Shown here: in pieces, positions 1 through 64,000 of the stretch | Position numbering within the stretch: position 1 is the stretch's first letter | How the letters are laid out: the number at the start of each line of letters is the position of its first letter | Assembly: GCA_012934845.2 (NCBI GenBank) | Contig: WNNJ02002874.1 | Coordinates: 62,001-126,000 of the forward strand | From: Pomphorhynchus laevis | Lineage: Eukaryota; Acanthocephala; Palaeacanthocephala; Echinorhynchida; Pomphorhynchidae | DNA: 64,000 nucleotides | Direction of reading: 5' to 3' | Position numbers and translations under genes: made by a program | Notes under the pieces: generated by a model | Told to the model about the DNA's origin: nothing | The model's database searches: none | Seen by the model: the letters and a program-made list of their open reading frames with translations, nothing else

Positions 1-654
1 TCATATACAACAGTAAAACAAAATCAGTCATTACCTGAAACCAGTACGACGGAAAAAAGCGAATCTGTAGAATTTCAACCACGATCCGATCTTAGTATTA
101 TACTCGAAAATTTTTTCTCTAAGGCGAGTCTGGATTACAAAAGTGCCGTATACCGAGCATCACAACATACACGAAACGGACTAGATCTAAGTCAATATGA
201 TACTTGCGTTGTTAATTCACCATCTGAATGGCCAATCGACGCGTTAGCAAAACGCACAAAACCTACATCAAGTGGCTTTGATCTTATTTACGACGAAATT
301 CATAGGCTATCATCGAAGACATTAAAAATCGAAATTACTAATTCACCAGCCAATTCGAAATGCCTGCTTCAATTAAAATGCACTATAACAGACCCCTCTA
401 TTGATTTCTCGCCATCATTATGTATATCTGCCTCCTTAAATACTTTTCGTGGAATTATTGATTGCTCATGTTGGGATTATACCGGCAGACCGCGATTTGA
501 GGGAGGTAAAGATTTCCCTGAATTTGTTTCATTATTTCAATCTTATATGATTAAACAACCTCCTAAGGAGCCTTTGCAATTAGAAACAGTTGTATATGTT
601 CTTAAACAATGCGTCAAACAAAGTTCTGTATGCAATGCATCAAACAATAAATAA
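1..654 (+). CDS. C-terminal coding exon of an unidentified gene (5' end outside window)
   Basis: Frame 1 is open from the first base to a TAA at 652-654, giving 217 codons. The only internal Met is close to the end, so the true start is upstream of the window. Codon use and base composition are more balanced than in the flanking AT-rich DNA, which supports real coding sequence. The product starts with a Ser/Thr/Glu-rich, probably disordered stretch. It then looks like a folded C-terminal domain with mixed beta-like segments, several Cys, and a final amphipathic helix ending in K-Q-S. I do not recognise the family with confidence. The layout (a strand-rich core, then a helix with F..F...M and a TV...L motif) faintly recalls the C-terminus of Mediator subunit 15, but this is only an impression. 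Short A-rich sequence follows the stop. Confidence 0.7.
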   Translation, partial: SYTTVKQNQSLPETSTTEKSESVEFQPRSDLSIILENFFSKASLDYKSAVYRASQHTRNGLDLSQYDTCVVNSPSEWPIDALAKRTKPTSSGFDLIYDEIHRLSSKTLKIEITNSPANSKCLLQLKCTITDPSIDFSPSLCISASLNTFRGIIDCSCWDYTGRPRFEGGKDFPEFVSLFQSYMIKQPPKEPLQLETVVYVLKQCVKQSSVCNASNNK

Positions 655-984
655 AAATACAAAAAAATCTCAAACTATTTCTGTTTGAGATAGTTGATTT
701 TGTTGCGTCGTCATCTGTAGCACATTTAATTCGATGTACCAAAATCGATTGCTTTCTGATTTGATTATAATCACGACTCAAATCTAAATTATAGATTTAA
801 ATATATCACATTTAATAGATAATTAAATATATTTATAATTTAATAAAATCTAAATTTTTGCTATTTATATTATACCGTAAAATCGCTTAGTAATCAGAGG
901 TTCTATTTACGAAATATTACAAAAATTTTGGTGTTCCGTATTTTTTATTTGGAGTTTATCGGAGCCAGATCAATAATTTATTTT
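655..984. other. AT-rich intergenic DNA
   Basis: This is the 3' flank of the first gene. AATAAAAA-like motifs next to the stop could serve as a polyadenylation signal. No other gene or repeat is seen. Confidence 0.5.
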
Positions 985-1016
985 TATAGTTCGCTAGCTG
1001 CTGATAGCATAATCAG
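985..1016 (-). ncRNA. Eroded hammerhead-ribozyme-like hairpin
   Basis: On the - strand a CUGAUUA box is followed by a GCUA...UAGC hairpin and then GAAC, the same order as a hammerhead core. Two core bases are changed, so activity is not expected. The downstream - strand flank (GATCTGGCTCC at about 960-970) matches the flank of the copies at 4812 and 49281, which shows one repeat family. Confidence 0.4.
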
Positions 1017-1456
1017 AAACAAAGCATGTTTTTGCTCATGTTGATGTAAGCAGCTAGTAAATATAAAAAATAATTAGTGGTTTATTGATATTGCTCTAAA
1101 CATCCTAAAAATGTGTTAAAAACTTGTAAAATTATATTTCATTTGTAAAATTTATAGTCGATATAGCGGCAATTTGTTGTGTTTTAAAGAAAAATTCAAT
1201 TTTTCAAGTAAAATTATAAAAGATTTTGTAACGATCTATGCCATGCTTCAAGAGAATTTATCGTTCTAGGGATAGAATTCAAAACTCTTAGATAACAATT
1301 CCAGAATAAAATAGAATAAATAGATGATCTAGACTCATCGCCAATATATTGTCGTTTGAAATATTATATTAATTCAGCAGCATCTGGATAATTTAGCAAT
1401 AAGTTTTCGGATATCAAAGAAAAGAATGTAGGAACACGATCCGGAGGAGAATATGT

Positions 1457-1842
1457 TAAAATCTTCAGAAATCAAATTTTCATTTCCCTTTTGGTTTCTT
1501 ATTTTAAAAAAATTTACCATTTTATGTTTTTTTTCACCAATTTTTGGTTAAAATTTGGCGAAAGTATTGTTTGTTATAATTTCCAAAGTAGGGCGTCCAG
1601 ATTCTGTAGATTCTGTTACTACTGTTCTTAAAAGTTGTTTTTTGATGATTTTTGACTTTTCATTATTATGGTTATGGTCTTTTTCGTAATAAACGTATTC
1701 TCTATGCTTATATGACCAAGGATTCGACATTTCATATTAACGCATCTCCAATATTCGATTCCATCCGATTTTTTTTATAAAAATTGTAAATAAAATCTTC
1801 AGAAATCAAATTTTTATTTCCTTTCTGGTTTCTTATTTTTAA
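1457..1842. repeat. Pair of ~50-bp direct repeats
   Basis: Blocks at about 1459-1506 and 1793-1840 share the phrase AATCTTCAGAAATCAAATTT followed by a T-rich run and GGTTTCTTATTTT. They flank about 290 bp. The origin is unknown. They could be remains of a short element or of a local duplication. Confidence 0.5.
1548..1730 (-). other. Short unidentified open frame (60 codons)
   Basis: A - strand frame of 60 codons lies between the two direct repeats at 1459 and 1793. It is rich in Lys, Glu, Asn and His and has no recognised motif. Its residue mix is more protein-like than chance AT-rich frames, but no splice sites or homologous copy were found. It may be a relic of the element bounded by the repeats. 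Confidence 0.2.
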
Positions 1843-1930
1843 AACCTTCCTCCCTTCCCCCTTTCCCCCTTTACTCCTGTCCCCCCTCTAATTTTTGGTG
1901 AAAAAAATCCCAATATTTTTTGGTGAATTT

Positions 1931-1962
1931 GGATTTTTTTCACCAATTGGTGAAAAAAATCC
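1931..1962. repeat. Perfect 32-bp palindrome
   Basis: Two 16-base arms (1931-1946 and 1947-1962) are exact reverse complements with no spacer, meeting at CACCAA/TTGGTG. Related TTTTTGGTGAA motifs occur nearby at about 1536 and 1890. Confidence 0.8.
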
Positions 1963-2923
1963 GTACGAAAATTGTTTTCCTTGGATATGATAAGCATGTG
2001 CGTCACCGAAATATTACATTCGAATATGAAATGTCTTCTCGCTTTTTAACCATTCGGATAACATTTGAAGTCATTTCACAATTTTTTATAATATTTGTAA
2101 TATTATAATATTTGTAATTTTAATCTAGCAATTTAGCGAAATGACACTTTTTTTGGCATCTATTTAATATTGTTAAAGATTTAATACTAACAGGGTCTGA
2201 TAAAACCATTGATGTCGATAATTCTGTAATTTTACAATAACTGATATTTTTTACACTCAACTGACAATAAGTCAACTTGAACTCATAAATAAAGTAGATT
2301 GTTCATTATAGAAAGAAGAAAAAATATCACTAGTAATATATTTTATTAAAAGATTAAATATTTTTATATTATATTATTTAATTTTCAAATCAACAAACTT
2401 AATATTAAAAGTAAATTTAAGATATTTGAATTGTAAATACTGCATATTTAAATAATTTTTGGTTAAAAACCTGCATAAGACATTTTGAGCTCGTTCGAAA
2501 ATCAAGCTTTCTGATAGATACTGTTTAGTCATGACTTGTAAAAACGGCAGAAACCATAATAAGTTCTTGTCTAATTTCATCTTTAATATAAAATTGAACA
2601 TTTTAAAAATCGGTAATTTTAATTCTTTACTTTTTCGAAAACATTTTTTGTTATTTATTAGTCAATTCATAACAATTGATTTTTATATTTTAATAAATTT
2701 TATCGTTAGATAAATATAAATTGTATAAAATCTTTATAATTATTTATTATTGATAATTAGTTATCTTTATTTCTAAATTATATTTAGCATAAAATACGTA
2801 AACATAGTTATCTGATTAGCGAGTATTCATATATTTTGATTGCCATTTACCAAACATTTAAAATAAATGAATATTTTTTTAAAGAAAGAGATTTTATTAA
2901 TATCAATAAACATAAATTTTCAG
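1963..2923. other. AT-rich DNA without a recognised gene
   Basis: No exon or known repeat is recognised. The last part (about 2860-2923) ends in a polypyrimidine-like run and CAG and is read as the 3' end of an intron. Confidence 0.4.
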
Positions 2924-3057
2924 TTTCGAACCGTTTAAACGTCAGTTGTTATGATTCATCATCTGCATTCAATTGTGCGCGTCGAATGCCAGTGAATCTG
3001 GATTCCGCGCATGGTCGAAGAATGCGCGAACTTCTTAAGCAAGAGGTGCATAAATAA
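2924..3057 (+). CDS. Orphan terminal exon of an unidentified gene
   Basis: A good acceptor (AAATTTTCAG at 2914-2923) is followed by a frame entered in phase 1 that runs 44 codons to a TAA. The stretch is clearly less AT-rich than its surroundings and uses codons such as GCG, CGT and CGC, as expected of an exon. The peptide has a Cys/Ser-rich first half and a basic end (R-R-M-P...R-R-M-R-E-L-L-K-Q-E-V-H-K). I see no known domain. The preceding exon was not found. The gene at 1-654 ends in its own stop, so this exon belongs either to another transcript or to an alternative 3' end. Confidence 0.5.
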
Positions 3058-3189
3058 TAATGCTAAATCAATAAATCAAAATTTAATAATTAGATAATAA
3101 ATAATTATAAATAATTGTTATAAGATTTTATACAACTTATATCAAGTTAAAATAAAAAAATTGAAATTTAATTTTTATGAATTGACTAA

Positions 3190-3345
3190 TAAATAACAGA
3201 CGTTGTATCAGAATAAGGATTAGAGGTCATCATGAAGAACTGCTATGCTATCAGGTTTCAGTCGCTATTCCTTGATAGCAGCAAGGCCAAACACGTGCTA
3301 ATCGCGTATTTCTTCTGATAAAATTTGATTATTAGAATTATATGC
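3190..3345 (-). repeat. PLE-B tail motif, diverged copy (copy F)
   Basis: On the - strand this stretch follows the PLE-B C-terminus directly. It contains the family tail phrases GAAACCTGATAGCATAGCAG, the CTTCATGATGACC block and TTCTGATACAACG, also seen at 10745, 40600, 45340 and 47520. The first helix of the candidate pseudoknot is no longer complementary here, so this copy is eroded. Confidence 0.75.
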
Positions 3346-3356
3346 TAAACAGTATA

Positions 3357-4440
3357 TTATTTATTATCCATCCATAAAAAATTGCCACTTAAGAGTTTAA
3401 ATTTATTCTTTATATTATTGTGTTGATTTATATATTTTACTATTTTCTGCTTGATGTTATTTTTATAGCAACCTAGTTTAAAATATGTATTTATTAAATT
3501 ATTCAAATGATTTTGAAGACAGCCAATATCATTACATATTGTTGCAATTCTTAAAATTTCATTATTTAATGTATTATATTTTATATTATATGGTATGCAT
3601 GAATGCTCATGCAAAAATATGTTTCTTGTAAATTTAAATATGTCATCTTTACGATATAAATTAATAGTAGTTTTAGTTAATGTTAATTTAATGTTCATAT
3701 CTAGATATACACCTTCTTTATCATTAATATTGGTTTTGTTAAGAATAAGGCTTTCTGGATAAATGTGCTCACTAATTGACTAAAAATTGTTTGAGTTAAA
3801 TACACATATATCATCAATATATAGAAACATATATTTCACATATTTATGTAGTTTAGATTTAGTTTTTACACAGTTATGAACAAATTCATATTCTATAAAG
3901 CTTAAAAACAAGTCAGCTATAATTGGGCTACTATTACCTCACATTGGAACATTTTTTACTTGTCTAAATATAGATGTCCCTACTTTTAAATAATTTTGAT
4001 TTATCAAAATATTTAAGGATTCTATTAATTCAATTTTATCCATATATTTATATTTATTTGATTGGTTTAATTTTTGTTAGATAGGACGTTATAATTATTA
4101 TAACATATATATGTATATCTTTTTCCGAATATAAGATTAATTAATTTTACTAACGCTTCTTTAATATCTACTAAATCTAGATTTGTATAAAGCGTACTAA
4201 AATCGTATGTATTTATATTTTGAAAATTTATTCCTTTTGTCTGTTCTAAAAATTCTTTTGTAGAATTAATACTGAAATAGTGTTTTATACCAGTATTAAT
4301 TTCGATTACCTTGCAATATTTTTTGAAGTGTGCTTTAATTGTTTTAAGTATTTTATTCATATAGACAGAAAGTTTTTTTAATGTACATTTAAAAGCACCA
4401 CATATAAACCCTGGTTTTAATTACTTTAATTACTAATTTA
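3357..4440 (-). pseudogene. PLE-B copy 1: Penelope-like reverse transcriptase relic
   Basis: Reading the - strand from about 4440 down, the frames encode the family signatures in order. They are a PGFICGAFKCTLK-like block, a long helix (IKAHFKKYC), the RT motif A region DFSTLYTNLD, and then an intact catalytic box YIDDICVFN at about 3795-3830. A C-terminal part of 113 codons follows (3357-3698). Frames are broken by stops and shifts near 3700, 3780 and 4070. Of the PLE-B copies here, this is the only one that keeps YIDD; the others read CIDG. It ends in the PLE-B tail at 3190-3345. Such elements copy RNA into DNA at a nicked target. This copy is truncated at its 5' end and cannot be functional. 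Confidence 0.85.
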
Positions 4441-4811
4441 ATTACTTTAAGTTTATTTTAAAAAATAAACTTTAAGATTTTATTGTCTATATTATGTTTT
4501 CTACCTAACGATATAAATATTCAGAAAATATAAATATACAATTAAGAATATAAAATAATAATGTACTTTTGTACAAGTACAGAAAGATATAACATAATAA
4601 ATATAAAAAAATAGAAACTTTAATATAAAATATTTAAATATTGAACGAAATTTAAATTAATAATATCACAATTAACATCGCACTGCATGAACATTCTATT
4701 ATTATCCATCATATTATTATCATATTCATTTGTTTAATATTTATTAAATAAATATTTATTACATAAATTTAATTTTTTAATTTTCTATTAAGAAAATTGA
4801 TAAATTTCTTA
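4441..4811. other. AT-rich DNA without a recognised gene
   Basis: Simple A/T-rich sequence with short inverted repeats. Nothing is recognised. Confidence 0.4.
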
Positions 4812-4870
4812 AGATGTAATTTTCTGAAAATGCTAACAGTAGTTAGCGGAATATCAAAAATAATTACGCT
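4812..4870 (+). ncRNA. Eroded hammerhead-like motif in a short repeat
   Basis: CUGAAAA (4824-4830; consensus CUGANGA) is followed by a perfect 6-bp stem GCTAAC/GTTAGC with loop AGTA (4832-4847), then GGAA in place of GAAA, then UAUC. The flanks GTAATTTT and AAAAATAATTAC can pair as stem I. The sequence is a close relative of the copy at 49281-49340. Two changed core positions suggest an inactive relic. Confidence 0.55.
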
Positions 4871-5009
4871 TTCCTTTGATCCGGCTCCAATAATTATTTA
4901 TTAATAATGGATCAGTATCAACTATTTAAATAAAAATTAATATTCGCGTGCCAGTTTTACATGCATTTATTGTTATAGTATATATCAAAGAGAGATATAA
5001 ATGGTTTAT

Positions 5010-5053
5010 TTTTATACAACGTTTCGATCAAAACACTGTGACCCTTTTCAAGT
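5010..5053 (-). ncRNA. Hammerhead-like element tail with UUGAAAA core
   Basis: On the - strand CUUGAAAAGGGUCACAGUGU runs into a short loop, then GAUC, GAAA and CGUU. A stem forms from GGUCAC-type sequence, and GAAACGUU follows it. It has the same order as a hammerhead, but the CUGANGA box reads UUGAAAA. Similar sequences occur inside the fold-back at 19732-20035. Confidence 0.4.
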
Positions 5054-6345
5054 TTGTAATAACTTGAGAAGAATTAAGATAGCTAGCTTAAATATTTTAA
5101 TTAATTAGAAAAATTATTAGCTTTAAGCTAATTCGAATAATTATATTAAAGATGATTTATTAAAAGTAAGCTTTAAAATAATTCTAAAGCTTTGGGACAT
5201 TAATACCGAAGTATCGGCACTCATGAATATCTTACAGTATACTAATTATGTTATTTCAATATTTATTAAAATATTGAACAAATGAATTAGAAATTATTTA
5301 TTATTAAAAATTTATTATCATTAAAAATTAATTTTAAAATCATTAATCAATTTTAATCAATTAAATTAATTAATTAAATTTAAATTTGTATTAAACCCAT
5401 TTAGTACCGTCTGATTGCAGAACAATCTGACGCTGCAGTCAGTATCGCGATTCAGGTCAGCGACATAATGATCTATTTTTACATGGAAACAATTTGGCAA
5501 AACTAAGTTAGATCATTAAAGCAATGCTGCTAGGCGTCATGTGTACTCTTAATAGTTCTGAGGTTACAAAGCAAATGCATAGGTAACTAAGTGTTACGCA
5601 TAAGTGACGAGCTCGCACAGAAATATCTTATTTTTGTTAGATTTTTATTAGTCTAACAAAATGTCCGAATTTATAGCCATTTAAACATATTTTTCTATTA
5701 AAATAAATTAAATTTATTAATTTTCCATTAAGAAAATTGAGCAGAATTTAGAAAACTGAAAATATAATATTAATTTTTATGAATTTCGAACAATCACAGT
5801 AAAAATAATGTTAATCGATTACCTTCCTCGTGAGCGTGTTTGTAATGGTGATGGTGGTGATATTGACGGTGACGTTTCTTCTGCGTTACCATTCATATGA
5901 GTGTAATTGCTATTTAAAACTACGGCCAGTGATTCTCTGTTGAAACAGAAAAAAAGTGTTATTCACTTAGACAAAAATAAAATCTTCTACCTGCTATTTA
6001 CTCTCATATGAGCGCATTCCTGTACTATTTCTCTTTGAAGTAAATACTCTCTTAATAGCTTTAAACCTTCATATAAAATTGATATCACGAATATTGCAAT
6101 GGTTGATAGGCAAAATCCTGACGCGATAAATGTTCAAAATATGCGTTACTTATATGTATAATGTTAAATTCAATTTATAATAATCATATTTTAACAAAAA
6201 TAAAAATCTACTCAAGTTTATTTAGTGATTGTTTAATTGTTGATTTGAAATCTTAATTTTAATTATTTATTTAGTTGATTGTTTTAAATTTTAATATATA
6301 TAATCGAACGTAATTAATCATAATTTGAGTTTTGCAAAGTATAAA
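5054..6345. other. No gene recognised
   Basis: AT-rich DNA with a moderately GC-rich patch at 5400-5620 and a purine/pyrimidine-mixed patch at 5820-5930. No coherent frame or splice structure is seen. Confidence 0.4.
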
Positions 6346-6350
6346 AAAGT

Positions 6351-7044
6351 TCTGTTTTGTTTCTGATGATGCTAACAGCAGCTAGGAAAATATGAAAATA
6401 TCTTTTATTGATCCTGCTCAAAAATTTTAAATTAAAAATATAAACAATGACTAAAACATAAACGAGAATGACGAGAATTAAAAATATAAATATTGTCAAC
6501 CGATACAATGCCTGAACGGGAATTGCCTCGGTTCGGCGATGTAATGCCGCTTGTATACTCGAGTGCCTAAGCGATCAATCGGTTATTGATTTTTTTAAGG
6601 ATGAAAATGACTCAGTATTGAAGATTACAATTGGTATAAGATTTTATAATTCTGTTTTGTTTCTGATGATGTTAACAGCAGCTAGGGAAATATGAAAATA
6701 TGTTTTATTGATCCTGCTCAAAAATTTTAAATTAAAAATATAAACAATGACTAAAACATAAACGAGAATGACGAGAATTAAAAATATAAATATTGTCAAC
6801 CGATACAATGCCTGAACGGGAATTGCCTCGGTTCGGCGATGTAATGCCGCTGTATACTCTAGTGCCTCAGCGATCAATCGGTTATTGATTTTTTGAAGGA
6901 TGAAAATGACTCAGTATTGAAGATTACAATTGGTATAAGATTTTATAATTCTGTTTTGTTTCTGATGATGTTAACAGCAGCTAGGGAAATATGAAAATAT
7001 GTTTTATTGATCCTGCTCAAAAATTTTAAATTAAAAATATAAAA
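6351..7044. repeat. ~300-bp direct tandem repeat, 2.3 copies
   Basis: The phrase TCTGTTTTGTTTCTGATGATG recurs at 6351, 6651 and 6950, giving periods of 300 and 299 bp. The third copy is cut off after about 90 bp. Each unit starts with an eroded hammerhead-like core (CUGAUGA then AGCAGCUAGG then (G)AAAAUAUG) and contains GATCCTGCTC, which links it to the short repeats at 985, 4812 and 49281. The first and second units differ by small changes. Minus-strand frames at 6314-6877 are translations of the repeat, not genes. Confidence 0.9.
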
Positions 7045-7765
7045 TATAAATAATAAAATAAAATAATATAAATAATAGTTAAATATTACTTCATTCAAAA
7101 TGGCAGATTGTCGGAAAATGAAATTAATTATAAAGTTATATATTAATTAAGAAGTAATTACTATTTCGTACACAGCATTTTATCGAATACTTCAAATTTC
7201 TATTCCTCAACATTAGATTTTTCTTTATCAAAAACTAAAGTCAACACTAAAAAATAAACCGGAATAGACTCAAGATAAAATAATAACACTTTATCTTGGG
7301 TATAAATTTACATTCTGAGTAAAATATAGACAGCTGAAGATTAAATGAAGATTCCTTAAATAACATTTTTAGATATAGATAATAGACGTAAAACATGTAA
7401 TCGGCATTAATTGTAACTTGCAATATATAATTACAAATAATTAAATTTAAAATAATTTAATAATTTATTTAAAAATTAGTCAATATTTAAAATTATTAAA
7501 ATTTGAAAAAAGTTGTTGTAACACAACATATTTACATAAAAATGTAAAACCTGTAATGAGAAACTAAATTCCTTGTTTAATTATATTTAACTTTTGTGTA
7601 AATATTTATATCAAATATTTTTATATCAAAACAAAAACGAACAAGAATTTATTATTTCTATTATTGAAAAAATATTATTGACGTGTGGGAATCTCACTTT
7701 GAATTGTTATACGGTTCATCGATTTTCTTACATTTAACATATCGTTCCACAATATGTCCTTTCCG
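7045..7765. other. AT-rich DNA without a recognised gene
   Basis: Nothing beyond A/T-rich sequence is seen between the tandem repeat and the LINE. Confidence 0.4.
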
Positions 7766-7769
7766 ACGC

Positions 7770-9276
7770 GTAAGCAAACGTGCTAAACCAACCATTCACT
7801 ACCACGGAACTTGAAAGCTGTCTGCATAATATAAAGAATCATAAAGCTACTGGTACAGACCATCTCGCAATCGAACATATCAAGGCTACATTTGAAATGT
7901 TAGGTCAATATTGGACTAAACTTTGTAACAAAATATTATTCGGATGCGCTTTCCACCGTCGTAGAATCAATCAATATCATCAAGTTATTTTATAAAAACG
8001 TAGGTGATTCATCCGACCCAAACGCCTACCGTGGTATCGCTATTCTCAATCATGCTTATAAATTCTTTGCATCCATGATAACACGTCGTATTTGCAACTT
8101 TTCAGACAACCTACTACCACCAGAACAACATGGATTTCGCCGTGGTCGCTCGGCTTTGTCAGCACTATCCGAAGCTCGTGACACAATATTCGCCATGATT
8201 TCAACCCATCGCCGCACTTACGCCGTATTCGTCGATTTTACCAAAGCCTTTGACAACGTCAATCACCATTTGCTTCTAGAAAAACTCAAAGTTCAGTACA
8301 ACATATATGGAACATTTCTCGACACAATACCTCGGCTTCTGTGACCCAATGATATACGCATATTCGACAGCATATCTATATCTGCACTCATTATTCAACG
8401 TAGAGTATTGCAAGGCGACCCACTATCGGAGACCTGCTCTTATTTTTAAAAAAGACGTCTACAAAGTCCAAAATCCTTCTTTTCGCCGATGATCTTCTGA
8501 TAATATAAAATTCCACTACAATTTTGCAGACCCTACTTAACCCACTTCATGTATACTGTTTGACTCACTGTCAACAAATTAAAAACAAAAGCCATAAAAT
8601 TTCGTCGTGGTGGTCGCCTAGCCCGAACTTACAAGTTATCATTAAACAATCAGCCCATAGAATTCGTAAACTCCTGTAAATATTTTGGCGTTCATCTAAC
8701 CTCTGTTTGGTCATTTCGTTTGTACCTGGAAAAAAAGCTTGTAAGATAATCTCATCAACTTTCGCTTTTAGGAAACTGCCTAGTTTATCCTTACAAGATG
8801 CACTCCATTTCTTTAAAGTGATGCTAGAACCTATGATTACTTATGCGCTTCCCGTCATCTGGTCTGACTTTTCGATTTACAATTTCAAACAACTTGACTC
8901 CTTTAAATTGCGCTTCGTCAAAAATGTACTCGACTTGTCACCAAAAATTCACTCTACTCCAATTTCTGTTCTAACGTCGATCCGACCTTTATCAATAGAT
9001 TACCAACAACGTATTTGCTTATCAAAATCACCTGCCTTCCAACAGCACTTCCAGGAGTTCATAGAAAAGATCAATGCCGTCGACCCTAAAATATCCACAG
9101 CAGAACTCCACTACAACCTCTTTGGCAACATCTTCAAGCCACCAAAAGACCTATCATCGTTCGCTCCTACTTTCACGGCTATCACGACAAGCTGCGCACT
9201 ATCAACATTCCACGTCATGAACGTTCAATATGTTGTTGATGCAAATTTTGTAATCTACAATGGCCAACAGATTTAA
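7770..9276 (+). pseudogene. LINE reverse transcriptase relic (type-1 retrotransposon)
   Basis: Several + frames read continuously as an RT with frameshifts. An N-terminal finger (PFTTTELESCL..IKN.KATG.D) is at 7780-7980 and AYRGIAILNHAYKFF follows at about 8020-8070. PPEQHGFRRGRSALSAL and motif A (VFVDFTKAFDNVNH) fall in 8075-8344. The catalytic FADDLLII is at about 8480-8506. A C-terminal thumb-like region with a KYFGVHLT-type motif and ITYALPVIW runs to 9276. No endonuclease domain is visible upstream, so the copy is 5'-truncated. Three or more frame breaks make it non-functional. The clade is not certain from the sequence. Two strong hairpins follow at once. Confidence 0.85.
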
Positions 9277-9284
9277 CATTAATC

Positions 9285-9335
9285 AATCAACATTTACACG
9301 CAGCCTGATATACAGGCTGCGTGTAAATGTTGATT
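9285..9335. repeat. Perfect 23-bp hairpin
   Basis: Arms 9285-9307 and 9313-9335 are exact reverse complements with the 5-nt spacer ATATA. It lies just after the LINE coding relic, with a second hairpin directly behind it. Confidence 0.9.
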
Positions 9336-9368
9336 AAAGCGTATTTCACTTACAGCGAAATACGCTTT
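9336..9368. repeat. Perfect 12-bp hairpin adjoining the previous one
   Basis: AAAGCGTATTTC (9336-9347) and its exact complement (9357-9368) are separated by 9 nt. The arms start at the very next base after the 23-bp hairpin. Confidence 0.85.
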
Positions 9369-9734
9369 AAGTCAAAGTCAACGTTCCTACAAGTAAAATC
9401 TCACCCCCAGTAGTGATTAAAATATTTTGATTTCAATTCCTGTAATTGAAATTACTAAATTCCTGTAATTATAATTTATTAATTAATTCCTGTAACTTTT
9501 GCTATCAGCCCCAATCCGAGAGCCTGCAGAGGGCATTAATAAATAACTTCTCAGGTTATTGAAAAATTTTAATAGAATAATGGAATCCAAACAATTTATT
9601 TCAATTGTTTATAGAATAAGTCAATTTCTTCGTTAGGGGAAATCGAAAAGTTAAAGTTATTTTTCAAATTTCTCGGTTTAAAAAGCTTATAATTCGTTGT
9701 AAAACAATAATTGGTTTATTGGTTTATTATCTTT

Positions 9735-10740
9735 AAAGATAAGATAAGAATCTAAGCAATAATCTTTGTTTTTTTTCATTTTATTGTGTTTATAGATAAG
9801 ATTGTGCTTAAAGTATTGTCTTATCTTAAATAGATAAAAATAATCACCGATTAGAAAAAGAGCAATAAAATCAGTAAAAATGATTTACGAAATGAACTTC
9901 ACTAAACGAGGTAAATTAGTATTTTTAATGACTATTTTCGTGGTTTACAGAGCATTCGTTGTATTAGCGTAAACGATAGTTTTGTGCTAGATCATGATCG
10001 TTGAAATTATGACTTTCGTTAATACTAACTTAAAATGTCAAAGTTATTTTTCACATTTTTCGGTTTAAAAAAAACTTTTAATTCATTCTAAAGCGATAAT
10101 CTTTGGTTGTTCATTATCTTTAAAGATAAGATTGTGTTAAAAGTATTGTCTTATCTTAAATAGATAAAAATAATCACAGATTAGCATAAGAGCAATAAAA
10201 ATCCTTAACAAATGATTTACGAAGTACACTTCATCAAACGTGTGGTATACACCCGAAGGATCAAGTATCAGGAACTATCAGGTATAGTTAAACGACAAGA
10301 AAAATCATTTTGATATTTCGCAAGATTTTGTTTTCTTATAAAAGATTCTATTATTTTTAATTTATTACCAACTAATTCATTCTTAATAATAAAATTCACT
10401 TTTATTTTTAGAATAAAAATTACTCCTGCTAAATGTTGCAATTTATTAATAAAATTTAACTTTTAAAACCTACTATGTCGGGTAGAGGAGTTAGCATAAG
10501 AGCAATAAAATCAGTAAAAAATGATTTACGAAGTACACTTCACCAAACGAGGTAAATGAGTATTTACAATTACTATTTTCGTGGTTTACAGAGCATTCGT
10601 TGTATGAGCGCATACGATAGTTTTGTGCTAGATCATGATAGTTGAAATTGAGACTTTCGTTAATACTAACTTAAAATGTCAAAGTTATTTTTTCACATTT
10701 CTCCGTTAAAAAGCTTATATTCGTTGTAATTAGTTTTATC
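9735..10740 (+). repeat. Dispersed repeat family 'R', several partial copies
   Basis: Blocks containing AAGATAAG...CTTATCTTAAATAG, GAGCAATAAAA, a TTTACGAA.TACACTTCA phrase, GGTTTACAGAGCATTCGTTG and GTTTTGTGCTAGATCATGAT recur at about 9735-10080, 10090-10260 and 10490-10720. They also occur at 14470-14620 and 49380-50060. AAGATAAG and CTTATCTT form a hairpin in each. There is no coding capacity, so it is probably a short non-autonomous element. Confidence 0.75.
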
Positions 10741-10744
10741 AGAG

Positions 10745-10910
10745 GAAATACATCATTAGCATGTATTTGGCCCCGCTGCTATGTTGGGTAGAGGAGTTAG
10801 GGGCCGAAACCTGATAGCATAGCAGTTCCTCCTGATGACCTATAATTCTTATTCTGATACAACGTCTGTTATTTATTAGTCAATTCATAAAAATAAGGTT
10901 TATTTTAAAT
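10745..10910 (+). repeat. PLE-B tail motif, solitary copy C
   Basis: A complete copy of the tail found after PLE-B RT genes. It has an AAATACAT-type hairpin remnant, GGCCCC, CTGCTATG, GGGGCC, GAAACC, CATAGCAG, CTCCTGATGACC, and then TTCTTATTCTGATACAACG. There is no PLE-B coding sequence next to it, so it is a solo end or a severely 5'-truncated insertion. Confidence 0.8.
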
Positions 10911-11039
10911 TTCAATTTTTTATTTTAATTTTATTTAAATTATAAAAGGTCTTAAAACAATTATTTATTTTATTATTTAATTTTTAAATTTTGATATAAT
11001 TTTTGTAAAGCTACAATCTTTATATGTATTTTGATTACC

Positions 11040-11165
11040 GGGAATTCTATTGGGTAGAGGAGTTAGGTACCGAAACCTGATAGCATAGCAGTTCCTCCTG
11101 ATGACGTCTAATTCTTATTCTGATACAACGTCTGTTATTTATTAGTCAATTCATGAAAATGACTT
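11040..11165 (+). repeat. PLE-B tail motif, 5'-truncated copy D
   Basis: It starts inside the motif at TTGGGTAGAGGAGTTAGG and continues through the tail. The upstream strand of helix 1 is missing, so the RNA fold cannot form. Confidence 0.75.
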
Positions 11166-11460
11166 TTTAAATTTAAATTTTTTATTTTAACTTGATTTAA
11201 ATTATAGAAAATCTAAAAACAATTATTAATTTTATTATTTAATTATTAAATTTTGATTTAGCATTATTATGTTTTGTTTATTTTATAATTATATTAAATA
11301 CATAGACTCAGTTAACTGATTTAATTATTTAATTATTTAATTATTACTTTTTGATTTAGCATTATTATGTTTTGTTTATTTTATAATTATATTAAATACG
11401 TAGGCTCAGTTAGCTGATTTGATTCTCTAAGATTTCATTTTGTCGAATTTAGAGCTTTTA
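11166..11460. repeat. A/T-rich PLE-B 3' extension, internally duplicated
   Basis: The phrase TTTTTGATTTAGCATTATTA, then TGTTTTGTTTATTTTATAATT, then a CTCAGTTAGCTGATTT end occurs twice in a row here. It also occurs after the tails at 40830-40915 and 45580-45740. It marks the far end of the PLE-B family sequence. Confidence 0.65.
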
Positions 11461-11745
11461 TGATAAAAGAAATTCAATTCATTATTATCGTCATATTACA
11501 AAGTAATTTAAAAAAATTAAGAAATTCAACAATATCTAAGTTTTAAAGTTTTGGATTGGCAAGTGTAAGCAAACAGATCTGACTTGTAAACCAAAGATAA
11601 CGATAATTTAAATTTGTTAAATGTTGAAATTTTTTAATAAAATTTAGCTTCTAAAAGTTTTAGCTACCAAAACGTTTTATAAATAAAATCATACAGAAAA
11701 AGGAAACAGAAAACAAAATCAATCCGTTCATAATGGAGTCTTCAT
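11461..11745. other. No gene recognised
   Basis: AT-rich spacer before LINE-L1a. Confidence 0.4.
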
Positions 11746-11749
11746 TGTG

Positions 11750-14430
11750 TAACGGACTCGGGTCAACAGGAAACTGAACCGTCCTGCCAATCCAACACGC
11801 CGCTCTCTGACTAAACCACCCGATGTCTCATACTCCCTGAAGAATCCAATCGAGAAGAACTATGCTCGGTACTCGCGAAATGAGGAGCTTGATAAAACTT
11901 AGTCTTTGTTCTCAGGGGCGTCCTCTTAAAAAAAAGGACTAATCCCGAGATAGCCCGAGTACTCAAGAGACGCACTTGGGTTTCCCCATTCAATGACAGA
12001 TGCTGAGCCCGTTCCAGGGCCAACCTAACTTCCTTTAGGATACTTTTGAGTCTATCAGGTCAGCTTTCGCTGACCAGATCACCGTAATGATGAACCCCGT
12101 GTATTTTACTCGACTTGTAAGTAGAGTGTGGTTGAGGCTGCAAAATGAAGGAGAGTGCAAAGAGTGCTAATCTCTAAAGCTTTTTTGTGGCAGGAGGGCC
12201 ATGAAAGACGAGCACTTTCGATTTAGAGGAATTGAGAACAATATTGGATATGGATAGCTGGTCTTTTAATCTTAAAAAGAAACTGCAGACGTCAGAGACT
12301 ACATCTTTGCACCCGCGTCCAGAGAACAGGGATGTGATATCAACAGCGTATAACACTAGCTGTTGATTCCGTTAAATTTTTTTGTAACGTATTATGGAGG
12401 CATTGGAGAAATTGGGGATCTTTGAGGCACACACGTAATAGGGTAGAACTGACGTGCATCAAGGTCGTCTTCATAGTATAATCGATTGGTGCACAGCAAT
12501 ATCTCGACCATGTTAACAATTCCCGCAAGTAACTCGAGGGACCTGAGAGAGGAGACAACGAAGGGAATAAAGATGCGATCAAATACAGTAGAAAAGTCAA
12601 GGAAAAGAGCAACAGCGAGTTGATGACTGTTATCCTGACAAAACTGATGTACTTCACCTATTGATGAATGGACCAAGCGCCTTTTGACAAATCCATGAAA
12701 ACTTGGTAGGATCAAGTTACGGCTACCTAAATGGTCGCGGATTCTATGCGCAAGCGCTATTTGGTAGATAGAGATGAAGGAGTTTTATATCAAAATGGGC
12801 CTCAGGTATTCAGCGCATGAGACCCGACTACGCTTGGTTAAAAAAAGTCTACGACAAATATTGATGCCGGCTACATCGGATGGTTAGGCTAAAAGCATTG
12901 TGACGGCCACTTCTATTCTTCGATCGGCTGTCAAAAGCTGGCAAACCCGAGAAGATAGTGGAGGCACGGATTTGAAGGTGCCTGTAAGTGGACCCCAAGA
13001 GTTGAAAATATCTGTAACAAATAAGTCCCTGCTTCTGAACTCACCCCAAGACGTGATTGGTTGGGGAGATTGAGTGGCTCCATTGATATGTATGGATAGT
13101 GGCTCCTCTAAAACTTTGTCAAGGTCTATGCTACCAATCCAGACCAAGGATTATCCTTCCAGCAGACGAACTTCTGTTTATTAAATATCTTTCAGAAGGA
13201 AGACTGAGAAGGGTTAAGGCGAGCAATGATCGCCCTATCCCTGCTAAGCTGGAACTTATATATAGAGCTGCAGTATTCATTCGAGAGGACATGTTTGGCG
13301 GAAACAGAGGAATTGGGAAGATGTATCATTTTAGCTAGGATCTTGAGTTTTGTTGGAGTAAGATTGTATATGCGACCTTTATAGGTAGTCGAAACCAACG
13401 CGGTAGCTTGCGATGAGAGGTAGGAATCAAATTCGGTCAAACTCTCATTAACAATTATGGGAAAGAGTTGGATAGCTGCCTGAAAGAAGGTTACTCTGAT
13501 GGGATCAAAGTGAAACCTGTTTTAAGCCACCTATCTTCTTCTATCCAACGGAGAATAAGGTCATGAGAGGTGGTCTGATGTTGGCGCAACTGCTCAGTAC
13601 AGATGGGTTTCAACAACCACTTCTTATGAAGCAGTAATATGTCGAAGAGATAATTAGTTGTTGAGCAATGAAAGGTGAGGGACTGGGGTTTGTGAATAAG
13701 ATAATCGTTCCTGGTTCTGCGGTTTGCTGCATTCATCCAACGATCAGTACTGTATTTGAAGTCACCAAGTAATATGTCATAACCGCTACCCAATGTACGA
13801 TCTGGGACGTTACGGCTCTTATGAATTTATTCCGGCAGCATATAGATATTGTTTATGATAATGCGTTTACCGTCTTTACAGAGTGATATAGCTAAACAAG
13901 ACAGGGCTGGACAATAATAGTTAAGTAAGAGGGATGATCTTAAGGAGCTCTTTACTAGGGTTAAATGACCTTGAGATAAGAGGAGTGAGGTGGAGTTAAG
14001 TACGGAGTATAGTGGGTGTATATGTGCTTAGAGATAAATCGAGTAATGTCCTGGGTGGTGCCGTATAGACCGCGTCTTCTGAAGTACAAAAACGTCTGCA
14101 TATCTACTAGATATAAGGCTAAGGGCGGAAGCACCTTCCGATTTCCATTGAAGAATATTCAATAAAAAAGGCTCTTGAATACTTTGCATTGTATTAAGTT
14201 AGCTGGAGTGGGATGCCTCTTCCTAGTCCGAACCGTTGGTAAGAAAGTTGTCCTTTCCACACCAAGCCGGACAAGTTAGAGCCACTTGCCAATGAGCGTT
14301 ATCTTCATTTCCCGTCGTGACTCTATTGGCCAATCTCCAGAGGTTTAATTTCTGCTGAACAATTGTAATAGAAGGCACTGTTTTGAAAGAAGGCAGGATG
14401 GTTTCTTGAAATAGGAGGTGAATCTACTCT
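11750..14430 (-). pseudogene. LINE-L1a: APE-type LINE relic, endonuclease and RT
   Basis: Read on the - strand from about 14430 to 11750. A 5' stretch resembles that of the copy at 21.5 kb. Next comes an endonuclease fragment (13491-13793) with ILLGDF and a TSHDLIL box equivalent to the SDH motif. Linker frames cover 12884-13440. RT motif A (FLDFSTVFDR) lies within 12392-12715. The catalytic box is degraded to LYAVDIT within 12174-12356, where the other copy has VVYADDTT. Numerous frameshifts exclude function. The same element lies in opposite orientation at 21.24-24.18 kb, so the two form a large inverted pair. The domain order fits the Jockey/I/R1-like group, but the clade is an inference. 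Confidence 0.85.
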
Positions 14431-14469
14431 TAGAATTCATACTTGAAGAATTTGATTTTGCTTCTTCAT

Positions 14470-14625
14470 TTTGCATGAGCAGAATGATACAAGATACACT
14501 TCATCAAACGAGGTAAATGAGTATTTTTAATGTCAATTTTCTTTGGTTTACAGATCATTCGTTGTATTAGCGTAAACGATAGTTTTGTGGTATATCATGA
14601 TTGTGATATATAAATCAGTTGTAAT
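14470..14625 (+). repeat. Repeat family 'R' fragment
   Basis: It shares GATACACTTCATCAAACGAG, the GGTTTACAGATCATTCGTTG phrase and GATAGTTTTGTG with the family at 9735 and 49380. Confidence 0.6.
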
Positions 14626-15054
14626 GAATAAGTTTGAATATTTATCGTCGCATTACACAACAGTGAAAAGTTTGTAACTTCCATTTCTCACTATCTTATA
14701 TTTTGCCTATTTTTCTTCTATCTTTATAAAGAGAAGAAAAAATAACGAAAAAATTCACGAAAAATCTTATTTTATAGAAAATAATAACATTTCTAATCCT
14801 TGCTTTCTATATTCATCATGGTTATCTTTCCATTGTTTCATTATATTTTATTTTTTATTATCTTAACAATAATGTTTTTAATAATCATTTTGCATTAAGA
14901 TTATCCACACTTCTCTAGTTTAATTAGTATTAGACATCCTAACGACATTAAAATCTTCACTGCAAATGTTAATCATGGATCATTATCAACTATTTAAAAT
15001 GTTTCTAATATAAAGTTATTACAGGAACAAAGAAGCAGAAATTATCCTTTATTT
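14626..15054. other. No gene recognised
   Basis: AT-rich DNA. The end (about 14930-15054) may be the body of the short element whose hammerhead-like end lies at 15055-15110. Confidence 0.4.
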
Positions 15055-15110
15055 GATAAAAAATTCTATATTTCGATAGCTCCCGCTATCATCATCAGGA
15101 TTACAATAAA
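15055..15110 (-). ncRNA. Hammerhead ribozyme core, well preserved
   Basis: On the - strand CUGAUGA (15092-15098) is followed by U and a 6-bp stem II GAUAGC/GCUAUC with loop GGGA. Then come GAAA (15071-15074), UAU and A, so the minimal stem III (AU/AU) and an AUA cleavage triplet are present. The flanks AAUC and GAAUU pair as a short stem I with one bulge. All core bases agree with the consensus. It resembles minimal type I hammerheads of Penelope-type elements. Activity is inferred, not shown. Confidence 0.65.
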
Positions 15111-15502
15111 ATGTTTCACAATTTTGTGAAAAACTGTGAAAATTGTGAAATTTTTAAAATTAAAATAAATGAATAAACAATAAATGACAAGGATTTTGAA
15201 AAAACGCATTTATATATAACGATCATGAAAATTAAAGTTAGAAATTAAAGATTAGGAACTACAATATTATCGAATTTCTTTGCTGAAAATGTCTACCGAA
15301 GAGATACCAGGGTAAGTTCAAAATTAATAAAATTTGATATCCACAATATGAATATCGAATTATAATAGAAAATGAATAGCATAATTCAGTGATGCCTTCA
15401 TATGCATTGAAGGCATCATACAATTGAAATTTATGATGACACTTCACGCTAATTTAATCTTATCTATATACCAACAGCACTATGCTACATTTCAGGATTG
15501 GT

Positions 15503-15550
15503 GGACCTCATCATCTACTGATCCAATACCTACATTTCACGATTCGGTCA
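15503..15550 (-). ncRNA. Permuted hammerhead-like structure, left arm
   Basis: Read on the - strand: GACC, GAAU, CGUGAAAUGUA, a hairpin UAUUG-GAU-CAGUA, AUGAUGA, GGUC. GACC and GGUC form the closing stem. GAAU and AUGAUGA stand where GAAA and CUGAUGA would be. This is a decayed partner of the copy at 16354. Confidence 0.45.
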
Positions 15551-16353
15551 TTTTATTGTTGGCTTACGATCACTTGACTCGTCTTCTTTTATTGACAATT
15601 AGATCGAATGAAAGACTTTCATCATACATTTTGCAAATTTAATCGAAATCAATTCTGATTTCAAATTAAATCAGCGTCGATAGGAATTTAATTGTAATCA
15701 GAAAAGATTTCAATAAATTTGCAAAATATATAAAACTCGTTCATTAAATCTAATTGTCAATAAAGCAGACGAGTCAACTGGTCGTCAGCCATCAAATCTT
15801 CACTGCAGATGTTAATCTTTATTAATATTCAATTGTCAGTGATATTTTAGGAATTAGAAATCCGATAAATTTAATCCTTTTATAAGAAGACTGGAACAAT
15901 GTGTTGTTAATATCATGTGCACAAAGATGTAATTTTAATGTATTGTGATTTTTGTTTTGGAATTGATTTGTTTCGGGAGATAGATTATGTGTTTATTGTC
16001 AGCAAATGTATAATGACCGGTGAAATTTTGATGACTATTTTTAAATCAACTAAAAATTAAGAAACAAACTATAGATGACTAATTTGATGATAGTAATTAT
16101 TCAGAAAATAGGTATTTCAAATTAACGGTTGCACCTTCTCCTACCAGCTCTGATTTAATTTGAAATACGAAATGATTACAATTAAATTTGCAAAATGTCA
16201 GACGAAAGTCTTTCATTAAATCTAAATGCCACTAGTCTAGTATACAAATAAGAACTGATTACAATTAAATTTGCAAGATGTAAGACGAAGTATTTTATTA
16301 AATCTAGATGCCACTAAAACAGAATAGTCAGTGATCGTCAGCTAACATTAAAA

Positions 16354-16401
16354 GGACCGAAACGTGAAACGTAGGTATTGGATCAGTAGTTGATTAGGTC
16401 C
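16354..16401 (+). ncRNA. Permuted hammerhead-like structure, right arm
   Basis: GGACC (16354-16358) and GGUCC (16397-16401) close the structure. Between them are GAAA, a perfect ACGU-GAA-ACGU stem III followed by A (a GUA triplet), a 5-bp hairpin UAUUG-GAU-CAGUA, and UUGAUUA at the CUGAUGA position. The order GAAA before CUGANGA is that of a hammerhead open at stem II. Two or three core substitutions suggest decay. Confidence 0.5.
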
Positions 16402-16499
16402 ACCAATAGTGAAATGTTGCATACTGCTGTTGGATTTTAGATAGGATTAAAGTAAAGTGTAGAATAAAATAGTCATTAAAATTTTAACAGTAAATATGA

Positions 16500-16960
16500 C
16501 TGCACAGGTATATCAGATTAATAATCAATATTTGCTAAATGATTTAAATTCTAAAGATTATTCTATACAATAGAGCATTGATTTAAAAACTAATACTGTT
16601 TTAACATTCTTAGATGTTTTAGTTGTAAAAGGTTTTGATGCAAGTTACCAAACTAATGATTTAAAAAAATGGCGTGAGATTACCTGTCGGAACACATATA
16701 TTCATATAAAATGTTTGATTGCATCGGCAACGTCTCTCTTTTATAGAGTTGAAAGTATTGTTTTAACAACTTATCTTTGAGAAATATGAATTATATTATT
16801 TTAGTTTAATGAGATGTGATTTTCCTTATCAGTTATAAATAAATCTTACCACAAAAGTAATGCTAAAAGAAAAATTATTGGACACCCTAAGCAGTAAACA
16901 TATTTAGGAATTTGTTATATAAATGAAAAAATAAATTCTTTAAGAAGTTTATATATAATA
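16500..16960 (+). pseudogene. Penelope-like RT C-terminal fragment
   Basis: Broken + frames read VLTFLDVLVVK (compare INFLDVKV in PLE-A), then LPVGTHIYSYKMFDCIGNVS and a following SLFYRVES, which match the post-RT segment of PLEs. Stops interrupt it throughout. It belongs to neither PLE-A nor PLE-B closely. Confidence 0.5.
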
Positions 16961-17710
16961 ATAACATCGAATAACGCTACTGATGTTTTTATTTATAATA
17001 TAATGTTACGTAAATTAAAATATTTTTAATCATATTTACATAATTTTACATTAATTGACATTCATAATTTTACATTAATTTACATTTATGATAATTTTAT
17101 ATAATTATTTACATTATAATTTAAAATATATTGAATTAAAATAGTTTTATTTAAGTCAAATTTTTAGTATTTATAATTTATTTCTTCGTTCTAATAGCAT
17201 TTCTTTAATTAAAAGGCAAAAATTAGTTTTTGTTTTTTTAATATTTTTGATTTTTTTATTTTATCCTTACATATTGTTTGACTTTATTTAAAAAATGCCA
17301 ATTCAATTTGGTTTGTCTTTATTGAACTTGGGTTGTTTTTTCTTTTTGTCGGAGCAATTTAAATATACCCACATTTTTTATTGGAATGATACTTGATTTC
17401 TTTTTGATTATATGTTTGCTTTCTTTGATGTTTTATTTTTATCAAATTTTGTATTTACTTTTTTATGTATAAATGTCAAATCTGTTGCTATTCTTTAAAA
17501 CACTTGTAATTCCTAAAGATAATATCAGCAGCTATCGAAATATATTGATTTTGTTCGGAATAAAACCTTTTCACTCATTCCCTTTCTTAGTTCTTGTACA
17601 TTAATAAAATATTAAATTACTTCACACCACTTCAATCTTACTTATTAAACAAAGGGAATTTATAAATAAAATTGCAACATTTTTACAATTTAAGTATCTT
17701 TCGACTTTAT
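16961..17710. other. AT-rich DNA; weak hammerhead-like trace at ~17515-17550
   Basis: No gene is recognised. At about 17515 a string CUAAAGAUAAUAUCAGCAGC then UAUCGAAAUAUA keeps the spacing of the hammerhead relics elsewhere, but the core is changed. Confidence 0.3.
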
Positions 17711-17781
17711 GCGTTGGCCGGGAGTCGAACCCGGATCGTCTGCTTGGAAGGCAAACATGCTTACCGTTACACCACCAACGC
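17711..17781 (-). tRNA. tRNA-Gly (anticodon TCC)
   Basis: The - strand gives a 71-nt cloverleaf. The 7-bp acceptor stem is GCGTTGG/CCAACGC. It has a D-arm region TGTAACGGTAAGC, an anticodon arm with loop ...CTTCCAA... (anticodon TCC), and a T-arm CCGGG-TTCGACT-CCCGG. Internal A and B boxes for RNA polymerase III are intact. No intron is present and CCA is not encoded, as expected for a nuclear eukaryotic tRNA. It appears functional. Confidence 0.96.
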
Positions 17782-17789
17782 ATTTCAAA

Positions 17790-18570
17790 TGCTACTAACG
17801 CGGTATAATACGAAATAAAAAACATGTGCATAACAGATATGCAATAACTTAATGAACGATTATATTAATTTATAAGTCAAAATATTAATAATAAGAACGC
17901 AATGTTGATATTGTTATTGCTGTGAATTTACTGATGTTTTATTTAATAACTTAGTTTATCAAACAATCGTTTAATTAAAAGACAAAATCTGTTGAATCAC
18001 CTTCTTGGATAATCACCTTCTTAAATTGCAATAAGAACACAAGTGTTGAAATCTTGCCCATCTTAATAATAACTCTAATTAAAGCAGCTATATAAAATTT
18101 ATTTTGGCACCGGATTAGTTAATATGACACGGAATTTGATAATTTTGAAACTAAATTAGTTAATTATATAACAATTATTATATTCCAAACATTTTATATT
18201 TTTTAATAAATATTTTTTAATGTACTCAATTAAAAACGTAATGTATAAACCAAATTAATATAATTATTATATCACTATTAGTTATATATAATCAATTAAT
18301 ATATAAACTATTTTTATAAATTACATAAAACATCAGATAACATCAAAGTGTTAAAATTAGTAAAATACTTTAAATAATATACAATTTATAACGAATTAAC
18401 GAATCAGTAAAATAACGCATATATACGTTTCAATATAATTGCATTATCAATATCACATCTATTTAATATAGAATTTGCAAATCTCAAGAAGGGATTTTAC
18501 GTTCTCAAATTCAAAGACAATTTATATTTAATTTAGATATGTTAACAATTCTCTGAATAGAAAAATTAGA
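17790..18570. other. No gene recognised
   Basis: AT-rich flank of the tRNA gene and of the direct repeat that starts near 18574. Confidence 0.4.
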
Positions 18571-18573
18571 ATT

Positions 18574-19395
18574 CTTTATGACAAATTAGAATATTAAAAA
18601 TACCAGTTTCTTAAACAAGAACGAAATAATTGAATTAAAATATTTTTAAATAAGCCAGTCTTAGGATAAACAAAAACAATTTCTTGACAAGAAAAAACAA
18701 ATAATATACAAGATTTTTCTGTCAACCACTGGTCCGGGTGTCGGGTCGTGAAGGCAGTGCACGAACCAAACTACTCCAGACATTTCAATCCTGTGCGACA
18801 GACCAGAGTTCTCTTTCAGATTGCTCTAGGCGGTCTTCGATCAGTTTCGAGATTTGACCTCTCCACCGGTATCGAGTTCTATTTCCAGAGAGTCCAACCT
18901 GGAAACTTTTCTGAGCAAGGCGATTATTAGACATCCAAAGAACGTATTCTAGCCACCTTAATTGACTTTCTTCGATGTGGAGAATAGCGACTTTATTCTG
19001 AGTCCATCCCGGATAACCGAATTTCTAAGCGTATATCTAAGGCTAAAAACGGTTACACTGAGAAGAAATCTTATTTCGATTGCCTGTTTTCAAGATCTTA
19101 TCCTTTCGGTTATAGCCAAAAGCTCATGACCGAAATAAAAACACACAATCGAGTTTTTGGCCACGAAACTTTGCAGAAAACTGAAAGCTTTGCCTGAAGA
19201 CTTAACTTACGCTTTATTAATACAATCATTACAAAGAACGCATTCCTGCATAAGCTTAACAGATCCGCTTATCAATCTTTTTGATGTTCATGTTTTATGA
19301 AAAATTAGAATATTAAAAATATGAGTTTCTTAAACAAGAACCAAATATTTGAATTAAAATATTGTTAAATAAACCAGTCTTAGGATAAAGCAAAC
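18574..19395. repeat. ~100-bp direct repeats flanking a LINE fragment
   Basis: The block 18574-18675 (AAATTAGAATATTAAAAATA, then AGTTTCTTAAACAAGAAC, GAATTAAAATATT, CCAGTCTTAGGATAAA) recurs with modest divergence at 19294-19395. The 618 bp between them are the 3' part of the RTE-like LINE. The arrangement looks like a long target duplication or a segmental duplication broken by the insertion. Confidence 0.75.
18676..19293 (-). pseudogene. RTE-like LINE, 3' fragment
   Basis: It shares GGGTGTCGGGTCGT, GCACGAACCAAACTACTCCA and TTTCTTGACAAGAAAA with 50400-51000, in the same orientation. On the - strand it covers the RT C-terminal region and the 3' UTR. It is 5'-truncated and lacks an intact frame. 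Confidence 0.8.
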
Positions 19396-19730
19396 TTAAA
19401 TTGTTATTAGTATTTCTATAGCTTTATCGCAGTTGAATCGAGGAATAGAGACAGTCGTACAATATATATAGAAGATATTTAACAAAATTATGTATTAATT
19501 GTCGAACTGCCTCAAATAAAAAAATTAAAACTCTTAAACTGGTTTACAATATTTTATTAACCAATGCGTGGGAATGTTTCTTTTGTGAAATATAAAGAAA
19601 TTTTATAAAATAAATAATAAATCGAAGTTTTACAAACTTTATTCGCAAGAGACAATTTAAAGGTTTTAAAAATGAAATTCATTTTAATAAAATAAAAGTA
19701 TTTTTAGAAAATTTTTGAATATAAATTATA
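19396..19730. other. No gene recognised
   Basis: AT-rich spacer between repeats. Confidence 0.4.
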
Positions 19731-19731
19731 G

Positions 19732-20035
19732 TAAATTTATAATTATTAATATCCTCTGCTCTGGCATAATAAATTATCCACACGAGAAAAGTTATTTTTA
19801 TAAATTTTACAACGTTTCGGTTATACACGGTGATTCTTTTCAAGATTAGTGGTCTCTGCATATGACCGAAAAGAAAATCTATGCGTATGACCGAAAACAA
19901 AGTGACCCTATACAAGTACTATCTTGCAAAGGGTCATGGTGTATGACCGAAACGCTGTATAATTTATAAAAAGAACTTTTCTCGTTTGGACAATTTATTA
20001 TGCCTGAGCAGAGGATATTAATAATTATAAATTTA
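19732..20035. mobile_element. Fold-back (MITE-like) element with ~100-bp arms
   Basis: The left arm from 19732 and the right arm ending at 20035 are reverse complements. They share AATTATTAATATCCTCTGCT, AATAAATTATCCACACGAGA-type phrases and TTTATAAA....GTTTCGGT. The centre contains repeated ATGACCGAAAA. Both arms keep a hammerhead-tail-like pattern, for example GGTCAT...ATGACC followed by GAAACG. There is no coding sequence. A related palindrome occurs at 30651. Confidence 0.8.
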
Positions 20036-20047
20036 ATATAATTTCTA

Positions 20048-20462
20048 AACATGTGTCGGCAAACTAGTGTACGAATATCGTCACGAACTAATTGCAACAC
20101 GACCTAACTACTAATATCATCCTGCGCCGACGTTAGTACTCAGTGGATCATCAGGATGCAGGCACTTAGCACTAACGTTTTAACATGATGTAAAACTTGG
20201 ATGGTATATAGAGAGAGTCTTTACTCCGGTAAGGATTCTAAAAATTCGCAGGAATGTTTCGTGCAATTTTTCAATGACTTGCTGGATTCTCTATAGATCA
20301 TCCAAGTTTTACATCATGTTGAAACGTTGGTGCTCAGTGGATGCGCCCTGATGATCCACTGAGTACTAACGTCGGCTCAAGATGATGTTAGTGGTTAGGT
20401 CGTGTTGCAACCGGTTCGTGACGATATTCGTACACTAGTTTGCAGACACATGTTAAGGATTA
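20048..20462. mobile_element. Second fold-back element, ~160-bp arms
   Basis: The arms 20048-20205 and 20295-20462 are reverse complements with few mismatches. They share phrases around AACATGTGTC, CGAATATCGTCACGAAC, GCAACACGACCTAAC, GTACTCAGTGGATCATCAGG and CATGATGTAAAACTTGGATG. The spacer is about 90 bp. It is separated by only 12 bp from the previous fold-back. No transposase is encoded. Confidence 0.85.
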
Positions 20463-20499
20463 AAGAAGAGATCAGCATAAATTCCTTACATTTCACAGA

Positions 20500-21050
20500 T
20501 CAATGGCCTGCTCTGGAAATCTATTTCATTGCAATGGTGTATTTATAAAGGACAGAAGAATACACTAGTCAGATCCAGAAGGAGGAAGGTTACACTTTCG
20601 ACCTCCGCCCTACTAGCGGGACTGCTGACTGCTTCTTGTCCGTATGGGGAATTATTAACATCTCCCTGCTGTATACTCCACGCCTTCACCTGCTTGTTTA
20701 CCTTCACGGGGTTACAGTGCTCATGGAGGAGCGGCTTTTTGTAATTATTATTCGTTGTGATTATTATTCGTTGTAGATTTTTGTAAAATTATTCGTTGGG
20801 AGTGTTGATTGAGTAGTTGCAGGAATAGTTAACGCATTCACTAAATGTTTGATCATGGTTTCCATATCCGCAAATTTGGCATTCATCTGGAGTTCTAAAG
20901 CTTTGTAATCCTCGTCGACATGAGGAATTAGGGCAGCAGTCGGGTGATATAGGAGTCTATTTTCTTATCAGATAAACCCATATGCTGCTTCTGGTAAACT
21001 TTGAATACCTTACATTTACGTTAACATGCTGGAATGTGGTAATCCACAGT
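20500..21050. pseudogene. Degraded retroelement coding sequence (gag/ORF1-like)
   Basis: A + frame (20529-20744) and - frames over 20770-21050 have protein-like composition. One - frame has C-x2-C-x4-H-x6-C spacing (CQICGYGNHDQTFSEC), similar to a zinc knuckle. Frames overlap and are broken. I take this as LINE or gag debris, with no reliable family call. Confidence 0.3.
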
Positions 21051-21052
21051 TA

Positions 21053-21235
21053 TCACAGCAGGCAACTCAAATATAGGAGTCCAGTCGGGGCGAACTCCAT
21101 ATTGGTGTAAAGTGAACAAGCATCCATTGTAACAAATGTGCTTTCTTTCATGTCTTTATTTTCTATGCTGTTGATTTTATTAAGAAAATACAGAGTGTTG
21201 GAATGTTTGATGAAATCAAATGTAGTAGGGGGCAT
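21053..21235 (-). pseudogene. Penelope-like RT fragment (motif A region)
   Basis: The - frame reads TTFDFIKHSN..LNKINSIEN...FVTMDACSLYTNM, which is the PLE/RT palm entry (VTMDV.SLYTNI). Homology ends right after the motif near 21105. The N-terminal continuation (RFYLLPKTQK) lies at 24250-24459, beyond LINE-L1b, so this PLE was split by the LINE. Confidence 0.65.
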
Positions 21236-21239
21236 TGGT

Positions 21240-24190
21240 CCTCGAAATGTGATCGACCCCGATCCTGCAAAGTTTGTGGTTCATTCGAGGACCACTCTGG
21301 CAAAAAAGAGTGAATTACACCCACACTGCTCAAATTATGGGGAGTCCATCCATCTTGGTCCCGTAAATGCTCCTTCTTCAAATATTATAAAAGAGGACAC
21401 CTTGGTTTTTCTGGTAAATCAGGGAACCATGCAGAGGACATAGCCTTTAAGTCACCGTAACCCGTTGAACTCCATGAGGCTGGCATTATTCGTCTGATGG
21501 AAGCGAGGCATCAATCCCATATTCTAGAAATTGAAAAATTAGTCGTGTCCTTGGATTCCAAATTTGCGAACCACAAACCCCAAGTTGTATGTAACATCAA
21601 ACCTTCTATCAAATCTGCCAGAAAGCGCCCTACTTGAAAAAGAGGAATGGGCCATCCCAAATCTTTGCGGCTTTGAAGTTGGCTCGGAAGGATAACTCCT
21701 AGAATATTGCCTGAGTTGGAAATAATGATAGTGACGGTGGACAAGTGTCTTCTCCTAAAGGGACTGAGAGTGGGAAGGAAAACCTTTTCTATCCTGGTTC
21801 GGACGAGGAGGAGGCATCCCACTCAGCTAACTTAAGAAATGCAAAGTATTCAAGAGCCTTTTTAACTGAATATTCTTCAGTGGAATTCGAGATGTGCTTC
21901 CGACCTTAGTTTTCTACCTGGTAGAAAACTACTAGGTCATTTAACCCTAGTTAAGAGCTCCTTAAGATCATCCCTCTTACTTAACTATTATTGTTCAGCC
22001 CTGTCTTGGTTAGTTATATCACTCTGTAAAGACGGTAAACGCATCAGCATGGCCAATATCTATATACGGCCAGGATAAATTCATAAGAGCCGGAACGTCC
22101 TGGATCGTATATTGGGCAGCGGTTATGACATGTTACTTGGTGAATTCAACTACAATACTGTTCGTTGGATTAATGCAGCAAACCGCAGAACCATGAACGA
22201 TTATCTTATTCACAAACCCGATTCCTTTACCTTTCATTGCTTAACAACTAATTCTCTCTTCGACATTTTACTGCTTCATAAAAAGTGGTTGTTGAAACCT
22301 ATCTGTACTGAGCAGTCGCGCTAACATCAGACCACATATAATGACCTTATTCTCTGTTGGATGGAGGAAGATAGGTGGCTTAAAGCAGGTTTCACTTTGA
22401 TCCCATCATAGTAACCTTCTTTCAGGCAGCCATCCAACTCTTCCCCATAATTGTTAATGAGAGTTTGACCGAATTTAATTCCTACCTCTCATCGCAAGTT
22501 ACCGCGTTGGTTTCGACTACCTATAAAGGTCGCATATACAATCTTACTCCAACAAAACTCAAGATCCTAGCTAAAATACTAATCTTCCAGATTTCTCTGT
22601 TTCCGCCAGACATGCCTTCTCGAATGAATACTGGAGTTCTATATATAGGTTCCAGCTTAGCAGTGATAGGGCAAGCATTGCTCGCCTTAACCCTTCTCAG
22701 TCTTCCTTCTGACATATATTCAAGAAACAGTAGTTCATCTGCTGGAAGGATAGAGCCTTGGTTTGGATTCGTAGCATAGACCGTGACAAAGTTTTAGAGG
22801 AATCACTATTCATACATAAATATGAAGCCACTCAATCTCCCCAACCAATCGCGTCTTTGGGTGATTTCAGGAGCAGGGACTTATTTGTTACAGATTTTCT
22901 CAACTCATAGGGTCTACATCCCGCACCTCAAAATCCGTGGGTCCACTATCTTCTCGGGTTTGCCAGCTTTTGACAGGCGATCAAAGAAGAGAAGTGGCCG
23001 TCACAATGCTTTTATAATCACCATCCGATGTAGCCGGCATCAATATTTGTCGTAGAATTTTTTACCCAAGCGTAGTCCGGTCTCATACCCTAAAGACCTG
23101 CGGTCCATTTCGATTCAAAACTCCCTCATCTATCTACGAAAAAGCGCTCGCGCGTAGAGTCACCGACTATTTCGGTTGGCGTAACTTGATCCTACCGAGT
23201 TTTCTTAGGTTTGTCAAAGGGCGCTTGGTCCATTCATCAATTTATGAATTGCATCAGTTTTGTCGGAATAACAGTCATCAACTCCCTGTTGCTGTTTTCC
23301 TTGACTTTTCTACTGCATTTAATCGCATCTTTATTCCTTTCGTTGTCTCTTCTCTCAGGTCCCTCGTGTTACTTGCGAGAATTGTTAACAATGTGAGATA
23401 TTGATGTACACAAATCGATTATACTATGAAGACGACCTTGATGCACGTCAGTTCTACCCTATTACGGGTGTGCCTCAAGAATCACAACTTTCTCCAATCT
23501 TGTATCTTGCTGCCTCCATTATACTCTACAAAATATTTAAACGAGGTCAACATCTTGTAGTATACGCTGATGATACCACAGCCCTGTTCTCTGGACGCAG
23601 GTGCAAAGATGTAGTCTCTGACATCACCCGCTTTTTACGATTAAAATACTAGCTACCATATCCAATCTGATTCACAATTCGTCCAAATCGCAGGTATCTG
23701 TCTATCATGGCGCTCCTGCGACAAATAAAAAATTAAAGAGACTAGCCCTCTTAGCTCTATCTTCCATATTGTCTAGTCAATTACTCCCTACCTTCACAAG
23801 TCGAGAAAAATATCCGGGGTTCACTGTTACGCTGAATTGGTCTGCGAAAACTGACCTGGATATGCTCAAATGTATCCTGGAAAGAGCTAAGGGGCCCTAC
23901 GGGCTCAGCATATGTCATTGAATGATAAAACTCAAGTGCGCCTCTGGGGTACTTGCGCTATATCGGGATTAGTCGTATTTTCAAGAGGACGTCCCCCTGA
24001 GTAAATACTAAGGTTTCTCAAGCTCTTCATCTCGCAATTATCGAGCATAGTTCGCCTCGATTGAACTTTTCGTGGTATGGGTGAAGGACCTCGGGTGGTG
24101 TAGTCGAAGAGCGGTGTGTTGGATTGGCTGGATGGCTCAGATCCCGCTGGACCTGATGCCGTAGTATATGTGAGACTTTTTTTTTAAAAT
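21240..24190 (+). pseudogene. LINE-L1b: APE-type LINE relic nested in a PLE
   Basis: In order on the + strand: remnants of a zinc-knuckle ORF1 (PHCSNYGE region at about 21320-21360), an endonuclease fragment with ILLGEFN-like and HKKWLLKPIC sequences (22112-22324), linker frames (22465-23055), RT motif A FLDFSTAFNR (23186-23404), GVPQESQLSPILY and the intact box VVYADDTTALF (23401-23652). A C-terminal part runs to about 24180. It matches LINE-L1a (11750-14430) in inverted orientation. Frameshifts are frequent. PLE RT pieces on the opposite strand abut both ends. Confidence 0.85.
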
Positions 24191-24249
24191 TGATCGTTTT
24201 CTATGACCTGTTTGTTTTTCCTGATTGTCTTATTTTTAGCTATCTTTAG

Positions 24250-24459
24250 TTATTTATCGGTTGCTTTGTTAGTAAGAAAATATTTATTACTATGACACAA
24301 GAATGTAGATTTTTGTGTTTTCGGTAATAGATAAAACCGTTCGGCTGATTGTTGATTAACTGTCAATCTGTCTATATAATGCATTGACAGATATCCTGTA
24401 CTTGCTTGTTTTTCCAGTGTCTCATATACGGCTTGCGATGCTTGGATTAATCTGGACAT
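24250..24459 (-). pseudogene. Penelope-like RT fragment (finger region)
   Basis: The - frame contains AERFYLLPKTQKST, the conserved RFY.LPK.HK block of PLE reverse transcriptases, preceded by YIDRLTVNQQS. It is the upstream part of the RT piece at 21053-21235. LINE-L1b lies between. Confidence 0.6.
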
Positions 24460-24599
24460 TCTCTATTTTTCATATTCTACATCATTTAGCTACCGTAGTG
24501 CCTCTTCTTTGTAGTCTGTTTTTTCTTAAATTACTGGCCCTCCTCCCTTATCGGCTGGTTTTGATTACTATTTTCATTTGAATACAATTCTAACAGAGC

Positions 24600-25126
24600 T
24601 CTTTTTGGTTAAGGGCTACGCCTTTTTACCTACCTGATGCGCTTGTTCGATACGTATTCGTTTATCAAATCATGTTAGTTGCTCTTTTTGTCGTTATCAT
24701 TTATTGTTTTGTCCAGGAATCAGTATTTGATTGTTTTGAGTGAATTTGTTAATTCATAACTATCTATTTCTGTCGGATTAATGTTAAAGTGATGTTATCT
24801 ATATCATGTTATTCAACGAGTTGGTGTTATCATTTACTGGAGCCAAAAGGTCATTTAAAACATATCAAAATATTAATGATTTTTTATATTCTATAAAAAT
24901 ATTGCTTAATATCGATTAATATAATTTTATTAAAATTTTATTATAAACAATTAAAATATATGCGAGATAGTAATACGATTTAGACAAATCTAATATTATT
25001 TTCAATTATTTAGTCTTTATCACAGTTATGTCGTAGCTAAATTCCCCTCTGAAGTAATTCACTATAAAGAAATTGAATTCGAACTCGGAATGGATTGAAT
25101 TAGTTATAATCAATTATATATATATC
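24600..25126. other. No gene recognised
   Basis: AT-rich DNA without repeats that I could match. Confidence 0.4.
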
Positions 25127-25220
25127 TTAACAATCATTTAAGCCAGACCCGAATAGGCTTTCGCGTCTGGCTTAAATGATTGTTAACATAATTCACGCGG
25201 AATGGTATTGTTTGAGAAAT
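25127..25220. repeat. 22-bp hairpin plus end of the hammerhead fold-back family
   Basis: Arms 25127-25148 and 25165-25186 are perfect complements around GAATAGGCTTTCGC. They are followed by CACGCGGAATGGTATTG and TTTGAGA, the terminal sequence of the elements at 29010 and 33178. The hairpin itself contains AAGCCAGAC...GTCTGGCTT, also seen at 33212. It is a collapsed, inverted copy of that family. Confidence 0.75.
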
Positions 25221-25268
25221 TTATATATATAACTTTTAAATATATTATTTCCTTTAATTTAATATTAC

Positions 25269-25284
25269 TTCTATAAAATTAACT
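25269..25284. repeat. Left 16-bp direct repeat (target-site-like)
   Basis: TTCTATAAAATTAACT is identical at 25269-25284 and 26300-26315, exactly abutting the tandem array. Confidence 0.85.
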
Positions 25285-26299
25285 GATGCATTGAAATTAT
25301 CTTGTTGGTAGTCGAATGAATTTCATTTTGTTGAGATATTTCCGGACCTCATTGAATAACTTGTATTTTAGCTGGCTACATAATAGCTTCAGCTATCAGG
25401 ACGCACTACGACAGAAAGCATGCTGTCCGGACAACTCCATGTGGCGGATCTCATTAGTGGACTCCCTGTATCATCGTTGTTTCGTCCATCAACATGCACT
25501 ATATTGACGATGAACATGGTGGTCCTCCATCATATTGAAATGATGCATTGAAATCGTCTTGCTGGTAGTCGTTTGAATTTCATTTTGTTGAGATATTTCC
25601 GGACCTCTTTGACTATCTTGTATTTTAGCTGGCTACATAATAGCTTCAGCTATTGGGTCGCATTACGACAGAAAGCATGCTGTCCGGACAACTCCACAGG
25701 GCTAGACTCATCAGTGGATGTCCCTGTATCATCGTTGTTTCGTCCCTCAGCATGCACTATATTGACGATAAACATGGTGGTCATCGATCATATTGAAATG
25801 ATGCATTGACATCATCTTGTTGATAGTCGGTTGAATTTCATTTTGTTGAGATATTTCCGGACCTCTTCGACTAACTTGTATTTTAGCTGGCTACATAATA
25901 GCTTCAGCTATTGGGTCGCATTACGACCGAAAGCATGCTGTCCAGACAACTTCATGTGGCGGGACTCATCAGTGGAACGTCCCTGTATCATCGTTGTTTC
26001 GTCCCTCAGCATGCACTATATTGACGATAAACATGGTGGTCCTCCATCAGATTGAAATGATGCATTGAAATCGTCTTGCTGGTAGTCGAATTAATTTCAT
26101 TTTGTTAAGATATTTCCGGACCTCTTCGACTAACTTGTATTTTAGCTAGCTACATAATAGCTTCAGCTATCAGGTTGCATTACGACTGAAAGCATGCTGT
26201 CCGGACAACTCCATGTGGCCGGACTCATCAGTGGACGTCCCTGTATCATCGTTGTTTCGTACCTCAGCATGCACTATATTGACGATAAACATAGTGGTC
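25285..26299. mobile_element. Retrozyme-like array: ~3.9 tandem units of 257-259 bp
   Basis: Units start at 25285, 25542, 25800 and 26059, each with GATGCATTGA; the last is cut short. Each unit has a hairpin AATAGC-TTCA-GCTATT. On the - strand there are two conserved boxes: GGGAC-GAAAC and, 24 nt later, CUGAUGA-GUCC(C). GGGAC and GUCCC can pair as hammerhead stem II, giving a core open at stem II. Stem III and a normal cleavage site are not convincing. The array is bounded exactly by 16-bp direct repeats. No protein is encoded. The 60-78-codon frames in each unit are by-products of the repeat. Confidence 0.85.
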
Positions 26300-26315
26300 T
26301 TCTATAAAATTAACT
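26300..26315. repeat. Right 16-bp direct repeat (target-site-like)
   Basis: It is an exact copy of 25269-25284. A further 15 bp of the same sequence follows in tandem (26316-26330), a small local duplication. Confidence 0.85.
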
Positions 26316-26470
26316 TCTATAAAATTAACTAATTTAAAACGATTTATTATTTTATCAATAAGTGCACTGCTATTTTAGGGATAATAAATATTGTATTTCG
26401 GTCTTATAAAAGTTATATATTTAATTTCATTATCAAATTATAGAATTTCAGTAAAATGAATTAAAATTCA

Positions 26471-26732
26471 ATGATGGATTGCAGTGGATCAAGCGAAGAT
26501 GATATTCCTTATCATTACAATGGATCGTCGCAATCAAGTAGTGATTCAAATAAAACAATAAAGGCGAGATCATCTGATGAGTTAGCAAATCGTAGTGCTC
26601 TCAAATTTAATAATCAAATGCGTTATTTCATAGAGAGCACTACAGATTTAATCAACGATAAAGAAAATTGTCCCCAATTAACAACTTTCAAAGATGTACA
26701 ACAAATTGATTCTGGCATAAACACAATCAACG
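26471..26732 (+). CDS. Coiled-coil gene exon 1 (with start)
   Basis: Starts with ATGATG; the first ATG is taken as the start. Ends at the donor AACG|GTAAGTAT in phase 1. It encodes 87 residues, Ser/Asp-rich, with the KEN motif. No upstream in-frame ATG is close. Confidence 0.75.
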
Positions 26733-29700
26733 GTAAGTATTTTTATTCCATCAATCTTCGTAGTTCTCAAACAAGTGTATATTTAAGCATTAAATGCTGA
26801 TAATATATCAAAATGTACAAATCCAATAGCTCAAATCTCAAGAAGTAATATTAATACCTAAGAGTTTATGTAAACAAGACCCGAGCTAATCTGCAATTGT
26901 AGATTTTGATTCTCAGCTATATCTCATTGTTGTATTTTATATTATCTTTTTGAATGTCTGACAATTATTTTTCGATTAAAGATTAAGAAATAACGGGTTT
27001 TATATATCTGATCAAATGGAATTGTTTTATTCAATATAACTATTACGATATTGTAAATATGCATACAATAAAATACCTTTGTTGCCTATTTATAATATAA
27101 GCAAATTATTTTAAAATTAATTTATCAGAACATTTTGATTTGCACAAGTCACATAAGTTAAAATCGATCCAGTTGTATCTGTAATTTCTATAATATACTG
27201 CATATTCACTTTTTTGATTGCCTATGGACTTTAAGATCGTCTTGTAATAATCATCCTTGTGATGAACCGTTCTAAACTTTTCCGGCAAAAATTTAATTTA
27301 TTCACATAAATTAAAATAGACACAGTTTTATCTGTGAGCATTTCAAAATAGACAATATCAAAATCTAACATTTTGATCAAGATTTAGGTAAATAATCGTA
27401 ATATTTAAAAGATATTATAAATGTAAATGAGAGTTGATAAGATTCCATGGGGAATAGTTTATGATTAGTTTAGCAGCCACGAAAGAATCGACAAAACGAT
27501 AACTAGTACCGTTTCGTCATCGTTTGACTCATCAGTGCCGGATACCTCCCAGTATCCGGCACTGATGCCGGTCCTCTGTACTGATGCAGAGGAGAACCGG
27601 CATACGGCACAAGTATGTCAAAACATACTAGACACGCTTCACTAAAATAATTATCAGCAATTAGCACTGGCTAATACAGGCGCAGTCTTTCTAATAAATC
27701 TGCAAGTTAATCTAATATATCTGATGGATCATTTGACGATGACAAAACGGTACTAGTTACCGTTTTGTCGATTCTTTCGTAGCTGCCAAACTGATCATAA
27801 ATGCAAATATTTAAAAGTTTTTATATATAACCAATTCTTATAACCAGTTATATATAAATAATTCTTATAGCCGTTTATACTTCAACAGTTTTTATGTAAA
27901 CCTTGAAACATGTTAACTTTGTTGTTTTAATCATTTTTCGATTAACATTTTAACGTGAAGTTTGCTGTGCAGCATCAAATGTTCTTCAATTCATTAATCT
28001 AGCTCGAAACCATTAATATACTATAAAACTAAAATACAAACAAAAATATATAAATACCTGTATTTTTGATATATTTGACAGTTCGGACACTACATTTTAT
28101 TAAATTGTAGTTTTTAGATAAGGAAGCCAACGAAAAAAACACACCTTTACTCGGGATCTCTTTTGGATACGATTTTTTCTTATATTAAAATAATCGATTT
28201 TTTCTTATATAAAAAAATTAAAATAATCGAGTAAACCGATAAGAAAAGAAAATTTATTTTACTAAAAAACTGTCGGTTGCTGAAATTTTCTTTTTAATAC
28301 ATTTTTATAATTTATTAAATATAATATTTTGCGTAGTATTACAAATATGTTATTTTACTTATTTCGAATGCCTTACCCGCTAGAGCTTTTGCATAAAAAT
28401 ATTAGTACTGAAAGCATTTAATATTATGATATTAATATTATATTATTGAATATTATTACGGTATCTTTTATTTATCTTACATGAATATAATTCACATGTT
28501 TGTTAAAGATTAAAATCAAAAACCCAAAGTAGATGGATAATTTAATCTAAATTTGTAAAATTAAAATTTTATATTTAATTTTATAAAAATATTTTTATCA
28601 TAATTTTCAAACATTCGTTTTGCATCACATTAGTTATTTTGAATTTGAAAAATCGTAATTTTTGAATCAAATTTTGTAAAACGTCGTATTTGTAATATTA
28701 AGGAAATTATATAAGCAACTTAAATTATTGTAATCATATAATCCCGACGCAAAAGAAAAACTAAACCAGTAGTTGATACCGTTTCGTCATCACAATGACT
28801 CATCAGTACCAGATCCTTCCCACTGCTGGATGCAGAGGACTAGCAGACGGCAATAAACGAATCATGTGTATGAGGTACTATAACACATCTAGTAACCTCA
28901 TAGAGTGCTAAACCAGCACTACGGCTTCAACAAATAGGATCATTAGCAAAAGCACCGGTAAATGCCAGCGCAGTTATCTTTATATCGGTTCACTTCTTCT
29001 AATATGAATATATCTCAAATGAAACAATTCCGCGTGAATTTTTGTAATAATATAAACCTGACGCGAAAGAAAAACGAAAACAATAATAGATACCGTTTCG
29101 TCATCACAAGGACTCATCAGTGGCAGATCCCTCCCACTGCTAGATGCAGACGAATACTAGTAAGTCCTATTCTGTATCCAGCAGAGGAGGACTTGTTACT
29201 CCTCTGCTGAATGATATCATTATCTCAGCTGAATGGTATCACTCCTATTTACGCGGAATTGTATCATTTGAGATATGTTCAACTTAAATTAATACATTAA
29301 AATCAGATAACTGATATTTTCTAGCGTCATTTCATGATTTGGTGATTTGAGTGTATATTCTTGTTACTTTGAATATTTTAGGGAATAAACATTTTAGGAA
29401 ATTTAGCGTTAATAACGTATAATATTATAAATTATAAATTATAACATTATAATATCATAAATTAAACTAATTTTGTGTTTCACAAATGCTGTTAATATTT
29501 GCGTGAAGCTTAGATTGCATTATTAAGTTAAATATTAAACAGTACCGTAGTAGCGAATCGTATAACAATGTACGAATTAACTATTTTAGCGCTGGAGGGA
29601 TCAGCTGAGCCAAATCACCGAATCTCTTTAGAAGCTCAGCTTGATGTTCTACAGTTAAGTAATGAACTGAAAAAGGAAAAGTCTAAAAATCGAAAATTGA

Positions 29701-32700
29701 GTCGTGATCTCTGTGTTGCCCAACAGATTATCGAAACGTTGGAGTCTGAGAAAGCCAGACACGATAATGCTTTTAAAGACGAGCGAGATATTTACGACCA
29801 AATTCATCAAGAACAATTAGATGAAATTCACCTTCTAAAGGAAAAACTACGTCAAGCTCTTCAAGAGCTTTCGTCAACCGTAAGATATCATTGATGTTAC
29901 ATCATCAAACATATATAATTTATTTGCTAAATTAAGTTTAATATCACATGTTCAAATTATTAATAACTAAATTTAATTTGGAATTCCATATGATAAAAAT
30001 CTAATATATTACAATTATTTCAAAGTATTCATTTATTGTATAAGCATGAAAAATAACTATGTCGATACAAATTAATTTAAACTTTTAAATGTTCATTATT
30101 TTGTAAAAATATATATTTTTTTCGAATGCAATCCATAATAATTGTAAAATACCATAATCGATAATATGGTATATCTTATCAACAATAATAAAATTTCTTG
30201 TTCTGCATGATACTTAATCCTGAACGAAACAGGAATTGGGTTTTTATTAAAACATTGCTGCATGTTTTCTAGAGAACTATGCTAAAGAGAATTAAACTAT
30301 TGTATATTAAACATAATTGATTATCATGAGGATACCCTAACGGTTTGAAGAGATCATCCGAAAACAATACTTATCATATGATAACAGGTCATTTATTAAA
30401 TGAGACAATAAATAAATTGTTAGAGATGTGTTGGATCGAAGAAAGAAGACTGGCATCTATAACACAGCACTTATTAGTTCAGGCATTTTATCTTAAATTT
30501 AACATATTGTATGATTATATTTAAAATTCAGAATTTTTAAGTTGATATTATAAAATCCAAAACATTACTAGCAACACGATATTCGAGCTAAATACAACAT
30601 ACTACGAAGATATGTATTTCTTTAGAAGTTGTGTCAAACAATAATAGTTATCTGTTTTTTAGGTATTATTAATTATATTTATCCACACGAGAAAAGTTTT
30701 CTCGTGTGGATAATTAATAATGCCTAAAAACAGATTACATGGCACACGAATGTAATTTTAACAGAATACTAGTTATATCAAGTTATATCAAACGATAAGC
30801 GTAAATCAACCAAAATCTGATCGGGAACAATCAGTTTCACTCAAGTTTTAATCGGAGTTTAGCTTAATTTTAGTTTTCATTAAATATTATTTTATTGCAT
30901 AAATCATTTTCCACCAAGTTTAAAATTAAATCAGTGCAATGAATAGGCAAGTTTTTAATATTAAATCAGTTGTTAATTTTAAGTAATAAACAATTAAATA
31001 AATTAAGATATAATTAAAGTACTTTAATTAAATAATTAATCAAAACTTCTTAAATAATTATTACTTTATTTTATTTATAAAATTAATATTTATTAATTTG
31101 TAATTAATAATTAAATAGTTAATGATTCATTATCAAGTATTTCGGGATGATAATTCACATAAAAATTGACATGCAGATTATAGCAAACAAAACGACTAAG
31201 ATATTGCAATAAAATACATGTTTTCATTAATTCGAAAGTAAATTAATAATTTTCAAGAAATTTAAAGTTGAATTAAATTATATTTCTTTATTTTATTTAT
31301 TTATGTACATCTATTAAAGTTTACCAATCACGTAAATAATTTCAAAGAACAATACATCTTCCATATTCTTTATCATTTTAGCTCACGCGTAATAGAGTTC
31401 TTGAAAAGGACAATGATGAAAAGATTCAAGAACGAAGAACGATTTTAAATATTTGTCATTCGTGTGTAAATGAAATAACACATTATACTGATGAAATTAC
31501 TAATCTACACCGAAAATTATCAATAGATACACATACTACTCCTTGTACAGTGATTGTCAAAAACATAATTTTAGATTTGGGGCAACTTCTAGAAAAAGGA
31601 AAAGCTTACATAGATATTGCTGCTTATCTGGAGGTAAATAATTTTAAATTCTGTGACTTTCACAAATGTATCTCAGAAAAATTATAAATTATTACTTAAA
31701 ATTATTTGTGCACAGGTAGGCAAATTTTTACTTACTGCATCCTGTAATTACCTCCGCCATCCCGATAATAAATATGCTGTCAATTATAACATGATAAGAT
31801 AAAGGATTCTTTTAATAAACAGTTGATTTCTTTTCATAGCATAGACTTCTTTTTTAAATAAATCAGTTTATATTTTTATAAAGAAAATTTATAAACAAAT
31901 ACTAAGAAGCAAACGCTCATAAGGCAAATATTTTGATCTGAGTAATATTTTATATGTCAAATATTTTAAATGAGTTTTACAGAGCCCAATTTCACATTCA
32001 GATTAGACCTATGCTATTTCGATCGGTATGCCTACGTCTTACCAACTTAGCTAACCATTCAGTAAAGTTAGTATGTGAAACCTGTAATGCTAACCTCGGT
32101 TTGTAAAACCTTTAATGTAACGAATTCTTGAAACTTTATATTCCTAGATGCATTCAAAGCATTATTTCTTTATATTTAACATATCATAAGATAGCTGAAT
32201 CGGAGTTAATGATCTTTTGATGGATTCTTTCTTTATTTATAAATTTTGCTAGATCCCACAAGGTAATTTCACAGCAGATATCAGCTAAGGTATCATTTCT
32301 TCATTATCTCTAACTCCAGGTGTCTATTGAGTCGGGTGAACCATTGACGGTAGTATCGGACGAAACAATACCAATATGTCAGGCTAGAATCAGACATGCT
32401 TGAGTCAAGGTGGATATACACCTTAAACATTTTCATTACAAAATATTTTGATTACAAAACAATTAATTTTGTTATATATTGGATAATAATATATATTGTT
32501 AAATATTGTAAATATTGTTTAATATTATATATAATGGTATTGCTTGGTCGGCTGGACTTTGATTCACGACTTTCAGACATCATGTAACTTCTAGACGACC
32601 ACTTTAACGCTGAAATGATGAAGTACTCGGCTGCACTCATCAATAGAATGAAATACCCAAAAAGGTCATTTCGATTACCTGTCTGATATTGTATATACAT

Positions 32701-35700
32701 AATAAATATAAATAATGTTAAATATGAAATATAGATTAATTATAAACAATACCAGCTTTTTCATGACTTTTCGATGAAATTATACATCACAAATTTCACA
32801 AATTAAAGTTTAAAGACTTGACTACAAGGTATTTTTATTTTAGAATGAAATCATCCACTACCAGCAATTTGGTTGCACAAATTCACTAGGTTTACCTGAA
32901 CTAATATGGTAATTATGCTTTGTATTATAAATATTCATTGAACTTTATCATTGACAGTAATAAATTTCCACAATTTATTAATTTTACTGAATATTCGAGA
33001 AACGAAAAATACTTTGAAAGTACAAGATTGAATCAAGTGATTTGTACGCCATCGGTATATCTTGTCATACCCGCTTTTATATAATGTATATTATAATTTT
33101 AGCAAGAAATTCGTATTAAAAACAATATAGACGAGAAGAATATCTGGTAATTTTTTAATTAACTTTTTTAAGGAGAGGGAGACCATTCCGCGTGAATTTC
33201 TTGTAAAACATGTAAGCCAGACGCGAAAGAATGACAACTGCCGTTTCGTCATCACAATGACTCATCAGTGCCAGATCCCTCCCACTACTAGATGCAGAGG
33301 AGGACTGCCAGTCCTCCTCTGCATAATTACTTACAGATACTACGAAAAATTTAATAATATAATTTTTTAAGAAAAATTATAATGTAATCTAAAATAATTA
33401 TTTAATAATTATTTTATAAATACGTAGTTATTAATAATTATTTAATAAAAATTATATATTTACAAATTATCCTGTAATATCCTTATAATTTATAATTTAT
33501 AAATGATTTAATATATAAAATTAAATAATATATATAATTATAAATAATTACGTAATAACGTGAAATAGTTAGGTGAAAACGAAATATTTTAAGTATTTAA
33601 GGTATAAGATTACGTTTTAAATAAATTCGTACTTTTTTCATAATTATACTCTCACTAATGTGAAGATTAGTTTTGTGTATAATTGGATTATCAGAATGAT
33701 AATTTAATTAAGATTATACGATCAAAATGATAAAAGTAACGAAAAGAATATCTTAAGGCAATTAGGTGTGTACGTGATAACGAAATATTTAAGGTATAAG
33801 ATTACGTTTTAAATAAATTCGTACTTTTTTCAGAATTATACTATCTTTAATATCGTTCAGAATTGCTTTCAGGTCAAAGGTAACTTTTTTATTGCGAACC
33901 ATCCCCGAGAATACAAAAAGAACTTTATTTATTTGATATTTCGACTGTACTTAGCAGTCCTTTTCAATCTAAAAATAGAAGAAAAATATTACACAAAAAG
34001 AAAATTCCATTAAAAATAATGTAACTAAGTTATAGTCCTATCGGCAATAGCTGATTTCATTTTGGCAACCTTATCACGATGTTTAGCAAGTTTATAGTTT
34101 ACATCTTTTTGTATGTCTTGTTGAGGGAATTTTAAGGACCAGTTGGATTTATTTCCTTCCATTATAGGAAAGATGGAAATGTACAATGATTCCAAAACGA
34201 GCCTACGTCTTAACTGTTTTTCTTTATGTAGAATATCTGTGCTTTCGAAATCAATGTTATGGCCGGTATCAATAACATGATTGAATATTGCTGAAGATGT
34301 ATCACTTTATCTTCAGGTTGTACTTATGTTGGTACGTTCTCTTTTTTAAACCTTGTTTAGTTTGTCCAACATAGATCTTCTTCCAATCTGAACACGGAAT
34401 GGTATAAATTACACATTGTGATGCTGTAACTGGTTTATTTTGAAAATAGCACTAAGTCTCGCACCAGTTTTGTAGTACACTTTTATACTGACTATAAACT
34501 CTGAAGTTAACTTCGACAATCGTCTCTTTAAAGTATTATTGATGAACGTTGATTTAACGTGTTTCATATCTAGCTGTGCGGTCGACGTTCTAGGTAAATG
34601 GCTTGCCCTTATCGAAATTGTAAGATACCGTTTTATCTCCCATTCCGGATATTGACATTCCCTTAATATGCGATTTATTCTCCTATACTCTCTGTGTCTG
34701 TATTCTCTGTTACTGCATACAGTCAGGGCTCTTCTGAACAAAGAGCTGACCGCTGAAATTTTGTATCCTTCCGGGATATATGTGGTCCAAGGAGTGAGCG
34801 TATGTGGAATAATCGGTTTTCTAAAAACGTCTGTTAAGATGATGTTATTACGTCTTAACACTTTAACATCTAGGAAATTTATTACATTTTCCATGTCTTC
34901 ACAATTAACTTTCCACTGAATTGCCTTGTCATGTTTGTTAAGTATTTCCTCTAGACCTATTATTTTTGAGTCTGTATCAAACACGGCGAAAACCTCGTCG
35001 ACATACCTATACCAAAGCTTCAAGCTTTGCACCTTATTGTATATATTACATTCCCATTTTGTCATATAGAGATCAGTCAGTGGAGGACCTAATCGAGAAC
35101 TCATTGCCACACCATCAATTTGTGTGTAAATAATGCTATTGAAATAGAACGCAGATTTGCAAGTACACCACTCTATCAAATTAACCCAATCTTTACGTTG
35201 TAGTTTCGGCTCATTACACTTGTCGCTAAGTAATTGTGCTGCTAGATTAATAGCCTCTTGTAATGGGATATTTGTAAATAACGAGACTACGTCAGCTGTA
35301 GCAAACCAGCATCCGGTTGGGTTAAGAGTTCTTACTTTGCTTGCAAACTCTTGTCCGTTTTTTATAAAGGAATGGCTCACTGGTTTATTCTGTAAAATGA
35401 GTTTATTAATGTATTTCGCCAGCTTGTGGTCAAAACATTTATATGGTGCAATTACTGGTCTTATTTCCAACTTCGGTTTGTGTATCTTTAGTAGAAGATA
35501 CAGGAATCCAAGCGAAACGTTATCTGATTTTAGCGTCTTGTATGCGACTTTATCTGAGTTGCCTTGATATTTTAATCGTAGTAATAGTTTGTTAAATGCT
35601 GATTTGTTTTTTGTTGTCGGATCGTTAGTTATTTTCTCAAATTAATCGCTGTTTAATAGCTTTTCCCCATAGTTTATGTAGTCTTCAGTGCCAAGAGCCA

Positions 35701-38700
35701 TCAAAGCTTCACCTTTATCAGACCGACAAATTGTTAATTCATCGTCGTTTTTAAGAGTTTTGAGGGCATTCATTTGTTCGTTACTAAGGTTCGGTTTACA
35801 TTTGGAACTAGTGTTGCGAGCCAAGAGATCAAATGATGCTATATCACAAAAAGATTCAAGTGGTAAATTCGACGCTAAAATTTCACTGTCACATCGTATG
35901 TCTATAACGTTAGGTTTAGTACATGGTACAAAATTTGGTCCCATACTGAGTATCTGCTGTTGATGCATGGTTAGTGGTTTAGTTGACCAATGTATTACGG
36001 ATATTTTAGAATAATTGTTAGACTTAAATAGTCATAACTTCATTAACTTGTGCTCATGTCTTTCCAGTATCTTTAACTTATGAGCTGCTATCTTCTTATT
36101 TATGTAATTATTCATATATTTGATATCATCCGAAGATAGTAATCTTATTAGTATTGTCCATGTCCTTTATATCAATGGATTAAGTTGACTAATACGGCCT
36201 CTTGTGTTGCGAATAGCAAAACGCATCAATGAACATGAAATACTTCGTTGAAAGTCTGAGTTGTTAAAACCTATTATACCTGAATTGATGTTTGCGCATG
36301 TAGGGATTAGCTTATTATCAAGGCAAATTTTCAAAAATTGAATAGATAGTTGCATGTTAACTCTTCTATTTTCATATCGGATTAATTTATAAATATAATC
36401 TCTACAGTTGTCGCCATCCTGTTTGTTCATATCGTTGATAATTGCTTTCGGGTCAAAAGTAACTTTCTTTTTATTGCGAACCATCCCCGAGAATACAAAA
36501 AGAACTTGTTTGAATTCAAAGAACTTTATTTATTTGATATTTCGACTGTACTTAGCAGTCCTTTTCAATCTAAAATTAGAAAAAAATATTACACAAAAGA
36601 AAATTCAATTAAAAATAATGTAACTAAGTTATAGCCCTATCGGCAATTAGGTGTGTACGTGATAAGGAAATATTTAAGGTATAAGATTACGTTTTAAATA
36701 AATTCGTACTTTTTTCAGAATTATACTATCTTTAATATCGTTCAGAATTGCTTTCAGGTCAAAGGTAACTTTTTTATTGCGAACCATACCCGAGAATACA
36801 AAAAGAACTTTATTTATTTGATATTTCGACTGTACTTAGCAGTCCTTTTCAATCTAAAAATAGAAGAAAAATATTACACAAAAGAAAATTCAATTAAAAA
36901 TAATGTAACTAAGTTATAGCCCTATCGGCAATAGCTGATTTCATTTTGGCAACCTTATCACGATGTTTAGCAAGTTTATAGTTTACATCTTTTTGTACGT
37001 CTTGGGTAGGGAAAGATGGAAATGTACAAAGATTCCGAAACGAGCCTACGTCCTAACTGTTTCTAATGTTGAGATTAGTTCTCCGCTTAATTTTTAAGCA
37101 CAATTTTTTCTTCTTTTTAAATTTTTTACTTTTGTGAATTTTGGAAAGTAACATTAAACTTCACAAAATTAGCAGCAAATGTTATTCAGCTTTTAAATGT
37201 TATTTACCTAAATTTTATTTAAATAACGATAAGCTTTCGCAAAAATATTAAAGTACCTAAATTTTATTTAAGTAACTATTTCTTTTTTATTAAAGTAATT
37301 TCTTTGTAATATAAATCGTGGATTATTTTCTATACTTTACTATTTTACTATTTTAGTCAGTTATCACGCAGACTTACTAAGCAGAACATATTGGCGAAGC
37401 TTAAACATGAAATCAGAAGAATTGCCTGTGTATATGAGAATATTAAAACAGAAGCAATTGAAATTAGTAAACCAATAGATTTGGTAACATTACGAGAATT
37501 TAATGTTGGTATTTTAATAGTTTTACGGGTAGAATTAAAAACTCTTTTGAAATTGTTAGGCAAAGGCTGAAAACGATTTGCTAGAAGAATCGTTAGATAG
37601 GAAAGAGAAAAGAATTTTAATTGGTGAGCTACAAACCAAATGCTACCAAGATGGTTGCATTAATTTACAATTTAAATCTTTATTTATGATTCGCAGTTAT
37701 AACCTCTGGTATATGTTACCTTGTATTTGGTTTAAGTGTAAATTCCGGCTGCATTTCTTCTTTCGAATAACTATGCTTTCGAGTTTTATACTGGCATTTA
37801 TCCTTCCATTTCACATGATCACTTAGGATTCTTTCCATTGAACTTGTCAATTACTTTGATAATATATCGCTTTTTAAAGAGTTTATGCATCGAAAGGATG
37901 CATATTGTCGTACTTGGTTTTCGTGATTATATGAAAGGAAATATTTGCAGAATACAAATTTTATTACTTTTAGGTGTGTAAGTTTTGAAAGGCATTTTAC
38001 CCCTGTACGAGAACTGTAATAAGTTATTTGGCATTTTGGCAAATCTCAGTGACTCTTTTCATTAAAATGTTTTCATAATAAAAGTCACTAGAATTGGCCG
38101 GAACAACTAATAAATTTTTACAATTCTCGTGTGGGTAAAATGCCTTTTGAAACTTACAAAATTTGGAAGACGAATGTAATTCGAATACTTTTAGCTATAC
38201 AGAACGCCTTTATCGGAGAAAGGAATTACGAGCGGGTTGTTTAAAATTAAAATTTCTACACAGATTTCTTACTTGAATGTTATTAGATTTACCAGAAGAT
38301 AAATAAATAATTTATTACGGGTCAATTAAATCCGTAATAAATTGACAACATTTCATTTTTATATGTAAATTTTATTTTAACCTCAACATGAATATTTAAA
38401 AATAGAACTTAACTACTATCGGATAGTGTAAATTATTTATTTTAGAACATAATATTGAAGAATATAAGGCTATACAACTATATCTAATAGTTTTTTTAAA
38501 TCAAAAACTATTAGAAAGAGAAGATTTTTGGATAAAAACGCTTAATTTCATGAAAAACATATCAAATGTTAAAAATAATGTTTAATAATAATGTTTAATG
38601 TTTATTAATAATGTTTATTGAGCTGTTATCTTGTGTTATTTAATGTTTACGTTAAATTATCGTAAATTTTTGTAATACAAAATACTATAATCGTACAATA

Positions 38701-41700
38701 AATGTTGATAATAACAATAGAAAATATACATTAACCATAAACTTCATTAATAAATGTATAGATAACATAAATATAGCCGGACTTTTAAATAATTCTAAAA
38801 GTAAAGAAATAATAGGGTCAGATTTAAGTAAATATATTCCTAAAATAAGGTATAAACTCCTACCACCATTAGGACGAAAAATTTGTAATTATAATAAAGA
38901 ATTTAAATCAATATGTAACGATAATATTAGAAACATAATGGAAACAGAATGCAATTGTAAAAGTCTTAGTTTTGATAAAATAAATGAACATATATGTACC
39001 CATAAGGGTATAAATATAGATTAAATAATTACAACGACAAAAATAAAATTTACAATTCGTTATATAATAACTTAAATGATTACTTTAGTAAGCTGATTAA
39101 TAGTGAAAGCTCGAATATATCTAAGATAAAACATTTGGAAAGATTATATATTTGATAAAATTAAAAATAAAATGAAAATAACAAACAATTATAAAAGGAA
39201 AGATAAAATTAATAAAGATATGTATAAAGAACTTACTAAATTAAAGGATAACTATATAATAACAACTATTGATAAAGCTAGTAATAACTTTGTCTTCATA
39301 TGCAAAAAGCTTTATTATGATATACTAATGAAAGAGGTTAATTCTAATGATTTAAATGTAAATCCAACATATGAACGTAGTGAGTTGAGTTTAGAAACAA
39401 TTATTACAAGTCACTGTTCTATAATGGATAAAAAGGGTATAAAGGTTGAATTAGATAATAAAACTATACCTATATTATATTGGAATCCAAAATTACATAA
39501 AAATCCAATAAAACCTAGGTTCATATGTAGTGCGTTTAAATGTACATTAAAACCACTTTCTGTCTATATGAATAAAATACTTAAAGTAATTAAAGCACAC
39601 TTTAAAAAATATTGCAAGGTAATCGAAATTAATACTGGTATAAAACACTATTTCAGTATTAATTCTTACAAAAGAATTTTTAGAACACACAAAAGGAATA
39701 AATTTTCAAAATATAAATACATACGATTTTAGTACGCTTTATACAAATCTAGATTTAGTAGATATTAAAGAAGCGTTAGTAAAATTAATTAATTCTTATA
39801 TTCGGAAAAAGATATACATATATATGTTATAATAATTATAACGCCTATCTAACAAAAATTAAACCATCAAATAAATATAAATATATGGATAAAATTGAAT
39901 TAATAGAATCCTTAAATATTTTGATAAATCAAAATTATTTAAAAGTAGGGACATCTATATTTAGACAAGTAAAAGGTGCTCCAATGGATGGTAATTGTAG
40001 CCCAATTATAGCTGACTTGTTTTTAAGCTTTATAGAATATGAATTTGTTCATAACTGTGTAAAAACTAAATCTAAACAATGTAGATATATGAAATATATG
40101 TTTCGATGCATTGATGGTATATGTGTATTTAATTCTAATAATTTTTATTTAATTAGTGAACAAATTTATCCAGAAAGCCTTATTCTTAACAAAACCAATA
40201 TTAATGAGAAGGTGTATATCTAGATATGAACATTAAATTAACATTAACTAAAACTACTATTAATTTATATCGTAAAGATGACATATTTAAATTTACAAGA
40301 AACATATTTTTGTATGAGCATTCATGCATACCATATAATATAAAATATAATACATTAAATAATGAAATTTTAAGAATTGCAACAATATGTAATGATATTG
40401 GCTTTCTTCAAAATTATTTAAATAATTTAATAGATACATATTTTCAAACTAGGTTACTATAAAAATACCATCAGACAGAAAATAGTAAAATATATAAATC
40501 AACACAATAATATAAAGAATAAATTTAAACTCTTAAGTGGCAAATTTTTATGGATGGATAATAAATAATATACTTTGCATTAGAATAAGATACTAGATAG
40601 TTATTTCAGAGGAAATACATCATTAGCATGTATTTGGCCCCGCTGCTATGTTGGGTAGAGGAGTTAGGGGCCGAAACCTGATAGCATAGCAGTTCCTCCT
40701 GATGACCTCTAATTCTTATTCTGATACAACGTCTGTTATTTATTAGTCAATTCATAAAAATGAAGTTTATTTTAAATTTCAATTTTTTATTTTAACTTAA
40801 TTTAAATTATAAAACATCTTAAAACAATTATTAATTTTATTATTTAATTATTACTTTTTGATTTAGCATTATTATGTTTTGTTTATTACTTACTAGACTC
40901 AGTAAGCTGATTTGATTCCATAGATATATATAGCATCGGTCGTCTTCGGTTCATTATATTGTTTATCATACTTTTATTTGTTTGTAGATGCTCAGATTAA
41001 AATTTATACAAAAATAAACTTTATTACATAAATTCTGCGTTACATTAAATATTTATTGCTGAAATAAGAGTTATTTTTAAAATTTTAAAATTATATTTTA
41101 ATTGTTTACTTTTATTTTTGTTTTTATCTTTTCTCATTTTCAAACAACTTACAAGCATCGCTTTGCTGTTTGTTCTGAGCTTTCGGATTTATTTTCCTGG
41201 AAATATAAAATCGACAAAAATTCGAAATTACAATTATTTTTTAAATCGTTGATTGTTTTTATTTTTCGAAATTACAATTTTATAAAAACGTTGATTGTTC
41301 TTTGTTCAATAAATTATATATTTAGATATATATATAATTTAATATAATTACAAATGATTTGTGATTAAGAAATTACAGCTGATCAGTCCAAAATAAAATC
41401 AAAGCTTTGCCTGGATCGATTAAAACTTGAATTTGTTGATATCAACATTCACTTGCAAGCAATTAAGACAGCCGTCTGCAGTTTTAATCAAGAATGGGAA
41501 TCACTATTGAGTCTAATAGATATACATTACAATGAAGAAAACAAGAGAAATTCTAAGCTTTTCGCTGTTATATCAGAATCGAGGTTGGCGCTAGAGGCAC
41601 AAGTTTCAGCGTATCGTTTGGAGATCGATCAACTTAAAAGAGCTAACCAAATGAAAGTAGATCCACTAAAACAAGAATTAGAAAAGGTCAAATCTAAAAG

Positions 41701-44700
41701 TCGTAATAATATGAAATACGTTATATCAAGACTGGAGGATATTCGAAAAGTAGCCGAGGAAAATGCTATCGACAATAGTACTATAAAAATTGGTATTAAT
41801 TGAGCATAATAAACATTTATAACTGTTATTTTCTAGAGAGCAAAACACAAAGAGTAGGACGTCATGCCAGCGTCTTATCGAAGGTAATTATGAAATAAAT
41901 TGAATAATATAGTGTAACATTATTGACTATTTAATTCATTGCTATTGTTTAATCAGCAAGAACAGAGAATAATACGTGTCGGGTAAAGTCATTTTCAATC
42001 TAGGACAGACCATACACATTTTAATGTAATAATATATTTAACATTATTTACTGTTTAATTCCTTATGTAAGTCACAATTGCTGAACATGCTAAATGTAAA
42101 CTTGATTTAACTTGTCCCTCATTTAAGATCCGGGGATTGATCAGACAATTATCTAATCCATTTGTGTGCTGATTTTCGTCGTAGTTCGGTGTCTGTGATA
42201 TTATCTTCTATAATAAAGTACTCAAAATAATCACCCTTTCTTATGTAATGCACTATGCAGTGACCTATCTTAAACCATTGAGATACTGTAAGATTATTAT
42301 TATAAATGCTTAAGAAAATCAAATCGTAAATTTTAAAAGCATTAAAAAGTTTGCTATACATTTTAAGAAATCTTTATTAAGAGATCGGTTGTTTTTCTCT
42401 TGACAGATATTTATATCTATCACGATATATAGGCATCTATATTACATAAGTTCACCGAATATGATAAAAAATGTTTCGACAATTGCTTACAATTTTATAC
42501 AAAGACAGAATATATGAAGGGATATGCAAGCAAATTGCATCGAATAATTTATATATTTTTAAGTTCATCAACACATCTACTACGATCTATAAGAATGTGT
42601 TCTAAAATATCTTTATTAACAGTTGAAAGCAGATAGCATATTGGTGAATTTCCGACTAGGGCGATTTAACCTGCCGATCGTACATTAAATAGAACTTTAC
42701 ACTCATCAAACAAACTCAATGAAAAGATTAGTAAGGCTAAGCTTTGGCTTCATTGTACTTTTATTAACGACCAATTAATATTTGACAGTTAGTCAACTCT
42801 ATTCACAAAGATTAATATGATTGACACTACATTATATTGCCCTTAGAAAGGTAATCTTGTGACGTTGTTCACACAAAAACCCAGAGCACAATGTAATTAT
42901 GGTCTGGTATATTGGGTGAGAGTCTTGTAATTTCACATATATTGGCCAAACTAAGAGACCTTTAGTTGTTTGTGTAAAGGAGCATAAGAATTCAGTAAGA
43001 AGGAGTTACTGTTTATTCAGCTGTAATAACTTTGATTTTGATAAAGTAAATGTTTTGAAGAGATAATATAACGTATACAGTTGCATTATATCCGGGTATC
43101 TGCATATCAACAAAAGGAGTCTGAAAATACAAAGAAACAACATTGTAATTTTAACTTAAGAATCCATTTTGATTCAATGAATTGATCATTTGCTTTTATT
43201 TATCAGTTATTTTGTATGCTTTCGAGTCTCATTATTCTTTCGTGTTGATTCTGTGTTATTACTTTAACTTTTATTCTTGCATTCCAATCCATTTGTGAAA
43301 TTTTTCCTTAATAAGAGCTATGAGTCAAGCTGATAATTTGAATAAATAATTTATTTTATATCATCGATTATGTGTGGACAATCGAAGTATGTAGTTAAAA
43401 ATGTTAGTTGGCACACATGTAATTTTTAATGATGATTTAGTTTATGATAATGTGAGCAGTAATTAGCCAAAACTTGGAACATATTTCAGTAAATCGTTTG
43501 ATTTACTAAGACATTATTAATAGAACATATTAAAAACTACAAGTCATTTATTTTAGAACATATTATCGAAGAAAATATGACAATATTAAATCAAAAACTA
43601 TTAGAAAAAGAAGATTTTTGGATTAAAATCTTAATTCCATGTACCCATTAGAATTGAATGACGTGGTACAAGGAATTGGCAGTAGTATAATACATGCTTT
43701 GCCTGACTTATCGCCTTCTCCATTGTAATTCTCCTTCTTATCTTTATCTGCCAACTCTAAGTGAATCTCACTATCTTTCTACTCACCTACGTTCCACTGA
43801 TTCTCTTCTGCTACACGTACCTATTCACTCAACGAACTTCGGCCGTCGATCCCTACATATAGCTGCTCCTTTCCTTTGGAATTCCTTACCTAATCATCTG
43901 CGATCATCATCCTCACTCCGATTTGTCAAAATGCATCTAAAATCGCTGCTACTAAATGATTAACTTTTTTTATCTGTTTCGCTTTTGTGGGCTTGTAAGC
44001 ACACAGTCTGTGTGCATTTGCCACATTAAAAAAACTTTCAACTTTCAACATAATAAACAACTATATTATAATAATCCGGTTAAACGCAAGCCAAGAAGTC
44101 GTGGTGATAAAAGGAATAAGATAAATATATTTATGAACAATTAGAAATATTAAAACAACTTTTAAGAGATAATAAGCTAAAAGATCTTTATGTAAATATA
44201 AGAAGTTTTTCTAAAGATATCATATGTTCAATAAATCAAAAATTAATTAACGACTATGATAGGCTAAGTTGTATAATAGACAGTTATTGTAATACAAAAT
44301 ACTATAATCGTACAATAAATGTAAATAATAACAATAGAAAATATACATTAACCATAAACTTCATTAATAAATGTATAGATAACATAAATATAGCCGGACT
44401 TTTAAATAATTCTAAAAGTAAAGAAATAATAGGATCAGATTTAATAAAATATATTCATAAAATAAGCTATAAACTCCTACCACCATTAGGACGAAACATT
44501 TGTAATTATAATAAAGAATTAAAATCAATATGTAACGATAATATTAGAAACATAATGGAAACAGAATGCAATTGTAAAAGTCTTAGTTTTGATAAAATAA
44601 ATGAACATATATGTACCCATAATCTAGAATTAATTGAAAATTGTGAATTAAGAAAGCTGCTATCAAAAGGGTATAAATATAGATTAAATAATAACAACGA

Positions 44701-47700
44701 CAAAAATAAAATTTACAATTCGTTATATAATAACTTAAATGATTACTTTAGTAAGCTGATTAATAGTGAAAGCTCGAATATAGTAGATAACTATACTAGA
44801 TAATAATATTATTTTATAATAAATAATATACTTTGTATTAGAATAAGATACTAGATAGTTATTTTAGAGGAAATACATTATTATTTATAGGTATAATATT
44901 TTTATTATTATAAAAATGACTTTTAAATTTCAATTTAATTATGTTTATTTTAAATTTCAATTTTTTATTTTAACTTGATTTAAATTATAAAAAATCTTAT
45001 AACAATTATTATAAGATATAATAATTGTTATTATTATCATTTATTATTTAATTGCTGGTTTTTTAGTTTAAAATGAATTATCAGGTTTCATTTGCGTATA
45101 GTAAACATTATCTACAAATCATTTTTGTAGATATGATTATGATATTACTAGATACATATTTTAAACTAAATTATTATAAAAATACCATCAGACAGAAAAT
45201 AGTAAAATATACAAATCAACACAATAATATTAAAAATAAATTTAAAATCATTTGCGGAAAAGTTGTATGGTAGATAATAAATAATATACTTTGTATTAGA
45301 ATAAGATACTAAATAATCAAATTTAAGCAGAGGAAATACATCATTAGCATGTATTTGGCCCCGCTGCTATGTTGGGTAGAGGAGTTAGGAGCCGAAACCT
45401 GATAGCATAGCAGTTCCTCCTGATGACCTCTAATTCTTATTCTGATACAACGTCTGTTATTTATTAGTCAATTCATAAAAATGACTTTTTAAATTTCAAT
45501 TTTTTATTTTAACTTGATATAAATTATAGAAAATCTAAAAACAATTATTAATTTTAATATTTAATTATTAAATTTTTATTTAGCATTATTATGTTTTGTT
45601 TTGTTTATAATTATTTTAAATACGTTGACTCAGTTAGCTGATTTAATTATTTAATTATTACTTTTTGATTTAGCATTAGCATGTTTTGTTTAGTTTATAA
45701 TTATATTAAATACGTAGACTCAGTTTGCTGATTTGATATCTAAGATAAACATTTGGAATTATATAACATTTCGTTATATGTTATTCGTTTAAATGCTTAC
45801 TTTGGTATGCTAAATGAAGCTATCACTTTATTAATTAAAAAATAACTATAATTTGGAAAGATTATAGATTTGATAAAATTAAAAATAAAATGAAAATAAC
45901 AAACAATTACAAAAGGAAAGATAAAATTAATAAAGATATGTATAAAGAACTTACTAAATTAAAGCATAACTATATAATAACAACTATTGATAAAGCTAGT
46001 AATAACTTTGTCTTCATATTAAAAAAGCTTTATTATGATATACTAATGAAAGAGGTTAATTCTAATGATTTAAATGTAAATCCAACATATGAACGTAGTG
46101 AGTTGAGTTTAGAAACAATTATTACAAGTCACTGTTTTAGAATGGATAAAAAGGGTATAAAAATTGAATCAGATAATAAAACTATACCTATATTATATTA
46201 GAATCCAAAATTACATAAAAATCCAATAAAACCTAGGTTCATATGTAGTGCGTTTAAATGTATATTAAAACCACTTTCTGTCTATATGAATAAAATACTT
46301 AAAGTAATTAAAGCACACTTTAGTTTAGAAACACTTATCACAAGTCACTGTTCTATTATTGATTAGAAGGTTATAAATGTTGAAATTGGAATCCGAAATT
46401 ACATATAAATCAAATAAAGCCTAGGTTCATATGTAGTGATAGCACTACATTTGTAGTGCCTTTAAAACCCATGTATGTTTATATGAATAAAACACTTACT
46501 TGAAGTATTTAATTACTTTTTATTCTACACAATAAATAGAAAACACTATTTTGGTATAAAACACTATTTCAAGATGAATTCAACGAAAGAATTTTTATAA
46601 CACAAAATTCAACAAAATAATAAATTTTCAAAATATAAATACGATTTTAGTCCAAATTATATCCAAATTTAGATTTAGCAGATATTAAGGAAACGATAGA
46701 AAAATTAATTAATCTTATATTCGTAAAAATAAGTTTCCAAATATATATTTAGAATAATAGCTATAACGCATATCTAACAAAAATTAAACCATCAAGTAAA
46801 TATAAATATATGGATAAAATTGAATTAATAGAATCCTTAAATATTTTAATAAATCAAAATTATTTAAAGTAGGGACATCTATATTTAGACAAATAAAATG
46901 TGTTCCAATGGGTGGTAATAGTAGCCCAATTATAGCTGACTTATTTTTAAGCTTTATAGAATATGAATTTGTTCATAACTGTGTAAAAACTAAATCTAAA
47001 CAATGTAGATATATGAAATATATGTTTCGATGCATTGATGGTATATGTGTATTTAATTCTAATAATTTTTATTCAATTAGTGAACAAATTTATCCAGGTA
47101 GCCTCATTCTTAACAAAACCAATATTGATGATAAAGAAGGTGTATATCTAGATATGAACATTAAATTAATATTAACTAAAACTACTATTAATTTATATCG
47201 TAAAGATGACATATTTAAATTTACAAGAAACATATTTTTGCATGAGCATTCATGCATACCATATAATATAAAATATAATACATTAAATAATGAAATTTTA
47301 AGAATTGCAACAATATGTAATGATATTGGCTTTCTTCAAAATCATTTAAATAATTTAATAGATACATATTTTAAACTAGGTTACTATAAAAATAACATCA
47401 AGCAGAAAATAGTAAAATATATAAATCAACACAATAATATTAAAAATATATTTAAAATCATTAGCGAAAAATGTTTATGGATAAATAATATACTTTGTAT
47501 TATAATATAATTCTAATAATCAAATTGTTTCAGAGGAAATACGCAATTTCACGTGCTTGACCCCTCTGCTATGTTGTGTCGAGGAATAGGGTCCGAAACC
47601 TTATTACATAGCAGTTCTTCATGATGACCTTTATTCCTTATTCGATCGAATACATATTATATTATTTATTAGTCAATTCATAAAAATTGACTTTTATTTT

Positions 47701-48428
47701 AAAATTTTGTTTAACATTATTTTTAATTTATAAATAATATAAGATACGTATATCTAGTCATTGAGAAAGAATCTGAAGCCTAATACGACAATCGCTAATC
47801 ATAATGACTGCTTAAATAATATTTAATAGAAAATATTACATTATCTTTTTAATATTAATAATATCTTTCTAAATGTGTTTAATTGCAAACGTTCTTCCAG
47901 CATGGCTTATCGAGCGACTAGTCATTTAATGCTATTTCAGATTTTTCCTATAATTGAGTGAATAGCATTTTAATTTTTCAATAATGAAATTTCCTATTCC
48001 TGACAGGATTTACAATTTAAACAGCGCTCGAATGGTCATTGTCGTTGTGCCTTAGAAACATTAAAAATTAAAGCGCAAACAGAAATTCTTCAAAATCTGG
48101 TAATAGCAATGTCAAACAAATCGAAAAGAAGGTAAACCATAATCTGTAATTGCTAGCATTTGATCAATAAAAGTGTTAATCCACAATTGATAATTAAGCC
48201 AAGCATTTATTTCGCTTTTGTTAAAGCTTAAGGCCGTCTTCATTACATAATAACACGAGGAGAAATATATCAGTTGTATCAAAAGAAGTGCAAACATCTC
48301 TTACGATGAATGATGTTGAAGATAGAGAAAACCAATTATCTGCTATAAGATCAAGTATTCACAAGATTAATCAAATTATGCGTCAAACGAAAGAGCAATA
48401 TGTCAAGGCACACAATCTTAGATTGTAA
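26471..48428 (+). CDS. Nine-exon coiled-coil gene with a KEN box; TE-filled introns
   Basis: This is a gene model built from splice sites and phase. The exons are 26471-26732, 29590-29879, 31382-31633, 32844-32908, 37357-37508, 41379-41792, 41837-41883, 48007-48131 and 48227-48428. The lengths sum to 1809 nt (603 codons with stop), and each donor phase matches the next acceptor. The N-terminus is acidic/Ser-rich and disordered. KEN at residues 64-66, with P at 68, resembles an APC/C degron. Most of the rest is charged, heptad-like helix (L...L..E..K) typical of a coiled coil. I do not recognise the family. A cell-cycle, centrosomal or cytoskeletal role is only a guess from the KEN box. Introns range from 44 nt to about 6 kb. 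The large ones contain PLE-A, PLE-B2 and PLE-B3/B4. An AATAAA lies at about 48476. Confidence 0.65.
27457..27801. mobile_element. 345-bp fold-back element carrying hammerhead cores
   Basis: It lies in intron 1. About 80-bp inverted ends: the left starts GTTTATGATTAGTTTAGCAG and the right ends ..CCAAACTGATCATAAATGC. Both contain GAAAGAATCGACAAAACG-type sequence and its complement. The left arm holds an intact CUGAUGA...GAAAC core in - orientation, and the right arm a decayed + copy (27721-27750). A central palindrome of about 16 bp surrounds CTCCCA at 27546-27551. No protein is encoded. Confidence 0.8.
27511..27535 (-). ncRNA. Hammerhead core, copy H1
   Basis: CUGAUGA-GUCA-AACGA-UGAC-GAAAC on the - strand: all core boxes and a 4-bp stem II, followed by GGUA. 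A perfect long hairpin lies directly upstream. A stem I closing a proper cleavage site was not found. Confidence 0.55.
28781..28806 (-). ncRNA. Hammerhead core, copy H2
   Basis: CUGAUGA-GUCAU-UGUG-AUGAC-GAAAC-GGUA on the - strand, with a 5-bp stem II. The flanking sequence (GAUGCAGAGGA, AGAUCC.UCCCAC) is shared with copies H1, H3 and H4. The inverted ends of this copy are not clear. Confidence 0.55.
29010..29276. mobile_element. 267-bp inverted-end element with hammerhead core
   Basis: Ends: ATATCTCAAATGAAACAATT then CCGCGT on the left, and the complement ACGCGGAATTGTATCATTTG then AGATAT on the right (about 26 bp). Inside are AGACGCGAAAG-like sequence, the core at 29095-29120, and a CCAGCAGAGGAGGAC/GT.ACTCCTCTGCTG hairpin. 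It lies in intron 1. Confidence 0.75.
29095..29120 (-). ncRNA. Hammerhead core, copy H3
   Basis: CUGAUGA-GUC...GAC-GAAAC-GGUA on the - strand. Stem II has 3 outer pairs plus a mismatch. The core is otherwise unchanged. Confidence 0.5.
29590..29879 (+). CDS. Coiled-coil gene exon 2
   Basis: Acceptor ACTATTTTAG at 29580-29589, phase 1 in. Donor ACC|GTAAGATAT, phase 0 out. Encodes 96 full codons plus the shared one. A strong heptad pattern runs from LEAQLDVLQLSNELKK to LLKEKLRQALQEL. Confidence 0.8.
30651..30735. repeat. Long palindrome related to the 19.7-kb fold-back
   Basis: Core arms TTATCCACACGAGAAAA (30679-30695) and its exact complement (30697-30713) are separated by one base. Pairing extends outward with a small bulge to TAGG.ATTATTAATTA. 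The same arm sequence occurs in the fold-back at 19732-20035. It lies in intron 2. Confidence 0.85.
31382..31633 (+). CDS. Coiled-coil gene exon 3
   Basis: Acceptor TATCATTTTAG, phase 0 in. Donor CTGGAG|GTAAAT, phase 0 out; 84 codons. Charged helix followed by a segment with two Cys and a second helix ending LLEKGKAYIDIAAYLE. Confidence 0.8.
32844..32908 (+). CDS. Coiled-coil gene exon 4
   Basis: Acceptor ATTTTTATTTTAG, phase 0 in. Donor ATATG|GTAATT, phase 2 out. Only this frame is open (NEIIHYQQFGC...). It joins exon 5 (T CAG TTA) in phase. Confidence 0.6.
33103..33146 (+). CDS. Candidate alternative (mutually exclusive) exon 4'
   Basis: A small 44-nt frame after TTATAATTTTAG, phase 0 in, ending ATCTG|GTAATT, phase 2 out (QEIRIKNNIDEKNI). 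It has the same entry and exit phases as exon 4 but cannot follow exon 4 in frame. It could therefore replace it. It may equally be a chance frame. Confidence 0.3.
33178..33330 (-). mobile_element. Hammerhead-bearing short element, partial copy
   Basis: It starts with ATTCCGCGTGAATTTCTTGT as at 29028, then AAGCCAGACGCGAAAGAA, the core at 33243-33268, and a perfect 15-bp hairpin (33292-33306 with 33310-33324). The distal inverted end is missing. It lies in intron 4 near PLE-A. Confidence 0.7.
33243..33268 (-). ncRNA. Hammerhead core, copy H4
   Basis: CUGAUGA-GUCAU-UGUG-AUGAC-GAAAC on the - strand. The following GGUA of the other copies is GGCA here, so the presumed cleavage triplet is lost. 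Confidence 0.5.
33759..34115 (-). repeat. PLE-A 3' terminal repeat (pseudo-LTR)
   Basis: It contains the last codons of the nuclease, then a tail with GACUG...CAGUC-GAAA-UAUC (33934-33970). This is a hammerhead-like hairpin whose CUGANGA box reads UUGAAAA. It matches 36646-37014 closely. Confidence 0.8.
34023..34440 (-). pseudogene. PLE-A GIY-YIG endonuclease domain
   Basis: In a - frame shifted from the RT ORF: CVIYTIPCSDWKKIYVGQTK and then QGLKKR, the GIY-YIG signature (Y-x2-PC...IYVGQT..L..R). After a frame break near 34307 come FNHVIDTGHNIDF, LVLESLYIS (the catalytic Glu region) and a basic C-terminus ending ADRTIT. The domain nicks target DNA for PLE insertion. Frame breaks at about 34420 and 34307 disable this copy. 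Confidence 0.85.
34409..35470 (-). pseudogene. PLE-A reverse transcriptase
   Basis: 353 codons on the - strand. RT features in order: RPVIAPYKCFDHKLAKYINK, motif A ATADVVSLFTNIP, DGVAMSSRLGPPLTDLYM, the catalytic region YRYVDEVFAVF (normally Y-V-D-D, so the second Asp is Glu), VNFLDVKVLR, and a thumb region RASHLPRTS. This is one of the longest intact frames in the window, which implies a fairly recent insertion. It is broken from the N-terminal part near 35570-35640 and from the nuclease near 34420. Confidence 0.9.
35642..36484 (-). pseudogene. PLE-A N-terminal region
   Basis: Two - frames (36167-36484 and 35642-35968) carry the N-terminus MVRNKKKVTFDPKAIINDMN and the pre-RT segment (QQILSMGPNFVPC, LKTLKNDDELTICRSDKGEA). 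The latter ('L..D..I...DKG...') is typical of PLEs before the RT palm. Frame breaks lie at about 35970-36160 and 35570-35640. Confidence 0.8.
36646..37050 (-). repeat. PLE-A 5' terminal repeat: truncated tandem copy
   Basis: A copy of 33759-34115. A deletion of about 40 bp relative to the full nuclease gene joins the ..TACGTCTT region to AGGGAAAGATGG. It then continues into nuclease codons up to about 37060, so it is the 3' end of a second PLE-A in tandem. Confidence 0.8.
37357..37508 (+). CDS. Coiled-coil gene exon 5
   Basis: Acceptor CTATTTTACTATTTTAG, phase 2 in. The first codon joins TG+T. Open frame LSRRLTKQNILAKLKHEIRR continuing as a charged helix. The favoured donor GTTG|GTATTT (phase 1) fits exon 6 entered at 41379. 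An alternative donor CGG|GTAGAA (37530-37532) with entry at 41387 also keeps frame. Confidence 0.65.
37600..37955. other. Intron 5 DNA, nothing recognised
   Basis: AT-rich intron sequence between exon 5 and the fold-back at 37960. Confidence 0.4.
37960..38166. repeat. Fold-back repeat, ~50-bp arms
   Basis: GTAAGTTT.GAAAGGCATTTTACCC near 37975-38000 is the complement of GGGTAAAATGCCTTTTGAAA then CTTAC near 38133-38157. Extension runs through ACGAGAA.TGTAA. An inner AGTGACT...AGTCACT pair surrounds the centre. Confidence 0.75.
38455..40568 (+). pseudogene. PLE-B copy 2: permuted Penelope-like RT
   Basis: In order: a nuclease-like C-terminal remnant (LLEREDFWIKTLNF, about 38490-38560), an N-terminal domain with LLPPLGR.ICNYN and a Cys-x-Cys element (CNCKSLSF, 38700-39060), KDNYIITTIDKASNNFVFI, LYWNPKLHKNPIKPRFICSA, DFSTLYTNLD (motif A, broken frame at 39680-39790), and RQVKGAPMDGNCSPIIADLF. 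The catalytic region reads RCIDGICVF (YIDDICVF in copy 1). The end is FKLLSGKFLWMDNK-like. Having the nuclease-like end before the RT, plus the CxC element, recalls Naiad/Chlamys-type PLEs. Several frameshifts. It lies in intron 5 of the coiled-coil gene. Confidence 0.85.
40595..40915 (+). repeat. PLE-B tail motif, copy A (intact) and extension
   Basis: AAATACAT/ATGTATTT hairpin, then GGCCCC, G, CTGCTATG, 16 nt, GGGGCC, 12 nt (GAAACCTGATAG), CATAGCAG. Helix 1 (GGCCCC/GGGGCC) and helix 2 (CTGCTATG/CATAGCAG) interleave as a pseudoknot. TTCCTCCTGATGACCTCTA follows, then the A/T-rich extension. Confidence 0.8.
41379..41792 (+). CDS. Coiled-coil gene exon 6
   Basis: Acceptor AAATTACAG, phase 1 in. 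137 full codons of charged coiled coil (LDRLKLEFVDINIHLQAIKT ... LKQELEKVKSKSRNNMKYVI). Donor AATTG|GTATTAAT, phase 1. If read through, it would stop at TGA 3 codons later. The downstream exon continues in frame. Confidence 0.75.
41837..41883 (+). CDS. Coiled-coil gene exon 7
   Basis: It follows a 44-nt intron (GTATTAAT...TTTTCTAG). Phase 1 in, donor TCGAAG|GTAATT, phase 0 out. Encodes ESKTQRVGRHASVLSK. Confidence 0.65.
41884..42880. other. Intron 7 DNA without recognised element
   Basis: AT-rich. A - frame of 70 codons at 42149-42361 is protein-like but unidentified and may be TE debris. Confidence 0.35.
42885..43090 (+). pseudogene. GIY-YIG endonuclease fragment (Penelope type)
   Basis: A + frame reads ESCNFTYIGQTKRPLVVCVK then EHKNSVRRS at about 42919-43005, with NNFDFDKVNVLKR just after. 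This is the C..TYIGQTKRPL...R..EH...pattern of PLE nucleases, with the catalytic Arg region changed to Cys. It is isolated from any RT of the same type. Confidence 0.65.
43500..43690 (+). pseudogene. PLE-B copy 3, nuclease C-terminal part
   Basis: The frame reads HIKNYKSFILEHI, LLEKEDFWIKIL and MYPLELND, matching the end of an N-terminal GIY-YIG domain (..fWI..L.T.yP.GLND). It is separated from the rest of PLE-B3 by a LINE insertion. Confidence 0.6.
43692..44050 (+). pseudogene. CR1/L2-like LINE 3' end inserted in PLE-B3
   Basis: 43694-43963 encodes the LINE RT C-terminus: LTYRLLHCNSPSYL, FGRRSLHIAAPFLWNSLPNH, LRSSSSLRFVKMHLKSLLL. This is followed by a 3' UTR with GTGTGCATTTGCCACATTAA and a short A-run/ACTTTCAACTTTCAAC end. 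It lies between the nuclease end (..YPLELND) and the linker (NPVKRKPRSRGDKRNK) of PLE-B3, so it inserted into that element. Confidence 0.8.
44051..44813 (+). pseudogene. PLE-B copy 3, N-terminal domain
   Basis: A linker NPVKRKPRSRGDKRNK is followed by a frame open from about 44129 to 44803 (over 220 codons). It includes TINFINKCIDNINIAGLL, KLLPPLGRNICNYN and the TECNCKSLSFDKINEHICTH element, whose Cys/His spacing suggests a zinc site. It ends before the RT; the RT palm is deleted. It supplies the best copy of the PLE-B N-terminal region. Confidence 0.8.
45073..45275 (+). pseudogene. PLE-B copy 3, extreme C-terminus
   Basis: The frame reads LDTYFKLNYYKNTIRQKIVK, TNQHNNIKNKFKIICGKVVW, matching the end of copies 2 and 4. 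The whole RT between 44813 and about 45130 is missing. Confidence 0.75.
45325..45740 (+). repeat. PLE-B tail motif, copy B, with duplicated extension
   Basis: Same layout as copy A. Helix 1 has one change (GGAGCC instead of GGGGCC), giving one mismatch, and helix 2 is intact. The A/T-rich extension with GATTTAGCATTA is present twice. Confidence 0.75.
45860..47505 (+). pseudogene. PLE-B copy 4: RT relic with internal mosaic
   Basis: Starts at MKITNNYKRKDKINK (45890), nearly identical to copy 2 at 39172. After the FICSAFKC and MNKILKVIKAH blocks, the sequence at 46321 jumps back to SLETLITSHCSII and repeats the segment PKLH..IKPRFIC..MYVYMNKTL in a more diverged version (46321-46500). It then continues to VPMGGNSSPIIADLF, RCIDGICVF and a clean 200-codon C-terminal frame (46908-47510). 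The doubled, unequally diverged segment suggests template switching or recombination between two PLE-B copies. Confidence 0.85.
47520..47705 (+). repeat. PLE-B tail motif, diverged copy E with compensatory change
   Basis: It has GACCCC...GGGTCC in place of GGCCCC...GGGGCC, so one G-C pair has become A-U and helix 1 is kept. Helix 2 (CTGCTATG/CATAGCAG) is unchanged. The linker is GAAACCTTATTA. Confidence 0.75.
48007..48131 (+). CDS. Coiled-coil gene exon 8
   Basis: Acceptor CCTATTCCTGACAG, phase 0 in. DLQFKQRSNGHCRCALETLK... Two donors are possible: AATCTG|GTAATAG (48099, phase 0) or AAGAAG|GTAAAC (48131, phase 2). Only the second joins the open frame of the last exon. Confidence 0.6.
48227..48428 (+). 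CDS. Coiled-coil gene exon 9 (terminal)
   Basis: Acceptor CGCTTTTGTTAAAG (weak), phase 2 in. Open to TAA at 48426-48428 (VSKEVQTSLTMNDVEDRENQ ... NLRL). A polyadenylation-like AATAAA follows near 48476. The first dozen codons depend on the weak acceptor. The frame from 48270 onward is more secure. Confidence 0.55.
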
Positions 48429-48479
48429 ATGGAATTTGTTTAAACTGTAAAATTTTATCAGTTAACAATTTATTTCAAT

Positions 48480-49185
48480 AAATTAAACAAACATTAGTTG
48501 TAAATTGCGAAAAAGGAATTATCTCCAAGTAGCATATACAAATATTAATTTTAAATTCTAGTTATTTGAACTGTTTGCTATTTAATTTGGAAATATACTA
48601 AATAATCATTTTATTCGATATAATAAAAAATTTTGAGGATAAGAGAAAAGGTATTCGATAGACACAAATTCTGATAGAAAATATAACCTTATTATAAGAC
48701 ATAATTTTGCTGTTTAATAGCAAAATGATCAAGTTATTAACGTTTGGATTTTTGCAGATCAACTACAAATATTTATCGTGTGATATGACTATATAATGTA
48801 CAAAGCAGCAAACACACTAATGTTCATTTGGTCCAAAATGATTATACCATACTGATCGTCTTCAAAATGATTTACGCCTTCAGACTATGCAATTTCAAGA
48901 CAATTGTAATTTAGATTTTTAAACTCAGCAGCAAAGTTTATAAATTCATATATGTGGCTTCAAATAACAATTATATTCTTTCTCACATTTTGCTTGTGTT
49001 CTCATTTTTCTCTTGCTATTTGTGAATCTACTAATTTATTAATTCCAGATAATTTATATAGTATTTTTTGAATCAATAATTTAACTATTTGAATCAATAG
49101 TTTATATATTTTAAATATTTACATATTCACAGTATTTCACTATCTTGATATTTTGCAGGTGAGATCGATCATTTTGTATGAAATT
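48480..49185. other. No gene recognised
   Basis: AT-rich flank downstream of the coiled-coil gene. Confidence 0.4.
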
Positions 49186-49189
49186 AAGA

Positions 49190-50060
49190 CTTTCGTTAAA
49201 TTAAAATGTTAAAGTTATTTTAAATGGTTGATAGTGATCCATTATTGATAAACAATTATTGGAACTGATTCAGAAAATTACTAGGTAATTTTCTGAAGAT
49301 GCTAACAGTAGTTAGCAAAATATCAAAAATAATTTATTTTTTCCTTTGATCCAGCTTCAATAATTATTTATTAAAGTTATTTTTTCACATTTTTCGGTTT
49401 AAAAAAAGCTTTTAATTCATTCTAAAGCGATAATCTTTGTTTGTTCATTATCTTTAAAGATAAGATTGTGTTAAAAGTATTGTCTTATCTTAAATAGATA
49501 AAAATAATCACAGATTAGCATAAGAGCAATAAAAATCAGTAACAAATGATTTACGAAATACACTTCACCAAACGTGTAGATACACCCGAAGGATGTGCAG
49601 GTATTAAAAGCATTGTCTTATCTTCTAAATAGATAAAAATAATCACAGATTAGCATAAGAGCAATAAAATCAGTAAAAATGATTTACGAAGTACACTTCA
49701 CCAAACGAGGTAAATGAGTATTTACAATTACTATTTTCGTGGTTTACAGAGCATTCGTTGTATGAGCGCATACGATAGTTTTGTGCTAGATCATGATAGT
49801 TGAAATTGAGACTTTCGTTAATACTAACTTAAAATATTAAATTTATTTTTCACATTTCTCCGTTAAAAAGCTTATATTCGTTGTAAAGTAATAATCTTTG
49901 TTTGTTCATTATCTTTAAAGATAAGATTGTGTTGAAATAGATAAAAATAATCACAGATTAGTTTAATTTTTTTAATTAAACAAATCACAGATTAGCAAAA
50001 GAACAATAAAAACCGGAAAAAATAAGGATTTACAAGATATACTTCAACGAACGATGTAAA
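49190..50060 (+). repeat. Repeat family 'R', three copies in a row
   Basis: Blocks at about 49380-49580, 49595-49860 and 49865-50055 match the family at 9735-10720. The shared phrases are AAGATAAGATTGTGTT, ATAAGAGCAATAAAA, TTTACGAAGTACACTTCACC and GCATTCGTTGTATGAGCGCA. A short hammerhead-like repeat is inserted at 49281-49375. Confidence 0.75.
49281..49340 (+). ncRNA. Hammerhead-like motif, one core base changed
   Basis: CUGAAGA (49293-49299), U, stem II GCUAAC-AGUA-GUUAGC (6 bp), then AAAA instead of GAAA, then UAU-C, a proper minimal stem III and triplet. UUUU before and AAAA after can start stem I. The G-to-A change at the GAAA box probably abolishes cleavage. Confidence 0.6.
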
Positions 50061-50399
50061 TGAGTAAAAGCTTATAATTATTGATTATAATTTTTATAGT
50101 CAAGAGTAGATAAAATAAGACGTCATATTACGATCCAAATTACACCGTAACTTTGGCTTAATTTTGATTTTTTTTGGATCCAAATAGACACTCTTAGCGT
50201 TAGTGATAATTATTTTAAGTGATATCATCGATAATCAATCGTCTTCAGCGTTTGCTTGAAACGTCTACTCCATCACATCTGCATATGCAAAATTGTTAAT
50301 TACAAATCGATCATGTTGTCCAGAATCTAGCATTTGACCTTATGCTGGTGTGAATAGCTTTCATCATCTTCACACTTAACTTTATATGATCTGTGACAT

Positions 50400-52910
50400 T
50401 AACAACAACAATTTCTTGACAAGAAAAATATATTAAAAGTAACACAAGAATTTTCCTGTCAAACCACTAATTCGGGTGTCGGGTCGTAGATGCAGAGCAC
50501 GAACCAAACTACTCCAGGCATCGCGATCCTAATTCAGATATCCTAAGAAGGACTTCGGCCAGTTTCGAGATTTGATCTCTCCATCTATACCGAGGTCTAC
50601 CTCGAGGTCTCTTTCCAGATAGTCCGGCCTTGAAAACCCTCCGAGGAAGGCGATCCCTAGACATCCTCAGAACGTGTCCTAGCCACCTCAGCTAACTTTA
50701 TTCGATGTGAAGAAGCTGCAACATTACTCCGAGTCCATCCCGGATTACCGAATTCCTAACCTTATCTCTAAGGTTAAGACGAGGCACAACGCGAAGGAAC
50801 CTCAAATCGGTCTCTTGTATCCAAGATATATTCCGTTCGGTCATAACCCAAAGTTTATGACCATAGGTTATGATAGGAACGAAGATTGCGTAATAAACCG
50901 AAAGGTTCGCCCGAAGACTCACCTCCCGCTTCACCACGATATATCTGTACAAAAAAACGCATTGCTGCGTTAGCTGCACAAATCCGCTTCTCAATCTCCT
51001 TGATGTTCCTGCCGTCCCTCGATAACAATACCCCAAGATACTTGAAATTCTCCGCATCAGGAAGAACCTTTTCCTCAATTCGAATTGGCATTGGAACCTG
51101 AATCCAAGACGAGCACATAGAGACAGTCTTGGAGGTACTAATCAACATCCCAGTCATTTGGCATTCCATCGTCAATCGATCTAGTAGGCATTGTAAATGC
51201 AAGAGTACAAGAAGCCAACAATACAACGGCATCTGCAAAAAAACAGAGATGGTATTCTGATGGAACCGAACTGAAGACCGACATCCGTCAGAGCAGCCCA
51301 TTTCGAAATTTTGTCCATGTAAACAAGGAACAACAGTGGAGACAAAGGAAAACCCAGATGAAGCCCAACGCCTACTGGAAATGATTCAGACTTCCTGCCT
51401 AGAACACGAACACAACTCATACTTTGTTCATACAGAGAAGCCACAGCTACCCAAAGATAGTGTCATACTCCATACTCCTTTAGTACCTCCCACAACCTCT
51501 TTAGCAGAACTCTGTCGAACGACTTCTTCAAATCTACAAAACACATGTAGACCGGTTGAACGAACTCCCAAGACCGTTCAAGGATAGTTGAGAGAATAAA
51601 GATCAGATTCGTAGTTCCACGACATGGACGAAAGCCGCATTGTTCATCATGCAACGGTTCCTAAACTATATGCCGTATCGTTAACTCAAGAATCTTAGCA
51701 AATAACTTACCAGCTTGGCTAAGAAGAGTGAAGCCCCGATAATTGGAATACACTCTCCGAAACATTTCTTAAAAACAGGTAGCACCAATTTGCCAATCAC
51801 TAGAAACCTTGCACGACTTCAATACAACATTAAAGATCCGTGTTAGTCACTTCATGCCAACAACGTCGAGAGCCTTTAACGCTTCAGGTCGAATTTCTTC
51901 TACTCCAGAAGACTTGCAATTACGAAGTTTTTAACAACAATGACCTTTTCCAAAGAGATGAGTGCTTCCGTTGGTTCTAAAAACTCTACTTCTACAAGAG
52001 AAGGCATATCAATCGGATTAAGGAAACTCCTAAAATGCTGTTTCCAACAACCAAGAATTTCGTCAATGTCAGTCAACATAGATCCTCTCTTGTCATAGAC
52101 AATTTGAAGAGTTTTTTGCTTTCCAACACGACGGTTCCTGAACGTCCTCCAAAACATCTTCGAAGCTGACCTATAATCAAGTTCTAAGTGCTCTCCAAAC
52201 ATCTCCAAAGCCGCCTTATTCGCTTCGGTAAGTGCTTGAGCTGAAGCTCTCTTTGCCCTTCGTTACTTGTCCAAAGCTTCAACTGATTTATCTGACAAAG
52301 TTGCCTTATAAGCCAGCTTTTTCTGTCGACGAAATCTCTAAATGTTCGTGTCCACCAAGCAGTTCGAGTATTTCCCCGCGACAAACACCTAATGCCTTCG
52401 AACCACCACTTTTCACAGTTGCTTTGGGAAGGGAGGATCTGAACATATCCCATTCCTGATGAATGCTCTTCACCTCTTCTAGCAACCGAGAGAAGTCCTC
52501 TCGGATGTAGCCAGAAAAACGTTCTTTGACAGAAACATCTGCTAGAAGCTCCCAGCACGCCCTCACACAACGTTTGGGTTTATCACGACAACCTAGGACT
52601 TGTAAGTATTCCTACACCTGCCTGTCGTCGTTTTGCGTTGGTAACTCCAGAATAGTTCAAGGTCAACCTTGATCCAAAAGTTTAGTTCCAGAATAGTGAA
52701 TAGAAGTCACTCCAACTATTTCAAGACCAAAGCGAACAATCTCCTCAACTAATTCTGGTTGCTTCCCGACAGCGAGATGACATTTTACGTTCCTACATGA
52801 AGGCTAGTCCGCTTCGGATGTTGATGCCTCTTTTGCTGTCTCCGTACAACTGCCTGGTCACACAGCACCCGACAATGAAAACTTTTCTGGTCAGTGGTGA
52901 GTTGACCATT
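50400..52910 (-). pseudogene. RTE-like LINE, nearly full length but degenerate
   Basis: Read on the - strand. A 5' part at about 52860-52650 has VTRQLYGDSKRGINIRSGLA. Pre-RT segments follow (52566-52184; 52208-51900, with SASKMFWRTFRNRRVGKQKT). RT pieces are HDEQCGFRPCRGTTNLIF and VDLKKSFDRVLLKRLWEVLK (51654-51463), SCVRVLGRKSESFPVGVGLH then FPLSPLLFL (51444-51181), ISTSKTVSM, NFKYLGVLLSRDGR (51301-50855), and YGHKLWVMTERN with RVVPRLNLRDKVRNSVIRDG (51078-50698). Each is in a different frame, so it is dead. The catalytic YADD is lost (FFCRCRCIV in its place). The 3' UTR at 50400-50500 matches 18660-18760. Confidence 0.88.
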
Positions 52911-53860
52911 ATTCTTCGCACTTGATTTATGTTTTATAAATTTGTTGCTTGTCATTTTTATTGTCTTGGTTTGTTTGTTCGGCTATCTTCCGTTCCCGGT
53001 ATTATTTGATGATCTAACTTTTCTACTGTAAGGAAACAGGCATCCGTGACTCTCTTCCGCCTTTTCGTTCATTGTCTAATCCGCCGTTGGAGTCATCGGA
53101 GGGATCTGAGATAGTCTATGAAAAGACTATCCCTACGGATGATGCAAACCGGCCAATTATTGAGCCGTAGATCGACTAATGTCGAACATACGTTACCTGG
53201 GACGCTCCACATAGAGGCTAATTGGCAATAGGTGCCAGTTTATTACTTAATCGACTGACATTTAATTAGAAGATGATCTGTGACATGTTCTAATTAAAAT
53301 TAATTCCTACCCTTTATTTTAATTTTTCAATTATTTTATCGGTTTATTTCAATAATTTCTCTTGAATGCTTTGATTTTTTCATTATCATTTACTTAATAA
53401 TTGTTTAATTATGTCAATATTCAGAGTATATTAATTCTTATCGTTATTCAAGTGGTCATTAGACAATAGAATAAAACAACACATTTACAATATTAAAGTG
53501 CTATCAACGTAATATTGTTGTTAAAGAACACTTGTGCCTTACTGCATGAATAACACGCGAGATTTTACTGCATGAGATTTATGGACACGATGGAGTATGT
53601 CACTATATAAATTTATTTTATTCTGTATTTAATAAACAATCTCTTTGAATAAATACGGTATTTCTAATACAGCGTTTTAATAAATTTTAACAGTCAAGTT
53701 GTCTTTTACTGCAAATGTTGCGTATCTCCTTTAACGTGTTCAAAATTAAATACGTAATTTTACTAAACACTAAAATCTTAACAATATATGATTGTCATTT
53801 TTATTTGAAAACATGAAATTTGCATATAAATATTTGAGTTTTGTTCCCAAACCGAGATAA
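52911..53860. other. No gene recognised
   Basis: A less AT-rich patch up to about 53270 may be the LINE 5' end or its target. The rest is AT-rich. Confidence 0.35.
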
Positions 53861-53867
53861 ATAAAAT

Positions 53868-53945
53868 AATATTCCTTACTATTAATATTAATTAGGCAAG
53901 ATGGATAAATAAAATAATATTCCTTACTATTAATATTAATTAGTG
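53868..53945. repeat. Exact direct duplication of ~36 bp
   Basis: ATAAATAAAATAATATTCCT, then TACTATTAATATTAATTAG, occurs twice in a row separated by about 8 bp (GCAAGATG). Confidence 0.85.
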
Positions 53946-53951
53946 CAATTG

Positions 53952-53984
53952 ATAGTTATCTGTAATAACATATTCTTAAATAAT
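53952..53984. repeat. Left 33-bp direct repeat
   Basis: Identical over 33 bases to 54168-54200 (starts ATAGTTATCTGTAATAAC). It abuts the insertion that carries the hammerhead. Confidence 0.85.
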
Positions 53985-54167
53985 AATCAAGATATTTGTT
54001 TTAACGTTAAAACAAAAGTCTTGATTATTAAAATTCTTACAATTGCTGAAGATGATGCCAGCTAGGCATCGAAATATTCAATTCAATAAATTTTGCGTTG
54101 GTTTTTGCCATCTTTCTTCTAATTTAAATGCTATTACACCTTCGCAATCCTCATTCGAATTCAATTT
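53985..54167 (+). mobile_element. 183-bp insertion carrying a complete hammerhead
   Basis: It lies between exact 33-bp direct repeats. It starts with an imperfect hairpin (AATCAAGA ... TTTTAACGTTAAAA ... TCTTGATT), then the hammerhead, then a tail TTTGCGTTGGTTTTTGCCAT and T-rich sequence. There is no coding sequence. The tail-like content and long target duplication suggest a severely 5'-truncated PLE or a small non-autonomous retroelement. Confidence 0.75.
54041..54083 (+). ncRNA. Hammerhead ribozyme, type I, all elements present
   Basis: Stem I: AAUUG (54041-54045) with CAAUU (54079-54083). CUGAAGA at 54046-54052. Stem II: GAUGCC (54054-54059)/GGCAUC (54065-54070), loop AGCUA. GAAA at 54071-54074. 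Minimal stem III A/UAU, and triplet AUU with predicted cleavage after 54078. An outer AAAAUU...AAUUUU pairing can extend stem I. Every invariant core base is present. Confidence 0.75.
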
Positions 54168-54200
54168 ATAGTTATCTGTAATAACATATTCTTAAATAAT

Positions 54201-55207
54201 TAAGTCTATTTTTAAGATTGGGAGATTACTCTCAAATAGTTCAAATATTTAAAGTTGCCAAAATCATTAAAACCATAGACTCTGTAATAAATCCAACCAA
54301 GTTATCTAAGGATATCGAAATATCATCAATCGCCAAAACCTTAAAAATCAATTAATAAAAATCGCTTTTTATTTCATTTATTATCAAGCACCTGCCGCGT
54401 TACCATGCCTGCGGGATAACCAGAAAATTGAATAAACAACGAATTTATTTAAATAAATTACAACTTTACTTTTTATTTCTCTTATTTTGTGGTTAGGAAC
54501 AATCCACACCATTGATTATTGTTTTTGTCCAATTATTTAAAAGAATTTCAATGAAGATAGAATCCTCGTGATAAATCGAATCATGTTTCTTTTTTTGTAT
54601 TGATGCTATTGTCCTTTATACAATTATTTTGTCTCCAACTTCAGAGCTGCATTTAAAATTGTAAACACATTTGCTGTCCATTCTATCCAAATACGTTTGT
54701 GACACTCTCTATGTTGTTTATGATCGAGTAATCAAAAGAATCATCAAAAATACCATGAAATCCTAGTGATTGTGCAGAAATGGTTAGTCCGTCATTGCGC
54801 GACATTTATTAATTTAAGAAATATTATTTTATTTAAATTAAAAAGAATCCAATTTTAATAAATAGCAAATTTATTTTAAAAATTGTAATTCTGGAATATA
54901 AAACAAACATATCTAATTTAAAAGATAAAAAATTTATTAATTTAAGAAATATTATTTTATAATATTAACCTATTAATTAAATTTTTTAATTTAAAAAATA
55001 TTATTTGATTTAAATTAAATTAATTTTAATAAATTTAAAATATATTTTAAATTGTTCATTAATGAAACATAATTCCGGAAACAAACTGAATAAAAAATGA
55101 ATAAGAAAAAAACTCAATATTTTTAATTAGATACATACATTGTTTATATAATTTTGAGTCAAGATTAAAGATTAACAGATTTACATTCTTGGCAATGTTT
55201 AAAGTAG
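54201..55207. other. No gene recognised
   Basis: AT-rich. Patches at 54810-54830 and 54930-54960 share TTTATTAATTTAAGAAATAT and the following TATTTTA, a small dispersed duplication. Confidence 0.4.
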
Positions 55208-55679
55208 TCACTGCATCTTATATTTACTGGATACATCACACGCGTAATTTAACATTATTGGCATTTTCTGTATAAATACAGAAAAGTAAAAAACAGAAAT
55301 AAAATATAATCAATACCTTTTCCTTCCAAACGGTCAGACGTATAAAATTAAGAGAATGATCACCGCCAATAAGATTATCGTCACAATATATATACAGCTA
55401 AACATCAATTTATTTGCTGTCGCATGCTCAAAATTATTACCTCTTTGTATCTGGTAAGATCGTCAAATAGCTTTAATGCTAGGAGCTTTTTAACCTGATC
55501 AACCGTTGTGTCACAGGAACACGCAACATACTTTAGTGCTATGGGCTAAAATAACAAAATTTCGTTCAAAGATTTAATTATTATTTTATAAGCGATCATT
55601 TAATTACTTTTAAAACCTTTAAAAGATCAGCAACTTTTTCATTTAAAATATCAGTATTTTTATGTGAACGTATTGAGGT
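55208..55679 (-). CDS. PCGF-family (Polycomb RING finger) C-terminal exons
   Basis: Four - strand exons in consistent phase 0: 55679-55617 (TSIRSHKNTDILNEKVADLLK), 55545-55441 (PIALKYVACSCDTTVDQVKK..., ends LTRYKE), 55397-55317 (LYIYCDDNLIGGDHSLNFIR, then LTVWKEK) and 55267-55208 (KMPIMLNYACDVSSKYKMQ, then stop). The middle exons fit the RAWUL ubiquitin-like domain of PCGF3/5-type proteins: 'V..LKKLL..KL', 'LYI.C....LG.DHSL.FI..T.W', then 'P..L.Y'. PCGF proteins are subunits of PRC1, which ubiquitylates histone H2A. Introns are only 43, 49 and 71 nt. The RING-finger exons were not found upstream. The 55617-55679 exon has a weak donor (GTTTTA) and is less certain. Confidence 0.7.
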
Positions 55680-58600
55680 CTATAACATCATACAAAAGCA
55701 CGCTTACAAATGTCATGGAAGTTTAAATGTAAGTTTGTGTTTCCTATCGGAATTTTATTAAACAAATATTAACTTATTTATTAATAAAAAAATATATAGT
55801 GGAAAGGTATTTCTTGGGTAATACATTAAATCTTTGGAGCTGGTTATCAAAGTTCAGTGTATCAGCAGCAAATATGGATTCTAAATCAAATGTAAGCCAT
55901 TTTAGTTTGTCTAACGACCAGAGAATTAGTAGATTGCCAGATAATTTCCGCACAGTTCATCTAACAAAGACTTGCTCATTTTATTGGGCATTTATATACT
56001 GGAGCAGGCAGTTCGATTGTGAAACCGCCAAGGAGGCATACAAGTTCTAGAGCATTTTAATATCGTTCAAGATTAGTGATCAAACAATATAAATCCATAT
56101 TTTAACATGGATTTAAACAATTTTAATATAAAATTGTAAACAATTATACAATTTGAATTTAACCAGAGATTATCAATCACTATCAAGTTTTTTCGATGAG
56201 TATAAGATTGGCACGGCCTACGAGAAACAATCCTATTCACAATAATAGTAAATATATCGATCTCTATAGCACATTCCGTGTCCGTGGCGATTCGTAGAAA
56301 ACAACTAAGGTATACAGTAGACCCGTTTGAGTGTAAATTCAAATGCACGTTGAAAATATTTATTAATAACTGACTGTTCTTTCTTAAAAATAAAATAACA
56401 ATATGTCGATTACAAGACAACAAGCGTTCCAAGTGACGTACACAATTTTGCGACAGGGAGGCGGACCATACAGGTTAAGTGATGCTTGTGCAATGGTCCA
56501 AACTAAATATAATAGTTGTAATGATGTGATTGATCATTTGTCTCACGAGGTCGCTTAATGTGTTCAGTCTGGCTTGACCATGCATGAAGTAGCTGCTTGT
56601 GACCTCGTAATCGATAGTTCCTATATGACCACATTTATTAAACAACCATTACACAATCCGGATGATTTACCTCAAGTTATTCTTGCTGGCCAATACAAAA
56701 GTGTAATCCAAAGGAACAAAATCTATTGTTCTTGCATAAATGTTCGGCCAACACGTTCTTCATTACTACACAAGCTTCTTTCTATTTTAAAATTTTCAAG
56801 CACCGTAAAATCCGTCCAGATTCATTGAAAGTGATAGCAGTATTCTCACAAATCGTTCTCCAATGTATAATGAATAGGAAAACCTCGTTGATCTGTTGAT
56901 CTTCTGGAGAATCGGTTAAATCTGTGTTGGCAGTCTAGATTTCATGAATTGTTGGAATAGGAACTATATTTGCAACATACTTTGAATTATCGTAAACCCA
57001 ACATTCAAGCCAATATACGTTAACTTCACGAAAATAGAGAAGGTTAGTGCTGAGTTCCGTATTATTAAATACGTGAACTCTTCTTGGGTTTTGAAGTTTT
57101 ATTCGACAATTAGTTAAACAAGTAAAGGATATTCTTTAAGATCTTCGTTCAAAAGTCGCTGAAGCTCATCTGCATCGGCATGTACCTAATGTCTCCCTCC
57201 ATATAAATACAAATGTTAATTAACGATCGGGAAATGTAAAAATTATTGAAGATCCAGAACATCAATAAAGTGAACTTATGGACATCTACGTAAAACTATA
57301 CAAGAACATCCATTGGCGATTAACTTATGCTCTCGGCATATCTATAATACGAGTAGAAAAGTTATATTACAAATTTGTCAATAATCCAGATGGCAGACAT
57401 GTTGAGTTATAACAATTATAAACACGACAAAATTAAATGTCTCCGGACAACTGCCTGCTGCCAGACAACTACTATCTATTCAATGCTCAAAGGCTAGTGT
57501 GCTAAATAGAAATCAAAATTGTGGGAACGTCAGTGCTTAAAATGTTGCAGTTACAGCACCCATCTGATTCATCTTGTTCAAGTGTGACAGACCAACATGT
57601 TTTGTCAAAGCCAGTAGATGGATGCTTAGATCATGATGAGGTCAGATTTTTGGATTGTGTGCCGACAATGTTGTATCTGCCGCAAAAACTATATGGGTCA
57701 TCAGGTTATCTGGGCTCGATGCTGATAATTGGCGCTTAGTGTTGACGTCGTTGAAGATAAATCGAAAAAATGGGCATAGAACATAGCGAATTGTGCCCGC
57801 ATAATTGCAAATAAACATATATACAAGAGCGTCATTATGCTCTATACAACATGCCACCTAATTTCACTATATAAGTACCCCAATATTAGGCTTATTAAAA
57901 TTGAAGAGACCGGATTGCGTATTGTCGGTTGAGCATTATTACAATTCATAAAGCATGTAATTTTATCAGTAGCGAGTTCGAAACAGCTTTGCACGAGGCA
58001 ATTATGCGAAACGAAGGCGGCCATTTACCCTGTGAGACAAGCTTTCAAGGATTCATCAGAAAATTGTATTGACAATTGACGCATTCAACATCGTCAACCA
58101 AGTCAACTTAAATCTTATGCGGAAAAATATCGAATTTAAATCCGGCTTTACAAACAATTATGTTTAATACATACTCCAACACATCGCTTTTAAAATTTCT
58201 AGATAATGCGATGCTTTCACAAGAATGAGTCACACAAGGTGACCTACTCACGATGGTTGCAATTAAAGCATCATTATTTCACTTATAAATAAACTGTCAT
58301 CAAAGGTTCCATCTGTTTTGTAAAAGTGGTATGCCGATAATGCAACCTGCGTTCGATCACGACCTGCTTTGAAACGTGTTGGTTAAATATAATTGACCAA
58401 AGTGTGGATTTCACATAAATACAAACTAATGTACCTTGCTCACAAGAATAAATGAGAGTGAAATATACACGATTCAAATTAGATCGTGTGACAACAAATA
58501 ACAAAGGCATCTAATTGTTGAATGCCGGAAACAGTAAGTAACGTGAGAAAGGGTAAATTAGATCTTTCAGCTGATAGAAGTATCAAAATGCGGCAATCAA

Positions 58601-58780
58601 GTTGCTTATTCAACGGTCACTAAGTCCTTACATTGTCAACGAACGTATCTACAATGGACGTGCAAATAAAATCAGGAATTCCTAAATTTCAATCAAATTA
58701 CTTATTTTATCACTATTTTAATATTTTATTATTATACGATATTATTTTATTATATTTAACATAAATTACTTATCTTGATT
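55680..58780. other. No gene recognised; scattered protein-like fragments
   Basis: Composition is less extreme than in the AT-rich spacers, and several frames look protein-like: 56073-56432 -, 56574-56828 +, 57220-57410 +, 57521-57739 +, 57642-57857 - and 58283-58510 -. In a - frame near 58340 the string KAGRDRTQVAL resembles the KG.DRA... motif of Helitron proteins, but nothing else confirms it. A decayed large element is the most likely content. Confidence 0.3.
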
Positions 58781-58789
58781 GCATCTGTG

Positions 58790-59045
58790 TGCTGAAATTT
58801 TTCGATTGTGGCACGATATTATCCTCACAGGTATTAATCTTATTTGTGGTACAGCAGGACGCTACTAATCAGCCTGGGTGAATCTCATCAGCTGCTGACC
58901 CAGACCTACATTTCACGTTTCGACTCTTATTAGCTGCTTACTCAGTACACTGGTGCTGGTCGGATTCGAACTCAGGACGTCTATATTTCAATTCAACTTT
59001 ACATCCACTAGGCTGGCTGCTCAGGTGTTGTAGATATACATTTCT
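58790..59045 (-). mobile_element. tRNA-derived SINE, copy 1
   Basis: The - strand has an A box (GCCAGCCTAGTGGATG, 59002-59017) and a B box (GAGTTCGAATCC, 58962-58973) at tRNA-like spacing, so it can be transcribed by RNA polymerase III. It continues into a body with the hammerhead-like structure at 58880-58926 and a tail with CCTGTGAGGATAATATCGTG. It shares length and order with the copy at 59183. Confidence 0.8.
58880..58926 (-). ncRNA. Permuted hammerhead-like structure in SINE copy 1
   Basis: GAGUC-GAAA-CGUGAAAUGUA-...-CUGAUGA-GAUUC on the - strand. GAGUC pairs with GAUUC (one G-U). Stem III ACGU-GAA-AUGU is followed by A, giving a GUA triplet. GAAA and CUGAUGA are unchanged. The hairpin at the stem I position is short (CUG-GGU-CAG) and not flush with the core. 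Confidence 0.55.
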
Positions 59046-59182
59046 GTTTATTATTTTTAATAGGGAATCGTATTCTAATGATCTATAAGAAACCTACCAA
59101 GTACGTGATCCGCTAGCCAGATAACTGCTTTTCATGCTGCCATTTGCAATTAATGTCTTTAATTAACTTAATTAAATCTGCA

Positions 59183-59440
59183 AGCTGAAATTCTTCTGAT
59201 TGCGGCACGACATTATCCTCACATGTATTGTTAGTGTTCTTGATACAACATTAAGCTATTTATCAACTCGGCTGGGTCACATCAGCTGCTGAACCAGATC
59301 CTACATTTCACGTTTCGACCCTTATTATCTGCTTTCTCCGTACACTGATGCTGATCGGATTTGAACTCAGGACGTCTCTATCGTGATTCAACACTACATC
59401 CACTAGGCTAGCCGCTCCAGTGATGTAGATATACATTTCC
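59183..59440 (-). mobile_element. tRNA-derived SINE, copy 2
   Basis: A box at 59397-59413 and B box at 59355-59371 (with one change, TTTGAAC on the + strand). The body matches copy 1 with about one substitution in five. The ends share GTAGATATACATTTC. A third fragment of the tail in opposite orientation lies at about 59456-59482. Confidence 0.8.
59274..59331 (-). ncRNA. Permuted hammerhead-like structure in SINE copy 2
   Basis: GGGUC-GAAA-CGUGAAAUGUA-...-CUGAUGU-GACCC. The closing stem GGGUC/GACCC is fully complementary although both strands differ from copy 1, which is compensatory. One core base (the last of CUGAUGA) is U. Confidence 0.5.
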
Positions 59441-59484
59441 GTATATACAGAAGGAACAATACCTGTGAGGATAATGTCGTGGCA

Positions 59485-60055
59485 CAACCAGATTAATTAC
59501 TTATTTTATCACTATTTTAATATTTTATTATTATTATTTTATTATATATAACATTAATTACTTATTTTATAATCATTTCAAGCTTTTTATAATAATGTAT
59601 CAATTTTATTATATTTAAGATGAATTACTTATTTTATTATGGTAAATCGAAGATATTTAATTTATTATTTAATCATATACTTTTATTATTTAATTTAATA
59701 TATTTAATATAATTTAATTCAATTGAAAAAATCATTAATTCTTAAATTTTAATTAAATTGTTTTATAATTGTTGATTTTCTTGATAAAAAGCCCAAAAAG
59801 TAAAAACAAACACGAAACAGTGATAATTCAAAATAAAAATAAAAATTTTTTACTTTTATCATTTAGTGCGCTAGGCAATTGCGAGCAGAATGGTCACCCC
59901 GAACGCAAAAAGAAATTGAGGGGCCAGTTGCATGCCAATCGTTGACCGGAGGCGTGTCAATTCCTCTGCATATGTGTGGCTTTTCTCATTGTTAATTTAT
60001 TAGCAATCCGATGAATTATCGTCACCGACGAATTGCTTTCACCTATAAAACAGGA
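59485..60055. other. AT-rich DNA, SINE-tail duplicate
   Basis: The phrase TTACTTATTTTATCACTATT, then TTAATATTTTATTATTA, at 59491-59530 repeats 58695-58735, showing that the SINE flank was duplicated. No gene is seen. Confidence 0.45.
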
Positions 60056-60060
60056 AAAGA

Positions 60061-61760
60061 CTAATTGCGCAAAATTTGTCCTCTCTCTATTAGTATGATT
60101 ATCTTTTGATACTTTGCGATTTTTCGCTTTTCATGAAATTCAAAGGCGGGCATTGATGATTTCCATTGATTAAACGGCGCAAATGCGTTAAATACATAAG
60201 TATCGAATAAAGTTCGCTCAGAACAACCTCCGTAAAATCCATAGCAAGCAATGTCTAAGCGTGCATCGTGATCTCCAGATGTGATCGCGCGCTCGAACAC
60301 AATACTATGATGAACTGATTTCAATGCTGGTTCTGTCTGGACATTATCGCAAATTTCGGTCATGCCATTGGACATATCAAGTATTAAATCGTGTATAATT
60401 GAAAGATGACCTCAAGTTAGATAAGTTAGTAAGTGTGCCAATGTTCGTTCATCGCATAGACAATGTAAGGGAACATCGCGAAACAGTCTATTGTACCGAG
60501 ATCCAACTGCGTTCCAAAATTCCACATTATTAAGACGAGTACAACGATCATTTGTAGGATACGTGTATAGCCATGATGGGAGCGTAAATAACGACCACGT
60601 GGAATTGTCGTTGATTGAGTTCAAATTAAAAAGTTCGTCACGGCGATGCTGAATAATATTATTTAGTTCTTCGAACCAGCCGTTTAAGCAATTGGTCGTT
60701 TGTTGCATATGTATATATTTATGCTACAATGCTCTTGTCATACTAGCATAGCTTATCTGTAGATCAATAACACCGACGCAAGCTAAACGATCAACAAGCA
60801 GTATTTAGAAATTTTGGAGCACCGATCGGTGCTCCACAATTGGAATCCAAAAGCAGATCCGTGCTCGCATAGAAATTTAAATGAATTGCAAACTTGATTA
60901 CGTTCACCGACTAAATCACTATCTTTCGCGTGCCAAAATTGATTAATACGAGGGAATTTTTCTTCGATGACCAGCAACAACGGTACGATCGCTACTGCAT
61001 AAGCAGATATTGCTAGTACATCGCCTGCGTGAAGCTTTAGTGAGATCTTATAAATTCATTTCCAATCGATAATTGAGATAGACTACCATACTATGCACAT
61101 CGATTAACATATGCGCGAAATGTTAATAAGAGCTGCTGATATATTGATTCTATTAAATGCATTATCTGTGTCGATCGTCAAACGAACTGCGTCGGGATTT
61201 CTGAACAAGCGATCAAAAACTGCGTGGGTGATACAATCAACTCCAACTAGCGTTCGACATTATTCTTTTACTAACATATCTAATGACTATCGGCCTTATA
61301 CCTTATTCTTTCGTTAAGACAATTATTCTATTAGAAGTCAGACTTTTATAATATCACTAGGGAAGTGTTCAGCTGCTCGAGACTGTGCAATATATTAAAA
61401 GAGCTTCAGCCAATTGTATTGATTCGTTACCAAACTTTATTAGCATTTGCATCCAAGCCAACACATCTATGCCACAAGGACCTGCACCGCCTTTCATCTG
61501 TTCGGATGTGTATAATCAATTCACTGTTAATAGAATCGAATATCACTGAACGGAAACTGGGAACGTAATTTAGACCTTACGGTTCATAACATCTGGATTA
61601 AATAGAGCTTGCACATGATGTTTGTCAAGTAATAATTCTCGTACGGATCTAGAAGCAACTAAATCCTCAGGTAACAAGAGAACTCCTAATTTAGAGTTAG
61701 TATCTAAACGATGCATTGCTGTGTCAAACTAGAGCTCTCTACGAGTGAGATGGAGCTTTT
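60061..61760 (-). pseudogene. RT element with C-terminal nuclease-like domain (unclassified family)
   Basis: Read on the - strand: GVLLLPEDLVASRSVRELLL (about 61680-61570), motif A-like VRLTIDTDNAFNRINISAAL (about 61180-61110), GDVLAISAYAVAIVPLLL then FWHAKDSDLVGERNQVC (degraded YADD; 61030-60880), FLCEHGSAFGFQ, LPSWLYTYPTNDRC..FWNAVGSRYN and PLHCLCDERTLAHLLTYLT (60708-60412). The last part is ICDNVQTEPALK, ARLDIACYGFYGG, ERTLFDTYVFNAFAP and a following basic helix (60375-60061). The end fits a PD-(D/E)xK-like pattern (LDI...FDT.V). I know this architecture from many unannotated animal proteins but not under a settled name. At least five frame breaks. Confidence 0.7.
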
Positions 61761-62112
61761 GTGTCAGCCGTTTGTCTTGGGTGATTGCATTTTAATGTTT
61801 TCATCCTTTACAGCGCAAAGGCTTTAGAATATAATTTACCAAATTCATTCTTGAACCACAGATCCAGTTGTCGTGATAAAGTCACCTTTGATGATTAAAT
61901 ATTATAACGTACGTTTCTTTGTAGAATCAGATGACTAAAGATTATGTATTTATGAAAATCTTCCGAATTAGTTAACGAACCCTGTATATACGTGCAAGCT
62001 CTGATGTAGATTGTTTGAATTCTATACATTTCGGAAGTCTGAATAAGTTTGGTATCCAATGTACAACTCTCGTAAAGATGTCGATTACGGATAAAAATTC
62101 AGTTTATAAATG
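61761..62112. other. No gene recognised
   Basis: Possible 5' remains of the RT element; no readable frame. Confidence 0.35.
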
Positions 62113-62325
62113 TATCAGATCAAAGGCTGAAATTGTTATTATATATTACGAAAGCTTTCGCCGCGTTACGGCTTCGTCAATGGATCATTGCAAGTAGTTA
62201 AAAAAAGAAATTTTCACTGCTTAAAAAGCTTTTTTAACTACTTACAATGTGCCACTGACGAAGCCGTAACGCGGCGAAAGCTTCGGCAATATATAATAAC
62301 TAACTCATCCTTTGATCTGATTAAC
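62113..62325. mobile_element. Fold-back element, ~95-bp arms
   Basis: The arms 62113-62206 and 62228-62325 are reverse complements with some mismatches. They share CAGATCAAAGG, GTTATTATATATT, GAAGC..TCGCCGCGTTACGGCTTCGT and TGCAAGTAGTTAAAAAA. The loop is about 20 bp. No coding content. Confidence 0.8.
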
Positions 62326-62935
62326 TTTTGCATCTTAACAACATGAAGCTGAGAGATAAGCGGACATTTAATTCTATTATAAATGTATCGTATGCTATCG
62401 ATATTCAGCGGATGAGAAACATGGTAACCTCTATGATTTGACAGTGATTGGTTTGAATTAGTTTGTTTTGTGGTTGACATATGCACAAAATTTATATCAG
62501 TTGGACTGGAATTAACATGATGATTTGTCCAATTCACTGCGAAACAGTTTTAGTAAAACATTTTATTCTTAGAAAATGAACCATTTCGCGTTTGGGCCAT
62601 TTCACGAACAGCATTTCCGCTGGGTGGCTGGTTTGACTCTCGGCATTAGTTGTATATATATTTTTTAGTTTTTTTATATTTTTATTGTTGATTAAATAGA
62701 AAAGGCAAAAATAATATTTTTAATAATTATATTAATATTATTAATATATTATATTAATGAGTGAATAATCGATTTACAATATTAAATTACAAGCAACAAG
62801 TTTAAGGCTTTGTAGAATTAAAAGTAATGCTTTTGTGATAATATAAAATCTGTGGAATTCTCTAAAAGAAGTAATTAAAAATCGAAAACAATATGATATT
62901 TAAGACGTATTACAGCATCTAAGCAGAAAACTAAC
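62326..62935. other. No gene recognised
   Basis: The - frame at 62238-62537 is partly fold-back sequence and has no recognised motif. The rest is AT-rich. Confidence 0.4.
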
Positions 62936-63106
62936 CGGAAATGGTTGTTCTGGTTCTAAACAAATGGCAACCTTTTTCCCAAGTGGCACATTATCATTAG
63001 TGTCAACTGGTAAATTTCGTATAATCGAAATCGCTTGTACTGCGGGCTTCACCATGTGATCTAGCAAAAATAAATTAACTCTAACTTCTAAATGCAAAAG
63101 ATGTAC
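62936..63106 (-). CDS. Orphan internal exon of an unidentified gene
   Basis: On the - strand, the acceptor TTGGATTTCAG precedes 57 codons (VHLLHLEVRVNLFLLDHMVK ... LGKKVAICLEPEQPFP) that end at CCG|GTTAGT; both ends are in phase 0. Composition and residue pattern (hydrophobic helix, then NLPVDTNDNVPLGKK) look like a conserved protein. I do not recognise the family. Neighbouring exons were not found; the preceding one is probably beyond 63200 or outside the window. Confidence 0.5.
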
Positions 63107-63199
63107 CTGAAATCCAAGTAGGAATTGACTCACCAGCTTGATTGCAGAAATCCATTTCATTCTTTATTTCAGCTGCAACGAAATGTATTTGGAAGCAAT

Positions 63200-64000
63200 A
63201 GCAATATAAAAATTTGGTAGATAAATAATTTCGTCGTTTAATTATTTCGCTATTTTGAAATAATATATTATTTTTAATAACATATTATGAAAAATATAAT
63301 AATAAATAATATAATTTAAATAATATATTTATTTTTATAATATTTAATATCTGTTCATGTTATCATATAAAATTAAAAATGATTTAATAATTAATAATTA
63401 AAATTATTAATGATTAATAATTCATTAATAATTAATTACAAAGGTTTCAAGCTGTAATGAACGACTTGGATTTTTACTGTGATACAATCAATAGCAAGTA
63501 AATATAAGACAAGGATCGTTAAATTCAGAAAAGGTTGACTATTGTCGAAGCTGGACATTTTTGGATTCGAGAACTCTTCGCTAGAATTTGTAAATGAGTT
63601 TAACTATATAGGAGCAACTTCAACATTTAAGTAATCATTCTCGCTAAGCACATCACAAAAATTCAACATTCAACAATTCATCATGCAACATCAGTGTCAT
63701 GCTGGCATCTATATCCACATATTGCATATAATACTTTTAGATAAACCTCAAACTTAATGATTTTAAACGTATGTATGGTGTTCAATTGTAGTATTTTAAA
63801 CAGGTACTATGTACATCATTCAATACAAGATCACGTCACATTGGAGTCTTAACAAAAATTCCAACACCATCAAGTTGGTGTCACCAAAATGTAAACCTTG
63901 CAATTACCTCTAATTATATAAAACATGATAAAGTATGATCTGCAAAAATTAATTCATTAGATTTGAAATTTATAAAATCTCTAGCAATGACTGCAACAAA
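63200..64000. other. AT-rich DNA, no gene recognised
   Basis: Low-complexity A/T repeats to about 63440, then ordinary sequence with a small hairpin near 63860-63885 (CACCATCAAGTTGGTGTCACC). No convincing exon. Confidence 0.4.

Follow-up and report, generated by a model that had tools for sequence, protein, structure and literature searches.

INTRODUCTION

Eckert et al. 2023 (PMC10085705) list six possible block orders for hammerheads and report the validation of type SGC and of two type-CSG sequences. The sole type-GCS sequence presented there (i.e., GCS-1 from Caballeronia peredens) lies upstream of a gene, lacks covariation, and is described as a "weak candidate"; its cleavage, which took place where expected, was slow (kobs, 0.014 per min), and the same paper leaves the biological relevance of type GCS open. 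Among mobile repeats, the closest described systems are the metazoan retrozymes. According to Cervera and de la Pena 2020 (PMC7229834), these carry type I hammerheads in tandem units of 150 to 450 bp, are low in GC content, and lack LTR features; their target duplications, when present, are longer, and mobilization by LINE or Penelope elements is proposed, with Penelope-like elements as the likely helpers. Our search of a limited collection of papers, some of them covered by title or abstract start, found no later paper on type-GCS families.

Here, we analyzed a tandem array in a 64,000-nucleotide stretch of genomic DNA (hereafter, the window) together with its relatives in the genome (G000; 249.4 Mb; 3,242 contigs). 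We estimate a probability of roughly 0.78 that the array is a copy of a dispersed non-coding repeat, that the minus-strand RNA of its 258-nt unit contains a hammerhead of type GCS and is predicted to cut itself, and that its copies were likely inserted by target-primed reverse transcription.

RESULTS

A decayed four-unit array in the window

The array (25284 to 26299, minus strand; RNA 3' end at 25284 and 5' end at approximately 26299) consists of units of 257 bp (25284-25540), 258 bp (25541-25798), 259 bp (25799-26057), and 242 bp (26058-26299), the last being truncated. A previous sequence-only reading had described four units of 257 to 259 bp with a truncated last one, and the Tandem Repeats Finder result (25284-26299; period, 258; 3.9 copies; 91% matches) agrees with it. 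The 16-bp repeats that it had placed on both sides were also recovered as a target-site duplication (TTCTATAAAATTAACT; left copy, 25269-25284; right copy, 26300-26315, directly at the array end). A third, tandem copy of the 15-mer TTCTATAAAATTAAC at 26315-26329, which adjoins the right-hand duplication, had been missed.

The units, which we assign to family 1 (i.e., the 258-nt unit family), diverge by 4 to 9% from the family consensus, and the differences among them amount to approximately 9.5% of sites, so the array is an old copy. All four are decayed. The GGGAC-GAAAC and CUGAUGA-GUCC boxes reported previously on the minus strand are present but are not intact in every unit, because the box of unit 1 reads CUAAUGA, which breaks the core, and unit 4 reads GGUAC before GAAAC. 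Unit 3 is the only one found with at least 14 of 15 stem pairs (i.e., 14). On its minus strand, block G (GGGAC-GAA-ACAAC; stem II 3' strand, GAA, and stem III 5' strand) spans 25993..26005, block C (UUCCA-CUGAUGA-GUCCC; stem I 3' strand, core, and stem II 5' strand; consensus, GUCCA) spans 25961..25977, and block S (GUUGU-C^UGGAC) spans 25940..25950, with the cut predicted, by analogy with hammerheads, between 25945 and 25944.

The third strand, GUUGUC^UGGAC, changes the previous description of the domain as open at stem II with no clear stem III: stems I to III are all there, in the non-circular order G-C-S. A plain type II reading of the boxes was rejected, as no cleavage strand lies between GAAAC and CUGAUGA, and none of the circularly permuted orders CGS, GSC, and SCG (types I, II, and III) was found within one unit. 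The covariance search that had been suggested as a check returned no match to the Rfam hammerhead models in the array, either at the gathering threshold or at E values up to 10.

We scanned both strands of the window for all six block orders (5-bp stems; at least 14 of 15 pairs). The four matches comprised two of type GCS (array unit 3 and a second site at 58853-58926, minus strand) and two of type III (SCG); the same scan of 100 shuffled strands gave five matches, one of them GCS.

The family 1 consensus contains a complete GCS domain

Family 1 is dispersed in the genome, with at least 197 matches (40 of the 252 first-look candidates scored), and its exact G-C block pattern occurs 188 times in the genome and never when reversed. 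We aligned 110 full units from 41 stretches (the window and L031 to L070) to a 258-nt minus-strand consensus (r1 to r258). The units fall into two subfamilies (73 A units and 37 B units) that are distinguished by r254-255 and by how often given states occur at r28, r76, and r99.

In the consensus, block G (GGGAC-GAA-ACAAC) is located at r53-65, block C (GUCCA-CUGAUGA-GUCCC) at r80-96, and block S (GUUGU-C-UGGAC) at r107-117. Stems I (UGGAC/GUCCA), II (GUCCC/GGGAC), and III (ACAAC/GUUGU) form 15 of 15 Watson-Crick pairs, while 20,000 dinucleotide shuffles of the consensus reached 11 pairs 36 times, 12 pairs 6 times, and 13 pairs never. When any block order was allowed, the consensus matched GCS alone (0 of 20,000 shuffles). 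The invariant core (i.e., CUGANGA, GAA, A15.1-U16.1, and UH at the site) is present in the consensus of this family and in that of family 2, described below. By analogy with hammerheads, family 1 RNA is predicted to be cut after C112, once per unit.

When 20 units were set aside, namely those of L047 and those that repeat other loci, 90 remained; the core was intact in 78 of these, and 53 of the 90 had both the core and 15 standard pairs. The core mutates slightly less than the rest of the unit (1.82 versus 2.85 changes per site). Such weak conservation is as expected of dead copies and is no proof of selection.

Two additional helices are found in this domain. Helix P2 (r71-77, UACAGRG, with r98-104, CYCUGUG) encloses block C at spacings of 2 nt from stem I and 1 nt from stem II, and it would tie the far ends of these stems together, like the extra helix of type SGC. 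Helix P1 (r44-51/117-124) occurs in family 1 only. Most A units have G-C at the P2 pair r76-r99, and most B units have A-U there; in 149 occurrences, which represent 91 distinct domains, the number of double-change cells was 25 (0 of 300 shuffles). Since this change follows the subfamilies, it may represent a single event. Stems I to III do not covary within family 1 (pairing, 92.5 to 98.0%, the same as in shuffles), because the copies decay. The minimum-energy fold of the domain contains P1 and P2 and lacks stem III.

Family 2 and other families share the block order

The second GCS site of the window belongs to family 2, a 398-bp tandem unit with at least 124 genome matches (39 of the 1,700 candidates scored) and 555 occurrences of its exact G-C block pattern in the genome (0 reversed). 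The window copy is an array of two units (58775..59445, minus strand; the 3'-most unit ends at 58775), accompanied by an inverted 34-nt piece (59454-59487) and a 10-bp target duplication identified by eye (AATTACTTAT; 58764-58773, with its partner at 59495-59504). Its block G (GAGUC-GAA-ACGUG; consensus, GGGUC) lies at 58914..58926, block C (AGCAG-CUGAUGA-GAUUC; consensus, GACCC) at 58880..58896, and block S (AGCGU-C^CUGCU) at 58853..58863, all on the minus strand, and the cut is predicted between 58858 and 58857. Block C is again enclosed by a P2 helix (58872..58905, minus strand), formed by 58905-58898 (GUCUGGGU) and 58879-58872 (ACCCAGGC); this helix lies outside the scan criteria. Pairing is better in the family 2 consensus than in the copy of the window (stem I, CUGCU/AGCAG; stem II, GACCC/GGGUC; stem III, ACGU/GCGU with one G-U; P2, GUCUGGGU/ACCCAGAC), and both stem III and P2 form in the minimum-energy fold of the domain, where block C occupies the loop. 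ARAGORN detected a tRNA-like head in family 2 with a relaxed score only.

A pattern search that excluded the consensus of families 1 and 2 gave 2,580 genome matches, compared with 35 when read backwards. Among the 71 matches listed with letters, 56 (spacing, approximately 370 bp) belong to family 3 and 12 to family 4; of the remainder, one is similar to family 5 and two seem to be chance matches. The reading of families 3 and 4 extends from block G to block C, and they are left out of the complete kinds. Family 5 (L084) has stems I (UAGG/CCUA), II (with a bulged U), and III (ACGA/UCGU) and a P2 of 12 pairs, 10 of them Watson-Crick. Family 6 (L081) has stems I (UCGGA/UCCGA), II (GACUGCU/AGCAGUC), and III (ACG/CGU) and a P2 of 11 pairs, 9 of them Watson-Crick. 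Stem III is short (3 to 4 pairs) in families 2, 5, and 6.

A finder for GCS domains with P2 (score of at least 19) returned 178 matches in the genome's own sequence, where loci overlap and some sites are counted twice: 147 of family 1, 19 of family 2, and 12 others. Its controls gave no match in shuffled or reversed sequences and two weak ones in 180 viral and prokaryotic stretches. One of the 12 others, near 62181 on the reversed window strand, is weak and probably due to chance. An order classifier assigned GCS to 160 of 178 sites in L001 to L070 (overlapping loci) and GSC to 144 of the 166 listed viral sites. Outside this genome, GCS with a GGAC/GUCC stem II was found once among the 166 listed sites in 129 viral stretches and once among 51 sites in 51 prokaryotic stretches, and both cases are doubtful.

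Additional arrangements were observed in the genome. A hammerhead core (CTGAAGAGTCCCGTAAGGACGAAA) is repeated in tandem with a 24-bp period at C2085:46279-46482. Many family 1 copies with irregular kilobase spacing and changed P2 strands are present at C1034:58697-176190, some of them spaced as in higher-order repeats of approximately 7.7 kb.

Covariation between families and pairing within one unit

Stems I to III covary between families. Families 1 and 2 differ at 8 of the 15 stem pairs; all eight are changed on both sides, and seven still pair. Among seven members, hand-picked for intactness, 119 of 119 cells pair, compared with a shuffled mean of 85.7, and none of 5,000 shuffles equaled this value.

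The same strands could also be assembled across units, with block C of one unit pairing with the G and S blocks of the following unit to form a canonical hammerhead of nested type I order with a stem II loop of approximately 214 nt, in which case only multimers would cut. This assembly is topologically simple in tandem RNA, its pieces are present in every neighboring pair of units, and dimeric action is reported for vertebrate retrozymes by Cervera and de la Pena (PMC7229834). However, it leaves unexplained why the blocks keep to a compact stretch (65 and 74 nt) when the units measure 258 and 398 nt, and why all four complete GCS kinds (families 1, 2, 5, and 6) have a P2 around block C. Enforcing the nested form also cost 17.7 kcal/mol (family 1) and 10.2 kcal/mol (family 2) above the minimum-energy fold of the dimer, in a comparison that covers the nested form. 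We regard assembly across units as unlikely.

Insertion ends and the composition of arrays

The insertion analysis covered 34 loci, after L034, L046, and L055 (which repeat other loci) and L043, L061, L069, and L070 (which have an end outside the stretch) were dropped. Of 58 3'-outward ends, 28 fall at r250-258 and 20 at r213-230 (A-rich CAACAAAAUG); the ten 5'-outward ends are scattered. An inverted piece is present in 24 of the 34 loci (in four, merely 17 to 23 nt long), and both 3' ends point outward (tail-out) in all 24. Flank repeats of at least 11 nt were found at 9 of the 34 loci, compared with 0.2% of mismatched control pairs, and the window locus has the best flank-flank match of all (18 nt, counting the second right-hand copy). 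The best flank match is 6 nt or less at 16 loci, so a duplication is not visible at every locus. Duplication lengths and inner junctions vary from locus to locus.

By analogy with LINE biology, this end pattern looks like that left by target-primed reverse transcription with frequent twin priming, and the end structure and duplications are consistent with such copying of multimeric or circular RNA. The sequence-only reading is supported in placing the hammerhead strands on the minus strand of a dispersed non-coding repeat and in proposing block insertion with a target duplication; its proposal of RNA-mediated copying gains support from 3' ends that recur, 5' ends that are scattered, the tail-out inversions, and the duplications. 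At the 34 loci, every insertion end is more than 5 nt away from the predicted cut. The template would therefore be an internally primed circle or multimer or, alternatively, not a cut monomer. A cut at the insertion 3' end was rejected, as these ends do not coincide with the predicted cut.

Among arrays with at least two full units, the units are nearer to each other than to those of other arrays in 20 of 21 cases, the exception being the window array. Different subfamily states occur together within some arrays (e.g., L033, L036, L041, L044, L050, L064, and L068), so one monomer circle did not serve as the template for all arrays. The previous view that one multimeric RNA was copied in one event is weakened for such arrays. 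L068 has a period of three units (units 2/5 and 3/6 differ at one site), and L047 is an array of approximately 20 units; both may include local expansion. The mixed states and the L068 period could be explained by multimeric templates or by later exchange.

The ends away from the predicted cut would also fit a relic, i.e., a rearranged ordinary hammerhead that no longer cuts and has spread as a plain non-autonomous retroelement. A canonical 296-bp type I family exists in the same genome and has motifs in common with family 1 that are non-significant (TTTCAATCTGA, 11/11, E value of 0.13; AACAAAAT.., 14/17, E value of 1.6). Unlike a dead relic, however, several repeat kinds keep all stems while their letters change on both sides, and we consider a relic quite improbable. 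We give hardly any credence to an ordinary satellite or foldback DNA transposon with hammerhead-like boxes by chance: tandem units, inverted halves in many loci, and the seeming local expansion of L047 (approximately 20 units) and L068 (three-unit period) would suit it, but inner junctions and 5' ends vary (which led us to reject a foldback transposon), duplication length varies, 3' ends recur at two sites, the boxes are far above shuffles, and neither unequal exchange alone, without duplications or preferred ends, nor the satellite-only arrays lacking duplications that had been named as the contrary outcome match the loci.

Other hammerheads and repeats

Canonical type I hammerheads (RF00163) have at least 68 matches in the genome, 62 of them over the cutoff (73 of 40,608 candidates scored). 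The type I family (L071 to L090) consists of 296-bp tandem units, also forms inverted arrays, and has recurrent ends that frequently lie in (TA)n.

Additional hammerhead motifs (CUGAUGAGUC..GACGAAAC) occur on the minus strand of the window at 27508-27608, 28778-28851, 29096-29120, and 33244-33268. The first two are complete in type III order (S-C-G) and correspond to a tandem dimer of approximately 314 bp and a single copy. Just left of the array, 25118-25220 contains a fragment like this family of approximately 314 bp (TTCGCGTCTGGCTT.. AATTCACGCGGAATGG) with its own palindromic inversion, as judged by eye. The window also contains long inverted repeats with reverse-transcriptase-like frames and arms that are 82 to 93% complementary (12277-13971 and 21934-23636) and a 300-bp unit in 2.3 copies with 98% identity (6350-7043).

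Frames at 34409-36529 (minus strand), 38656-40223 (plus strand), 44120-47510 (plus strand), and 3357-4420 (minus strand) are what we take to be Penelope-like reverse transcriptases; relatives of the first carry PF00078. They are possible candidate helpers for the repeats. A link between the Penelope-like repeats of the window and TTTCAATCTGA was rejected as too weak (9 one-mismatch matches versus 4.25 expected).

DISCUSSION

We interpret these families as follows. Blocks G and C would pair as stem II, C and S as stem I, and G and S as stem III, forming one knotted domain of 65 to 75 nt in which P2 would hold stems I and II together. The family 1 RNA would cut itself after C112, once per unit, and a host ligase may circularize the cut RNA. 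A LINE or Penelope-like reverse transcriptase would then copy multimeric or circular RNA, priming at A-rich sites, and write tandem units, and twin priming would yield the inversions. On the basis of consensus and covariation, we predict activity for these repeat families, whose hammerhead order is the one with the least support so far. We also think it probable that type GCS, the last of the six block orders, is a real natural ribozyme and that a retrozyme-like, partly tRNA-headed superfamily locked by P2 runs on it in this genome. It would do so beside canonical type I retrozymes, and one family or more may have arisen from these by permutation.

The question that Eckert et al. raised about the relevance of type GCS is now directly testable with short transcripts. 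If our interpretation is true, retrozyme-like elements can do without the classical hammerhead, searches with Rfam models miss such elements, and one genome with canonical and permuted families is a place to study how the strand order of a catalytic RNA changes.

The schistosome Sm-alpha element, a repeat that occurs both in tandem and dispersed, combines a tRNA-like Pol III head with a hammerhead of the classical type I order. The combination of head and hammerhead resembles family 2, whereas the classical order does not. The metazoan retrozymes are likewise tandem non-coding repeats (approximately 170 to 400 nt) without LTRs, to which the 258- and 398-bp units compare (LTR absence being judged from sequence). 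In Cervera and de la Pena (PMC7229834), however, they are of type I (C-G-S), with circular RNA demonstrated, whereas the families presented here, which are described from DNA sequence, are of type GCS; the array has a GCS domain in place of the type I hammerhead, with no Rfam match. Types SGC and CSG, as presented by Eckert et al. (PMC10085705), are, like our families, non-circular permutations with a helix joining stems I and II; they have other block orders and come from metatranscriptomes (SGC) and metagenomes (CSG), not from genomic repeat families. GCS-1, in the same paper, has the block order G-C-S with mutually crossing stems I, II, and III, as do the families described here. It is a single bacterial sequence, whereas here we find multicopy families of eukaryote type for which cleavage is predicted; their stems covary, and P2 serves as a putative tie helix. 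These putative type GCS repeat families occur in a mobile-element setting.
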